Shown here: one piece after another, positions 1 through 64,000 of the stretch | Layout of the letters: every line of letters starts with the position of its first letter | How positions within the stretch are numbered: the first letter of the stretch is position 1 | Notes under the pieces: generated by a model | What the model was told of the DNA's origin: nothing | The model's database searches: none | What the model saw: only the letters and a program-made list of their open reading frames with translations | Made by a program: the position numbers and the translations under genes | NCBI GenBank assembly: GCA_963921795.1 | Contig: OY997659.1 | Coordinates: 54,784,811-54,848,810 of the forward strand | DNA length: 64,000 nucleotides | Origin: Nannobrachium achirus | Taxonomy: Eukaryota > Chordata > Actinopteri > Myctophiformes > Myctophidae | Direction of reading: 5' to 3'

Positions 1-946
1 GCGCTTCCGACTCACGTTCATCAGGCTTCCCACGGGTTCTGCGTAAAAGTTTTAGGATGATGAAACAAACAAAAATAATAATAGCTTACTCTCAATGAAG
101 CGATCTTCAGGCTTGCGCTTCTTCCTCGATGGCTTCCACTCAGGCCTCCACTCATCGTGTGATCCATCGTCTGTTGTTTGGGACAGCTCGTCGGACAAGG
201 AGGACCTGAACAGATGGATTGAATAATTTATTATCGTGCGTAAAAGTAGCATACGGAAAAAGTACAGGAGAGTAGCCTACAGTTCACTGATGCAAAGTCA
301 ACGACAATGATAATACATACCGCTGGGAATTATTATATGGAGACTCGAGGATTTCTTTTTGCGCGACCCTTTTCCTCAGACGATCCAATGGTCTAGGTGT
401 CCCCGGGGGCGGGGTGGCGAGAGACGGCACAGGGCTGAATGGAGACGTGGTTTGTGGTGTATTTTCCGGCGTTTTTTCCGACTCCACCGGGCCTTCGTCC
501 ACCTCGGAGTCAGTCTCTGGACAAGGGACAGCGGCCAACAAAAAAGAGTCCATGGTCGTTTGACCAGGGCCGGGCTCTGTTGGGGGACCTCTCCTCTTTC
601 GTGCTCGCCCGCGAGCAGAGGCTGATGACCGGGATGGGTCACGGGAATCACTGGTCAAGGCGACCGCTTCACCACCACGGCTCGGACCAGCCGCCGGGCC
701 GCCGTGACGCCGATGCCCGCGAGCAGTGCCTGACGATCGGGCTGGTTCAGGCGAACCACTGCGCGAGGGGCCCACCGCTCCATGGCTCGAAGCAGCCGCG
801 GGCTCTCCTGGACGGCGACGCCCGCGAGCAGTGTCCGATGATCGGGCTGGTACAGGCGAACCACGGGGCGAGGGCGAGGGGACTGGCGAAGCCGCCGGGG
901 GACGCTTCCCAGGCCCGGCGGGCGCCCTGGGTTTCCGTGGGGGCAT
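1..946 (-). CDS. Partial multi-exon gene, Pro/Ser/Arg-rich protein of unknown function
   Basis: Three exons can be joined in one frame: 946-321, 205-90 and 38-1, the last running off the window. Intron 1 (320-206) has donor GTATGT and acceptor TTCAG; intron 2 (89-39) has donor GTAAGC and acceptor CGCAG. Phases agree at both joins. Intron 2 is only 51 bp, which is unusually short. The ATG at 946-944 is the first in frame. Exon 1 codes about 208 residues: a basic Pro/Ser/Arg-rich stretch with two imperfect repeats of about 38 residues (PARSSGTARG-type), an acidic patch (PETDSEVDEG), then a charged segment (LDRLRKRVAQ). Exon 2 continues with SDELSQTTDDG and a basic run SRKKRKPED that could be a nuclear localisation signal. 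I recognise no domain. It could be the N-terminus of a host nuclear protein or of a DNA-transposon protein; the missing 3' part would decide. Confidence 0.4.
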
Positions 947-1860
947 GGAACGCACACAAAAGGCGATAAAAAAAAGACGAAACTACACAAAAATGGAACT
1001 AAAAGGAACTATACTATACTACTATGCAAAGGAACTAATAAATAACTATACTACTGTGGATCTTCTGAAACTGGATACTATTACTACAATACTACTACTG
1101 GATCAACTATTATTTCTCTCTCCTGCTCTCTGTCAACCTCTTCATCATACCTACTCCACGGAACACTGAGGTAATTTCATTTGTTCTTTTTATAACCTTC
1201 TGAGTGTTGATGTTTATATGCTTTGATCTGGTAGGTGTTTGTACGTTTGTGGTGGTTTGTTTTGGTTCAGAGAGGGCCTGGCGCCGAGCCAGGTTGTGAG
1301 ACTCCAGCGTTGTCATGACTGGGACATAATATTTTGTTGCGGGGACTTTATAGCTGTGTGTTGTGTTGACCTATGCCAGGTCATGACTTTTAGAGTGACA
1401 TTTGTATCGGATTTTGTTGATTTATGCATAATGGTCTCTTAGATCCAGCCGCTTTGTTCTCAAGCTTGTTGCTTCTGCTAGCCGCTGCACCAGGCAGGCA
1501 CGTGTACACATTGCCAAAGGGGGCATGAGCCCCTGCCCTTTTAGCCCTCTGTAAGAATGGCCTCTTGACTGCAGCCCCTGCCTCTCGTAACATTCTCTGC
1601 ACGTCCCTGCCCCACATCCCTTTGCACGCCTGTGCCACTCTTTGCGCTCTGCGCGCTGCGGTCTGCCACTCGAAATGCATTCACTGTGGTTTATTGGGAG
1701 ATTTATCCATTTTTATTGAGATTTATACGTTATTACACTCTTGTTTTCTAACACACTTACTTTGATGAGTAATATCTTTGGTTCATTATATGACAGAAAG
1801 CTCAAACTTTTTCACGAGCTGCAGAAGAATGTAATTAAACATTACATTATATAAAAGCAA
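947..1860. other. No recognised gene; upstream of the partial gene, then unclassified sequence
   Basis: AT-rich with short runs of ACTACTATAC-like sequence near 1000-1100. A piece near 1575-1606 (CTGCCTCTCG, then CACGTCCCTG) resembles the right end of the hAT-like element at 5038-5507, so it may be a decayed relative. No coding region is convincing. Confidence 0.4.
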
Positions 1861-1940
1861 ATTCTCGGGACTATCGGGCCTGGCGGGGAGCGACATTGGA
1901 ATTTTCTCGTGACTATCGGGGGAGGCGGTCAATGAGTTAA
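1861..1940. mobile_element. 3' end fragment of a TTAA-flanked (piggyBac-like) short element
   Basis: Contains the CTCGGGACTATCGGGCCTGG motif seen at the right end of the element at 4447-4890, ends in AATGAG and abuts TTAA (1937-1940). No matching left end is visible, so this is a truncated relative. The satellite starts directly after the TTAA. Confidence 0.5.
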
Positions 1941-3037
1941 GGCGTCAAAACATAGATTTTAAGTCCAAAATTTCTGATAGTGCCAATCTTTTGGTATGTT
2001 GTATAGCTCGTCGAGACGAACGTGTGTATGTGTGACACATTGCTGTGTGACCCCTGGAACCCTACTTTTTTCGACAAATGCTAATGCTAACAAATGCTAA
2101 TGCTAACAACTGCTAGATTTTTCAAAGTGCGATAACTTGGAAACCAATAGGTTTTAGGCGCCCGTCTTTTAGTACGTTATAGCTCTTCAAGACGAACGCG
2201 TGGATATGACATTTATTAATTTTTTTCAGATTGACTTCAAAACCCCCAAAATTACATAAGACTATAGTAAGGCATCAAAACATAGATTTTAAGTCCAAAA
2301 TTTCCAATAGTGCCAATCTTTTGGTATGTTGTATAGCTCGTCGAGACGAACGTGTGTATGTGTGACACATTGCAGTGTGACCCCTGGAACCCTACTTTTT
2401 TTCAACAAATGCTAATGCTAACAAATGCTAATGCTAACAACTGCTAGATTTTTCAAAGTGCGATAACTCGGAAACCAATAGGTTTTAAGCGCCCGCCTTT
2501 TAGTATGTTGTATAGCTCTTCGAGACAAACGCGTGGATATGAAATGTATTCTTTTTTTTCAGATTGACTCCAAAACCCCCAAAATAAGACTATAGTAAGG
2601 CGTCAAAACATAGATTTTAAGTCCAACATTTCCAATAGTGCCAATCTTTTGGTATGTTGTATAGCTCGTCGAGACGAACGTGTGTATGTGTGACAAATTG
2701 CTGTGTGACCCCTGGAACCCTACTTTTTTTTCGACAAATGCTAATGCTAACAAATGCTAATGCTAACAACTGCTCGATTTTTCAAAGTGCGATAACTCAG
2801 AAACCAATAGGTTTTAGGCGCCCGTCTTTTAGTACGTTATAGCTCTTCAAGACGTACGCATGGATATGAAATTTATTACTTTTTTTCAGATTGACTTCAA
2901 ACCCCCCAAAATTACATAAGACTATTAAGGCGTCAAAACATAGATTTTAAGTCCAAAATTTCCGATAGTGCCAATCTTTTGGTATGTTGTATAGCTCGTC
3001 GAGATGAACGTGTGTATGTGTGACACATTGCTGTGTG
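1941..3037 (+). repeat. 330-bp satellite, block 1 (about 3.3 units)
   Basis: The marker GGCGTCAAAACATAGATTTT recurs, with small changes, at 1941, 2271, 2599 and 2929, giving a period of 328-330 bp. Each unit contains two related halves, one with ATAGCTCGTCGAGACGAACG and one with ATAGCTCTTCGAGACGAACG, so the unit is an old dimer. A short GCTAATGCTAACAAAT run lies inside each unit. The last unit breaks off mid-unit at the junction with the gag fragment. Confidence 0.9.
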
Positions 3038-4381
3038 ACCCACGAGAAGACTACAGTCGATACACAGTTTTCAGAAGAAAACATTAACACACCGGACGTT
3101 ATTGAAAATGAAGAGGCACCAGTCAACGCACCCAATGCTGTTGAGCATGAAGAGACGACGACTGATGCACATCAGGTCAGACACAGTACCCGTGTAAAAA
3201 CCCTAACAGAGAAGGGCCAGAAGATGCACGCAGATAAATTGAAAAAACAGGAAAAGGCATTTAACAAAGCATACACCACCTGGATGCACACTGCAAGAGA
3301 GAATCGAAAGACATTGAAATCATTTTGTTCAGCAGAGGACCTTGTTGACATTAAAACCAGCATTCAGAACAACCACGCTGCAATAAGTGAAAGCTATGAG
3401 TCCATTCAGCAAAATTCCACTCCTACACCGGATATCGTAAAGAAAATGGACACCTGCATATTAATCACTTCAGACATTTGCGAAATAGTCGATAAACACT
3501 TGGAAACTCTTGGCAAACCTTTCAACGAGCAGCTTGTAAAAGCCTATGTCAGAATTGCTTTAAATAAAAAGGAGTTTGGCTCAATTTTTGGACGTACTGA
3601 CACAGAAACGGTTATCTCTGGAACATCGCATGGTGCAGATAACCGTGCACAGTCCCGTGGAACCCATCCATTGCAGCCACAAACCCCTTCCATAGCCAGC
3701 AATCATTCCAATACTAGCTCCAGCAAGAGAGCTGACGCCGAAGCAGATTTTGCTGCAAAAAGGGAGAAGGAAAAGTACCTACAGGAAATTCATATCCATC
3801 AAACAAAACTGCAAGAGGCAAAAAACAAATTAAAGCAGCTCAAAGCTCAAAGGGATGTCAATTTAGCGGCAGCACGGCTTCAGGCATATAACAACTTTGA
3901 AGGTGATTTTGAACCCTGCAACAACCCAATTTTCAACAAACCACACTCTGAACCCCCAAATGTTACATCAATTACTCAGCCAAGGGCAACAACATCCCAG
4001 TCTATGCAAGAATTCAACGATTCACCAACTACTCTGGACACAGAAGGTCTCACCAAATCACTCATAAGTTCACTAAGCATCAACCGCCTCCCTGCTCCTG
4101 AACCAACGACCTTTTCTGGTGAACCATTGGAATTTTTGGACTGGAAAATGTCTTTCATGGCATTGATAGACAGACAACCACTTTCGGCGAGTGAGAAAAT
4201 GTTTTATTTGAAGCACTATCTAGATGGAGAAGCCCTCAGGGCTGTGGAAGGGTTCTTTTACCGAAATTCTGATGATGCATACCAGGGAGCTTGGAGGGTC
4301 TTGCAAGAGAGATACGGAAATCCCTTTATTGTACAAAAGGCTTTTCGGGATAAGCTAACGAAATGGCCCAACATTAGCTCA
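3038..4381 (+). pseudogene. Truncated BEL/Pao-type gag fragment captured in the satellite
   Basis: Nearly identical to the gag of the complete element at 17041-22852, but without LTRs. The frame is open from 3020 to 4387 (455 codons) because the last satellite bases supply an in-frame ATG before gag codon 3. It covers the charged, coiled-coil-prone N-terminal region (KREKEKYLQE, then KNKLKQLKAQ) and the first part of the DUF1759-like domain (PTTFSGEPLEFLDW, about residue 358), stopping after WPNISS. Relative to the other copy it lacks about 13 bases near 3066, has no SINE insertion, and keeps six A's where the other has seven. The 5' junction lies in shared ACCC. It looks like a dead fragment with an accidental fusion start. 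Confidence 0.8.
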
Positions 4382-4446
4382 CATTAAACATTAGCTTACA
4401 ATCTAAAATGAACCCTTGTTGTAAAAAAACTAAAGTTGTCCTTTAA
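4382..4446. other. Short unclassified spacer ending in TTAA
   Basis: Sequence between the broken gag and the TTAA-flanked element; TTAA at 4443-4446 is the left copy of that element's target site. Confidence 0.5.
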
Positions 4447-4890
4447 CACATTGACCGCCATTTTAACATACCTCCGTACTCCCACCTGCCATTCGTCTCC
4501 ATAGACTTCCATGTAATTGGGTGTGCACGGATCATGCACACCCATGCCTAGATAATGCACCACGTGTGTCCACCTTGCTCACAGCTTTCAAACAAAAAAA
4601 TCCGAATGGAAATCCGTTCAGGCATTCCTGAGATAACAGCCACTATGTTTAACAAAGATGGCTGCCAAAATGGCTGCCATGCTTGAAAGATGGGGTTGCT
4701 ATGGGGGTTAAACATGAAATTTCGCGATTGCTATCATGCCTACTCCATTTTTTTGGGTCAACATTTTTTGAAAAAAAAATTTTTTTTTTGAATTTTTTTT
4801 TTTTTTTTTTTTTAATTCTCGGGACTATCGGGCCTGGCGGGGAAAGACATTGGAATAATCTCGGGACTATCGGGCCTGGCAGGGAATGAG
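4447..4890. mobile_element. Nonautonomous TTAA-flanked element (piggyBac-like MITE)
   Basis: A 444-bp block bounded by TTAA at 4443-4446 and 4891-4894. The left end reads CACATTGACCGCCATTTTAA and the right end finishes GGCAGGGAATGAG, so only the outermost bases are loosely inverted. A T-rich run occupies about 4775-4813. The right end carries a doubled CTCGGGACTATCGGGCC segment. TTAA duplication is the hallmark of piggyBac-superfamily insertion; no transposase is encoded. Confidence 0.6.
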
Positions 4891-4894
4891 TTAA

Positions 4895-5037
4895 TAGGCT
4901 ACACAGGGTATGATCTGAACTGTAAAACTATATTTTGGACACTATCTGAAGTCTGCTGTGACTGTCCCAGTTGGCTCACAGACCCCATGTAGAGTTCTAT
5001 TGTTTCAGATAGCTAAACTGTCTTTACCAACTGTCAG
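4895..5037. other. Unclassified sequence, no gene seen
   Basis: No feature recognised apart from the TSD of the next element at 5030-5037. Confidence 0.4.
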
Positions 5038-5507
5038 CAGGGATGTGCTGGGCCCCTGATTCAGCCCGGGAAAAAGAGTTGGAGAGGCCCTCATTGCACG
5101 CTATAGAGAGAGATCTCTCTCTATAGCGCTGCTGCTACTCAAAGATTTGCCATTTCAGATCATGACAAGTGACAAGCCAGTGGGCCAATTACTGTACATG
5201 AGTCATATTTCGTCGTTGTTGGGTGGAAACCTTGTATGTCCAAAACCGTTTGTTTTGTATTTATCATTTTAAAAATGATCTAAACTAGTGAAAACAGCCG
5301 ATCTACAAGCACACAACGCCTCGCACCGTGAGGCGTTGTGTGCTTGTAGATCTGCTGTTTTCACTACTTTTGTGCGACGAATGATGAAGCAGGGCTTTGC
5401 GAAAACATTTTATTTTTAATTTTTTTCTAATGGCCGGCCTGGACCGGCCGGGAATGAACCGGCCTTCGGGAGTTGTCCCGCTTTTCCCAATGGCCAGCAC
5501 GTCCCTG
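5038..5507. mobile_element. Nonautonomous hAT-like element with 8-bp TSD
   Basis: Terminal inverted repeats CAGGGATGTGCTGG (left) and CCAGCACGTCCCTG (right) bound 470 bp. The flanks carry a perfect 8-bp duplication, ACTGTCAG, at 5030-5037 and 5508-5515. Both features fit the hAT superfamily. There is no transposase. Inside are a self-complementary AGAGATCTCTCT region near 5108-5121 and a long hairpin at 5287-5365. Confidence 0.85.
5287..5365. repeat. 79-bp near-perfect palindrome inside the hAT-like element
   Basis: Arms of about 38 bp built on GATCTACAAGC, CACAACGCCTCGC and the reverse, with one or two mismatches. Closely related palindromes sit inside a second hAT-like element at 7193-7256 and 24364-24434. 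Confidence 0.85.
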
Positions 5508-5515
5508 ACTGTCAG

Positions 5516-5789
5516 GCCTGGAGGTCTCACCTTTGTGTGTTGTCTGATTGCTGATCTGTCCTTTTGATGTAAGCTTCTTTTTGATCTATCACTGTGTTTT
5601 GAAGATTCTACAGACACCATACCATAAACACCATAATCACTCATTGTATACTACATACTTCTTTGCAGCCATACTGTGCATACCGAAACAAAGTGAAACA
5701 TAGTCAGTACCATAGTCAGCCATACTGTGCATACCGAAACAAAGTGAAACATAGTTTAGTCAGTATCATAGTATGCATTCTACATATTG
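5516..5789. other. Unclassified sequence with a 38-bp direct repeat
   Basis: The stretch around CATACTGTGCATACCGAAAC occurs twice, at about 5666-5703 and 5717-5754. No coding region is supported. Confidence 0.5.
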
Positions 5790-6299
5790 TGACAGTTTGA
5801 AACAGAGTAAAACACCAGACTATACACTGATCCATTCAACCTAAATACATCCAAAAGCAAAAGACACTGGTATGGAACTCCTAGTTCCACGGTTGACTAT
5901 GGACGAGGTTCAATTCCCTGCAGTGTCTGCACCGGTCTAGTCAGTAGTACCACAGTCAGTCTCGTTGTGAGCTTGGAGGTCTGCTATTTTCGGTGCTTTT
6001 AAACATTTCAGACCCTGCCTCTCCAACATTCTCTCCATGTCCCTGGACAGTACCATAGTTTATTTAGTCAGAATATCAGACTATTGATGTACTTATGATC
6101 AGAAGTATACAGTATGCAGTATTACTTTATTTAGTTATTCATTTTTGTGTCAGCATCTTGGTACTGGAAAAGAAAAACTGTTATTTAAATTGTGTCTGAA
6201 TAATCCCGTAAGGAATGGGCTGTGAAAGGTGCCAGACACGAAAATAAAATCATTCATTCATTTAGTCAGTAACGTGGTGTAGTCGCTACCATAGTTTAG

Positions 6300-6420
6300 T
6301 CAGTCAGTCAGTCACCGTCAGTTCATTAGTCCATCCGTCAGTCAGTCCATCAGACCATCATTCCTTATCAGCACCCATCCGTCCGTAGGTCCGTGCGTCC
6401 CCATCATTCCATCAGTCCCC
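6300..6420. repeat. Degenerate CAGT/CCGT simple-repeat tract
   Basis: Runs of CAGTCAGTCAGTCA followed by CCATCCGTCAGT and CCGTCCGTAGG-type variants. The mirror copy is at about 25180-25300. Confidence 0.7.
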
Positions 6421-6937
6421 ACACAGAATTGAAAAGTGCAACCTCACAATTCTATAAAGGTCGTACATGTAGGTCAATATACATGTGACAAGCAGTCTTG
6501 GTGACCTAATACTTTGTCGCTTGACTATGGTCTATTTTCAGTCATAGATTCCTTGGACTGGCACTGGTACTATTGGCATTTGAGATGATGCTCTCTCCCA
6601 AAGAAAAATGTTAATGCATATTTTGAGGGCCACACGCTGCAGATTAAAGTTTGATGTTGACCCTGAAGTCAAGAACCAGCAATATGCAACACTGCAATAT
6701 TGAAGCTGTTCATGTATCATATCACTTCTCCCTCTCACTTTTCAGCCCACTCAATGAGAAAACAACTGAAACGATTACAGGCCTACTGTTTGAATTAAAT
6801 CAGACCTCGAACCCATAGCCTGTAGATGTCCATGTCTTTGCAGCTATAGTGATAGGATAGTTTGTTTTATTTCCCTCTGTGTGGTCCCCAACGCCTTAAC
6901 TCTGACTCAGTACAGTACTGTAACTATGTGTATAAGG

Positions 6938-7305
6938 CAGTGGTCTTCAACGTTTTCAGGCCAAGGCCCCCTTAGTTGAGAGAGAGATGAAGCAGGGACC
7001 CCCACAACCTGTTCATAGATTCCATATAGTTTCATTGTTTGGCAACACAATCATCAGTGTATTTTGGATTCATGTGAATTTGTGTTTTCAGATATTTAAC
7101 CACTTGAACCGTCAATACTTAATAAACTTCACCTTTCACTCTGTACTTAGTCTGCTCTATTTCACCTCTACGCGTACCAAACCCCTTTGCGTAAAATAGC
7201 CGATGTACAAGCTCACAACAGCGCGAGGCGTTGTGAGCTTGTAGATCTGCTATTTTTGGTTAAAGTTCTCAGGGGAAAAAAAGGACCCCCTGTTGAAGAC
7301 CCTTG
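6938..7305. mobile_element. Nonautonomous hAT-like element with 8-bp TSD (left-arm copy)
   Basis: Ends are CAGTGGTCTTCAAC and GTTGAAGACCCTTG, with perfect 8-bp duplication GTATAAGG at 6930-6937 and 7306-7313. Length 368 bp, no transposase. It contains the hairpin at 7193-7256. The mirror copy (24251-24646) has the same TSD in complement, so the insertion is older than the inverted duplication. Confidence 0.88.
7193..7256. repeat. Palindrome inside the hAT-like element
   Basis: AAAATAGC, TACAAGCTCACAAC and their complements form a hairpin of about 64 bp, related to those at 5287-5365 and 24364-24434. Confidence 0.8.
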
Positions 7306-7650
7306 GTATAAGGGTTAAACTCTGACTCTGTATGTACTGTAACTATGTGTTCTATATGTTGAATCAGACTCCGAACCCGTAGCCTGTTGCTTGTGTTTGT
7401 TTGTGTTCCCTTTTTGTCCTTGGTTTAAAGTAAAAAAGTTAAAGTTGCTTTAAGAAACTACTCAACTGGGTTCCTATGTGGTGTATTTGTAACTTATGAC
7501 TCACCTAAGTTGATTTTTTTAACTGTTTTATCGTACACTGGTTACAATGTTGCCCTTTAATCCTCTATATCCATGGTACAATCCAACATATTGTAGGTAT
7601 ACCTGGTAGGCCTATAAGTAGGCCTACATTTTGTTGGCCTAATTAAAACA

Positions 7651-7842
7651 GGTGTGTTTTCAGATGTCTCTTAAAGGAAGCATCTGAACCAGCTGCAATT
7701 TGTCAATGGATGTTTTATTGAGACAGGTAAAAAGTGAGTTACAGTAATCTAGCCTGGATGAGATAAATGCATGGACGGACATTTCAAGTTCAGAGTGGGA
7801 TATGATGGTTCGGAGTTTTGCAATATTTCTGAGGTGCCCCGA
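7651..7842 (-). pseudogene. L2-clade LINE reverse transcriptase C-terminal remnant, internally deleted
   Basis: The minus-strand translation contains HLRNIAKLR, VHAFISSRLDYC and SIDKLQLVQ, the conserved region just after the palm domain in L2/CR1-type non-LTR reverse transcriptases. It then jumps straight to the 3' tail (FKRHLKTHLF-type). The mirror copy at 23430-23945 keeps the missing bases, so the deletion is specific to this arm. Non-functional. Confidence 0.8.
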
Positions 7843-7990
7843 TCCATGCCATTTCTCACATGGCCCTCTTCTAGCGCCACCATGAGGCCCATTCTTGCAA
7901 AACACATTTTTGGACACTGCTCCTACATATTTGGCCCTAACATTTTAAGTGTGCCTGCAGCTCGCTAAGTGTGTGCAACCTTGTGTAGCG
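7843..7990. other. Fragment of the TGGTGGCGCTAG repeat plus spacer
   Basis: Shares GTGTCCAAAAATGTG and GGTGGCGCTAGAAGAGGGCC with the element at 9579-10399, joined to the L2 remnant at GGCATGGATCGGGGCA. This is an old chimera of two repeats. Confidence 0.6.
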
Positions 7991-8693
7991 GTTGGTGTTA
8001 GCATTAGCATTTGTTAGCATTAGCAGTTGTTAGCATTAGCATTTGTTAGCATTAGCATTTGTCGAAAGAAAAGTAGGGTTCCAGGGGTCGCACAGCCATA
8101 AGTCACATCCACACGTTCGTCTCGACGAGCTATACAACATACCAAAAGATTGGCACTATTGAAAACTTTGGACTTAAAATCTATGGTTTGTCGCCTTACT
8201 ATAGTCTTATGTAATTTTGGGGGTTTTGAAGACATTCTGAAAAAAGTGAATTCATTTCATATCCACGCGTTCGTCTCGAAGAGCTATACAACATACTTAG
8301 AGACAGGCGCTTAAAACATATTGTTTTCCGAGCTATCGCACTTTGAAAAATCTAGGATTGCATTTGCCGAAAAAAGTAGGGTTCCTGGGGTCGCACAGCA
8401 ATGTGTCACACATCCACAGGTTCGTCTCGACGAGCTATACAACATACCAAAAGATAGGCACTGTCGGAAAGTTAAGACTTAAAATCTATGTTTTGACGCC
8501 TTACTATAGTCTTATGTAATTTTGGGGGTTTTGAAGACAATCTGAAAAAAGTCAATTAATTTCATATCCACGCATTCGTCTCAAAGAGCTATACAACATA
8601 CTTAGAGACAGGCACTTAAAACCTATTGGTTTCCGACTTATCGCACTTTGAAAAATCTAGGATTGCATTTGTCGAAAAAAGTAGGGTTCCAGG
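7991..8693 (-). repeat. 330-bp satellite, block 2 (reverse orientation)
   Basis: Reverse-complement satellite units: GTAGGGTTCCAGGGG at about 8072 and variants near 8374 and 8681, with CGTCTCGACGAGCTAT between them. It begins with four GCTAATGCTAAC-type runs. At 8694 the orientation flips abruptly to plus. Confidence 0.85.
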
Positions 8694-9238
8694 GGCTAAC
8701 AAATGCTAATGCTAACAACTGCTACATTTTTCAAAGTGCGATAACTTGGATGTTGTATAGCTCGTAATTTTTTCAGATTGACTGAAAAAATGTAAGGCGT
8801 CAAAACATAGATTTTAAGTCCAAAATATCCAATAGTGCCTATCTTTTGGTATGTTGTATAGCTCGTCGAGACGAACGTGTAGATGTGTGACACATTGCTG
8901 TGTGACCCCTGGAACCCTACTTTTTTTCGACAAATGCTAATGCTAACAACTGCTAGATTTTTCAAAGTGCGATAACTCGGAAACCAATAGGTTTTAAGCG
9001 CCCGTCTTTTAGTATGTTGTATAGCTCTTCGAGACGAACACGTGGATATGATATTTATTCTTTTTTTTCAGATTGACTTCAAAACCCCCAAAATTACATA
9101 AGACTATAAGGCGTCAAAACATAGATTTTAAGTCCAAAATTTCCGATAGTGCCAATCTTTTGGTATGTTGTATAGCTCGTCGAGACGAACGTGTGTATGT
9201 GTGACACATTGCTGTGTGACCCCTGGAACCCTACTTTT
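8694..9238 (+). repeat. 330-bp satellite, block 3
   Basis: Plus-orientation units with GGCGTCAAAACATAG at about 8799 and 9111. The first is rearranged near 8750-8795 (partial unit). Ends at CCCTACTTTTTT where the L1-related sequence begins. Confidence 0.85.
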
Positions 9239-9578
9239 TTCACAGTTTTGTTTATTTGAAATTCAGGGCATACAGTAAACCAAAACTTGTTCATATATTG
9301 TGCGAACCAATCAAAAAATAGAAAAAAAAAAAAAAAAAAAAGACAGTCATATAAATGCCAAAGATGACAGCCAGTATAGCAATAGGGCAAAAAACTAAAT
9401 GAGACAAATAAAAGGGCAATAATATAAGCAACAAGCTATGAAGGCACTTAAGGTACCATTCAGTGAAATGACATTTAATGATCATATGCCCTGATTCAAG
9501 TTTAAACAACAAACAGGCAAATAGGACAGAAGACAAATGTATACATAAAAAAGTACCAGTAAGGCTCCCTAATCGGGA
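9239..9578 (-). mobile_element. Possible 3' part of a degraded L1-type LINE
   Basis: AT-rich, with a long A run near 9324-9343 and no coding region. I assign it to the L1 remnant at 10694-10964 only because both lie in one gap of the satellite and the minus orientation would place the 3' end here. Confidence 0.3.
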
Positions 9579-10399
9579 GATAAGCGACCGTAGGTCACTT
9601 ATCTCCACAAATAGGGCAAAAATGTGTTTTGCCAAAATCTTCCTGATCCATGTTGATGACATGAGTGTAGACATACTGTGTAGTGATTTTCGTGATTTTA
9701 GGGCAAAATCTGTAGGAGCAGTGTCCAAAAATGTGTTTTTAAAAATCGGCCTGGAGGTGGCGCTATATGGGAGAGATTCATGTTGATGGGATGAGTGTAG
9801 ACATACTGTGTACCGATTTGCGTGATTTTAGGGCAAAAATTGTAGGAGCAGTGTCCAAAAATGTGTTTTGCAAGAATCGGCCTCATGGTGGCGCTAGAAG
9901 AGGGCCATGTGAGAAATGAGGGGTGGGGTCTCCGCGCCGGCAAGGCGGACGAATAGGTACCGGCCCCGGCTGTCCCGGTCGCTCCTAGCCGGAGTTACGG
10001 CATTTTATGTGAGCTGCAGTGTAGGGGGTCCTCCACTGGGGGCGCCACCACTTTTGCATCCGTTCTGGAGCACCAGGAGTGGGTGGTCCCCGGGAATTCC
10101 CCGTGAGCAGCCCCGTTGGGGTGGTCATTTGGTCAGTTTAGCACATTTGGTCATTTTTTACACCTGGGGGTCCCCCAGGGACCTGGGGGTCCCTGGAGCT
10201 CCGGGGGTCCTTGGAGGTTGTAGTTTGGCAGGTAAGGAACGTGTGTGCAAAATTTGGCATGGATCGGGGCAACGGTTGCGGAGATATGAGCAGGGCAAGA
10301 GTGTGACGTGTGAGGTGTGACAGACAGACGGACTGACGGACGGACGGACTGACTTACACTTTGTGCAGGGTTTGATAGTAAATGCGACCTACGGTCGCA
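9579..10399. repeat. Hairpin-bounded interspersed element
   Basis: Bounded by two short palindromes: GATAAG..CGACCGTAGGTC..CTTATC at 9579-9603 and TGCGACCTACGGTCGCA at 10383-10399, inverted relative to each other. Inside, a unit of about 127 bp (GAGTGTAGACATACTGTGT to GGTGGCGCT) is duplicated at about 9663-9764 and 9790-9897, followed by a G/C-rich segment (CCTGGGGGTCCC) and a GACGGACGGACGGAC tract near 10321-10356. No protein is encoded. Confidence 0.55.
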
Positions 10400-10693
10400 A
10401 TTAACAACAACACACGAGACAGACAAACTTGACAAAACAAGACAAGACAAGACAAGACAAGACATGGCTTGGTCGCCCCACACTGCAATATATGTGATTA
10501 ACAAGTAGTGCACCCACACATAGTTCCCCATAATTAGTAAACTAGGAAGACCCAGTTGCATCAGGGATTGCATCCCACTTAGACAAGAGGAATGTATTAG
10601 TCTGGAACAGTCTGGAACTGTAAGTTGTTAACCAGTCTAAGGAAGGGATCCCAGGTTTTCTCAAACTTAGACACCGACCCCCTCAGAGTACTT
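10400..10693. other. Unclassified sequence with an AAGAC simple repeat
   Basis: (ACAAG)n at about 10434-10463. The rest, to about 10690, may be L1 3' untranslated sequence. No gene seen. Confidence 0.4.
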
Positions 10694-10964
10694 CTAATTT
10701 TTTTCTAATTTAATGAAGTGGAGTGTATCCCTAATCCAATGAGGATGGGATGGGGGGGCAGAGGACTTCCATCTCATCAGAATTAAGCGCCTGGCTAAAG
10801 GAGTGGTAAAAGCCACCAAGTGGGCTTTGTGTTTCAGGAGTGGCAATATAAGGATTCCGAATATAGCCGTCATTGCATTAGGTTCAAATGGTACTTCGAT
10901 ACACACTGAGATGGTTTCTTAGATCTCAGTCCAGTACCTGCGTAAGGAAGGACAGGACCAAAAC
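10694..10964 (-). pseudogene. L1-type LINE ORF2 C-terminal remnant
   Basis: The minus-strand translation has HMFWSCPSL followed, after stops and frame changes, by LARRLILMRWK and WIRDTLHFIKLEK, the pattern at the extreme C-terminus of fish L1 ORF2. Multiple frame breaks show it is dead. Its upstream side runs into the minisatellite at 10965-11461, which repeats the codons just before HMFW. Confidence 0.65.
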
Positions 10965-11461
10965 ATATGAACATGTGTGGCAGGGGCCGAACGACACCTA
11001 TCACACAGGGGCCGAACGACACCTGTCACACAGGGGATCAACATCAGCATATGAACATGTGTGGCAGGGGCCGAACGACACCTATCACACAGGGGACGAA
11101 CGACACCTATCACACAGGGGCCGAACGACACCTATCACACAGGGGATCAACATGTGTGGCAGGGGCCGAACGACACCTATCACACAGGGGATCAACATCA
11201 GCATATGGAACCCTACTGTGGCAGGGGCCGAACGACACCTATCACACAGGGGCCGAACGACACCTATCACACAGGGGATCAACATCAGTGTGGCAGGGGC
11301 CGAACGACACCTGTCATACAGGGGATCAACATGTGTGGCAGGGGCCGAACGACACCTGTCACACAGGGGATCAACATCAGCATAACGACACCTATCACAC
11401 AGGGGATCAACATCAGCATAACGACACCTATCACACAGGGGATCAACATCAGCATATGGAA
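10965..11461. repeat. Minisatellite derived from the L1 ORF2 cysteine-motif region
   Basis: About ten to twelve copies of a core such as GGGGCCGAACGACACCTATC, spaced by about 26 bp or longer spacers with GGATCAACATCAGCAT. Read on the minus strand the core codes CDRCRSAPATHVHM, matching the C..C....AT..HMFW.CP context of the adjacent L1 remnant. It ends at GGAACCCTAC where the satellite resumes. Confidence 0.75.
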
Positions 11462-12457
11462 CCCTACTTTTTTTCGACAAATGCTAATGCTTAAAAAATG
11501 CTAATGCTAACAACTGCTAGATTTTTCAAAGTGCGATAACTCGGAAACCAATAGGTTTTAAGCGCCCGTCTTTTAGTATGTTGTATAGCTCTTCGAGACG
11601 AACGTGTGGATATGAAATGTTATCATTTTTTTTAGATTGACTTCAAAACCCCCAAAATTACATAAGACTATAAAAATGTTCGATAGTGCCAATCTTTTGG
11701 TATGTTGTATAGCTCGTCAAGACGAACGTGTGTATGTGTGACACATTGCTGTGTGACCCCTGGAACCCTATTTTTTTCGACAAATGCTAATGCTAACAAA
11801 TGCTAATGCTAACAACTGCTACATTTTTCAAAGTGCGATAACTCGGAAACCAATAGGTTTTAAGCGCCCGTCTTTTAGTATGTTGTATAGCTCTTCGAGA
11901 CGAACGCGTGGATATGAAATGTTATCATTTTTTTAGATTGACTTCAAAACCCCCAAAATTACATAAGACTATATAGTAAGGCGTCAAAACATAGATTTTA
12001 AGTCCAAAATTTCCAATAGTGCCAATCTTTTGGTATGTTGTATAGCTCGTCGAGACGAACGTGTGTATGTGTGACACATTGCTGTGTGACCCCTGGAACC
12101 CTACTTTTTTTCGACAAATGCTAATGCTAACAAATGCTAATGCTAACAACTGCTAGATTTTTCAAAGTGCGATAACTCAGAAACCAATAGGTTTTAGGCG
12201 CCCGTCTTTTAGTACGTTATAGTTCTTCAAGACGAACGCGTGGATATGAAATGTATTAATTTTTTTCAGATTGACTTCAAAACCCCCAAAATTATATAAG
12301 ACTATAGTAAGGCATCAAAACATAGATTTTAAGTCCAAAATTTCCAATAGTGCCAATCTTTTGGTATGTTGTATAGCTCGTCGAGACGAACGTGTGTATG
12401 TGTGACACATTGCAGTGTGACCCCTGGAACCCTACTTTTTTTCAACAAATGCTAATG

Positions 12458-15439
12458 CTAACAAATGCTAATGCTAACAACTGCTAGATTTTTCAAAGTG
12501 CGATAACTCGGAAACCAATAGGTTTTAAGCGCCCGCCTTTTAGTATGTTGTATAGCTCTTCGAGACGAACGCGTGGATATGAAATGTATTCTTTTTTTCC
12601 AGATTGACTTCAAAACCCCCAAAATAAGACTATAGTAAGGCGTCAAAACATAGATTTTAAGTCCAACATTTCCAATAGTGCCAATCTTTTGGTACGTTGT
12701 ATAGCTCGTCGAGACGAACGTGTGTATGTGTGACAAATTGCTGTATGACCCCTGGAACCCTACTTTTTTTTCGACAAATGCTAATGCTAACAAATGCTAA
12801 TGCTAATAACTGCTAGATTTTTCAAAGTGCGATAACTCAGAAACCAATAGGTTTTAGGCGCCCGTCTTTTAGTACGTTATAGCTCTTCAAGACGAACGCG
12901 TGGATATGAAATGTATTAATTTTTTTCAGATTGACTTCAAAACCCCCAAAATTACATAAGACTATAGTAAGGCATCAAAACATAGATTTTAAGTCCAAAA
13001 TTTCCAATAGTGCCAATCTTTTGGTATGTTGTATAGCTCGTCGAGACGAACGTGTGTATGTGTGACACATTGCAGTGGGACCCCTGGAACCCTACTTTTT
13101 TTCAACAAATGCTAATGCTAACAAATGCTAATGCTAACAACTGCTAGATTTTTCAAAGTGCGATAACTCGGAAACCAATAGGTTTTAAGCGCCCGCCTTT
13201 TAGTATGTTGTATAGCTCTTCGAGACGAACGCGTGGATATGAAATTTATTAATTTTTTTCAGATTGACTTCAAAACCCCCAAAATTACATAAGACTATAG
13301 TAAGGCATCAAAACATAGATTTTAAGTCCAAAATTTCCAATAGTGCCAATCTTTTGGTATGTTTTACAGCTCATCGAGACGAACGTGTGTATGTGTGACA
13401 AATTGCTGTGTGACCCATGGAACCCTACTTTTTTTTCGACAAATGCTAATGCTAACAAATGCTAATGCTAACAACTGCTAGATTTTTCAAAGTGCGATAA
13501 CTCGGAAACCAATAGGTTTTAAGCGCCCGCCTTTTAGTATGTTGTATAGCTCTTCGAGACGAACGCGTGGATATGAAATGTATTCTTTTTTTCCAGATTG
13601 ACTTCAAAACCCCCAAAATAAGACTATAGTAAGGCGTCAAAACATAGATTTTAAGTCCAACATTTCCAATAGTGCCAATCTTTTGGTACGTTGTATAGCT
13701 CGTCGAGACGAACGTGTGTATGTGTGACAAATTGCTGTATGACCCCTGGAACCCTACTTTTTTTTCGACAAATGCTAATGCTAACAAATGCTAATGCTAA
13801 TAACTGCTAGATTTTTCAAAGTGCGATAACTCAGAAACCAATAGGTTTTAGGCGCCCGTCTTTTAGTACGTTATAGCTCTTCAAGACGAACGCGTGGATA
13901 TGAAATGTATTAATTTTTTTCAGATTGACTTCAAAACCCCCAAAATTACATAAGACTATAGTAAGGCATCAAAACATAGATTTTAAGTCCAAAATTTCCA
14001 ATAGTGCCAATCTTTTGGTATGTTGTATAGCTCGTCGAGACGAACGTGTGTATGTGTGACACATTGCAGTGGGACCCCTGGAACCCTACTTTTTTTCAAC
14101 AAATGCTAATGCTAACAAATGCTAATGCTAACAACTGCTAGATTTTTCAAAGTGTGATAACTCGGAAACCAATAGGTTTTAAGCGCCCGCCTTTTAGTAT
14201 GTTGTATAGCTCTTCGAGACGAACGCGTGGATATGAAATTTATTAATTTTTTTCAGATTGACTTCAAAACCCCCAAAATTACATAAGACTATAGTAAGGC
14301 ATCAAAACATAGATTTTAAGTCCAAAATTTCCAATAGTGCCAATCTTTTGGTATGTTTTACAGCTCATCGAGACGAACGTGTGTATGTGTGACAAATTGC
14401 TGTGTGACCCATGGAACCCTACTTTTTTTTCGACAAATGCTAATGCTAACAAATGCTAATGCTAACAACTGCTAGATTTTTCAAAGTGCGATAACTCGGA
14501 AACCAATAGGTTTTAAGCGCCCGCCTTTTAGTATGTTGTATAGCTCTTCGAGACGAACGCGTGGATATGAAATGTATTCTTTTTTTCCAGATTGACTTCA
14601 AAACCCCCAAAATAAGACTATAGTAAGGCGTCAAAACATAGATTTTAAGTCCAACATTTCCAATAGTGCCAATCTTTTGGTACGTTGTATAGCTCGTCGA
14701 GACGAACGTGTGTATGTGTGACAAATTGCTGTATGACCCCTGGAACCCTACTTTTTTTTCGACAAATGCTAATGCTAACAAATGCTAATGCTAATAACTG
14801 CTAGATTTTTCAAAGTGCGATAACTCAGAAACCAATAGGTTTTAGGCGCCCGTCTTTTAGTACGTTATAGCTCTTCAAGACGAACGCGTGGATATGAAAT
14901 GTATTAATTTTTTTCAGATTGACTTCAAAACCCCCAAAATTACATAAGACTATAGTAAGGCATCAAAACATAGATTTTAAGTCCAAAATTTCCAATAGTG
15001 CCAATCTTTTGGTATGTTGTATAGCTCGTCGAGACGAACGTGTGTATGTGTGACACATTGCAGTGGGACCCCTGGAACCCTACTTTTTTTCAACAAATGC
15101 TAATGCTAACAAATGCTAATGCTAACAACTGCTAGATTTTTCAAAGTGCGATAACTCGGAAACCAATAGGTTTTAAGCGCCCGCCTTTTAGTATGTTGTA
15201 TAGCTCTTCGAGACGAACGCGTGGATATGAAATTTATTAATTTTTTTCAGATTGACTTCAAAACCCCCAAAATTACATAAGACTATAGTAAGGCATCAAA
15301 ACATAGATTTTAAGTCCAAAATTTCCAATAGTGCCAATCTTTTGGTATGTTTTACAGCTCATCGAGACGAACGTGTGTATGTGTGACAAATTGCTGTGTG
15401 ACCCATGGAACCCTACTTTTTTTTCGACAAATGCTAATG
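12458..15439 (+). repeat. Three copies of a 994-bp higher-order satellite unit
   Basis: Diagnostic variants repeat exactly 994 bp apart: CCAGATTGACTTC at about 12599, 13593 and 14587; GCAGTGGGACC at about 13071, 14065 and 15059; TTTTACAGCTCATCG near 13361, 14355 and 15349. Each unit holds three monomers of about 333, 334 and 327 bp. The copies are almost identical (one change seen near 14155), unlike the flanking monomers, so they arose recently. Confidence 0.9.
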
Positions 15440-17034
15440 CTAACAAATGCTAATGCTAACAACTGCTAGATTTTTCAAAGTGCGATAACTCGGAAACCAA
15501 TAGGTTTTAAGCGCCCGCCTTTTAGTATGTTGTATAGCTCTTCGAGACGAACGCGTGGATATGAAATGTATTCATTTTTTTCAGATTGACTTCAAACCCC
15601 CCAAAATTACATAAGACTATAGTAAGGCGTCAAAACATAGATTTTAAGTCCAAAATTTCTGATAGTGCCAATCTTTTGGTATGTTGTATAGCTCGTCGAG
15701 ACGAACGTGTGTATGTGTGACACATTGCTGTGTGACCCCTGGAACCCTACTTTTTTCGACAAATGCTAATGCTAACAAATGCTAATGCTAACAACTGCTA
15801 GATTTTTCAAAGTGCGATAACTTGGAAACCAATAGGTTTTAGGCGCCCGTCTTTTAGTACGTTATAGCTCTTCAAGACGAACGCGTGGATATGACATTTA
15901 TTACATTTTTTCAGATTGACTTCAAAACCCCCAAAATTACATAAGAGTAAGGCATCAAAACATAGATTTTAAGTCCAAAATTTCCAATAGTGCCAATCTT
16001 TTGGTATGTTGTATAGCTCGTCGAGACGAACGTGTGTATGTGTGACACATTGCAGTGTGACCCCTGGAACCCTACTTTTTTTCAACAAATGCTAATGCTA
16101 ACAAATGCTAATGCTAACAACTGCTAGATTTTTCAAAGTGCGATAACTCGGAAACCAATAGGTTTTAAGCGCCCGCCTTTTAGTATGTTGTATAGCTCTT
16201 CGAGACAAATGCGTGGATATGAAATGTATTCTTTTTTTTCAGATTGACTCCAAAACCCCCAAAATAAGACTATAGTAAGGCGTCAAAACATAGACTTTAA
16301 GTCCAACATTTCCAATAGTGCCAATCTTTTGGTATGTTGTATAGCTCGTCGAGACGAACGTGTGTATGTGTGACAAATTGCTGTGTGACCCCTGGAACCC
16401 TACTTTTTTTTCGACAAATGCTAATGCTAACAAATGCTAATGCTAACAACTGCTCGATTTTTCAAAGTGCGATAACTCAGAAACCAATAGGTTTTAGGCG
16501 CCCGTCTTTTATTACGTTATAGCTCTTCAAGACGTACGCGTGGATATGAAATGTATTACTTTTTTTCAGATTGACTTCAAACCCCCCAAAATTACATAAG
16601 ACTATTAAGGCGTCAAAACATAGATTTTAAGTCCAAAATTTCCGATAGTGCCAATCTTTTGGTATGTTGTATAGCTCGTCGAGATGAACGTGTGTATGTG
16701 TGACACATTGCTGTGTGACCCCTGGAACCCTACTTTTTTTCGACAAATGCTAATGCTAACAAATGCTAATGCTAACAACTGCTAGATTTTTCAAAGTGCG
16801 ATAACTCGGAAACCAATAGGTTTTAGGCGCCCGTCTTTTAGTACGTTATAGCTCTTCAAGACGAACGCGTGGATATGAAATGTATTAATTTTTTTCAGAT
16901 TGACTTCAAAACCCCCAAAATTACATAAGACTAGTAAGGCGTCAAAACATAGATTTTAAGTCTTACATTTTCGATAGTGCCTATCTTTTGGTATGTTGTA
17001 TAGCTCGTCGAGACAAACGTGTGGATGTGTGACA

Positions 17035-17040
17035 CATGGC
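17035..17040. repeat. Left target site duplication (CATGGC)
   Basis: CATGGC precedes the 5' LTR and is repeated at 22853-22858 after the 3' LTR. Uninterrupted satellite near 23170 reads CACATGGCTGTGCGACC, the expected empty site. Confidence 0.88.
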
Positions 17041-17960
17041 TGTAAATGTCTCTGACACTTGGTTAATTTTATTTTAATTATTTCTTTAATAAAGTTTTTT
17101 GTTATTTTCGTTGTTTATTTAGCTTACTCTTAATTTGAAACTTCCTGTTACTTTATTTTGAAACACTTCCTTGTTGGGGCCGCAACCGAACTCATATGGG
17201 TCTACGTGACACTTCAGTGTCACTCATTCACTCATTCATGATCAGATGCGCTCCCTGTGAGCCACGGCAGCGTCGGCGTGCCACAGGCGATCGGCACAAA
17301 CTTTTGTTTCTGGAAATCTACACGGCAAGGTACAGAATGTTTAGGTCTCTATGCCACATATGAAATCAACCGATTTAAGAATGTGTATCAGGCATGTTGA
17401 TTGAGCTCCGTTCATATTGTTCACAGTGCCGTTTTGCAATGATGTACTTTTGGGGTACCTCGAGCAGAGGTTAAGGTGGACGTTTGCACAAGACTAGCGC
17501 CTCCCGGTAGCGGAACAAGGTATATTGTTTGTTCTTTTGTTTGTTTGGGCTTCAGTTGTCTTTTGAGAGTTCATTGTTGCATTTGTTTTGTATTTCGTTT
17601 TGGGGTTATTGTGGCTTTTGGTTTGTTCCTTTGTTTGTATTTGGGTATTGTTTGTTTGTGTAAATTGATTGATTTTGTTTTGGTTGCTACTTAAAGGAAA
17701 TTAGTGGCCTACTGCATCACTGCATTTATAAAGAAATGATCTTATTATTGAAATGAAATATTGAAAGTTATGGTTTGAAAGGTACCTTTTATTGTTGGAT
17801 GCGAAATTATGACATATGAAATGAATGTATTTGTAGTAATGAGATTTTATGTATTCTTTTATAGTTTTCACGGTGTTGGTGTATGCTTCAACTGTGAGAA
17901 ATAAAGCACCCGTTGAGACCAATCCGCTTCATCATTTTACAACCGGCGAGGGCAGCTACA
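17041..17960 (+). repeat. 5' LTR of the BEL/Pao-type element
   Basis: Starts TGTAAATGTC and ends GGCAGCTACA (canonical TG..CA). An AATAAAG polyadenylation-type signal lies at about 17900 and another at about 17088. No difference from the 3' LTR was seen in the stretches compared. Confidence 0.93.
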
Positions 17961-18431
17961 GTGAAAACTTGACGCAGAAGCCACTCAACTTCGACACCAA
18001 CCGTCTATCTACAGCCATCTTCCTCCTCATCATCCTCTTCAGCTCATGCCCCAAGTTTGTCCAACAACACCCAACACACGGTAACATTTGAAAGGACAAA
18101 TGACAGGTATTCTCTACTCTTCACTGGACTGAAGGTTATTTAAAGGACAATAACATAATAAATAAAAAATAAATATAAAAAATTACAAAACATAAGGACA
18201 AAAAAAATGGTGACACACAAATGTGTTTCTGATGTAAAGGGATTTAAGGTTCTACTACACAAGGTACTCTGGTTGCATTGATACAATGCTGAATGACAAT
18301 TAAAGGGGATACTTGAGTCAGTGCTGAAATGTTCTGGTTTGTTTGTTTTGACTTTTTGAGGGTCAAGTGGTACATATTGTGAAGCTTTGCGTTACTGGTT
18401 GTTTAAATTGAACTGTCAATACTTAAACAAA
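17961..18431 (+). other. Untranslated leader of the BEL/Pao-type element
   Basis: 471 bp between the 5' LTR and the gag ATG. The bases after the LTR (GTGAAAACTTGACGCAGAAG) should contain the tRNA primer site, but I could not match them to a tRNA. Contains an A-rich stretch at about 18155-18210. Confidence 0.6.
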
Positions 18432-21400
18432 ATGTCAACCCACGAGAAGACTACAGTCGATACACAGCAACCAGCATTGATTTCAGAAGAAAACATTAAC
18501 ACACCGGACAGGGGCGGCATAGCTCAGGGGTAGAGAAAACTGGTATTAGAGCACGAAGGGTATAAATCCCGTAGGGTTCCCAGTTCGAATCCGGGCTCCC
18601 CCTGAGTTAATGTCGAAGGGTCCTTGGGCAAGACTCTGAACCCCTAATTGCCTCCGGTGAGTAGGTTGGTGCCTTGCATGGCTTCCTCCGCCACCGGTGT
18701 ATGAATGTGTGTGTGAATGGGTGAATGTAATGCACAATCTATGTAAAGCGCTTTGGATTAAAAAAGCGCTATATAAATGCACCATTTACCATTTAACACA
18801 CCGGACGTTATTGAAAATGAAGAGGCACCAGTCAACGCACCCAATGCTGTTGAGCATGAAGAGACGACGACTGATGCACATCAGGTCAGACACAGTACCC
18901 GTGTAAAAACCCTAACAGAGAAGGGCCAGAAGATGCACGCAGATAAATTGAAAAAAACAGGAAAAGGCATTTAACAAAGCATACACCACCTGGATGCACA
19001 CTGCAAGAGAGAATCGAAAGACATTGAAATCATTTTGTTCAGCAGAGGACCTTGTTGACATTAAAACCAGCATTCAGAACAACCACGCTGCAATAAGTGA
19101 AAGCTATGAGTCCATTCAGCAAAATTCCACTCCTACACCGGATATCGTAAAGAAAATGGACACCTGCATATTAATCACTTCAGACATTTGCGAAATAGTC
19201 GATAAACACTTGGAAACTCTTGGCAAACCTTTCAACGAGCAGCTTGTAAAAGCCTATGTCAGAATTGCTTTAAATAAAAAGGAGTTTGGCTCAATTTTTG
19301 GACGTACTGACACAGAAACGGTTATCTCTGGAACATCGCATGGTGCAGATAACCGTGCACAGTCCCGTGGAACCCATCCATTGCAGCCACAAACCCCTTC
19401 CATAGCCAGCAATCATTCCAATACTAGCTCCAGCAAGAGAGCTGACGCCGAAGCAGATTTTGCTGCAAAAAGGGAGAAGGAAAAGTACCTACAGGAAATT
19501 CATATCCATCAAACAAAACTGCAAGAGGCAAAAAACAAATTAAAGCAGCTCAAAGCTCAAAGGGATGTCAATTTAGCGGCAGCACGGCTTCAGGCATATA
19601 ACAACTTTGAAGGTGATTTTGAACCCTGCAACAACCCAATTTTCAACAAACCACACTCTGAACCCCCAAATGTTACATCAATTACTCAGCCAAGGGCAAC
19701 AACATCCCAGTCTATGCAAGAATTCAACGATTCACCAACTACTCTGGACACAGAAGGTCTCACCAAATCACTCATAAGTTCACTAAGCATCAACCGCCTC
19801 CCTGCTCCTGAACCAACGACCTTTTCTGGTGAACCATTGGAATTTTTGGACTGGAAAATGTCTTTCATGGCATTGATAGACAGACAACCACTTTCGGCGA
19901 GTGAGAAAATGTTTTATTTGAAGCACTATCTAGATGGAGAAGCCCTCAGGGCTGTGGAAGGGTTCTTTTACCGAAATTCTGATGATGCATACCAGGGAGC
20001 TTGGAGGGTCTTGCAAGAGAGATACGGAAATCCCTTTATTGTACAAAAGGCTTTTCGGGATAAGCTAACGAAATGGCCCAACATTAGCTCAGATGATCCG
20101 TTTGCCCTCAGAAATTTCGCTGACTTCTTGCAGAGCTGTGTGGAGGCCATGCCTTATGTGAAGGGATTGTCCATTCTAAATGATTGTGAAGAGAACCACA
20201 AAATACTCAAGAAACTACCAGAATGGATTGTGCGCGGATGGAGCAGAGTGGTGGTAAAAGAACTTGATGAATCCGGGGAATACCCAAGCCTCTCACGTTT
20301 TACAAAGTACCTTCAAACAGAAGCCAGAATAGTTTGTAACCCTATTGCCTCTCCCTTTTTAGTGAATCATAAGTATACTGATGAGAGAACGACTAAAAGA
20401 ACCAGAGTTTTCCACACCAGTGTCCAGAATAACCACTCAAGCTCCAAGCCTTTGTTCACCTGCCCATTTTGTGCTCAGGAAGCCCATGGTATTGCCACAT
20501 GCCCTAGCTTTGCAAAGAGACCTATTGAAGACAAAAGGGCTTACATTTTTGAAAACAACCACTGTTTTGGATGCCTGAGGAAAGGACATGGTAGCAAAGA
20601 ATGCACAAGGCGACATACCTGTGGCGCGTGTGGTCGACCTCATCCCACCTGCCTGCATGATGACGGAGATAAAAGATCAGTGGGAGAAATGGAGTCGGGG
20701 GGAGAGGTGGCGAAGAAGTCCACCTCCACAGTTGACCCTACAGGTCGGGAGATCTTCACAGCCACAGCGCACACAGTGTTCCGACAAGCTTCTGCCACCA
20801 CAACCATTGTTCCGGTATTTATATCATCTGCAGAGGAGCCACAGAGAGAGGTTCTAACCTATGCCTTACTTGATACGCAAAGTGACTCTACATTTGTCTT
20901 GGAAAATATCCTTGAAGACCTGAAAGTAGACACCCAGACTGTCCATCTGAAGCTTAGTACCATGACCGCTATTAACACAGTTACTGAAAGTAAGACTGTT
21001 GGAGGACTACGTGTCAGAGGCATGAACTCTGATAAGCAGATCCAACTACGCCATGCCTACACTCGTACATTTATTCCAGCAGATACATCCTATATTCCCA
21101 CCAAGAATACTGCTTTGCAATGGCCTCATCTTGAACACCTGGCAGACAAGTTGCCTCCTATACAGGACTGCAAGGTCGGACTACTGATTGGCGCCAACTG
21201 CCCAGCAGCATTGGCACCTCTGGAGGTCATCACCGGAGACGATGATGATCCTTTCGCTCAAAGAACTGTGCTGGGGTGGAGCATAGTTGGCTCTTCAAAG
21301 CCACATATTGACAAACTTGGGAATCAGAGTTGTGTCAATCGAATCACAGTAAGAGAAATGTCAATGAATGTAATAGATGGCTCGCAACAGTCTGAAAGGC

Positions 21401-21870
21401 AGAAGAGTGACTCAGGCACCTCTGAGGAGTTGAATACAAGCAGAAGTTTTGTGAGCAGAGCTGCTCACCTAGTCAAACGTAAATTGGAGCAAAAGGAGAA
21501 AAAGAAGAAACCAGGGAAAGAAGCTACACGTCTGTGCCCTTCCCCTCAATCCCAGGAAGAACCAAAACCGTTCACGAGGAATAAACCCTTGGGTCCAGTT
21601 CAAAATTATCCAAACATCCGAAATCTGACCAATCTTAATCCTGCGATAAAGAAAGACGCAGTAGATGACCAACCTAAGCCAGCCAGGAACAAGTGTGGCA
21701 TGAACAAATCCAAAAAGCGCTGCAATGAAGAAACGCCGGATAAGGCCAACCAAAGGGAGTGTTACTCCTGGAAGAATCCTATTTGCGACCAGAGTGATGC
21801 CAGTCCCCACCACATTGAAAACCATCATATTGACTATGGCAAGAAGAAAATTAAAACCAAGACCTATTGA
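18432..21870 (+). pseudogene. BEL/Pao-type gag-protease gene, interrupted by SINE and frameshift
   Basis: Starts at ATG 18432 (MSTHEKTTVD). After 26 codons a SINE intervenes (18510-18792) and the frame resumes at 18807. Seven A's at 18951-18957, where the related copy near 3246 has six, shift the frame; the long open part then runs 18994-21870 (958 codons). Counting from 18994: coiled-coil-prone segment at about 150-200; DUF1759-like capsid-type domain from about 268 (TFSGEPLEFLDW) to about 430; Cys-rich knuckle at about 523 (CFGCLRKGHGSKEC, then CGACGRPHPTC); DUF1758-type aspartic protease at about 625 (LLDTQSDSTFV, then LLIGANC). From about 827 a Lys-rich tail (KEKKKKPGKE) with no known domain replaces the polymerase. 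Non-functional as a single frame here. Confidence 0.88.
18510..18792 (+). mobile_element. tRNA-derived SINE inserted in gag
   Basis: A 283-bp insertion flanked by a 14-bp duplication, TTAACACACCGGAC, at 18496-18509 and 18793-18806. The head resembles a tRNA with polymerase III boxes: A-box-like TAGCTCAGGGGTAGAG and B-box-like GGTTCCCAGTTCGAATCC. The body has TCCTTGGGCAAGACTCTGAA and the tail AAAGCGCTATATAAATG, common in fish SINE tails. The related gag at 3.1 kb has an empty site. Confidence 0.88.
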
Positions 21871-21920
21871 ACCTCATTGAGAAATGTTCGGGATCATGTT
21901 CTTTATTATACCGGTAACAT

Positions 21921-21932
21921 GATTGGGGGGAG
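21921..21932 (+). other. Polypurine tract before the 3' LTR
   Basis: GATTGGGGGGAG immediately precedes TGTAAATG of the 3' LTR, as expected for the plus-strand primer in LTR retrotransposons. Confidence 0.75.
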
Positions 21933-22852
21933 TGTAAATGTCTCTGACACTTGGTTAATTTTATTTTAATTATTTCTTTAATAAAGTTTTTTGTTATTTT
22001 CGTTGTTTATTTAGCTTACTCTTAATTTGAAACTTCCTGTTACTTTATTTTGAAACACTTCCTTGTTGGGGCCGCAACCGAACTCATATGGGTCTACGTG
22101 ACACTTCAGTGTCACTCATTCACTCATTCATGATCAGATGCGCTCCCTGTGAGCCACGGCAGCGTCGGCGTGCCACAGGCGATCGGCACAAACTTTTGTT
22201 TCTGGAAATCTACACGGCAAGGTACAGAATGTTTAGGTCTCTATGCCACATATGAAATCAACCGATTTAAGAATGTGTATCAGGCATGTTGATTGAGCTC
22301 CGTTCATATTGTTCACAGTGCCGTTTTGCAATGATGTACTTTTGGGGTACCTCGAGCAGAGGTTAAGGTGGACGTTTGCACAAGACTAGCGCCTCCCGGT
22401 AGCGGAACAAGGTATATTGTTTGTTCTTTTGTTTGTTTGGGCTTCAGTTGTCTTTTGAGAGTTCATTGTTGCATTTGTTTTGTATTTCGTTTTGGGGTTA
22501 TTGTGGCTTTTGGTTTGTTCCTTTGTTTGTATTTGGGTATTGTTTGTTTGTGTAAATTGATTGATTTTGTTTTGGTTGCTACTTAAAGGAAATTAGTGGC
22601 CTACTGCATCACTGCATTTATAAAGAAATGATCTTATTATTGAAATGAAATATTGAAAGTTATGGTTTGAAAGGTACCTTTTATTGTTGGATGCGAAATT
22701 ATGACATATGAAATGAATGTATTTGTAGTAATGAGATTTTATGTATTCTTTTATAGTTTTCACGGTGTTGGTGTATGCTTCAACTGTGAGAAATAAAGCA
22801 CCCGTTGAGACCAATCCGCTTCATCATTTTACAACCGGCGAGGGCAGCTACA
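21933..22852 (+). repeat. 3' LTR of the BEL/Pao-type element
   Basis: 920 bp, same length, start and end as the 5' LTR. Followed by the right TSD CATGGC (22853-22858) and resumed satellite. Confidence 0.93.
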
Positions 22853-23275
22853 CATGGCTGTGCGACCCCTGGAACCCTACTTTTTTTTGACAAATGCTAG
22901 TCTTATGTACAAATGCAATCCTAGATTTTTCAAAGTGCGATAACTCGGAAACCAATAGATTTTAAGTGCCTGTCTCTACGTATATTGTATAGCTCTTCGA
23001 GACGAATGCGTGGATATGAAATTAATTCACTTTTTTCAGATTGTCTTCAAAACCCCCAAAATTACACAAGAAGGCGTCAAAACATAGATTTTAAGTCTTA
23101 CATTTCCGACAGTGCCTATCTTTTGGTATGTTGTATAGCTCGTCGAGACAAACGTGTGGATGTGTGACACATGGCTGTGCGACCCCTGGAACACTACTTT
23201 TTTTTGACAAATGCTAATGCTAACAAATGCTAATGCTAACAACTGCTAATGCTAACAAATGCTAATGCTAACACC
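22853..23275 (+). repeat. 330-bp satellite, block 5
   Basis: A little over one unit of a diverged variant (GCGACCCCTGG rather than GTGACCCCTGG), continuing the array interrupted at 17040. Ends with four GCTAATGCTAACA runs. Confidence 0.85.
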
Positions 23276-23429
23276 AACCGCTACACAAGGTTGCACACAC
23301 TTAGCGAGCTGCAGGCACACTTAAAATGTTAGGGCCAAATCTGTAGGAGCAGTGTCCAAAAATGTGTTTTGCAAGAATGGTCCTCATGGTGGCGCTAGAA
23401 GAGGGCCATATGAGAAATGGCATGGATCG

Positions 23430-23945
23430 GGGCACCTCAGAAATATTGCAAAACTCCGGACCATCATATCCCACTCTGAACTTGAAATGTCCGTCCATGC
23501 ATTTATCTCATCCAGGCTAGATTACTGTGAGTCACTTTTTACCCGTCTCAACAAAACATCCATTGACAAATTGCAGCTGGTTCATAATGCTGCTGCCAGG
23601 TTACTCACTAGGTCAAGAAAGTCATGTCACATCACTCCCATTCTAGCCTCTCTGCACTGGCACCCGGTACACTACAGGATCCACTTCAAAGTCCTCACTT
23701 TTGCTTTTAGAGCAATTCATGGCCAAGCCTCTATCTATATCTCAGAAATTATCCATCCCAACCCTACCACTCGCTCACTCAGATCCACAGATCAGCACCT
23801 CCTTGAGGTCCCTTGGACCAATATAGTAACCGAGCCTTTGAGGCGATAGCTCCAAAGCTCTGGAACGCCCTACCCCTGGACCTAAAAACGACCCCTTAAG
23901 ATGCTTCCTTTAAGAGACATCAGAAAACACACCTGTTTTAATAGG
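23430..23945 (+). pseudogene. L2-clade LINE reverse transcriptase C-terminal remnant
   Basis: The translation has HLRNIAKLR, VHAFISSRLDYC, QLVHNAAARLLTR, ILASLHWHPV and ARSLRS-like TRSLRSTD, diagnostic for the C-terminal part of L2/CR1 reverse transcriptases. A frame break near 23848 precedes KLWNALPLDLK and the short 3' end. The 5' remainder of the LINE is absent. The open frame from 23352 includes non-LINE bases upstream. Confidence 0.85.
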
Positions 23946-24242
23946 CCTACCAGGTATACCTACAATATGTTGGATTGTACCATGGATATAGAGGATTAAA
24001 GGGCAACATTGTAACCAGTGTACGATAAAACAGTTAAAAAAATCAACTTAGGTGAGTCATAAGTTACAAATACACCACATAGGAACCCAGTTGAGTAGTT
24101 TCTTAAAGCAACTTTAACTTTTTTACTTTAAACCAAGGACAAAAAGGGAACACAAACAAACACAAGCAACAGGCTACGGGTTCGGAGTCTGATTCAACAT
24201 ATAGAACACATAGTTACAGTACATACAGAGTCAGAGTTTAAC
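23946..24242. other. Unclassified single-copy-like part of the right arm
   Basis: Mirror of about 7314-7640. No gene recognised. Confidence 0.5.
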
Positions 24243-24250
24243 CCTTATAC

Positions 24251-24646
24251 CAAGGGTCTTCAACAGGGGGTCTGGGACCCCTAGGGGGTCCTCGGAGTTA
24301 CTACAGGGGGTCCTCCAAATATTTGTGTGATAGAAACCTTTTTTTCCCTGGGAACCTTAACCAAAAATAGCAGATCTACAAGCTCACAACGCCTCGCGCT
24401 GTGAGGCGTCGTGATCTTGTAGATCGGCTATTTTAGACAAAGGGGTTTGGTACGTGTAGAGGTGAAAAAGAGCAGACTAAGTACAGAGTGAAAGGTGAAA
24501 TGTATTAAGTATTGACGGTTCAAGTGGTTAAATATCTGAAACAAAACAATGAAACTATATGGAATCTATGAACAAGTTGTGGGGGTCCCTGCTTCATCTC
24601 TCTCTCAACTAAGGGGGCCTTGGCCTGAAAACGTTGAAGACCCCTG
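24251..24646. mobile_element. Nonautonomous hAT-like element (right-arm copy)
   Basis: Ends CAAGGGTCTTCAAC and GTTGAAGACCCCTG with TSD CCTTATAC at 24243-24250 and 24647-24654. It contains extra GGGGGTCCTC sequence missing from the left-arm copy, and the hairpin at 24364-24434. Confidence 0.88.
24364..24434. repeat. Palindrome inside the hAT-like element
   Basis: Mirror counterpart of 7193-7256: TAGCAGATCTACAAGCTCAC pairs with its near complement; a few mismatches. Confidence 0.8.
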
Positions 24647-24654
24647 CCTTATAC

Positions 24655-25846
24655 ACATAGTTACAGTACTGTACTGAGTCAGAGTTAAGGCCCATCCTAT
24701 CACTATAGCTGCAAAGACATGGACATCTACAGGCTATGGGTTCTATCCCTATAGCTACAAAGACATGGACATCTACAGGCTATGGGTTCGATGTCTGATT
24801 CAATTCAAACAGTAGGCCTGTAATCTTTTCAGTTGTTTTCTCATTGAGTGGGCTGAAAAGTGAGAAGCGATATGATACATGAACAGCTTCAATATTGCAG
24901 TGTTGCATATTGCTGGTTCTTGACTTCAGGGTCAACATCAAACTTTAATCTGCAGCGTGTGGCCCTCAAACCATGCATTAACATTTGTCTTTGGGAGAGA
25001 GCATCATCTCAAATGCTAATAGTACCAGTGCCAGTCCAAGGAATCTATGACTGAAAATAGACCATAGTCAAGCGACAAAGTATTAAGTCACCAAAACTGC
25101 TGCTTGGCACGTGTATATTGACCTACATGTACGACCTTTATAGAATTGTGAGGTTGCACTTGTCAATTCTGTGTGGGGACTGATGGACTGATGGGGACGG
25201 ACGGACCTACGGACGGATGGGTGCTGATAAGGAATGATGGTCTGATGGACTGACTGACGGATGGACTAATGAACTGACGGTGACTGACTGACTGACTAAA
25301 CTATGGTAGCGACTACACCACGTTACTGACTAAATGAATGAATTTCAGACACAATTTAAATAACAGTTTTTTCCAGTGCCAACATGCTGACACAAAAACG
25401 TATAACTGAATAAATAAACAAAATAAAGTAATACTGCATACTGTATACTTCTGATCAAAAGTACATCAATAGTCTGATATTCTGACTAAATAAACTATGG
25501 TACTGTCCAGGGACATGGAGAGAATGTTGGAGAGGCAGGGTCTGAAATGTTTAAAAGCACCGAAAATAGCAGACCTCCAAGCTCACAACGAGACTGACTG
25601 TGGTACTACTGACTAGACCGGTGCAGACTTGTTTCTGACCAAACAAACTATGATACAGACAAACACTCGTTCCATTCAACACTTTTATAAAACCCAATGA
25701 GCAGGACACTGCGGGGAATTGAACCTCGTCCATAGTCAACCGTGGAACTAGGAGTTCCATACCAGTGTCTTTTGCTTTTGGATGTATTTAGGTTGAATGG
25801 ATCAGTGTATAGTCTGGTGTTTTACTCTGTTTCAAACTGTCACTGT
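24655..25846. other. Remaining right-arm sequence, no gene
   Basis: Mirror of about 5790-6929. The open frame at 24860-25054 also exists in the left arm but has no known similarity and no start context, so I do not call it a gene. Confidence 0.5.
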
Positions 25847-26790
25847 TGAGTGTGCTTTTCCAAATAATACAAACAATCTCCTTTGCTGCTTGCATTCTTC
25901 TCCACACAATGTTCAAAGGCTCTGACAACGCTTCTGTACTGCAGGGGATCTCAATCAAAACATGGAATCTCTCTTGGTGGCAGTAAGTTTCTATGCACAG
26001 CCGGGTTCATGTTTGTTGTATTGTCCTGAACATTGTCCTGTGCTGCATTCCAAGATACATGTGGTCTTTGTACAGATGGTGGTTGTGTTGGAATGGGTGG
26101 TTGTTGTTGTCGAGCAGGTTGTTGCGGTTGTAGTGGTTGCAGTGATGGTAGTTGATGTAGTAAAAATTGTGGTGGTAGTAGAGATTGCTGCGTGGAGATT
26201 GCTGCGTGGACGGTTGAGTTAGCGGTTGCTGTGGTTGTAGAGATTGCTGCGTGGACGGTTGAGTTAACTGTTGCTGTGGTTGTAGAGATTGCTGCGTGGA
26301 AGGTTGAGTTAACTGTTGCTATGGTTGTAGAGATTGCTGCGTGGAAGGTTGAGTTAGCAGTTGCTGTGGTAGTAGAGATTGCTGTGTGCTGCGTGGAAGG
26401 TTGAGTTAACTGTTGCTGTGGTTGTAGAGATTGCTGCGTGGACGGTTGAGTTAGCGGTTGCTGTGGTTGTAGAGATTGCTGCGTGGACGGTTGAGTTAAC
26501 TGTTGCTGTGGTTGTAGAGATTGCTGCGTGGAAGGTTGAGTTAACTGTTGCTATGGTTGTAGAGGTTGCTGCGTGGAAGGTTGAGTTAGCGGTTGCTGTG
26601 GTAGTGGAGGTTGCTGCATGGTATGTTGGAACTCTTTGGCTTGAGGATTGAGTGTGACAGGGGGTCCCATTAACATGGTTCCTTTCCTGTTGTAGGATTC
26701 ATTTATCATTTTTGCATTAATCATGTTTTGCCTTCTCCTCCGGGGGCAATACTGGCAACAGAGCCTTCTTAGCATCTCTTGCTTCCTTGA
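25847..26790 (-). pseudogene. 3' part of a minus-strand BEL/Pao-like gag (Gln/Pro repeats to DUF1759 start)
   Basis: Reading leftward: Gln/Pro repeats of 15 residues (QPQQQLTQPSTQQSL) from about 26620 to 26190, then PPIPTQPPSVQRP, PPREIPCFD, an in-frame TGA, DPLQYRSVVRAFEHCVEK and KGDCLYYLE. The last part is the start of a DUF1759-like gag domain (usual form FDGDPLQY), so the TGA is a point change. The frame stops at 25846 where the inverted arm begins, so the rest of gag and all of pol are missing. A different family from the gag at 17-22 kb. Confidence 0.8.
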
Positions 26791-27635
26791 TTAAGTTTAA
26801 ATACTTCATAAACACACATTGATTCAGTTTAAATACTTCATAAACACACATTGCACCTCATGTTTGGATCTAGTTTGCATCCACTCCCAAATGCTTTTTT
26901 GCAGGTTAGATGCCTTGTTCAATTTTGCCTTGCTCTCTTTTAGCAAAGTTTCCAGTTTATCCAGTAGGGCTTTAGGTGTCAATATGCTTTTCGTCTCCGT
27001 TTCGTGTCTCCGTTTCGACAACACTTTGAGTGGTTTCGGACAGTTTTTCAGCCTCTGTGGGCTGTGAACCCTTTACAACAGCCAGCGTGCATTGTGTCAC
27101 CATCAGTAGGCCTATGCCTTCAGTGAAATCAGAACAATGTGCTAAACCCAAACTTAAATCATTTAAACCCTCAAAACCTTCAGAACAGAGTCAGACCCAC
27201 GAACGTGTTGCAACCATAACATTGTAACAGTGAACCATGAACCCTCGAACGGGTTACAACCATAAAACTGAAACTATGAACCACCAATGCATTGGACTTG
27301 TACCCGGTTGTAGATTTGCTGTGGTTGTAGAGGTTGCTGTGTGGAAGGTTGAGTTAACTGTTGCTGTGGTTGTAGAGGTTGCTGCGTGGAAGGTTGAGTT
27401 AACTGTTGCTGTGGTTGTAGAGGTTGCTGCGTGGAAGGTTGAGTTAACTGTTGCTGTGGTTGTAGAGATTGCTGCGTGGAAGGTTGAGTTAACTGTTGCT
27501 GTGGTTGTAGAGATTGCTGCGTGGAAGGTTGAGTTAGCGGTTGCTGTGGTAGTGGAGGTTGCTGCATGGTATGTTGGATCTCTTTGGCTTGAGGATTGAG
27601 TGTGACTGCGGGTTCCTTTAACATGTTTCCTTTCC
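26791..27635 (-). repeat. Gag-derived array unit left of the 8-kb element
   Basis: Contains, on the minus strand, 32-bp repeats, the gag segment LTPKALLDKLETL (about 26960), the gag 5' leader landmark (CAGTGAAATCAGAACAATG at about 27120), 45-bp Gln/Pro repeats (about 27310-27560) and the gag middle segment up to AACATGTTTCC, where the 8-kb element interrupts it. Confidence 0.85.
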
Positions 27636-27949
27636 GCCCTTAGGGAACTTGCGGTCCGATTGGTCGCACCCGATCTCCGGTCGAACCCACGCAGCCAAGG
27701 GCACCTCCCCTTTCCGGGGCCCCTAAAAATAGGGGAGGGGGCCCTAAAAAAACTACATTTTTTTCCCCGCAAGGCGCACCCGGCCCGGCCCCCATCGTAC
27801 CGCCGTCCACCACCAGGCGGAGTGGCGCTCCACACCTCCCGGACTCTTGCCAATCGGACCGTCCTATTGCCGATAGCTTACTGTTACGGTGCCGCTCGGA
27901 CGGGTCCGATCGGCAATTGAAGCCATTAAGCGCTTTGGGTTCTGCCTGT
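27636..27949. other. GC-rich left end of the 8-kb element
   Basis: Contains GGTCCGATTGG (about 27650), GCCAATCGGACCG and CTATTGCCGATAG (about 27852-27880) and GGTCCGATCGGCAATTG (about 27902), plus a GGGGCCCCTAAAAATAGGGG inverted repeat. Copy 2 differs by about 60 bases in a CCCGGGGCC-rich patch near 38866-38900. Confidence 0.6.
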
Positions 27950-28881
27950 CACGCCTCTATCTACCTGTATCACCTCTGTACCGTATCACCTCTCTCTACC
28001 TGTCTCACCTCTCTCTACCTGTCTCAACTCTGCACCTCTCTCTACCTGTCTCACCTCTCTCTACCTGTCTCACCTCTCTCTACCTGTCTCACCTCTCAAC
28101 CTGTCTCACCTCTGTACCGTATCACCTCTCTCTACCTGTCTCACCTCTCTCTACCTGTCTCACCTCTGCACCTCTCTCTACCTGTCTCACCTTTCTCTAC
28201 CTGTCTCACCTCTCTCTACCTGTCTCACCTCTCTTTTCCTGTCTCACCTCTGCACCTCTCTCTACCTGTCTCACCTCTCTCTACCTGTCTCACCTCTCAA
28301 CCTGTCTCACCTCTGTACCGTATCACCTCTCTCTACCTGTCTCACCTCTCAACCTGTCTCACCTCTCTCTACCTGTCTCACCTCTGTACCGTATCACTTC
28401 TCTCTACCTGTCTCACCGCTCAACCTGTCTCACCTCTCTCTACCTGTCTCACCTCTGCACCTATCTCAACCTGTCTCACCTCTCTCTACCTGTCTCACCT
28501 CTGCACCTATCTCTACCTGTCTCACCTCTCTCTACCTGTCTCACCTCTCAACCTGTCTCACCTCTCTCTACCTGTCTCACCTCTCAACCTGTCTCAACTC
28601 TCTCAACCTGTCTCACCTCTCCCTACCTGTCTCACCTCTCTACCTGTCTCAACTCTCTCTACCTGTCTCACCTCTCAACCTGTCTCACCTCTCTCTACCT
28701 GTCTCACCTCTCAACCTGTCTCAACTCTCTCAACCTGTCTCACCTCTCTCTACCTGTCTCACCTCTCTACCTGTCTCACCTCTGTACCGTATCACCTCTC
28801 TCTACCTGTCACCTCTTGAACTGTCTCACCTCTCTACCTGTCTCACCTCTCTCTACCTGTCTCACCTCTGTAATGTATCAG
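27950..28881. repeat. 19-bp CT-rich minisatellite
   Basis: Tandem CACCTCTCTCTACCTGTCT and shortened variants over about 930 bp. Long frames of 300-336 codons are open only because the C/T-rich strand lacks stop triplets; two frames are open at once, so they are not genes. Confidence 0.92.
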
Positions 28882-29257
28882 TGTCGCCCCAACCAGTGAC
28901 ACCCTGCCCTCTGGAGTGCTTGGGTGGGGGGGAGGGAAAGCTAGTGCTAAATAGCACTGAAAGTGATTAGACACTTTGGGGGAGAGGATGCTATTTACCC
29001 CAAGTGTCGCCCCAACCAGTCCCCCCAAGTGCCGCAAGAGCCACCCCCCAATGTCTCCCAACCAGTGACTACCCCTGTGTTACCCCTTACATGCCCCATT
29101 CCAGTGTTCCTCGTTGTTCCAGTGAGCCTATTCATCACTCCCCCAGCCAGTGACCCCCCTGAAGTGCTTGTAGCCCCCCCCCCCCCATGTCCTTGGGGTA
29201 CTTGCCCTCTGCTTGCTCTGCACGCGCACAAGTAGGCAATGGCATTCAAGCCCAATC
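28882..29257. other. C-rich spacer
   Basis: CCAACCAGTGAC and CCCCAGCCAGTGACC-type degenerate repeats and an 11-C run near 29177. About 120 bases between two GTCGCCCCAACCAGT copies (28892-29020) are missing in copy 2, consistent with deletion between short direct repeats. Confidence 0.5.
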
Positions 29258-29359
29258 TTGCCAATTGGACGTTTTAAACGTCCAATTGGCAATATCATTA
29301 CATTATATGTATAATGTAATGATATTGCCAATTGGACGTTTAAAACGTCCAATTGGCAA
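29258..29359. repeat. Perfect 102-bp nested palindrome
   Basis: Two 50-bp arms separated by TG are exact reverse complements by my reading. Each arm itself starts with a 35-bp palindrome (TTGCCAATTGGACGTTT, T, then its complement), followed by ATATCATTACATTATA. So four TTGCCAATTGGAC motifs are packed in two inverted pairs. Confidence 0.92.
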
Positions 29360-29739
29360 TATCATTACATTATTTATGTATTTGCAGTGTCTCAGAAATA
29401 GATTCCAGTTTATATTCCAGTGTATATATATTTTTATTCCACTGTTGCACATTTAAAACATAAAATTAAATAACAAAACAGTGCCCTTTAAGAAAAAACA
29501 AAAAACAGCCCTTTCAGAATGTTCAATTTTTTTTGCAACAATAAAACTTTTGACAAGACAAAAAGGCCTTTCAGAATTACTTTTTAAAACAATAATAAAA
29601 CATTTTATGCCGTGCACACAGACTAAAAGAAAAAAAAAACAGGCTAACATGCCTTCACACTTTTTTTAATAAGTCAGAATAAAGTCAGTTTTGATTTGCG
29701 TTATGTCAAACATTGTTTTCTTTTCTCTTTTCTTTCTAG
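29360..29739. other. AT-rich spacer, no gene
   Basis: A-rich sequence with CCCTTTCAGAATG-like pieces. It ends in a C/T-rich tract and TTTCTAG that forms a good splice acceptor for the next feature. Confidence 0.5.
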
Positions 29740-29795
29740 GTGGCGGTGGCGTAACAGCGGGCGAGCAGGTAGGTTTTAGTTAGGGTCTCAGCCAG
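29740..29795 (+). other. Candidate noncoding exon
   Basis: A strong acceptor (TTTTCTTTCTAG, ending 29739) and two donors, GTAGGT at 29769 and consensus GTAAGT at 29796 after CAG. The segment contains an in-frame-breaking TAA and could be a 5' untranslated exon of the gene at 31129-31687. The same signals are kept in copy 2. Confidence 0.35.
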
Positions 29796-29847
29796 GTAAG
29801 TACTAGCATAGGACTAGCGTAGGACTTTAGCTCAATACTTGCATTAC

Positions 29848-30125
29848 TTGCAATTGGACTGCCAAACGTCCATTTGGCCAATTGCCAATTGGACGTTTTA
29901 AACGTCCAATTGGCAATATAATGTAATGATATTGCCAATTGGACGTTTTACGTCCAATTGGCAATATAATGTAATGATTCCAGGGACACCCTGGGCAGGC
30001 TCTCCCTGTCCCTGCCTCATAATGTTAGCCAGTGCCTAAAGTGGGCACTTAACGTCCAATTGGCAATATAATGTAATGATATTGCCAATTGGATGTTTTA
30101 AACGTCCAATTGGCAATATCATTAC
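29848..30125. repeat. Cluster of TTGCCAATTGGAC palindromes
   Basis: At least nine motif copies in inverted pairs, joined by ATATAATGTAATGATAT, around a non-motif island (about 29979-30050) with GCAGGCTCTCCCTGTCCCTG. Confidence 0.85.
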
Positions 30126-30583
30126 ACCGTCATTACATGGTCCCCAAACTCAGTTAATTGAGTGGCCGCCTCTCGAGGTTCACTCTTGGCTGTCGCACCT
30201 GTCAAATACATAGAAGAAATATAAGAAACCAAGTATTGATCACACGAATGAGATAATGGAGTGGCAAAGACCTTGCCGCTGGCCTCCATCTGGGTGCTTA
30301 CTGGTACAGCAGGACGTTCATCTTCCGCCACCTCCACTTCCCCCGCCAATTCCCTGCCATCAAACGGATCCGGTACTACCGGCACCGTAGGGCTTGGCTG
30401 TAGAGAGAGATTGATGGGGAGGTCCGGTTCGTCCCCGAACTCCATCTCGTCGGAGGTGATCGGGACCTCTGGATCCGGTTCGTCCCCGAACTCCATCTCG
30501 GCTGAGGTAATCGGGACCTCTGGATCCGGTTCGTCCCCGAACTCCATCTCGTCGGAGTTGAACGGGACCTCTGGATCCTCCAC
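30122..30583 (-). CDS. Acidic reading frame with 17-residue repeats, possible exon
   Basis: Open for about 153 codons, with no ATG near its upstream end; the frame continues up to a stop near 30620, and an AG about five bases upstream of 30583 could be a splice acceptor. It starts with three copies of DPEVPITSDEMEFGDEP (51-bp repeats), then PSPTVPVVPDPFDG, an acidic stretch (EVEVAEDERPAV) and a C-terminal segment ending FGDHVMTV, with the stop next to a TTGCCAATTGG palindrome. Copy 2 (41191-41601) has two repeats and stays in frame. A good acceptor-like sequence (TGTATTTGACAG, near 30211) lies inside the frame, so the gene structure is uncertain. No domain recognised. Confidence 0.35.
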   Translation of the reverse strand: MEDPEVPFNSDEMEFGDEPDPEVPITSAEMEFGDEPDPEVPITSDEMEFGDEPDLPINLSLQPSPTVPVVPDPFDGRELAGEVEVAEDERPAVPVSTQMEASGKVFATPLSHSCDQYLVSYISSMYLTGATAKSEPREAATQLTEFGDHVMTV

Positions 30584-30753
30584 GCTCGGCAGTAGAGAGA
30601 TTGGTCTTTGTCAAACCCAAATACATTCTAGGGGCAACTGGACGGTTCAAATGGCAAGAGATATACATTTGCTCAATTGCTTGCCTAATGCTTACTCACC
30701 ATGCTTTTGCGCCTTCAGCACAGGTCCAAAAGGACCTTAAATGGAGTCTATTG

Positions 30754-30972
30754 CCATTTGGATATCATCCAATCGGCAAGATTATGCACTGTGTTCAAAA
30801 GCTCCAATTGGCAATATAATGTAATGATATTGCCAATTGGAAGTTTTTTGGGTTAGGGTTAGGAACTTCCTTTTTGTCCTTTTTCTCGTTTTAAACGTCC
30901 AATAGGCAATATAATGTAATGATATTGCCAATTGGACGTTTTAAACGTCCAATTGGCAATAGAACGGCCAGA
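30754..30972. repeat. Second cluster of TTGCCAATTGGAC palindromes
   Basis: Inverted motif pairs at about 30752-30780, 30801-30842 and 30893-30962, again linked by ATATAATGTAATGATAT. A short GGGTTAGGGTTAGG lies between them near 30850. Confidence 0.8.
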
Positions 30973-31128
30973 GATTTTTTATGTGAAAATAGCAAGTGAA
31001 TCAATCAATCATAATGCCACTGGTCGCAGGTGTGTTAATTAAGGCCACCTGGTTTTGCTCACATCAGACCTCACTTCACAAAGAGCACAGGACAGAGACT
31101 GAGTGATTTCAGAGACAAAGAATACAAC

Positions 31129-31447
31129 ATGCCAAAGGTAATAACAGTCATAATAAAAGTCATAATAGTAAATTATGTTGGCTAAAAATGTTTCTTGCTA
31201 GTTTAAAGAAGACAATGTTATAAATGTTTCAATACCATTCCATGCATTTATTATTCTTTTTTCTTTTTCAGGACAACCTCAAGAAGGGAAAGGCCACAGG
31301 GAGCCTTTGGCCTGACTGCCAAAACTGCAGGAGATGCATGGCAGAGATGGTCACGCTCAACAATGCCCTCATCAGGGCCGAGAGGGAGCGTAACGGTTAC
31401 CGTGCGGCCCTCACTGAATTACTGGAAAAGTGGGCAGAGGTATGTAT

Positions 31448-31482
<35 letters not shown>

Positions 31483-31687
31483 TACTATCTGACTGCCTCG
31501 TCACCAGACTGTATTTGTTTAATCTTTCCAGGTGGAAAAAAAGGACGAGGAAGGAGGCCAGGCGGAGACAGGAGACAAAGAAGAGGAGAAGACTGAAAGA
31601 GGAGAGGAAGAAAGCTTCCATACAGCATGTGGGGACGAAGCAGATGAAAAGGATGGGGGAGAGGGGGCAGGGGCCAAGATTGTTTAA
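31129..31687 (+). CDS. Three-exon gene for a 110-residue protein with CxxCxxC and an acidic tail, copy 1
   Basis: Exons 31129-31137 (MPK), 31272-31439 (56 codons) and 31532-31687 (51 codons and TAA). Intron 1 (134 bp) runs from GTAATA to TTTTTCAG; intron 2 (92 bp) from GTATGT to CTTTCCAG and holds a CTGT microsatellite. All joins are phase 0. The protein has a basic start (LKKGKATG), CQNCRRC at residues 19-25 that could bind zinc, a probable amphipathic helix (ALIRAERERNGYRAALTELL), and a tail of mostly Glu/Asp/Gly/Lys. AATAAA follows at 31694-31699. Introns are fish-like in size. Copy 2 keeps every splice site and frame. I do not recognise the family; expression is not shown. The single unspliced ORF through this region misreads both introns. 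Confidence 0.55.
31449..31481 (+). repeat. CTGT microsatellite in intron 2
   Basis: About eight CTGT units between donor and acceptor of the small gene's second intron; also in copy 2 at about 42467-42499. Confidence 0.9.
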
Positions 31688-31693
31688 AAATGT

Positions 31694-31699
31694 AATAAA
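31694..31699 (+). terminator. Polyadenylation signal of the small gene
   Basis: AATAAA seven bases after the stop codon. Copy 2 equivalent at 42712-42717. Confidence 0.5.
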
Positions 31700-31889
31700 A
31701 AATGTGGCAACTATGCACAACATGAGTTTGACTTCTGTACTTGTCCTTGAACAATGACTGCCTTTACAATTATAAATGTATAATCATAATCTCAGATACC
31801 TTTCCAGGTGAACTAGCACTTTTCAAAATCTACATAGAATCAGGGGCCACAAAACGACGAGTCGATAGTGACAAAGTAAAAAGCATTTC

Positions 31890-32830
31890 AGTTCCAATAC
31901 ATGTTTATTGCTAATCGGACGGTCCAAATGGCAATAGAATCCATTTTAATACATAACAAAGCATCTTCATGGCTTATTTTATAAGTTCTGTAGGTGCTAC
32001 AGACACCCCACTTTATTTGGGTGAAAAGTAAAGGTTTTAGTGAGCCGAAAAAGGCCAGGTGTTCATTTGGCAATATTTGCTTTTTTCATTTTGAAACTTC
32101 AAACGGCTCCCGCTCCAAAACCGTGATAGATAACGATTAGCTCCGGATACATTTTATTATTTGATAGGCCTAGATAACGCACATGCAGTATGGTAGCTTT
32201 TGGTGGTCCAGGGGAGAAATAGGAGCAAAAGAGTATCGACCAATGTCCGTTTGGCAAGAGAAAAGATTTTCTACCCCAAAAAAAGCATCTTCATGGCTTA
32301 TATTATAAGTTCTGTGGGTGCTACAGACACCCCAATTATGCCACACAGTCATCTTTCACCGCTATATCATAATATGCTGAGTTTTAGCCAGAGGGGCCTT
32401 TATTTGGGTGAAAAGTAAAGGTTATAGTGAGCCAAAAAAGGCCAGGCGTTCATTTGGCAATATTAGCTTTTTTCATTTTGAAACTTCAAACGGCTCCCGC
32501 TCCAAAACCGTGATAGATAACGATTAGCTCCGGATATATTTTATTATTTGATAGGCCTAGATAACGCACATGCAGTATGGTAGCTTTTGGTGGTCCAGGG
32601 GAGAAATAGGAGCAAAAGAATATCGACCAATGTCCGTTTGGCAAGAGAAAATAATACCCCCCCCAAAATGAAAGTGTTTTTTGTCCGCCGATCGGCCATA
32701 CGACCACCCCAGGCCCCCAGATTCTCAGCAGCGATAGTCCTCGTGCCCAACAATCATAATCTAGAAGCTAGTCTTTGTACATATTGTAGAAAAAAAGTGC
32801 TTCATTTTGGAGCCTCCGAAAGCTCTTAGA
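31890..32830. repeat. 387-bp tandem repeats, group 1
   Basis: Two full units about 387 bp apart (marker GGTAGCTTTTGGTGGTCCAG at about 32189 and 32576) preceded by a partial unit near 31910. Each contains CATTTGGCAATATT and GTCCGTTTGGCAAGAG. Short frames in both strands recur with the unit and are not genes. Confidence 0.88.
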
Positions 32831-32897
32831 GTCTACGCCTCTGAGACCTTTCGGAGCAGAAGTTGACCTTTTGAGACAAACTTTTTTTCTACAGGTT

Positions 32898-33171
32898 CTG
32901 AGGTTACGATACTGACATATGTTAATCGGCAGTCGATGCAGAGGCCCTCTGCGGTGGTTTCACGTCTCTAGATGCTCTGGGAGGCCCGCAAACGCAGCGT
33001 CCATTTGGCAATAGAATGAAAGAGATTTTCCCTGAACTCAAAATTCCATTCATTCTATTGCCAAATGGATGCCGCATTTGCGAGCCTCCCAAAGCAGCTA
33101 CAGACGTGAAACCACCACAGGGATGCTCTGCATCGAGTGCGGTTTGACATATATCAGAATCATAACCTCAG
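32898..33171. repeat. 274-bp imperfect palindrome
   Basis: The arms pair from CTGAGGTTACGAT on the left to ATCATAACCTCAG on the right, meeting near 33035, with scattered mismatches. Near the centre the arms carry CATTTGGCAATAGAATG and its complement CATTCTATTGCCAAATG. Confidence 0.85.
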
Positions 33172-33379
33172 CAGCTTTTGAAGATGACCGTTTGCACGTT
33201 TCAATATGTAGGGGCCACATTATGACACTTAATGTCGAGGGGCGAACGACACCACACTCGAGGGGTCGCAGGGATCGTGTGGTGTGAGTTTCGTGTCGAT
33301 AGTGGCCACGAGCCCAACGTTCTGGCCATAGATATTTGGCTGAGGCAATAACATGAGTCTATCGCGCAATCCAATAGGC

Positions 33380-34780
33380 CAATACATGTTTATTGCTAAT
33401 CGGACGGTCCAAATGGCAATAGAATCCATTTTAATACTCTGTTACATAACAAAGCATCTTCATGGCTTATTTTATAAGTTCAGAAGGTGCTACAGACACC
33501 CCAATTAAGCCACACAGTCATCTTTCACCGCTCTATCATAATATGCTGAGTTTGAGCCCAAGGGGCCTTTATTTGGGTGAAAAGTAAAGGTTTTAGTGAG
33601 CCGAAAAAGGCCAGGTGTTCATTTGGCAATATTTGCTTTTTTCATTTTGAAACTTCAAACGGCTCCCGCTCCAAAACCGTGATAGATAACGATTAGCTCC
33701 GGATACATTTTATTATTTGATAGGCCTAGATAACGCACATGCAGTATGGTAGCTTTTGGTGGTCCAGGGGAGAAATAGGAGCAAAAGAGTATCGACCAAT
33801 GTCCGTTTGGCAAGAGAAAAGAATTTCTACCCCAAAAAAAGCATCTTCATGGCTTATATTATAAGTTCTGTGGGTGATACAGACACCCCAATTATGCCAC
33901 ACAGTCATCTTTCACCGCTATATCATAATATGCTGAGTTTTAGCCAGAGGGGCCTTTATTTGGGTGAAAAGTAAAGGTTTTAGTGAGCCGAAAAAGGCCA
34001 GGTGTTCATTTGGCAATATTTGCTTTTTTCATTTTGAAACTTCAAACGGCTCCCGCTCCAAAACCGTGATAGATAACGATTAGCTCCGGATACATTTTAT
34101 TATTTGATAGGCCTAGATAACGCACATGCAGTATGGTAGCTTTTGGTGGTCCAGGGGAGAAATAGGAGCAAAAGAGTATCGACCAATGTCCGTTTGGCAA
34201 GAGAAAATAATTTCTACCCCAAAAAAAGCATCTTCATGGCTTATATTATAAGTTCTGTGGGTGATACAGACACCCCAATTATGCCACACAGTCATCTTTC
34301 ACCGCTATATCATAATATGCTGAGTTTTAGCCAGAGGGGCCTTTATTTGGGTGAAAAGTAAAGGTTATAGTGAGCCAAAAAAGGCCAGGCGTTCATTTGG
34401 CAATATTAGCTTTTTTCATTTTGAAACTTCAAACGGCTCCCGCTCCAAAACCGTGATAGATAACGATTAGCTCCGGATATATTTTATTATTTGATAGGCC
34501 TAGATAACGCACATGCAGTATGGTAGCTTTTGGTGGTCCAGGGGAGAAATAGGAGCAAAAGAGTATGGACCAATGTCCGTTTGGCAAGAGAAAATAATAC
34601 CCCCCCCAAAATCAAAGCGTTTTTTGTCCGCCAATCGGCGATACGACCACCCCAGGCCCCCAGATTCTCAGCAGCGATAGTCCTCGTGCCCAACAATCAT
34701 AATCTAGAAGCTGGTCTTTGTACATATTGTAGAAAAAAAGTGCTTCACTTCGGAGACTCCGAAAGCTCTTAGAGTCTACG
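33380..34780. repeat. 387-bp tandem repeats, group 2
   Basis: One partial unit (from about 33385, TTGCTAATCGGACGG) and three units with the GGTAGCTTTTGGTGGTCCAG marker at about 33747, 34134 and 34521. Copy 2 has one unit fewer. Confidence 0.88.
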
Positions 34781-34840
34781 TCTCTGAGAACTTTTGGAGC
34801 AGAAGTTGACCTTTTGAGACAAACCTTTTTTCTACAGGTT

Positions 34841-35110
34841 CTGAGGTTGCGAAACTGACATATATTGATCGGCAGTCGATACAGAGGCCCTCTGTGGTGG
34901 TTTCAAGTCTCTAGCTGCTCTGGGAGGCCCGCAAACGCGGCGCCCAGTTGGCAATAGAATGAAATAGATTTTGACTGAACTCAAAATGCCATTCATTCTA
35001 TTGCCAAATGGATGCCGCGTTTGCGGGGCCTCCCAGAGCAGCTAGAGACGTGAAACCACCACAGGGATGCTCTGCATCGAGTGCGGTCCGACATATATCA
35101 GAATCATAAC
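34841..35110. repeat. 270-bp imperfect palindrome, second copy
   Basis: Same structure as 32898-33171, with its centre near 34980 between CAGTTGGCAATAGAATG and CATTCTATTGCCAAATG. Follows repeat group 2 just as the other follows group 1, so a block of repeats plus palindrome was itself duplicated. Confidence 0.83.
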
Positions 35111-35638
35111 TTGGGCTCTCTGTCACCCAGAACCAGGCTGAGTGCACCCAGAACCAGGCTGAGTGCCTGGAGCTCTCTGCCCAGGCAGAGCACTTCTTCT
35201 CCTGGGGGGGGGGGGGCTTCTCTGCAGCCCCTGGAAGTCACCCAGAACTAGGCTGAAGAAGGCCAGTACATCTAATCGGACGTGATCACATGACCTCAGC
35301 CCCATGCATATTGTCATTTGGACTGGACGTGACCAATTGGCAAGAGACCAATGTTCAGACGGCACCTTTAACATGTATGTCCCCTGGTGGCGGACTAATC
35401 TAGTGCCAATTGTACTGTTTTTCTTGCCGATAGGACACGTCCAATTGATAGGATTTTCCCAATTGGACGTGTCCAAAAGGAAGGATCCTGTCAATTGTAC
35501 GGGCCGATCGGCAATATGCTATGGACAATTGGACGAAATCTTTTCCCTAAGCTTCTACGCAACTTTGTGCGGTCCGGTTGGCACTAAAATGTCCAATTGG
35601 AACTACGCTCGCGGTTACCAATTGGACGATAGGGAATA
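35111..35638. other. Right end of the 8-kb element
   Basis: Starts with an ACCCAGAACCAGGCTGAGTG repeat and a G run, then about a dozen motif variants close together (GACCAATTGGCAAG, CCGATCGGCAATATG, ACCAATTGGACG) up to the end at AGGGAATA. No gene. Confidence 0.55.
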
Positions 35639-37857
35639 TCCTGTTGTAGGATTCATTTATCATTTTTGCATTGAACCATAAATCATGTTTTGCCTTCTCC
35701 TCCAGGGGCAATACTGGCAACAGAGCCTTCTGAGCATCTCTTGCTTCCTTGATTAAGTTTAAATACTTCATAAACACATATTGATTCAGTTTAAATACTT
35801 CATAAACACACATTAAGTTTAAATACTTCATAAACACACATTAAGTGTGAATACTTCTTAAAACTTACATTGATTAAGTTTAAATACTCCATAAACACAC
35901 ATTAAGTTTAAATACTTCATAAACACACATTGCACCTCATGTTGGGATCCAGTTTGCATCCACTCCCAAATGCTTTAGGTGTCAATATGCTTTTTTTTTT
36001 TCATGACTGGTGTCTCCGTTTCGACAACACTTTGAGTGTTTCGGACTACTTTTCAGCCTCTGGGGGCTGTGAACCCTTTACAACAGCCAGTGTGCATTGC
36101 GACACCATCAGTAGGCCTATGCGTTTCAGCCCCAGTGGCGGGTAGTTCAACCATTACGCATATTTCATTTTCATCCTGAACACCTTTATCAGACACCATA
36201 ATAAATAGCAATGCAAAATACCAACTGTTTAAATATAAAACAGTGCCTTCAGTGAAATCAGAACAATGTGCAAAACCCAAACTTAAATCACAGTTAAAAA
36301 CTCAAAACCTTCAGAACAGAGTCAGACCCACAAACGGGTTAAAACCATGGATTGTAGTGGTTACAGTGATGGTAGTTGCTGTAGTAATGGTTGTGGTGGT
36401 TGAGGGAGTGCTGCGTGCAAGGTTGAGTTAAATGTTGCTGTGGTTGTAGAGATTGCTGTGTGGAAGGTTGAGTTAACTGTTGCTGTGGTTGTAGAGGTTG
36501 CTGCGTGGAAGATTGAGTTAGCAGTTGCTGTGGTTGTAGAGGTTGCTGCGTGGAAGGTTGAGTTAGCAGTTGCTGTGGTTGTAGAGATTGCTGCGTGGAA
36601 GGTTGAGTTAACTTTTGCTGTGGTTGTAGAGGTTGCTGCGTGGAAGGTTGAGATAATTGTTGCTGTGGTTGTAGAGATTGCTGTGTGGAAGGTTGAGTTA
36701 ACTGTTGCTGTGGTTGTAGAGGTTGCTGTGTAAAAAGGTTGAGTTAGCAGTTGCTGTGGTTGTAACACACATTGATTCAGTTTAAATACTTCATAAACAC
36801 ACATTGATTAAGTTGAAATACTTCATAAACACCATGATTAAGTTTAAATACTTCATAAACAACAAACATTGATTCAGTTTAAATACTTCATAAACACACA
36901 TTGATTAAGTTTAAATATGTCGTAAACACACATTGCACCTCATGTTTGGATCCAGTTTGCATCCACTCCCAAATGCTTTTTTGCAGGTTAGATGCCTTGT
37001 TCAATTTTGCCTTTCTCTCTTTTTGCAAAATTTCCAGTTTATCCAGTAGGGCTTTAGGTGTCAATATGCTTTTCGTCTCCGTTTCGTGTCTCCGTTTCGA
37101 CAGCACTTTGAGTGGTTTCGGACAGTTTTGCAGCCTCTGGGGGCTGTGAACCCTTTACAACAGCCAGCGTGCATTGTGTCACCATCAGTAGGCCTATGCC
37201 TTCAGTGAAATCAGAACAATGTGCTAAACCCAAACTTAAATCAGTTAAAACCTCAAAACCTTCAGAACAGAGTCAGACCCTCGAACGGGTTGCAACCATA
37301 ACATTGTAACAGTGAACCATGAACCCTCGAACGGGTTACAACCATAAAACTGAAACCATGAACCACCAATGCATTGGACTTGTACCCGGTTGTAGATTTG
37401 CTGTGGTTGTAGAGATTGCTGCGTGGAAGGTCGAGTTAACTGTTGCTGTGGTTGTAAAGGTTGCTGCGTGGAAGGTTGAGTTAACTGTTGCTGTGGTTGT
37501 ATAGATTGCTGTGTGGAAGGTTGAGTTAACTGTTGCTGTGGTTGTAGAGATTGCTGCGTGGAAGGTTGAGTTAACTGTTGCTGTGGTTGTAGAGATTGCT
37601 GCGTGGAAGGTTGAGTTAACTGTTGCTGTGGTTGTAGAGACTGCTGTGTGGAAGGTCGAGTTAGCGGTTGCTGTGGTAGTGGAGGTTGCTGCATGGTAGG
37701 TTGGAACTCTTTGGCTTGAGGATTGAGTGCGACTGTGGGTTCCTTTAACAAGTTTCCTTTCCCGTTGTAGGATTCATTTATCATTTTTGCATTGAACCAT
37801 AAATCATGTTTTGCCTTCTCCTTCGGGGGCAATACTGGCAACAGAGCCTTCTGAGCA
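35639..37857 (-). repeat. Gag-derived array units between the two 8-kb copies
   Basis: Starts with the gag middle segment (CTGTTGTAGGATTC) that was split by the 8-kb insertion, then 32-bp repeats (about 35745-35930), gag N-terminal sequence (about 35940-36200), a leader landmark (about 36246), 45-bp Gln/Pro repeats (about 36415-36760), 32-bp repeats, gag N-terminal sequence (36960-37140), leader (37200), Gln/Pro repeats (37395-37690) and the middle segment (KEARDAQKALLP) to about 37870. Confidence 0.85.
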
Positions 37858-38718
37858 TCTCTTGCTTCCTTGATTAAGTTTAAATACTTCATAAACACAC
37901 ATTGATTCAGTTTAAATACTTCATAAACACACATTGCACCTCATGTTTGGATCTAGTTTGCATCCACTCCCAAATGCTTTTTTGCAGGTTAGATGCCTTG
38001 TTCAATTTTGCCTTGCTCTCTTTTAGCAAAGTTTCCAGTTTATCCAGTAGGGCTTTAGGTGTCAATATGCTTTTCGTCTCCGTTTCGTGTCTCCGTTTCG
38101 ACAACACTTTGAGTGGTTTCGGACAGTTTTTCAGCCTCTGTGGGCTGTGAACCCTTTACAACAGCCAGCGTGCATTGTGTCACCATCAGTAGGCCTATGC
38201 CTTCAGTGAAATCAGAACAATGTGCTAAACCCAAACTTAAATCATTTAAACCCTCAAAACCTTCAGAACAGAGTCAGACCCACGAACGTGTTGCAACCAT
38301 AACATTGTAACAGTGAACCATGAACCCTCGAACGGGTTACAACCATAAAACTGAAACTATGAACCACCAATGCATTGGACTTGTACCCGGTTGTAGATTT
38401 GCTGTGGTTGTAGAGGTTGCTGTGTGGAAGGTTGAGTTAACTGTTGCTGTGGTTGTAGAGGTTGCTGCGTGGAAGGTTGAGTTAACTGTTGCTGTGGTTG
38501 TAGAGGTTGCTGCGTGGAAGGTTGAGTTAACTGTTGCTGTGGTTGTAGAGATTGCTGCGTGGAAGGTTGAGTTAACTGTTGCTGTGGTTGTAGAGATTGC
38601 TGCGTGGAAGGTTGAGTTAGCGGTTGCTGTGGTAGTGGAGGTTGCTGCATGGTATGTTGGATCTCTTTGGCTTGAGGATTGAGTGTGACTGCGGGTTCCT
38701 TTAACATGTTTCCTTTCC
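37858..38718 (-). repeat. Gag-derived array unit left of element copy 2
   Basis: Same order as 26791-27635: 32-bp repeats, LTPKALLDKLETL segment, leader landmark at about 38203, Gln/Pro repeats (38393-38640), middle segment cut at TTTCC. Confidence 0.85.
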
Positions 38719-39060
38719 GCCCTTAGGGAACTTGCGGTCCGATTGGTCGCACCCGATCTCCGGTCGAACCCACGCAGCCAAGGGCACCTCCCCTTTCCGG
38801 GGCCCCTAAAAATAGGGGAGGGGGCCCTAAAAAAACTAAAAAATTTTCCCCGCAAGGCGCACCCGGCCCCGGGGCCCGGGGCCGGGTTTTTTTGAAAATC
38901 CCATCGTGCCGCCGTCCACCACCAGGCGGAGTGGCGCTCCACACCTCCCGGACTCTTGCCAATCGGACCGTCCTATTGCCGATAGCTTACTGTTACGGTG
39001 CCGCTCGGACGGGTCCGATCGGCAATTGAAGCCATTAAGCGCTTTGGGTTCTGCCTGTCA

Positions 39061-40073
39061 CGCCTCTATCTACCTGTATCACCTCTGTACCGTATCACCT
39101 CTCTCTACCTGTCTCACCTCTCTCTACCTGTCTCAACTCTGCACCTCTCTCTACCTGTCTCACCTCTCTCTACCTGTCTCACCTCTCTCTACCTGTCTCA
39201 CCTCTCTGTTCCTGTCTCACCTATGCACCTCTCTCTACCTGTCTCACCTCTCTCTACCTGTCTCACCTCTCAACCTGTCTCACCTCTGTACCGTATCACC
39301 TCTCTCTACCTGTCTCACCTCTCTCTACCTGTCTCACCTCTGCACCTCTCTCTACCTGTCTCACCTTTCTCTACCTGTCTCACCTCTCTCTACCTGTCTC
39401 ACCTCTCTTTTCCTGTCTCACCTCTGCACCTCTCTCTACCTGTCTCACCTCTCTCTACCTGTCTCACCTCTCAACCTGTCTCACCTCTGTACCGTATCAC
39501 CTCTCTCTACCTGTCTCACCTCTCAACCTGTCTCACCTCTCTCTACCTGTCTCACCTCTGTACTGTATCACTTCTCTCTACCTGTCTCACCGCTCAACCT
39601 GTCTCACCTCTCTCTACCTGTCTCACCTCTGCACCTATCTCAACCTGTCTCACCTCTCTCTACCTGTCTCACCTCTGCACCTATCTCTACCTGTCTCACC
39701 TCTCAACCTGTCTCACCTCTCTCTACCTGTCTCACCTCTCAACCTGTCTCACCTCTCTCTACCTGTCTCAACTCTCTCAACCTGTCTCACCTCTCCCTAC
39801 CTGTCTCACCTCTCTACCTGTCTCAACTCTCTCTACCTGTCTCACCTCTCAACCTGTCTCACCTCTCTCTACCTGTCTCACCTCTCAACCTGTCTCAACT
39901 CTCTCAACCTGTCTCACCTCTCTCTACCTGTCTCACCTCTCTACCTGTCTCAACTCTCTCTACCTGTCTCACCTCTGTACCGTATCACCTCTCTCTACCT
40001 GTCACCTCTTGAACTGTCTCACCTCTCTACCTGTCTCACCTCTCTCTACCTGTCTCACCTCTGTAATGTATCA
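39061..40073. repeat. 19-bp CT-rich minisatellite, copy 2
   Basis: Same unit as 27950-28881, with a different number and order of variants; open frames of 368 and 509 codons are compositional. Confidence 0.92.
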
Positions 40074-40340
40074 GTGTCGCCCCAACCAGTCCCCCCAAGT
40101 GCCGCAAGAGCCACCCCCCAATGTCTCCCAACCAGTGACTACCCCTGTGTTACCCCTTACATGCCCCATTCCAGTGTTCCTCGTTGTTCCAGTGAGCCTA
40201 TTCATCACTCCCCCAGCCAGTGACCCCCCTGAAGTGCTTGTAGCCCCCCCCCCCCCCCCCCCCCCCCCCATGTCCTTGGGGTACTTGCCCTCTGCTTGCT
40301 CTGCACGCACACAAGTAGGCAATGGCATTCAAGCCCAATC

Positions 40341-40442
40341 TTGCCAATTGGACGTTTTAAACGTCCAATTGGCAATATCATTACATTATATGTATAATGT
40401 AATGATATTGCCAATTGGACGTTTAAAACGTCCAATTGGCAA
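40341..40442. repeat. Perfect 102-bp nested palindrome, copy 2
   Basis: Identical to 29258-29359 by eye, exactly 11083 bp away. Confidence 0.92.
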
Positions 40443-40808
40443 TATCATTACATTATTTATGTATTTGCAGTGTCTCAGAAATAGATTCCAGTGTATATAT
40501 ATTTTTATTCCACTGTTGCACATTTAAAACATAAAATTAAATAACAAAACAGTGCCCTTTAAGAAAAAACAAAAAACAGCCCTTTCAGAATGTTCAATTT
40601 TTTTTGCAACAATAAAACTTTTGACAAGACAAAAAGGCCTTTCAGAATTACTTTTTAAAACAATAATAAAACATTTTATGCCGTGCACACAGGCTAAAAG
40701 AAAAAAAAAACAGGCTAACATGCCTTCACACTTTTTAATAAGTCAGAATAAAGTCAGTTTTGATTTGCGTTATGTCAAACATTGTTTTCTTTTCTCTTTT
40801 CTTTCTAG

Positions 40809-40864
40809 GTGGCGGTGGCGTAACAGCGGGCGAGCAGGTAGGTTTTAGTTAGGGTCTCAGCCAG
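40809..40864 (+). other. Candidate noncoding exon, copy 2
   Basis: Acceptor CTTTCTAG and donor GTAAGT retained as in copy 1. Confidence 0.35.
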
Positions 40865-40916
40865 GTAAGTACTAGCATAGGACTAGCGTAGGACTTTAGC
40901 TCAATACTTGCATTAC

Positions 40917-41195
40917 TTGCAATTGGACTGCCAAACGTCCATTTGGCCAATTGCCAATTGGACGTTTTAAACGTCCAATTGGCAATATAATGTAATGATA
41001 TTGCCAATTGGACGTTTTACGTCCAATTGGCAATATAATGTAATGATTCCAGGGACACCCTGGGCAGGCTCTCCCTGTCCCTGCCTCATAATGTTAGCCA
41101 GTGCCTAAAGTGGGCACTTAACGTCCAATTGGCAATATAATGTAATGATATTGCCAATTGGATGTTTTAAACGTCCAATTGGCAATATCATTACA
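40917..41195. repeat. Cluster of TTGCCAATTGGAC palindromes, copy 2
   Basis: Counterpart of 29848-30125, same arrangement. A further cluster counterpart of 30754-30972 lies at about 41772-41990. Confidence 0.83.
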
Positions 41196-41601
41196 CCGTC
41201 ATTACATGGTCCCCAAACTCAGTTAATTGAGTGGCCGCCTCTCGAGGTTCACTCTTGGCTGTCGCACCTGTCAAATACATAGAAGAAATATAAGAAACCA
41301 AGTATTGATCACACGAATGAGATAATGGAGTGGCAAAGACCTTGCCGCTGGCCTCCATCTGGGTGCTTACTGGTACAGCAGGACGTTCATCTTCCGCCAC
41401 CTCCACTTCCCCCGCCAATTCTCTGCCATCAAACGGATCCGGTACTACCGGCACCGTAGGGCTTGGCTGTAGAGAGAGATTGATGGGGAGGTCCGGTTCG
41501 TCCCCGAACTCCATCTCGTCGGAGGTGATCGGGACCTCTGGATCCGGTTCGTCCCCGAACTCCATCTCGTCGGAGTTGAACGGGACCTCTGGATCCTCCA
41601 C
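41191..41601 (-). CDS. Acidic reading frame with two 17-residue repeats, copy 2
   Basis: 136 codons; identical to the 30122-30583 frame except that one 51-bp repeat (DPEVPITSAEMEFGDEP) is missing. The frame is preserved, with no stop introduced. Start and splicing are unresolved as in copy 1. Confidence 0.35.
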   Translation of the reverse strand: MEDPEVPFNSDEMEFGDEPDPEVPITSDEMEFGDEPDLPINLSLQPSPTVPVVPDPFDGRELAGEVEVAEDERPAVPVSTQMEASGKVFATPLSHSCDQYLVSYISSMYLTGATAKSEPREAATQLTEFGDHVMTV

Positions 41602-42146
41602 GCTCGGCAGTAGAGAGATTGGTCTTTGTCAAACCCAAATACATTCTAGGGGCAACTGGACGGTTCAAATGGCAAGAGATATACATTTGCTCAATTGCTT
41701 GCCTAATGCTTACTCACCATGCTTTTGCTCCTTCAGCACAGGTCCAAAAGGACCTTAAATGGAGTCTATTGCCATTTGGATATCATCCAATCGGCAAGAT
41801 TATGCACTGTGTTCAAAAGCTCCAATTGGCAATATAATGTAATGATATTGCCAATTGGAAGTTTTTTGGGTTAGGGTTAGGAACTTCCTTTTTGTCCTTT
41901 TTCTCGTTTTAAACGTCCAATAGGCAATATAATGTAATGATATTGCCAATTGGACGTTTTAAACGTCCAATTGGCAATAGAACGGCCAGAGATTTTTTAT
42001 GTGAAAATAGCAAGTGAATCAATCAATCATAATGCCACTGGTCGCAGGTGTGTTAATTAAGGCCACCTGGTTTTGCTCACATCAGACCTCACTTCACAAA
42101 GTGCACAGGACAGAGACTGAGTGATTTCAGAGACAAAGAATACAAC

Positions 42147-42465
42147 ATGCCAAAGGTAATAACAGTCATAATAAAAGTCATAATAGTAAATTATGTTGGC
42201 AAAAAATGTTTCTTGCTAGTTTAAAGAAGACAATGTTATAAATGTTTCAATACCATTCCATGCATTTATTATTCTTTTTTCTTTTTCAGTACAACCTCAA
42301 GATGGGAAAGGCCACAGGGAGCCTTTGGCCTGACTGCCAAAACTGCAGGAGATGCATGGCAGAGATGGTCACGCTCAACAATGCCCTCATCAGGGCCGAG
42401 AGGGAGCGTAACGGTTACCGTGCGGCCCTCACTGAATTACTGGAAAAGTGGGCAGAGGTATGTAT

Positions 42466-42500
<35 letters not shown>

Positions 42501-42705
42501 TACTATCTGACTGCCTCGTCACCAGACTGTATTTGTTTAATCTTTCCAGGTGGAAAAAAAGGACGAGGAAGGAGGCCAGGCGGAGACAGGAGACAAAGAA
42601 GAGGAGAAGACTGAAAGAGGAGAGGAAGAAAGCTTCCATACAGCATGTGGGGACGAAGCAGATGAAAAGGATGGGGGAGAGGGGGCAGGGGCCAAGATTG
42701 TTTAA
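42147..42705 (+). CDS. Three-exon gene for a CxxCxxC protein, copy 2
   Basis: Exons 42147-42155, 42290-42457 and 42550-42705, each exactly 11018 bp from copy 1, same splice signals. Two changes were seen in the coding sequence: the first codon of exon 2 is TAC instead of GAC (Asp to Tyr) and its fifth is ATG instead of AAG (Lys to Met). CQNCRRC and the acidic tail are unchanged, and no stop or frameshift is present. Confidence 0.55.
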
Positions 42706-42907
42706 AAATGTAATAAAAAATGTGGCAACTATGCACAACATGAGTTTGACTTCTGTACTTGTCCTTGAACAATGACTGCCTTTACAATTATAAATGTATA
42801 ATCATAATCTCAGATACCTTTCCAGGTGAACTAGCACTTTTCAAAATCTACATAGAATCAGGGGCCACAAAACGACGAGTCGATAGTGACAAAGTAAAAA
42901 GCATTTC

Positions 42908-43850
42908 AGTTCCAATACATGTTTATTGCTAATCGGACGGTCCAAATGGCAATAGAATCCATTTTAATACATAACAAAGCATCTTCATGGCTTATTTCAT
43001 AAGTTCTGTAGGTGCTACAGACACCCCACTTTATTTGGGTGAAAAGTAAAGGTTTTAGTGAGCCGAAAAAGGCCAGGTGTTCATTTGGCAATATTTGCTT
43101 TTTTCATTTTGAAACTTCAAACGGCTCCCGCTCCAAAACCGTGATAGATAACGATTAGCTCCGGATACATTTTATTATTTGATAGGCCTAGATAACGCAC
43201 ATGCAGTATGGTAGCTTTTGGTGGTCCAGGGGAGAAATAGGAGCAAAAGAGTATCGACCAATGTCCGTTTGGCAAGAGAAAAGATTTTCTACCCCAAAAA
43301 AAGCATCTTCATGGCTTATATTATAAGTTCTGTGGGTGCTACAGACACCCCAATTATGCCACACAGTCATCTTTCACCGCTATATCATAATATGCTGAGT
43401 TTTAGCCAGAGGGGCCTTTATTTGGGTGAAAAGTAAAGGTTATAGTGAGCCAAAAAAGGCCAGGCGTTCATTTGGCAATATTAGCTTTTTTCATTTTGAA
43501 ACTTCAAACGGCTCCCGCTCCAAAACCGTGATAGATAACGATTAGCTCCGGATATATTTTATTATTTGATAGGCCTAGATAACGCACATGCAGTATGGTA
43601 GCTTTTGGTGGTCCAGGGGAGAAATAGGAGCAAAAGAATATCGACCAATGTCCGTTTGGCAAGAGAAAATAATACCCCCCCCCAAAATGAAAGTGTTTTT
43701 TGTCCGCCGATCGGCCATACAACCACCCCAGGCCCCCAGATTCTCAGCAGCGATAGTCCTCGTGCCCAACAATCATAATCTAGAAGCTAGTCTTTGTACA
43801 TATTGTAGAAAAAAAGTGCTTCATTTTGGAGCCTCCGAAAGCTCTTAGAG
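42908..43850. repeat. 387-bp tandem repeats, group 1, copy 2
   Basis: Units with the marker at about 43207 and 43594, as in copy 1. Confidence 0.88.
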
Positions 43851-43916
43851 TCTACGCCTCTGAGACCTTTCGGAGCAGAAGTTGACCTTTTGAGACAAAC
43901 TTTTTTTCTACAGGTT

Positions 43917-44190
43917 CTGAGGTTACGATACTGACATATGTTAATCGGCAGTCGATGCAGAGGCCCTCTGCGGTGGTTTCACGTCTCTAGATGCTCTGGG
44001 AGGCCCGCAAACGCAGCGTCCATTTGGCAATAGAATGAAAGAGATTTTCCCTGAACTCAAAATTCCATTCATTCTATTGCCAAATGGATGCCGCATTTGC
44101 GAGCCTCCCAAAGCAGCTACAGACGTGAAACCACCACAGGGATGCTCTGCATCGAGTGCGGTTTGACATATATCAGAATCATAACCTCAG
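43917..44190. repeat. 274-bp imperfect palindrome, copy 2
   Basis: Counterpart of 32898-33171. Confidence 0.85.
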
Positions 44191-44398
44191 CAGCTTTTGA
44201 AGATGACCGTTTGCACATTTCAATATGTAGGGGCCACATTATGACACTTAATGTCGAGGGGCGAACGACACCACACTCGAGGGGTCGCAGGGATCGTGTG
44301 GTGTGAGTTTCGTGTCGATAGTGGCCACGAGCCCAACGTTCTGGCCATAGATATTTGGCTGAGGCAATAACATGAGTCTATCGCGCAATCCAATAGGC

Positions 44399-45412
44399 CA
44401 ATACATGTTTATTGCTAATCGGACGGTCCAAATGGCAATAGAATCCATTTTAATACTCTGTTACATAACAAAGCATCTTCATGGCTTATTTTATAAGTTC
44501 TGAAGGTGCTACAGACACCCCAATTAAGCCACACAGTCATCTTTCACCGCTCTATCATAATATGCTGAGTTTGAGCCCAAGGGGCCTTTATTTGGGTGAA
44601 AAGTAAAGGTTTTAGTGAGCCGAAAAAGGCCAGGTGTTCATTTGGCAATATTTGCTTTTTTCATTTTGAAACTTCAAACGGCTCCCGCTCCAAAACCGTG
44701 ATAGATAACGATTAGCTCCGGATACATTTTATTATTTGATAGGCCTAGATAACGCACATGCAGTATGGTAGCTTTTGGTGGTCCAGGGGAGAAATAGGAG
44801 CAAAAGAGTATCGACCAATGTCCGTTTGGTAAGAGAAAATAATTTCTACCCCAAAAAAAGCATCTTCATGGCTTATATTATAAGTTCTGTGGGTGATACA
44901 GACACCCCAATTATGCCACACAGTCATCTTTCACCGCTATATCATAATATGCTGAGTTTTAGCCAGAGGGGCCTTTATTTGGGTGAAAAGTAAAGGTTAT
45001 AGTGAGCCAAAAAAGGCCAGGCGTTCATTTGGCAATATTAGCTTTTTTCATTTTGAAACTTCAAACGGCTCCCGCTCCAAAACCGTGATAGATAACGATT
45101 AGCTCCGGATATATTTTATTATTTGATAGGCCTAGATAACGCACATGCAGTATGGTTGCTTTTGGTGGTCCAGGGGAGAAATAGGAGCAAAAGAGTATGG
45201 ACCAATGTCCGTTTGGCAAGAGAAAATACCCCCCCCCAAAATCAAAGCGTTTTTTTGTCCGCCAATCGGCGATACGACCACCCCAGGCCCCCAGATTCTC
45301 AGCAGCGATAGTCCTCGTGCCCAACAATCATAATCTAGAAGCTGGTCTTTGTACATATTGTAGAAAAAAAGTGCTTCACTTCGGAGACTCCGAAAGCTCT
45401 TAGAGTCTACGC
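44399..45412. repeat. 387-bp tandem repeats, group 2, copy 2 (one unit fewer)
   Basis: A partial unit and two units with the marker at about 44766 and 45151; copy 1 has three. Confidence 0.88.
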
Positions 45413-45471
45413 CTCTGAGAACTTTTGGAGCAGAAGTTGACCTTTTGAGACAAACCTTTTTTCTACAGGTT

Positions 45472-45741
45472 CTGAGGTTGCGAAACTGACATATATTGAT
45501 CGGCAGTCGATACAGAGGCCCTCTGTGGTGGTTTCAAGTCTCTAGCTGCTCTGGGAGGCCCGCAAACGCGGCGCCCAGTTGGCAATAGAATGAAATAGAT
45601 TTTGACTGAACTCAAAATGCCATTCATTCTATTGCCAAATGGATGCCGCGTTTGCGGGGCCTCCCAGAGCAGCTAGAGACTTGAAACCACCACAGGGATG
45701 CTCTGCATCGAGTGCGGTCCGACATATATCAGAATCATAAC
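45472..45741. repeat. 270-bp imperfect palindrome, second, copy 2
   Basis: Counterpart of 34841-35110. Confidence 0.83.
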
Positions 45742-46299
45742 TTGGGCTCTCTGCCCAGGCAGAGCACTTCTTCTCCTGGGAGAGAGCTTCTCTGGGGGCC
45801 CTGGAAGTCACCCAGAACCAGGCTGAGTGCCTGGAGCTCTCTGCCCAGGCAGAGCACTTCTTCTCCTGGGGGGGGGGCTTCTCTGCAGCCCCTGGAAGTC
45901 ACCCAGAACTAGGCTGAAGAAGGCCAGTACATCTAATCGGACGTGATCACATGACCTCAGCCCCATGCATATTGTCATTTGGACTGGACGTGACCAATTG
46001 GCAAGAGACCAATGTTCAGACGGCACCTTTAACATGTATGTCCCCTGGTGGCGGACTAATCTAGTGCCAATTGTACTGTTTTTCTTGCCGATAGGACACG
46101 TCCAATTGATAGGATTTTCCCAATTGGAAGTGTCCAAAAGGAAGGATCCTGTCAATTGTACGGGCCGATCGGCAATATGCTATGGATAATTGGACGAAAT
46201 CTTTTCCCTAAGCTTCTATGCAACTTTGTGCGGTCCGGTTGGCACTAAAATGTCCAATTGGAACTACGCTCGCGGTTACCAATTGGACGATAGGGAATA

Positions 46300-48648
46300 T
46301 CCTGTTGTAGGATTCATTTATCATTTTTGCATTGAACCATAAATCATGTTTTGCCTTCTCCTCCAGGGGCAATACTGGCAACAGAGCCTTCTGAGCATTT
46401 CTTGCTTCCTTGATTAAGTTTAAATACTTCATAAACACATATTGATTCAGTTTAAATACTTCATAAACACACATTAAGTTTAAATACTTCATAAACACAC
46501 ATTAAGTTTGAATACTTCTTAAAACTTACATTGATTAAGTTTAAATACTCCATAAACACACATTAAGTTTAAATACTTCATAAACACACATTGCACCTCA
46601 TGTTGGGATCCAGTTTGCATCCACTCCCAAATGCTTTAGGTGTCAATATGCTTTTTTTTTTTCATGACTGGTGTCTCCGTTTCGACAACACTTTGAGTGT
46701 TTCGGACTACTTTTCAGCCTCTGGGGGCTGTGAACCCTTTACAACAGCCAGTGTGCATTGCGACACCATCAGTAGGCCTATGCGTTTCAGCCCCAGTGGC
46801 GGGTAGTTCAACCATTACGCATATTTCATTTTCATCCTGAACACCTTTATCAGACACCATAATAAATAGCAATGGAAAATACCAACTGTTTAAATATAAA
46901 ACAGTGCCTTCAGTGAAATCAGAACAATGTGCAAAACCCAAACTTAAATCACAGTTAAAACCTCAAAACCTTCAGAACAGAGTCAGACCCACAAACGGGT
47001 TAAAACCATGGATTGTAGTGGTTGCAGTGATGGTAGTTGCTGTAGTAATGGTTGTGGTGGTTGAGGGAGTGCTGCGTGCAAGTTTGAGTTAAATGTTGCT
47101 GTGGTTGTAGAGATTGCTGTGTGGAAGGTTGAGTTAACTGTTGCTGTGGTTGTAGAGGTTGCTGCGTGGAAGGTTGAGTTAGCAGTTGCTGTGGTTGTAG
47201 AGGTTGCTGCGTGGAAGGTTGAGTTAGCAGTTGCTGTGGTTGTAGAGATTGCTGCGTGGAAGGTTGAGTTAACTTTTGCTGTGGTTGTAGAGATTGCTGC
47301 GTGGAAGGTTGAGTTAGCGGTTGCTGTGGTTGTAGAGATTGCTGCGTGGAAGGTTGAGTTAACTTTTGCTGTGGTTGTAGAGGTTGCTGCGTGGAAGGTT
47401 GAGTTAACTTTTGCTGTGGTTGTAGAGGTTGCTGCGTGGAAGGTTGAGATAATTGTTGCTGTGGTTGTAGAGATTGCTGTGTGGAAGGTTGAGTTAACTG
47501 TTGCTGTAGAGGTTGCTGTGTAAAAAGGTTGAGTTAGCAGTTGCTGTGGTTGTAACACACATTGATTCAGTTTAAATACTTCATAAACACACATTGATTA
47601 AGTTGAAATACTTCATAAACACCATGATTAAGTTTAAATACTTCATAAACAACAAACATTGATTCAGTTTAAATACTTCATAAACACACATTGATTAAGT
47701 TTAAATATGTCGTAAACACACATTGCACCTCATGTTTGGATCCAGTTTGCATCCACTCCCAAATGCTTTTTTGCAGGTTAGATGCCTTGTTCAATTTTGC
47801 CTTTCTCTCTTTTTGCAAAATTTCCAGTTTATCCAGTAGGGCTTTAGGTGTCAATATGCTTTTCGTCTCCGTTTCGTGTCTCCGTTTCGACAGCACTTTG
47901 AGTGGTTTCGGACAGTTTTTCAGCCTCTGGGGGCTGTGAACCCTTTACAACAGCCAGCGTGCATTGTGTCACCATCAGTAGGCCTATGCCTTCAGTGAAA
48001 TCAGAACAATGTGCTAAACCCAAACTTAAATCAGTTAAAACCTCAAAACCTTCAGAACAGTGTCAGACCCACGAACGGGTTACAACCATAACATTGTCAC
48101 AGTGAACCATGAACCCTCAAACGGGTTACAACCATAAAACTGAAACCATGAACCACCAATGCATTGGACTTGTAGCCGGTTGTAGATTTGCTGTGGTTGT
48201 AGAGATTGCTGCGTGGAAGGTCGAGTTAACTGTTGCTGTGGTTGTAGAGGTTGCTGCGTGGAAGGTTGAGTTAACTGTTGCTGTGGTTGTATAGATTGCT
48301 GTGTGGAAGGTTGAGTTAACTGTTGCTGTGGTTGTAGAGATTGCTGCGTGGAAGGTTGAGTTAACTGTTGCTGTGGTTGTAGAGATTGCTGCGTGGAAGG
48401 TTGAGTTAACTGTTGCTGTGGTTGTAGAGACTGCTGTGTGGAAGGTCGAGTTAGCGGTTGCTGTGGTAGTGGAGGTTGCTGCATGGTAGGTTGGAACTCT
48501 TTGGCTTGAGGATTGAGTGTGACTGCGGGTTCCTTTAACATGTTTCCTTTCCCGTTGTAGGATTCATTTATCATTTTTGCATTGAACCATAAATCATGTT
48601 TTGCCTTCTCCTTCGGGGCAATACTGGCAACAGAGCCTTCTGAGCATC
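46300..48648 (-). repeat. Gag-derived array units right of element copy 2
   Basis: Counterpart of 35639-37857, with the first Gln/Pro array longer (about 47090-47555). Leader landmarks at about 46908 and 47990, Gln/Pro arrays also at 48185-48480. Confidence 0.85.
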
Positions 48649-49333
48649 TCTTGCTTCCTTGATTAAGTTTAAATACTTCATAAACACACATTGATTCAGT
48701 TTAAATACTTCATAAACACACATTGATTCAGTTTAAATACTTCATAAACACACATTGATTACGTTTAAATACTTCATAAACACACAATGATTAAGTTTGA
48801 ATACTTCATAAACACACATTGTTTAAGTTTGAATACTTAGGCCTATGCCTTCAGTGAAATCAGAACAATGTGCTAAACCCAAACTTAAATCAGTTAAAAC
48901 CTCAAAACCTTCAGAACAGAGTCAAACCCTTGAACGGGTTGCAACCATAACATTGTAACAGTGAACCATGAACCCTCGAACGGGTTACAACCATAAAACT
49001 GAAACCATGAACCACCAATGCATTGGACTTGTACCCGGTTGTAGACTTGCTGTGGTTGTAGAGATTGCTGTGTGGAAGGTTGAGTTAACTGTTGCTGTGG
49101 TTGTAGAGATTGCTGTGTGGAAGGTTGAGTTAACGGTTGCCGTGGTTGTATAGATTGCTGCGTGGAAGGTTGAGTTAACTGTTGCTGTGGTTGTAGAGAT
49201 TGCTGTGTGGAAGGTTGAGTTAACTGTTGCTGTGGTTGTAGAGTTTGCTGTGTAAAAAGGTTGAGTTAGCAGTTGCTGTGGTTGTAACACACATTGATTC
49301 AGTTTAAATACTTCATAAACACACATTGATTAA

Positions 49334-49985
49334 CTTTTTCTCTGCCATTTTAAATATAGCTGTAGTAAGCAGCTGCCAAATTGTCCTTACCTTTTAACGT
49401 GGGCACGCGCACGCATCGTGCACAATCTGTGCGCGACTCATCTAGTAGACGTGTAGACTCGGTGACAAGCTTTCGAATACAAAAAACCCCATTGGAAAAG
49501 ACATATCCGTTGCCACGCTGTATCTCTGCTTATCAGCCAGTGTTTACATGAAAAAGCATTGAAAACAGCCAACTGTGCGCTATGGTAACACGTGGACACG
49601 TTCGCGCACAAAACGCACGATATGTGCGGGGATCATAATCCAGGAGTGTAGAGACTGGATCAAAGTTTCCAAACGCAAAAATCCGTTTGAAAAACGAGCG
49701 TTCCATCGCCCAGTAGCTTCCACTTCTGTTACACAGTAAACCAATGGAGGCGGGACTATGGCCCAGGCTCAGACTGGATACGGAAAGCTGGATCCGGTCC
49801 AGACCGGAAATGACCGGATACAGTTAGGGGGGCGGGCCTAAAGAGCCAGAATCAGCGAGAATCTGCGCTAATACTTTTAATCCTTTCATAATGATTAAAG
49901 CTAATTAAACTATGCGGGCTCTACGGGCATGGCAGCGCGGTACAGCGGGAAATCTACGGGCTCTACGGGGATCGCGAGGTATGAG
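49334..49985. mobile_element. TTAA-flanked element inserted in the array
   Basis: 652 bp between TTAA at 49330-49333 and 49986-49989. The left end is CTTTTTCTCTGCCATTTTAA and the right end GGGGATCGCGAGGTATGAG. The left end shares GCCATTTTAA with the element at 4447, and the right ends follow a similar CGGGCTCTACGGG/CGGGACTATCGGG pattern, so the two are probably one family. No transposase. Confidence 0.7.
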
Positions 49986-51696
49986 TTAAGTTGAAATACT
50001 TCATAAACACCATGATTAAGTTTAAATACTTCATAAACAACAAACATTGATTCAGTTTAAATACTTCATAAACACACATTGATTAAGTTTAAATATGTCA
50101 TAAACACACATTGCACCTCATGTTTGGATCCAGTTTGCATCCACTCCCAAATGCTTTTTTGCAGGTTAGATGCCTTGTTCAATTTTGCCTTTCTCTCTTT
50201 TTGCAAAATTTCCAGTTTATCCAGTAGGGCTTTAGGTGTCAATATGCTTTTCGTCTCCGTTTCGTGTCTCCGTTTCGACAGCACTTTGAGTGGTTTCGGA
50301 CAGTTTTTCAGCCTCTGGGGGCTGTGAACCCTTTACAACAGCCAGCGTGCATTGTGTCACCATCAGTAGGCCTATGCCTTCAGTGAAATCAGAACAATGT
50401 GCTAAACCCAAACTTAAATCAGTTAAAACCTCAAAACCTTCAGAACAGAGTCAGACCCACGAACGGGTTACAACCATAACATTGTAACAGTGAACCATGA
50501 ACCCTCGAACGGGTTACAACCATAAAACTGAAACCATGAACCACCAATGCATTGGACTTGTACCCGGTTGTAGATTTGCTGTGGTTGTAGAGATTGCTGC
50601 GTGGAAGGTCGAGTTAACTGTTGCTGTGGTTGTAGAGGTTGCTGCGTGGAAGGTTGAGTTAACTGTTGCTGTGGTTGTATAGATTGCTGTGTGGAAGGTT
50701 GAGTTAACTGTTGCTGTGGTTGTAGAGACTGCTGTGTGGAAGGTCGAGTTAGCGGTTGCTGTGGTAGTGGAGGTTGCTGCATGGTAGGTTGGAACTCTTT
50801 GGCTTGAGGATTGAGTGTGACTGCGGGTTCCTTTAACATGTTTCCTTTCCCGTTGTAGGATTCATTTATAATTTTTGCATTGAACCATAAATCATGTTTT
50901 GCCTTCTCCTTCGGGGGCAATACTGGCAACAGAGCCTTCTGAGCATCTCTTGCTTCCTTGATTAAGTTTAAATACTTCATAAACACACATTGATTCAGTT
51001 TAAATACTTCATAAACACACATTGATTAAGTTTAAATACTTCATAAACACACAATGATTAAGTTTGAATACTTCATAAACACACATTGTTTAAGTTTGAA
51101 TACTTCATAAACACACATTGATTAAGTTTAAATACTTCATAAACACACATTGATTAAGTTTGAATACTTCATAAACACACATTGATTAAGTTTAAATACT
51201 TAGGCCTATGCCTTCAGTGAAATCAGAACAATGTGCTAAACCCAAACTTAAATCAGTTAAAACCTCAAAACCTTCAGAACAGAGTCAGACCCTCGAACGG
51301 GTTGCAACCATAACATTGTAACAGTGAACCATGAACCCTCGAACGGGTTACAACCATAAAACTGAAACCATGAACCACCAATGCATTGTACTTGTACCCG
51401 GTTGTAGACTTGCTGTGGTTGTAGAGATTGCTGTGTGGAAGGTTGAGTTAACTGTTGCTGTGGTTGTAGAGATTGCTGTGTGGAAGGTTGAGTTAACGGT
51501 TGCCATGGTTGTAGAGATTGCTGCGTGGAAGGTTGAGTTAACTGTTGCTGTGGTTGTAGAGATTGCTGTGTGGAAGGTTGAGTTAACTGTTGCTGTGGTT
51601 GTAGAGTTTGCTGTGTAAAAAGGTTGAGTTAGCAGTTGCTGTGGTTGTAACACACATTGATTCAGTTTAAATACTTCATAAACACACATTGATTAA

Positions 51697-52163
51697 CTCT
51701 CCTACTGCCAGATTATTTATTTATTTATTGGGTCTTGTGCCATCAAAAAGCGGCTTACCTTTGCGACGTTATAGTAGATAGACAGACATTTTTTTTTTAT
51801 TTTTTTTTTTATTGTGCAATAGTGCACTTTGGTCTGCCAGGCAGCAGAGGGCGGCGTCATGCGAGAATGAATGCGAGAATGAATGTGAATTTGCCTGTTA
51901 TGTGTTGAAGAAGAAGAAGACCAGTCACTGGCCACAGAGCCTTACAGCCAGAGGGAATCAACAAGGAAGTGAATTGTTCTCCGTTGATCTAACGCATAAT
52001 GGATTTTTTACACCATCACCGCGGAAAATGTGTTTACAGTACACGGGCGCGCGACCCCTCATCAGCTTACAGTCATCAGACGAACAAACCGAACGAGCGC
52101 CGTATTGGCATCGAGGTTCTGTAAAAAATGGGGCGAACGTTAACGTTCAAAGCGTGGGGAGAG
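51697..52163. mobile_element. Second TTAA-flanked element at the equivalent site
   Basis: 467 bp between TTAA at 51693-51696 and 52164-52167. Ends CTCTCCTACTGCC and GCGTGGGGAGAG, a short inverted repeat (CTCTCC). The internal sequence differs from the 49334 element. An open frame on the plus strand (51812-52228) runs out of the element and is not supported as a gene. Confidence 0.7.
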
Positions 52164-52225
52164 TTAAGTTGAAATACTTCATAAACACCATGATTAAGTT
52201 TAAATACTTCATAAACAACAAACAT

Positions 52226-55200
52226 TGATTCAGTTTAAATACTTCATAAACACACATTGATTAAGTTTAAATATGTCATAAACACACATTGCACCTCATG
52301 TTTGGATCCAGTTTGCATCCACTCCCAAATGCTTTTTTGCAGGTTAGATGCCTTGTTCAATTTTGCCTTTCTCTCTTTTTGCAAAATTTCCAGTTTATCC
52401 AGTAGGGCTTCAGGTGTCAACATGCTTTTTCGTCTCCGTTTCGACAGCACTTTGAGTGGTTTCGGACAGTTTTTCAGCCTCTGTGGGCTGTGAACCCTTT
52501 ACAACAGCCAGCGTGCATTGTGTCACCATCAGTAGGCCTATGCCTTCAGTGAAATCAGAACAATGTGCTAAACCCAAACTTAAATCAGTTAAAACCTCAA
52601 AACCTTCAGAACAGAGTCAGACCCACGAACGGGTTACAACCATAACATTGTAACAGTGAACCATGAACCCTCGAACGGGTTACAACCATAAAACTGAAAC
52701 CATGAACCACCAATGCATTGGACTTGTACCCGGTTGTAGATGTGCTGTGGTTGTATAGATTGCTGTGTGGAAGGTTGAGTTAACTGTTGCTGTGGTTGTA
52801 GAGATTGCTGCGTGGAAGGTTGAGTTAACTGTTGCTGTGGTTGTAGAGATTGCTGCGTGGAAGGTTGAGTTAACTGTTGCTGTGGTTGTAGAGATTGCTG
52901 CGTGGAAGGTTGAGTTAACTGTTGCTGTGGTTGTAGAGACTGCTGTGTGGAAGGTCGAGTTAGCGGTTGCTGTGGTAGTGGAGGTTGCTGCATGGTAGGT
53001 TGGAACTCTTTGGCTTGAGGATTGAGTATGACTGCGGGTTCCTTTAACATGTTTCCTTTCCCGTTGTAGGATTCATTTATCATTTTTGCATTGAACCTAT
53101 CATGTTTTGCCTTCTCCTTCGGGGGCAATACTGGCAACAGAGCCTTCTGAGCATCTCTTGCTTCCTTGATTAAGTTTAAATACTTCATAAACACACATTG
53201 ATTCAGTTTAAATACTTCATAAACACACATTGATTCAGTTTAAATACTTCATAAACACACATTGATTAAGTTTAAATACTTCATAAACACACAATGATTA
53301 AGTTTGAATACTTCATAAACACACATTGTTTAAGTTTGAATACTTCATAAACACACATTGATTAAGTTTAAATACTTCATAAACACACATTGATTAAGTT
53401 TGAATACTTCATAAACACACATTGATTAAGTTTAAATACTTAGGCCTATGCCTTCAGTGAAATCAGAACAATGTGCTAAACCCAAACTTAAATCAGTTAA
53501 AACCTCAAAACCTTCAGAACAGAGTCAGACCCTCGAACGGGTTGCAACCATAACATTGTAACAGTGAACCATGAACCCTCGAACGGGTTACAACCATAAA
53601 ACTGAAACCATGAACCACCAATGCATTGTACTTGTACCCGGTTGTAGACTTGCTGTGGTTGTAGAGATTGCTGTGTGGAAGGTTGAGTTAACTGTTGCTG
53701 TGGTTGTAGAGATTGCTGTGTGGAAGGTTGAGTTAACGGTTGCCGTGGTTGTAGAGATTGCTGCGTGGAAGGTTGAGTTAACTGTTGCTGTGGCTGTAGA
53801 GATTGCTGTGTGGAAGGTTGAGTTAACTGTTGCTGTGGTTGTAGAGTTTGCTGTGTAAAAAGTTTGATATAGCAGTTAATGTGGTTGTAACACACATTGA
53901 TTCAGTTTAAATACTTCATAAACACACATTGATTAAGTTGAAATACTTCATAAACACCATGATTAAGTTTAAATACTTCATAAACAACAAACATTGATTC
54001 AGTTTAAATACTTCATAAACACACATTGATTAAGTTTAAATATGTCATAAACACACATTGCACCTCATGTTTGGATCCAGTTTGCATCCACTCCCAAATG
54101 CTTTTTTGCAGGTTAGATGCCTTGTTCAATTTTGCCTTTCTCTCTTTTTGCAAAATTTCCAGTTTATCCAGTAGGGCTTTAGGTGTCAATATGCTTTTCG
54201 TCTCCGTTTCGTGTCTCCGTTTCGACAGCACTTTGAGTGGTTTCGGACAGTTTTTCAGCCTCTGGGGGTTGTGAACCCTTTACAACAGCCAGCGTGCATT
54301 GTGTCACCATCAGTAGGCCTATGCCTTCAGTGAAATCAGAACAATGTGCTAAACCCAAACTTAAATCAGTTAAAACCTCAAAACCTTCAGAACAGAGTCA
54401 GACCCACGAACGGGTTACAACCATAACATTGTAACAGTGAACCATGAACCCTCGAACGGGTTACAACCATAAAACTGAAACCATGAACCACCAATGCATT
54501 GGACTTGTACCCGGTTGTAGATTTGCTGTGGTTGTAGAGATTGCTGCGTGGAAGGTCGAGTTAACTGTTGCTGTGGTTGTAGAGGTTGCTGCGTGGAAGG
54601 TTGAGTTAACTGTTGCTGTGGTTGTATAGATTGCTGTGTGGAAGGTTGAGTTAACTGTTGCTGTGGTTGTAGAGACTGCTGTGTGGAAGGTCGAGTTAGC
54701 GGTTGCTGTGGTAGTGGAGGTTGCTGCATGGTAGGTTGGAACTCTTTGGCTTGAGGATTGAGTGTGACTGCGGGTTCCTTTAACATGTTTCCTTTCCCGT
54801 TGTAGGATTCATTTATAATTTTTGCATTGAACCATAAATCATGTTTTGCCTTCTCCTTCGGGGGCAATACTGGCAACAGAGCCTTCTGAGCATCTCTTGC
54901 TTCCTTGATTAAGTTTAAATACTTCATAAACACACATTGATTCAGTTTAAATACTTCATAAACACACATTGATTAAGTTTAAATACTTCATAAACACACA
55001 ATGATTAAGTTTGAATACTTCATAAACACACATTGTTTAAGTTTGAATACTTCATAAACACACATTGATTAAGTTTAAATACTTCATAAACACACATTGA
55101 TTAAGTTTGAATACTTCATAAACACACATTGATTAAGTTTAAATACTTAGGCTATGCCTTCAGTGAAATCAGAACAATGTGCTAAACCCAAACTTAAATC

Positions 55201-56766
55201 AGTTAAAACCTCAAAACCTTCAGAACAGAGTCAGACCCTCGAACGGGTTGTAACCATAACATTGTAACAGTGAACCATGAACCCTCGAACGGGTTACAAC
55301 CATAAAACTGAAACCATGAACCACCAATGCATTGGACTTGTACCCGGTTGTAGACTTGCTGTGGTTGTAGAGATTGCTGTGTGGAAGGTTGAATTAACTG
55401 TTGCTGTGGTTGTAGAGATTGCTGTGTGGAAGGTTGAGTTAACGGTTGCCGTGGTTGTAGAGATTGCTGCGTGGAAGGTTGAGTTAACTGTTGCTGTGGT
55501 TGTAGAGATTGCTGTGTGGAAGGTTGAGTTAGCAGTTGCTGTGGTTGTAACACACATTGATTCAGTTTAAATACTTCATAAACACACATTGATTAAGTTG
55601 AAATACTTCATAAACACCATGATTAAGTTTAAATACTTCATAAACAACAAACATTGATTCAGTTTAAATACTTCATAAACACACATTGATTAAGTTTAAA
55701 TATGTCATAAACACACATTGCACCTCATGTTTGGATCCAGTTTGCATCCACTCCCAAATGCTTTTTTGCAGGTTAGATGCCTTGTTCAATTTTGCCTTTC
55801 TCTCTTCTTGCAAAATTTCCAGTTTATCCAGTAGGGCTTCAGGTGTCAACATGCTTTTTCGTCTCCGTTTCGACAGCACTTTGAGTGGTTTCGGACAGTT
55901 TTTCAGCCTCTGTGGGCTGTGAACCCTTTACAACAGCCAGCGTGCATTGTGTCACCATCAGTAGGCCTATGTAGTGTTCATTAATATGCATTGTCCCGTC
56001 TAAATAAACAAATAAATACAAATAAAATATGCCTTCAGTGAAATCAGAACAATGTGCTAAACCCAAACTTAAATCAGTTAAAACCTCAAAACCTTCAGAA
56101 CAGAGTCAGACCCACGAACGGGTTACAACCATAACATTGTAACAGTGAACCATGAACCCTCGAACGGGTTACAACCATAAAACTGAAACCATGAACCACC
56201 AATGCATTGGACTTGTAGCCGGTTGTAGATTTGCTGTGGTTGTAGAGATTGCTGCGTGGAAGGTCGAGTTAACTGTTGCTGTGGTTGTAGAGGTTGCTGC
56301 ATGGAAGGTTGAGTTAACTGTTGCTGTGGTTGTATAGATTGCTGTGTGGAAGGTTGAGTTAACTGTTGCTGTGGTTGTAGAGATTGCTGCGTGGAAGGTT
56401 GAGTTAACTGTTGCTGTGGTTGTAGAGATTGCTGCGTGGAAGGTTGAGTTAACTGTTGCTGTGGTTGTAGAGATTGCTGTGTGGAAGGTCGAGTTAGCGG
56501 TTGCTGTGGTAGTGGAGGTTGCTGCATGGTAGGTTGGAACTCTTTGGCTTGAGGATTAGTGTGACTGTGGGTTCCTTTAACAAGTTTCCTTTCCCGTTGT
56601 AGGATTCATTTATCATTTTTGCATTGAACCATAAATCATGTTTTGCCTTCTCCTTCGGGGGCAATACTGGCAACAGAGCCTTCTGAGCATCTCTTGCTTC
56701 CTTGATTAAGTTTAAATACTTCATAAACACACATTGATTCAGTTTAAATACTTCATAAACACACAT
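52226..56766 (-). repeat. 4541-bp tandem duplication, copy 1
   Basis: Every landmark recurs 4541 bp later: the LTPEALLDKLEIL segment (52244, 56785), Gln/Pro arrays (52735, 57276), leaders (52545, 53453, 54328, 55158, 56034). It contains about five array units with spacings of 830-1052 bp. A GTAGTGTTCATTAATATGC insertion with AAATAAACAAATAAATAC follows GGCCTATG near 55972-56027. Confidence 0.9.
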
Positions 56767-59700
56767 TGATTCAGTTTAAATACTTCATAAACACACATTG
56801 ATTAAGTTTAAATATGTCATAAACACACATTGCACCTCATGTTTGGATCCAGTTTGCATCCACTCCCAAATGCTTTTTTGCAGGTTAGATGCCTTGTTCA
56901 ATTTTGCCTTTCTCTCTTTTTGCAAAATTTCCAGTTTATCCAGTAGGGCTTCAGGTGTCAACATGCTTTTTCGTCTCCGTTTCGACAGCACTTTGAGTGG
57001 TTTCGGACAGTTTTTCAGCCTCTGTGGGCTGTGAACCCTTTACAACAGCCAGCGTGCATTGTGTCACCATCAGTAGGCCTATGCCTTCAGTGAAATCAGA
57101 ACAATGTGCTAAACCCAAACTTAAATCAGTTAAAACCTCAAAACCTTCAGAACAGAGTCAGACCCACGAACGGGTTACAACCATAACATTGTAACAGTGA
57201 ACCATGAACCCTCGAACGGGTTACAACCATAAAACTGAAACCATGAACCACCAATGCATTGGACTTGTACCCGGTTGTAGATGTGCTGTGGTTGTATAGA
57301 TTGCTGTGTGGAAGGTTGAGTTAACTGTTGCTGTGGTTGTAGAGATTGCTGCGTGGAAGGTTGAGTTAACTGTTGCTGTGGTTGTAGAGATTGCTGCGTG
57401 GAAGGTTGAGTTAACTGTTGCTGTGGTTGTAGAGATTGCTGCGTGGAAGGTTGAGTTAACTGTTGCTGTGGTTGTAGAGACTGCTGTGTGGAAGGTCGAG
57501 TTAGCGGTTGCTGTGGTAGTGGAGGTTGCTGCATGGTAGGTTGGAACTCTTTGGCTTGAGGATTGAGTATGACTGCGGGTTCCTTTAACATGTTTCCTTT
57601 CCCGTTGTAGGATTCATTTATCATTTTTGCATTGAACCTATCATGTTTTGCCTTCTCCTTCGGGGGCAATACTGGCAACAGAGCCTTCTGAGCATCTCTT
57701 GCTTCCTTGATTAAGTTTAAATACTTCATAAACACACATTGATTCAGTTTAAATACTTCATAAACACACATTGATTCAGTTTAAATACTTCATAAACACA
57801 CATTGATTAAGTTTAAATACTTCATAAACACACAATGATTAAGTTTGAATACTTCATAAACACACATTGTTTAAGTTTGAATACTTCATAAACACACATT
57901 GATTAAGTTTAAATACTTCATAAACACACATTGATTAAGTTTGAATACTTCATAAACACACATTGATTAAGTTTAAATACTTAGGCCTATGCCTTCAGTG
58001 AAATCAGAACAATGTGCTAAACCCAAACTTAAATCAGTTAAAACCTCAAAACCTTCAGAACAGAGTCAGACCCTCGAACGGGTTGCAACCATAACATTGT
58101 AACAGTGAACCATGAACCCTCGAACGGGTTACAACCATAAAACTGAAACCATGAACCACCAATGCATTGTACTTGTACCCGGTTGTAGACTTGCTGTGGT
58201 TGTAGAGATTGCTGTGTGGAAGGTTGAGTTAACTGTTGCTGTGGTTGTAGAGATTGCTGTGTGGAAGGTTGAGTTAACGGTTGCCGTGGTTGTAGAGATT
58301 GCTGCGTGGAAGGTTGAGTTAACTGTTGCTGTGGCTGTAGAGATTGCTGTGTGGAAGGTTGAGTTAACTGTTGCTGTGGTTGTAGAGTTTGCTGTGTAAA
58401 AAGTTTGATATAGCAGTTAATGTGGTTGTAACACACATTGATTCAGTTTAAATACTTCATAAACACACATTGATTAAGTTGAAATACTTCATAAACACCA
58501 TGATTAAGTTTAAATACTTCATAAACAACAAACATTGATTCAGTTTAAATACTTCATAAACACACATTGATTAAGTTTAAATATGTCATAAACACACATT
58601 GCACCTCATGTTTGGATCCAGTTTGCATCCACTCCCAAATGCTTTTTTGCAGGTTAGATGCCTTGTTCAATTTTGCCTTTCTCTCTTTTTGCAAAATTTC
58701 CAGTTTATCCAGTAGGGCTTTAGGTGTCAATATGCTTTTCGTCTCCGTTTCGTGTCTCCGTTTCGACAGCACTTTGAGTGGTTTCGGACAGTTTTTCAGC
58801 CTCTGGGGGTTGTGAACCCTTTACAACAGCCAGCGTGCATTGTGTCACCATCAGTAGGCCTATGCCTTCAGTGAAATCAGAACAATGTGCTAAACCCAAA
58901 CTTAAATCAGTTAAAACCTCAAAACCTTCAGAACAGAGTCAGACCCACGAACGGGTTACAACCATAACATTGTAACAGTGAACCATGAACCCTCGAACGG
59001 GTTACAACCATAAAACTGAAACCATGAACCACCAATGCATTGGACTTGTACCCGGTTGTAGATTTGCTGTGGTTGTAGAGATTGCTGCGTGGAAGGTCGA
59101 GTTAACTGTTGCTGTGGTTGTAGAGGTTGCTGCGTGGAAGGTTGAGTTAACTGTTGCTGTGGTTGTATAGATTGCTGTGTGGAAGGTTGAGTTAACTGTT
59201 GCTGTGGTTGTAGAGACTGCTGTGTGGAAGGTCGAGTTAGCGGTTGCTGTGGTAGTGGAGGTTGCTGCATGGTAGGTTGGAACTCTTTGGCTTGAGGATT
59301 GAGTGTGACTGCGGGTTCCTTTAACATGTTTCCTTTCCCGTTGTAGGATTCATTTATAATTTTTGCATTGAACCATAAATCATGTTTTGCCTTCTCCTTC
59401 GGGGGCAATACTGGCAACAGAGCCTTCTGAGCATCTCTTGCTTCCTTGATTAAGTTTAAATACTTCATAAACACACATTGATTCAGTTTAAATACTTCAT
59501 AAACACACATTGATTAAGTTTAAATACTTCATAAACACACAATGATTAAGTTTGAATACTTCATAAACACACATTGTTTAAGTTTGAATACTTCATAAAC
59601 ACACATTGATTAAGTTTAAATACTTCATAAACACACATTGATTAAGTTTGAATACTTCATAAACACACATTGATTAAGTTTAAATACTTAGGCTATGCCT

Positions 59701-61307
59701 TCAGTGAAATCAGAACAATGTGCTAAACCCAAACTTAAATCAGTTAAAACCTCAAAACCTTCAGAACAGAGTCAGACCCTCGAACGGGTTGTAACCATAA
59801 CATTGTAACAGTGAACCATGAACCCTCGAACGGGTTACAACCATAAAACTGAAACCATGAACCACCAATGCATTGGACTTGTACCCGGTTGTAGACTTGC
59901 TGTGGTTGTAGAGATTGCTGTGTGGAAGGTTGAATTAACTGTTGCTGTGGTTGTAGAGATTGCTGTGTGGAAGGTTGAGTTAACGGTTGCCGTGGTTGTA
60001 GAGATTGCTGCGTGGAAGGTTGAGTTAACTGTTGCTGTGGTTGTAGAGATTGCTGTGTGGAAGGTTGAGTTAGCAGTTGCTGTGGTTGTAACACACATTG
60101 ATTCAGTTTAAATACTTCATAAACACACATTGATTAAGTTGAAATACTTCATAAACACCATGATTAAGTTTAAATACTTCATAAACAACAAACATTGATT
60201 CAGTTTAAATACTTCATAAACACACATTGATTAAGTTTAAATATGTCATAAACACACATTGCACCTCATGTTTGGATCCAGTTTGCATCCACTCCCAAAT
60301 GCTTTTTTGCAGGTTAGATGCCTTGTTCAATTTTGCCTTTCTCTCTTCTTGCAAAATTTCCAGTTTATCCAGTAGGGCTTCAGGTGTCAACATGCTTTTT
60401 CGTCTCCGTTTCGACAGCACTTTGAGTGGTTTCGGACAGTTTTTCAGCCTCTGTGGGCTGTGAACCCTTTACAACAGCCAGCGTGCATTGTGTCACCATC
60501 AGTAGGCCTATGTAGTGTTCATTAATATGCATTGTCCCGTCTAAATAAACAAATAAATACAAATAAAATATGCCTTCAGTGAAATCAGAACAATGTGCTA
60601 AACCCAAACTTAAATCAGTTAAAACCTCAAAACCTTCAGAACAGAGTCAGACCCACGAACGGGTTACAACCATAACATTGTAACAGTGAACCATGAACCC
60701 TCGAACGGGTTACAACCATAAAACTGAAACCATGAACCACCAATGCATTGGACTTGTAGCCGGTTGTAGATTTGCTGTGGTTGTAGAGATTGCTGCGTGG
60801 AAGGTCGAGTTAACTGTTGCTGTGGTTGTAGAGGTTGCTGCATGGAAGGTTGAGTTAACTGTTGCTGTGGTTGTATAGATTGCTGTGTGGAAGGTTGAGT
60901 TAACTGTTGCTGTGGTTGTAGAGATTGCTGCGTGGAAGGTTGAGTTAACTGTTGCTGTGGTTGTAGAGATTGCTGCGTGGAAGGTTGAGTTAACTGTTGC
61001 TGTGGTTGTAGAGATTGCTGTGTGGAAGGTCGAGTTAGCGGTTGCTGTGGTAGTGGAGGTTGCTGCATGGTAGGTTGGAACTCTTTGGCTTGAGGATTAG
61101 TGTGACTGTGGGTTCCTTTAACAAGTTTCCTTTCCCGTTGTAGGATTCATTTATCATTTTTGCATTGAACCATAAATCATGTTTTGCCTTCTCCTTCGGG
61201 GGCAATACTGGCAACAGAGCCTTCTGAGCATCTCTTGCTTCCTTGATTAAGTTTAAATACTTCATAAACACACATTGATTCAGTTTAAATACTTCATAAA
61301 CACACAT
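56767..61307 (-). repeat. 4541-bp tandem duplication, copy 2
   Basis: Copy of 52226-56766, apparently near-identical, including the small insertion near 60513-60568. Gln/Pro arrays lie at about 57276-57535, 58190-58430, 59065-59270, 59895-60090 and 60770-61070. Confidence 0.9.
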
Positions 61308-61687
61308 TGATTAAGTTTAAATACTTCATAAACACACAATGATTACGTTTGAATACTTCATAAACACACATTGTTTAAGTTTGAATACTTCATAAACACA
61401 CATTGATTAAGTTTAAATACTTCATAAACACACATTGATTAAGTTTGAATACTTCATAAACACACATTGATTAAGTTTAAATACTTAGGCCTATGCCTTC
61501 AGTGAAATCAGAACAATGTGCTAAACCCAAACTTAAATCAGTTAAAACCTCAAAACCTTCAGAACAGAGTCAGACCCTCGAACGGGTTGCAACCATAACA
61601 TTGTAACAGTGAACCATGAACCCTCGAACGGGTTACAACCATAAAACTGAAACAATGAACCACCAATGCATTGGACTTGTACCCTGG
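61308..61687 (-). repeat. 32-bp repeats and gag leader unit
   Basis: About six 32-bp units (TTGATTAAGTTTAAATACTT core), leader landmark at about 61498, then a tripled ACAACCATAAAACTGAAA segment extending to about 61790. Confidence 0.85.
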
Positions 61688-62494
61688 TTACAACCATAAA
61701 ACTGAAAACATGAACCACCAATGCATTGGACTTGTACCCGGGTTACAACCATAAAACTGAAACCATGAACCACCAATGCATTGGACTTGTACCCGGTTGT
61801 AGACTTGCTGTGGTTGTAGAGATTGCTGTGTGGAAGGTTGAGTTAACTGTTGCTGTGGTTGTAGAGACTGCGGCGTGGAAGGTTGAGTTAACTGTTGCTG
61901 TGGTTGTAGAGGTTGCTGTGTGGAAGGCTGAGTTAATGGTTGCCGTGGTTGTAGAGGTTGCTGCGTGGAAGGTTGAGTTAGCAGTTGCTGTGGTAGTGGA
62001 GATTGCTGCATGGTAGGTTGGAACTCTTTGGCTTGAGGATTGAGTGTGACTGTGGGTTCCTTTAACATGGTTCCTTCCATTCCATCTGAATGTGTGAGTG
62101 ACAGAGCTTGGCGACTGGGGGTTTGTAACACTACTATGTTTGCATTGGTAGCTCTCAGTTGTGCATCAAGCTCCATCATTTGCTTTCCCTTTTTCAGCAT
62201 TTCTTCCTCCTCCTCCATTTCCCTTTTCTTTTTCAGAATGTTTTCCTTTGTACTTTGTGTCCAAGTATTCACTTCATCCACAAATTCCTTGACATTTATC
62301 ATTTTTGCATTGAACCATAATTCATGTTTTGCCTTCTCCTCCGGGGGCAATACTGGCAACAGAGCCTTCTGAGCATCTCTTGCTTCCTTGATTAAGTTTA
62401 AATGCTTCATGTTTTGCACCTCATGTTTGGATCCAGTTTGCATCCAGTTCATAAACGCACAATGATTAAGTTTAAATACTTCATAAACACACAT
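61688..62494 (-). pseudogene. Least-decayed middle part of the minus-strand BEL/Pao-like gag
   Basis: A 268-codon open frame. In order: HLNLIKEARDAQKALLPVLP, EKAKHELWFNAK, VKEFVDEVNTWTQSTKEN, a strongly charged probable coiled coil (KKKREMEEEEEMLKKGKQ, LDAQLRATNANIVVLQ), LNPQAKEFQPTMQQ and five 15-residue Gln/Pro repeats. The charged N-terminal helix region before a Gln/Pro linker fits fish retrotransposon Gag proteins. This is the only copy keeping the coiled coil; the amplified units have deleted it (they read NESYNGKGN instead). Confidence 0.75.
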
Positions 62495-62977
62495 TGATTC
62501 AGTTTAAATACTTCATAAACACACATTGATTCAGTTTAAATACTTCATAAACACACATTAAGTTTAAATACTTCATAAACACACATTGAACCTCATGTTT
62601 GGATCCTGTTTGCATCCACTCCCAAATGCATTTTTGCAGGTTAGATGCCTTGTTCAATTTTGCCTTTCTCTCTTTTTGCAAAGTTTCCAGTTTATCCAGT
62701 AGGGCTTTAGGTGTCAATGATTTTTCATTTCGTGACCGGTGTCTCCGTTTCGACAATACCGAGTGATTTCGGACAGTTGTTCAGCCTCTGGGGGCTGTGA
62801 ACCCTTTACAACAGCCAGTGTGGCTGGCTCAACCTGCGCAGATTCAAGTTCAAGTTCGACCATTTGAGCGTGCATTGCATCACCATCAGTAGGCCTATGC
62901 GTTTCAGCCCCAGTGGCGGGTAGTTCAACCATTACGCATAATTCATTTTCACCCTCAACACCTTTATCAGACGCCAT
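62495..62977 (-). pseudogene. N-terminal part of the minus-strand gag, with frameshift and 32-bp expansion
   Basis: ATG at 62977-62975 (MASDKGVEGENEL). The frame continues through VELPATGAETHRP and VKGSQPPEAEQLSEI, then must change frame near 62750 to reach LSKRRHRSRNEKSLTPKALLDKLETL and NLQKCIWEWMQTGSKHEVQ. About four 32-bp repeats (62455-62580) follow before the middle part. Since 32 is not a multiple of three, each extra copy shifts the frame. Non-functional. Confidence 0.75.
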
Positions 62978-63180
62978 AATAAATAGCAATGCAAAATACC
63001 AGCAGTTCAAATATATAACCGTCCTTTCAGTGAAATCAGAACAATGTGCAAAACCCAAACTTAAATCACAGTTAAAACCTCAAAACCTTCAGAACAGAGT
63101 CAGACCCACGAACCGGTTGCAACCATAACATTTTAACAGTGAACCATGAACCCTCAAACAGGTTACAACCATAAAGCATT
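62978..63180 (-). other. Gag leader sequence (source of the array landmark)
   Basis: Upstream of the gag ATG on the minus strand. Contains CAGTGAAATCAGAACAATG and CCTTCAGAACAGAGTCAGAC, found about twenty more times through the array. No LTR was recognised beyond it. Confidence 0.6.
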
Positions 63181-63256
63181 AGAAATGCTGTCTGTTGGTT
63201 TAATTAGATTGTCCTCATCATCCTCATTCTCTTGAACCACAACCACATTTACACAG
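63181..63256. other. Short unclassified spacer
   Basis: No feature seen. Confidence 0.4.
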
Positions 63257-63420
63257 CCTTTGTACTTTGTGTCCAAGTATTCACTTCATCCACAAATTCC
63301 TTGACATTTATCCTTTTTGCATTGAACCATAACTCATGTTTTGCCTTCTCCTCCTCCTTTAAATACTTCATAAACAGACTTCGATTAAGTTTAAATACTT
63401 CATAAACACACATTGCACAT
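63257..63420 (-). pseudogene. Extra gag fragment
   Basis: Repeats the VKEFVDEVNTWTQSTK and EKAKHELWFNAK coding stretch of 61688-62494, then two 32-bp units. The order relative to the gag start is scrambled, so this is a rearranged fragment. Confidence 0.65.
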
Positions 63421-63840
63421 CACACATCACAGTTCATTATTAATTTGCTAAAACAAAAACATCCCTTCCTTCTCTCTCTCAAGCTCATTAAACGCCAAAA
63501 ACCTGGCAAGACCATAATTCCATAATTCTTTAGAATCATGACATTGCGTACATGAGTAAATAATGTGACAAAAAAGCAACAGGGGCTGTGGGGAAAAAGT
63601 GGTTAATAATGAGACATTCCCTCAAAACATCAAACACATCACACCCTCCCAGGTTTAAGATGCTGCACCATCAAACAGAGGAAATTATTTATATAAGCAA
63701 ACAGGCTGTGTGAAAGCACACCTGTCTGAGAGGAGCTAGCAGTCATAAAGTAAGATCTAAGAATAAGAAAGATATACCCTATCTAAGTGCCTGCACTGCT
63801 TTTACTGAGTGCAGACACAGAACACATCCTAATCTATGGC
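63421..63840. other. Unique-looking sequence; no gene recognised
   Basis: The array ends here. A TATA-like TTTATATAAG lies near 63688-63698 on the plus strand, but no start site or coding region can be tied to it. Confidence 0.4.
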
Positions 63841-63999
63841 CTAATTGGGTTGGAGAAAATAAGGCAACTCAGCAAAATCATTAGGGGGTGGCAAACTGGC
63901 GAATGATGTGACTTCAACATCCTCTCCATCAGAGTGGATCATTTCCCTATCCTGGGCGAGAGCACGGTCAGACAGTGCATAACCAGCTATGGGGATCAT
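63841..63999 (-). CDS. Open frame entering from beyond the right edge, unknown
   Basis: 52 codons then TAG at 63843-63841. It contains ALSDRALAQDREMIHSDG and DVEVTSFASLPPPNDF. An ATG lies at 63999, but the frame may continue further right. Acidic, no domain recognised; it could be the 3' end of a coding exon or chance. Confidence 0.22.
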   Translation of the reverse strand: MIPIAGYALSDRALAQDREMIHSDGEDVEVTSFASLPPPNDFAELPYFLQPN

Positions 64000-64000
64000 A

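Follow-up and report, generated by a model that had tools for sequence, protein, structure and literature searches.

A mobile DNA element with a body-wide array of 13-bp sites in Nannobrachium achirus, a candidate Crypton-like tyrosine-recombinase transposon

The window, by which we mean the whole 64,000-nucleotide stretch analyzed here (Nannobrachium achirus assembly GCA_963921795.1, contig OY997659.1, positions 54,784,811 to 54,848,810, forward strand), contains an 8-kb block and a duplicate of it. The block holds a small spliced gene, a remnant exon of a recombinase gene, repeats, and many copies of a 13-bp site. Other loci in the genome are given by handles such as C1 and C15. The features are as follows, with strand where one applies.

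27636..35639, + strand: mobile element, copy 1, 8,004 bp, with a one-exon recombinase remnant (same two ends at C15, C6, C5, and C1; empty site)
27634..27635: left CC flanking repeat (empty sites of the window, C15, and C5)
35640..35641: right CC flanking repeat (same evidence)
about 38719..46300, + strand: copy 2, the insertion duplicated along with its flanks (identical flanks and junctions)
27847..27916: left-end site cluster (TTGCCAATCGGAC, GTCCGATCGGCAA; by site count)
27941..28869: CTCTCTACCTGTCTCACC minisatellite within the element, with similar sequence in the C15, C6, and C1 copies
29258..29359: two inverted site pairs, 13-9-13
29868..30116: array of sites spaced by 9 or 15 bp, except for a pair with 7 bp
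30122..30583, - strand: remnant exon of the recombinase gene, the sole one found in the window (tblastn with C6 exons, E 5e-50)
30802..30959: site array upstream of the small gene
31129..31137, + strand: small gene, coding part of exon 1 (GT-AG boundaries by eye)
31272..31439, + strand: small gene, exon 2 (boundaries by eye; protein match at other loci)
31532..31687, + strand: small gene, exon 3 (boundaries by eye; protein match at other loci)
31894..34973: zone of 387-bp repeats in which site variants recur at steps of about 171 or 190 bp, with inverted stretches
35311..35627: right-end site cluster, the final site 12 bp from the junction CC

A mobile DNA element occurs at multiple loci of this genome, and the 8-kb block is one of its copies. 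Insertions with both ends were found at five places in 1.66 Gb (the window, C15, C6, C5, and C1), and empty sites, read for the window, C15, and C5 copies, were found for these three of the five; that of the window copy lies in the flanking array. A preliminary description had proposed that a mobile insertion bearing a small spliced gene interrupts this array cleanly, and had named a lack of further copies with the same ends as a refutation. The proposal is upheld in these points, and such copies do exist, at the four other places. Its 3-bp target duplication, read from TCC on both sides, has to be corrected. The window sequence by itself is compatible with both CC and TCC, and the repeat is CC because the C15 and C5 empty sites show the T of the TCC on the right to belong to the element. 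Direct repeats of 4 to 6 bp were not found at the termini, where CC alone is present, save at C6, the one copy with a 7-bp repeat (CCCGCCC) on both sides.

The termini read CGCCCTTAGG at one end and GGGAATAT or TTCCATT at the other, without a CACTA end. The motif described earlier as inverted just inside both ends is indeed so placed, but this inverted feature is the 13-bp site itself; an ungapped comparison of the 30-base ends of the window, C6, and C5 copies, with offsets of up to 2, showed no terminal inverted repeat. Since its flanks are identical, the duplicate is a copy of the same insertion and not a second one. The ends stay constant across copies of 8 to 19 kb. Larger copies of the family (11 to 19 kb) carry a spliced putative recombinase gene, and the window element is an internally deleted member. 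Relatives were read as pieces of 0.4 to 1.6 kb, the C9 cluster as 601 bases, and C8 apart from its left end.

Specific targeting of rDNA was considered and rejected: the C6 copy lies within a 28S fragment, yet the window, C15, and C5 copies are flanked by other sequence. An insertion at C15:62521735, near a paralogue of the C15 target, has different ends and is another element. On scaffold C551, 18S and 5.8S lie on the same 10-kb piece as the element, a piece that includes 5,000 N.

The 13-bp site has the form TGCC-NNNN-GGAC, with TTGCC and GGAC constant and the centre variable. When its four central bases are left free, TTGCCNNNNGGAC has 24 exact matches in the block and none in the 45,385 bp of the window outside the block and its duplicate; 20 Markov-shuffled blocks averaged 0.1. 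Allowing one mismatch raises the counts to 48 and 6 (shuffled mean, 1.75), so the earlier figure of about fifty copies holds, as does, for exact matches, the absence of the motif from the surroundings. Exact TTGCCAATTGGAC is present 24 times in the window, split evenly between block and duplicate with 12 each; with up to two mismatches it has 49 matches in the block. The orientations were also described correctly. Inverted pairs are frequent, their sites separated by 9 bp (> <) and 15 bp (< >) in a 50-bp unit, and other sites share one orientation, 171 or 190 bp apart. Genome-wide, 58 inverted pairs of the 13-9-13 form were found versus none in the reversed control; the 50 listed among them are all at family loci and all have a 9-bp spacer, though 8 to 10 bp were allowed. 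Uniform spacing of this kind could stem from the spread of a single 50-bp unit.

The sites occupy varied settings, namely the two ends, the stretches between genes, and the repeats. Their GTCC side is no less constant than the GGCAA side, and their centre differs among site variants and in a sister family; most sites keep TTGGCA, and some, such as GTCCGATCGGCAA, are without TTGGC. This sister family, known through a relative of the recombinase, carries a site variant of its own, CATGCCAAATNGAC, with 243 matches versus 7 in the control. Many of the matches are clustered, for example at C9:69422037-69428244, and a good part of them belong to a single tandem array; of the first 100 listed, about 30 lie singly at scattered places. 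The element's own protein probably docks at the 13-bp site scattered over the body.

The small gene encodes a protein of about 110 amino acids that was found at C15, C1, C5, C8, and C551 and partly at C6; its best PHROGs match (E 0.0012) is a family of unknown function. Recombinase exons are present in C6, C5, C8, C551, and C1, while the window and C15 copies are now without the recombinase domain; the tblastn search with the C6-copy exons covered sequences other than L033 and L035. In the larger relatives the gene has multiple exons on the strand opposite the small gene, with an open spliced stretch of 500 codons at C8. Two C2H2-like fingers lie in an upstream exon and the tyrosine-recombinase (YR) domain in later exons, and by order and strand they would form one predicted protein; this model, built from sequence alone, includes one GC donor and a 5' join that is out of phase as read. 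The dN/dS ratio is 0.14 over 495 codons for C8 versus C6 and 0.19 over 456 codons for C8 versus C1; C5 and C551 differ from C8 by 7 changes each (dN/dS of 0.49). Judged by these ratios, the predicted recombinase gene is under purifying selection. Unexpectedly, its exons differ far more between copies than its introns (190/1503 versus 23/712).

The YR domain gave no significant match in Pfam (best E 0.02), NCBIfam (none), PHROGs (0.07), or the PDB (0.43), and a scan of 2.9 million viral contigs, sensitive to close relatives only, returned none. Nine element stretches searched against Pfam reached a best E of 0.014, and 10 open reading frames (ORFs) of the C5 copy one of 0.0025, for a single ORF and below the cut-off. 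Tyrosine-recombinase boxes could be aligned, with R in 5 rows, K and the second R in 9, and H and Y in 7, counted over rows with the respective exon; the HxxR histidine is missing, with G, N, or M there in most aligned rows. Against a profile of 12 known YRs (P1 Cre, D6 Dre, and six others by Cre similarity; lambda; three fish YRs) the domain gave a weak match that scored 30.4, with an E of 0.0012 for a single comparison, and none of 100 column shuffles reached that score (best, 24.0). The three fish YRs were drawn from the 51 Phage_integrase matches of this genome, of which those read resemble retroelement YRs by eye; fish retroelement YRs by themselves did not match the element's YR. The boxes and the profile support the assignment of the putative enzyme to the tyrosine recombinases. 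Of the earlier comparison to large DNA transposons with many transposase sites, the mobile element stands, but a different enzyme class is needed because the larger copies have a spliced gene with tyrosine-recombinase hallmarks.

We consider it moderately probable that the block derives from a Crypton-like YR transposon as a non-autonomous copy, and that the sites arrayed along the transposon's body bind its own protein. We infer that the recombinase would cut the element out, probably as a circle, and that the excised element would be joined to a CC dinucleotide at a new locus, where it would be flanked by CC on each side without any terminal inverted repeat. The element's own protein (the fingers, the YR, or both) would bind the TGCC-NNNN-GGAC sites as inverted pairs with the 9-bp spacer. 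The array might concentrate the recombinase on the element and mark its ends, and it may modulate the pair of divergent genes lying on either side of the densest arrays.

Alternatively, a DDE transposase from elsewhere could move the element, with the YR-like gene and the sites as passengers and CC as a 2-bp target site duplication. Some DDE families make such duplications, and the window and C15 copies once moved and hold no recombinase domain today. We find this quite unlikely given the purifying selection on the recombinase gene, the lack of a terminal inverted repeat (30-base ends of three copies, small offsets), and the lack of a Pfam DDE match in the 10 C5-copy ORFs or nine stretches, a subset of the element's ORFs. 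Far less probable still is that the block was left by a large DNA virus. Such an origin would fit a YR-like enzyme and spliced genes that belong to no known family, and the title of PMC10871703, on endogenous nimaviruses of crustaceans, mentions integrases; however, the ORFs scanned hold no structural or replication domain, the viral contigs, in which only close relatives were detectable, hold no relative of the YR domain, and the ends are constant at 8 to 19 kb.

The sites, for their part, might serve NFI or CCAAT factors of the host or be a functionless repeat spread inside the element, which we regard as unlikely. TTGGCA, an NFI half-site, is also retained in the sister variant, the commonest site centre includes CCAAT, the motif of the latter factors, and many sites fall within the 50-bp and 387-bp repeats. 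Sites are, however, found in differing contexts at both ends and between genes as well as in repeats. The NFI reading of the preliminary description is weakened by a GTCC side that is equally constant and by a centre that varies while TTGCC and GGAC persist, although TTGGCA is there in most sites. The diverged recombinase relative has a matching but altered site, which counts against a host protein because a fixed one does not predict the change.

Returning to the YR transposon, we suggest tentatively, as possible though somewhat doubtful, that the family is part of a separate vertebrate lineage, distinct from the Crypton groups described so far, that every family of this lineage has a body-wide array of its own 13-bp recombinase site, changing with its recombinase, and that exons are silently rewritten far faster than introns, as if host silencing hit the mature mRNA and not the DNA. 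Vertebrate tyrosine-recombinase DNA transposons are little described in the literature that we found, and searches of the open literature by title and abstract gave no account of this element. Because family-specific sites and diverged recombinases share one genome, enzyme and site specificity can be compared directly, which is relevant to how such elements locate their ends and to recombinase engineering. The exon-intron contrast, if upheld in more copies, would be a natural test of small-RNA silencing driving silent change in transposon genes.

EnSpm/CACTA elements carry many short subterminal transposase sites and make 2- to 3-bp duplications. The element resembles them in both respects but has no terminal inverted repeat or CACTA end and a different enzyme. 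Starships are large YR-driven DNA elements of fungi; the likeness, drawn from descriptions, is to a large, YR-driven DNA element, whereas ours is much smaller, lives in a vertebrate, and shows no cargo set. With the YR retrotransposons DIRS and Ngaro it has the enzyme in common, but the scanned subset of its ORFs contains no reverse transcriptase and its YR is dissimilar in sequence. The comparison with Cryptons likewise relies on descriptions. Unlike them, the element has a YR gene of multiple exons, the fingers lying in an upstream one, a second spliced gene, and a body of 8 to 19 kb with a site array. Of the Crypton tetrad R-H-R-Y it keeps R, R, and Y, with an extra K and H and without the HxxR histidine, and since its YR matches no Pfam model, it matches none derived from Cryptons (DUF3504), if Pfam includes one. 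Crypton terminal direct repeats are 4 to 6 bp in fungal groups, animal groups being reported without them, whereas the element has CC only, or CCCGCCC at C6. PMC3212892 gives YR sites as inverted repeats of 11 to 13 bp, 6 to 8 bp apart, a range outside which the 9-bp spacer of our site pairs falls. The same paper describes Cryptons as elements without terminal inverted repeats, with a YR as the only recognizable recombinase and with non-autonomous derivatives, and CryptonV is treated in PMC8869645. By these descriptions the element, with its putative YR, is like CryptonA and CryptonV in all three traits.

The preliminary description had proposed that one short motif is spread through an 8-kb insertion in the window and its duplicate, and both the motif and its spread proved real.

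Features of the window
11683-17043: satellite, 329-bp units, 16 copies
18994-21870: 958-aa open frame with a gag/protease-like look, BEL/Pao by eye
27636..35639 (+): block, the insertion carrying the site array
30122-30583: the one exon of the recombinase gene that the window copies retain
38719..46300: duplicate of the block, copied together with its flanks

The exact 13-bp site, TTGCCAATTGGAC, occurs 24 times, with 12 copies in the block and 12 in the duplicate, and is absent from the rest of the window. When the centre is left free (TTGCCNNNNGGAC), there are 24 matches in the block and none in 45,385 bp outside, with a mean of 0.1 in Markov shuffles (n = 20); with one mismatch allowed, the counts are 48 in the block and 6 in the same 45,385 bp, with a shuffle mean of 1.75. 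The invariant letters are TTGCC and GGAC, around four variable centre bases (AATT, GATC, AATC, ATTT, AAAC, and others). Many copies stand in inverted pairs whose members are 9 or 15 bp apart, forming a 50-bp unit, and other variants recur in steps of 171 and 190 bp within 387-bp repeats. None of the 48 one-mismatch sites lies inside the minisatellite or the exons of a small spliced gene.

The window lies at C22:54784811-54848810 in a genome of 1.66 Gb. A genome search located the right end on contigs C22 (twice), C15, C6, C5, and C1 and the left end on C22 (twice), C15, C6, C5, and C1 (twice), the two C1 left ends having an identical flank and lying 18.8 kb apart. Other insertions with matching ends, a check raised in the preliminary description, are thus present: including that of the window, five insertions have both ends and differing flanks, with duplicates counted once and with the ends at the rearranged C1 locus paired solely by position. 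C8 and C551 hold additional partial copies, in pieces with N runs. Five of the six large-contig copies (C22, C15, C6, C1, C5, and C8) are less than 3 Mb from a contig end (P = 2.5e-5 if copies were placed uniformly, with the 3 Mb limit chosen post hoc and contig ends not necessarily being telomeres).

Copy lengths, by coordinates
Window copy: 8.0 kb
Duplicate: 7.6 kb
C15: 8.8 kb
C6: 11.0 kb
C5: 15.9 kb
C1: 18.7 kb

In the flanking array, the window copy's empty site reads CCTTTCC-CGTTG in four of five printed units and CCTTTCC-TGTTG in the fifth, and alone it fits either TCC or CC as the repeated letters. For the C15 target, four full-length paralogous matches were listed, and all three that were read show GAA-CC-AGTGATATAG; at the filled site, the left junction is GAA-CC-CGCCCTTAGGG and the right junction GGGAATAT-CC-AGTGATATAG. 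At C5, three empty units read CCATTC-CC-A(T/A)TGATTC, and the filled site reads CCATTC-CC-CGCCCTTAGGG on the left and CCATTA-CC-ATTGATTC on the right. Because of these empty and filled sites, we read the repeated letters as CC rather than the TCC originally described; in the window copy, the left end is one C shorter. Copies differ in their final right-end bases, which are GGGAAT for the window, C15, and C6 and TTCCATT for C1 and C5. Ungapped comparison of the terminal 30 bases of three copies, at offsets of up to 2, showed no terminal inverted repeat. The final right-end letters at C5:73385260 (TTTCCATT) coincide with the left flank of the target itself, so insertion may be guided by short homology or the end may have been acquired at a target. 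The C6 insertion lies within a 28S rRNA gene fragment, where one flank matches the LSU model up to position 1886 (E = 1e-14) and the opposite flank takes the model up again from 1925 (25 bases, E = 0.4). CCCGCCC stands at both C6 junctions, so at the right junction the right end runs into the opening letters of the left end, a single case that is only suggestive of a circle joint.

The small gene encodes about 110 aa with an acidic tail and CxxCxxC, and it has matches at all loci, partial only at C6. The larger copies carry a longer predicted spliced gene on the opposite strand, modeled from sequence alone in C6 and C8. Its upstream exon has, by eye, two short C2H2-like fingers (CxxxxC-x9-HxxxxH and CxxC-x9-HxxxxH), and five exons, with one GC donor, join into a single 500-codon open stretch in C8; further exons, whose joining is tentative, lie between the two. 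C8 and C6 differ with a dN of 0.062 and a dS of 0.455 (ratio, 0.14; 495 codons); dN/dS is 0.19 for C8 and C1 (456 codons) and 0.49 for C8 and C5 or C551, resting on seven changes.

Between C6 and C8 (L038 7242-9573 versus L034 and L029, sequence pieces of the copies), an unexpected contrast appears: 190 differences in the 1,503 positions of exons c to g, versus 23 in the 712 positions of the four intervening introns (Fisher P = 4e-14). The changes are chiefly at third positions, with no single mutation type, and 33 of 121 four-fold sites in exons c to f differ. C1 and C8 show the same trend (exons c to f, 49/993; introns, 15/829; P = 3e-4), with exon g omitted since an insertion disturbs its alignment. 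Other non-coding windows are mostly, though not always, more similar than exons, and small-gene exon 2 is likewise more divergent in some pairs. Non-coding DNA is not uniformly conserved, since about one-quarter of bases upstream of the small gene differ in several pairs. Gene conversion should ignore exon borders; selection on spliced RNA, exchange with spliced copies, and constraint on non-coding DNA are candidate explanations.

The recombinase stretch matched no family in library searches. By eye, FGHRN, ENKT, LRSS, MLHS, and YYAY follow tyrosine recombinase box order; the HxxR histidine is absent, with G, N, or M there in full-stretch rows. A search of the same genome gave 105 matches at E ≤ 1, with identity down to 26%, many breaking at the same exon borders. 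Among relatives L069 to L074 and the copies, where the exon was in hand, R is kept in 5 rows, K and the second R in 9, and H and Y in 7. Remoter relatives (33% identity, E = 2e-4) recur every ~10 kb at C8:59299621-59319451 and C508:1141929-1161364. Against a profile of 12 tyrosine recombinases, three close copies scored 22.8 (E = 0.013; best of 60 shuffles, 19.8) and nine family rows 30.4 (E = 0.0012; best of 100 shuffles, 24.0; reversed, 11.3), each E-value referring to a single comparison; in the alignment, K, the second R, and H come close to the equivalent residues. A plain HMM built from nine phage recombinases, of which one was in the wrong frame, matched the first boxes only (E = 0.004, one target), and one of fish tyrosine recombinases gave no match to the stretch. 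Membership in the tyrosine recombinase class is taken as supported, not proven.

TTGCCAATTGGAC followed after 8 to 10 bases by GTCCAATTGGCAA occurs at 58 places in the genome (reversed control, 0); the 50 listed all lie at family loci on C1, C5, C6, C8, C15, or C22, all with a 9-base spacer of several sequences, including GTTTTAAAC and GTGCCAAAC. Relative L072 (~50% identical, 1.6 kb) contains six CATGCCAAATTGAC sites with up to 3 mismatches, mostly intronic (mean of 0.23 and maximum of 2 in 200 shuffles). As this word was picked from L072 itself, the fair test is the genome-wide count: sister pattern CATGCCAAATNGAC has 243 matches versus 7 in the control. Among the first 100 listed, 15, 17, and 11 fall at C5:66346846-66352584, C9:69422037-69428244, and C15:51922459-51926643, clusters spanning 4 to 6 kb on both strands that are probably sister elements. 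None has a recombinase match in the own-genome search (E ≤ 1), and they may be non-autonomous. The C9 cluster terminates 1.4 kb from the contig end, and 601 bases read from it carry CATGCCAAATGGAC both singly and as an inverted pair. Another 24 of the first 100 fall at C5:74.88-74.97 Mb. A tandem array there (C5:74881943-74916763), with a period of mostly 1,905 bp and one site per unit, holds 18 of these 24 and is possibly a satellite derived from a sister-type element. About 30 are scattered, two adjoin recombinase relatives on C8, and two adjoin a fragment on C12, itself matching at E = 0.58 only. The similar layout with a changed site, found also inside a diverged recombinase gene, favors a protein of the element as the reader of the site.

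The mobile element is most likely a Crypton-like tyrosine recombinase transposon, unusual in that its site array spans the whole body; our literature search did not find it by name. Its protein would coat the array as dimers on inverted pairs, and the recombinase would be positioned at the ends by the outermost sites, which lie 18 bp (left) and 12 bp (right) from the flanking CC. The ends would then be joined into a circle that recombines at CC in a new location. Recombinase collection, control of the two divergent genes, and mere repeat growth are candidate reasons for the body-wide spread. According to passages of PMC3212892, tyrosine recombinase sites are inverted repeats of 11 to 13 bp, 6 to 8 bp apart, and the 9-bp spacer here is near but outside that range. 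The same passages describe Cryptons as lacking terminal inverted repeats and as proposed to move as circles.
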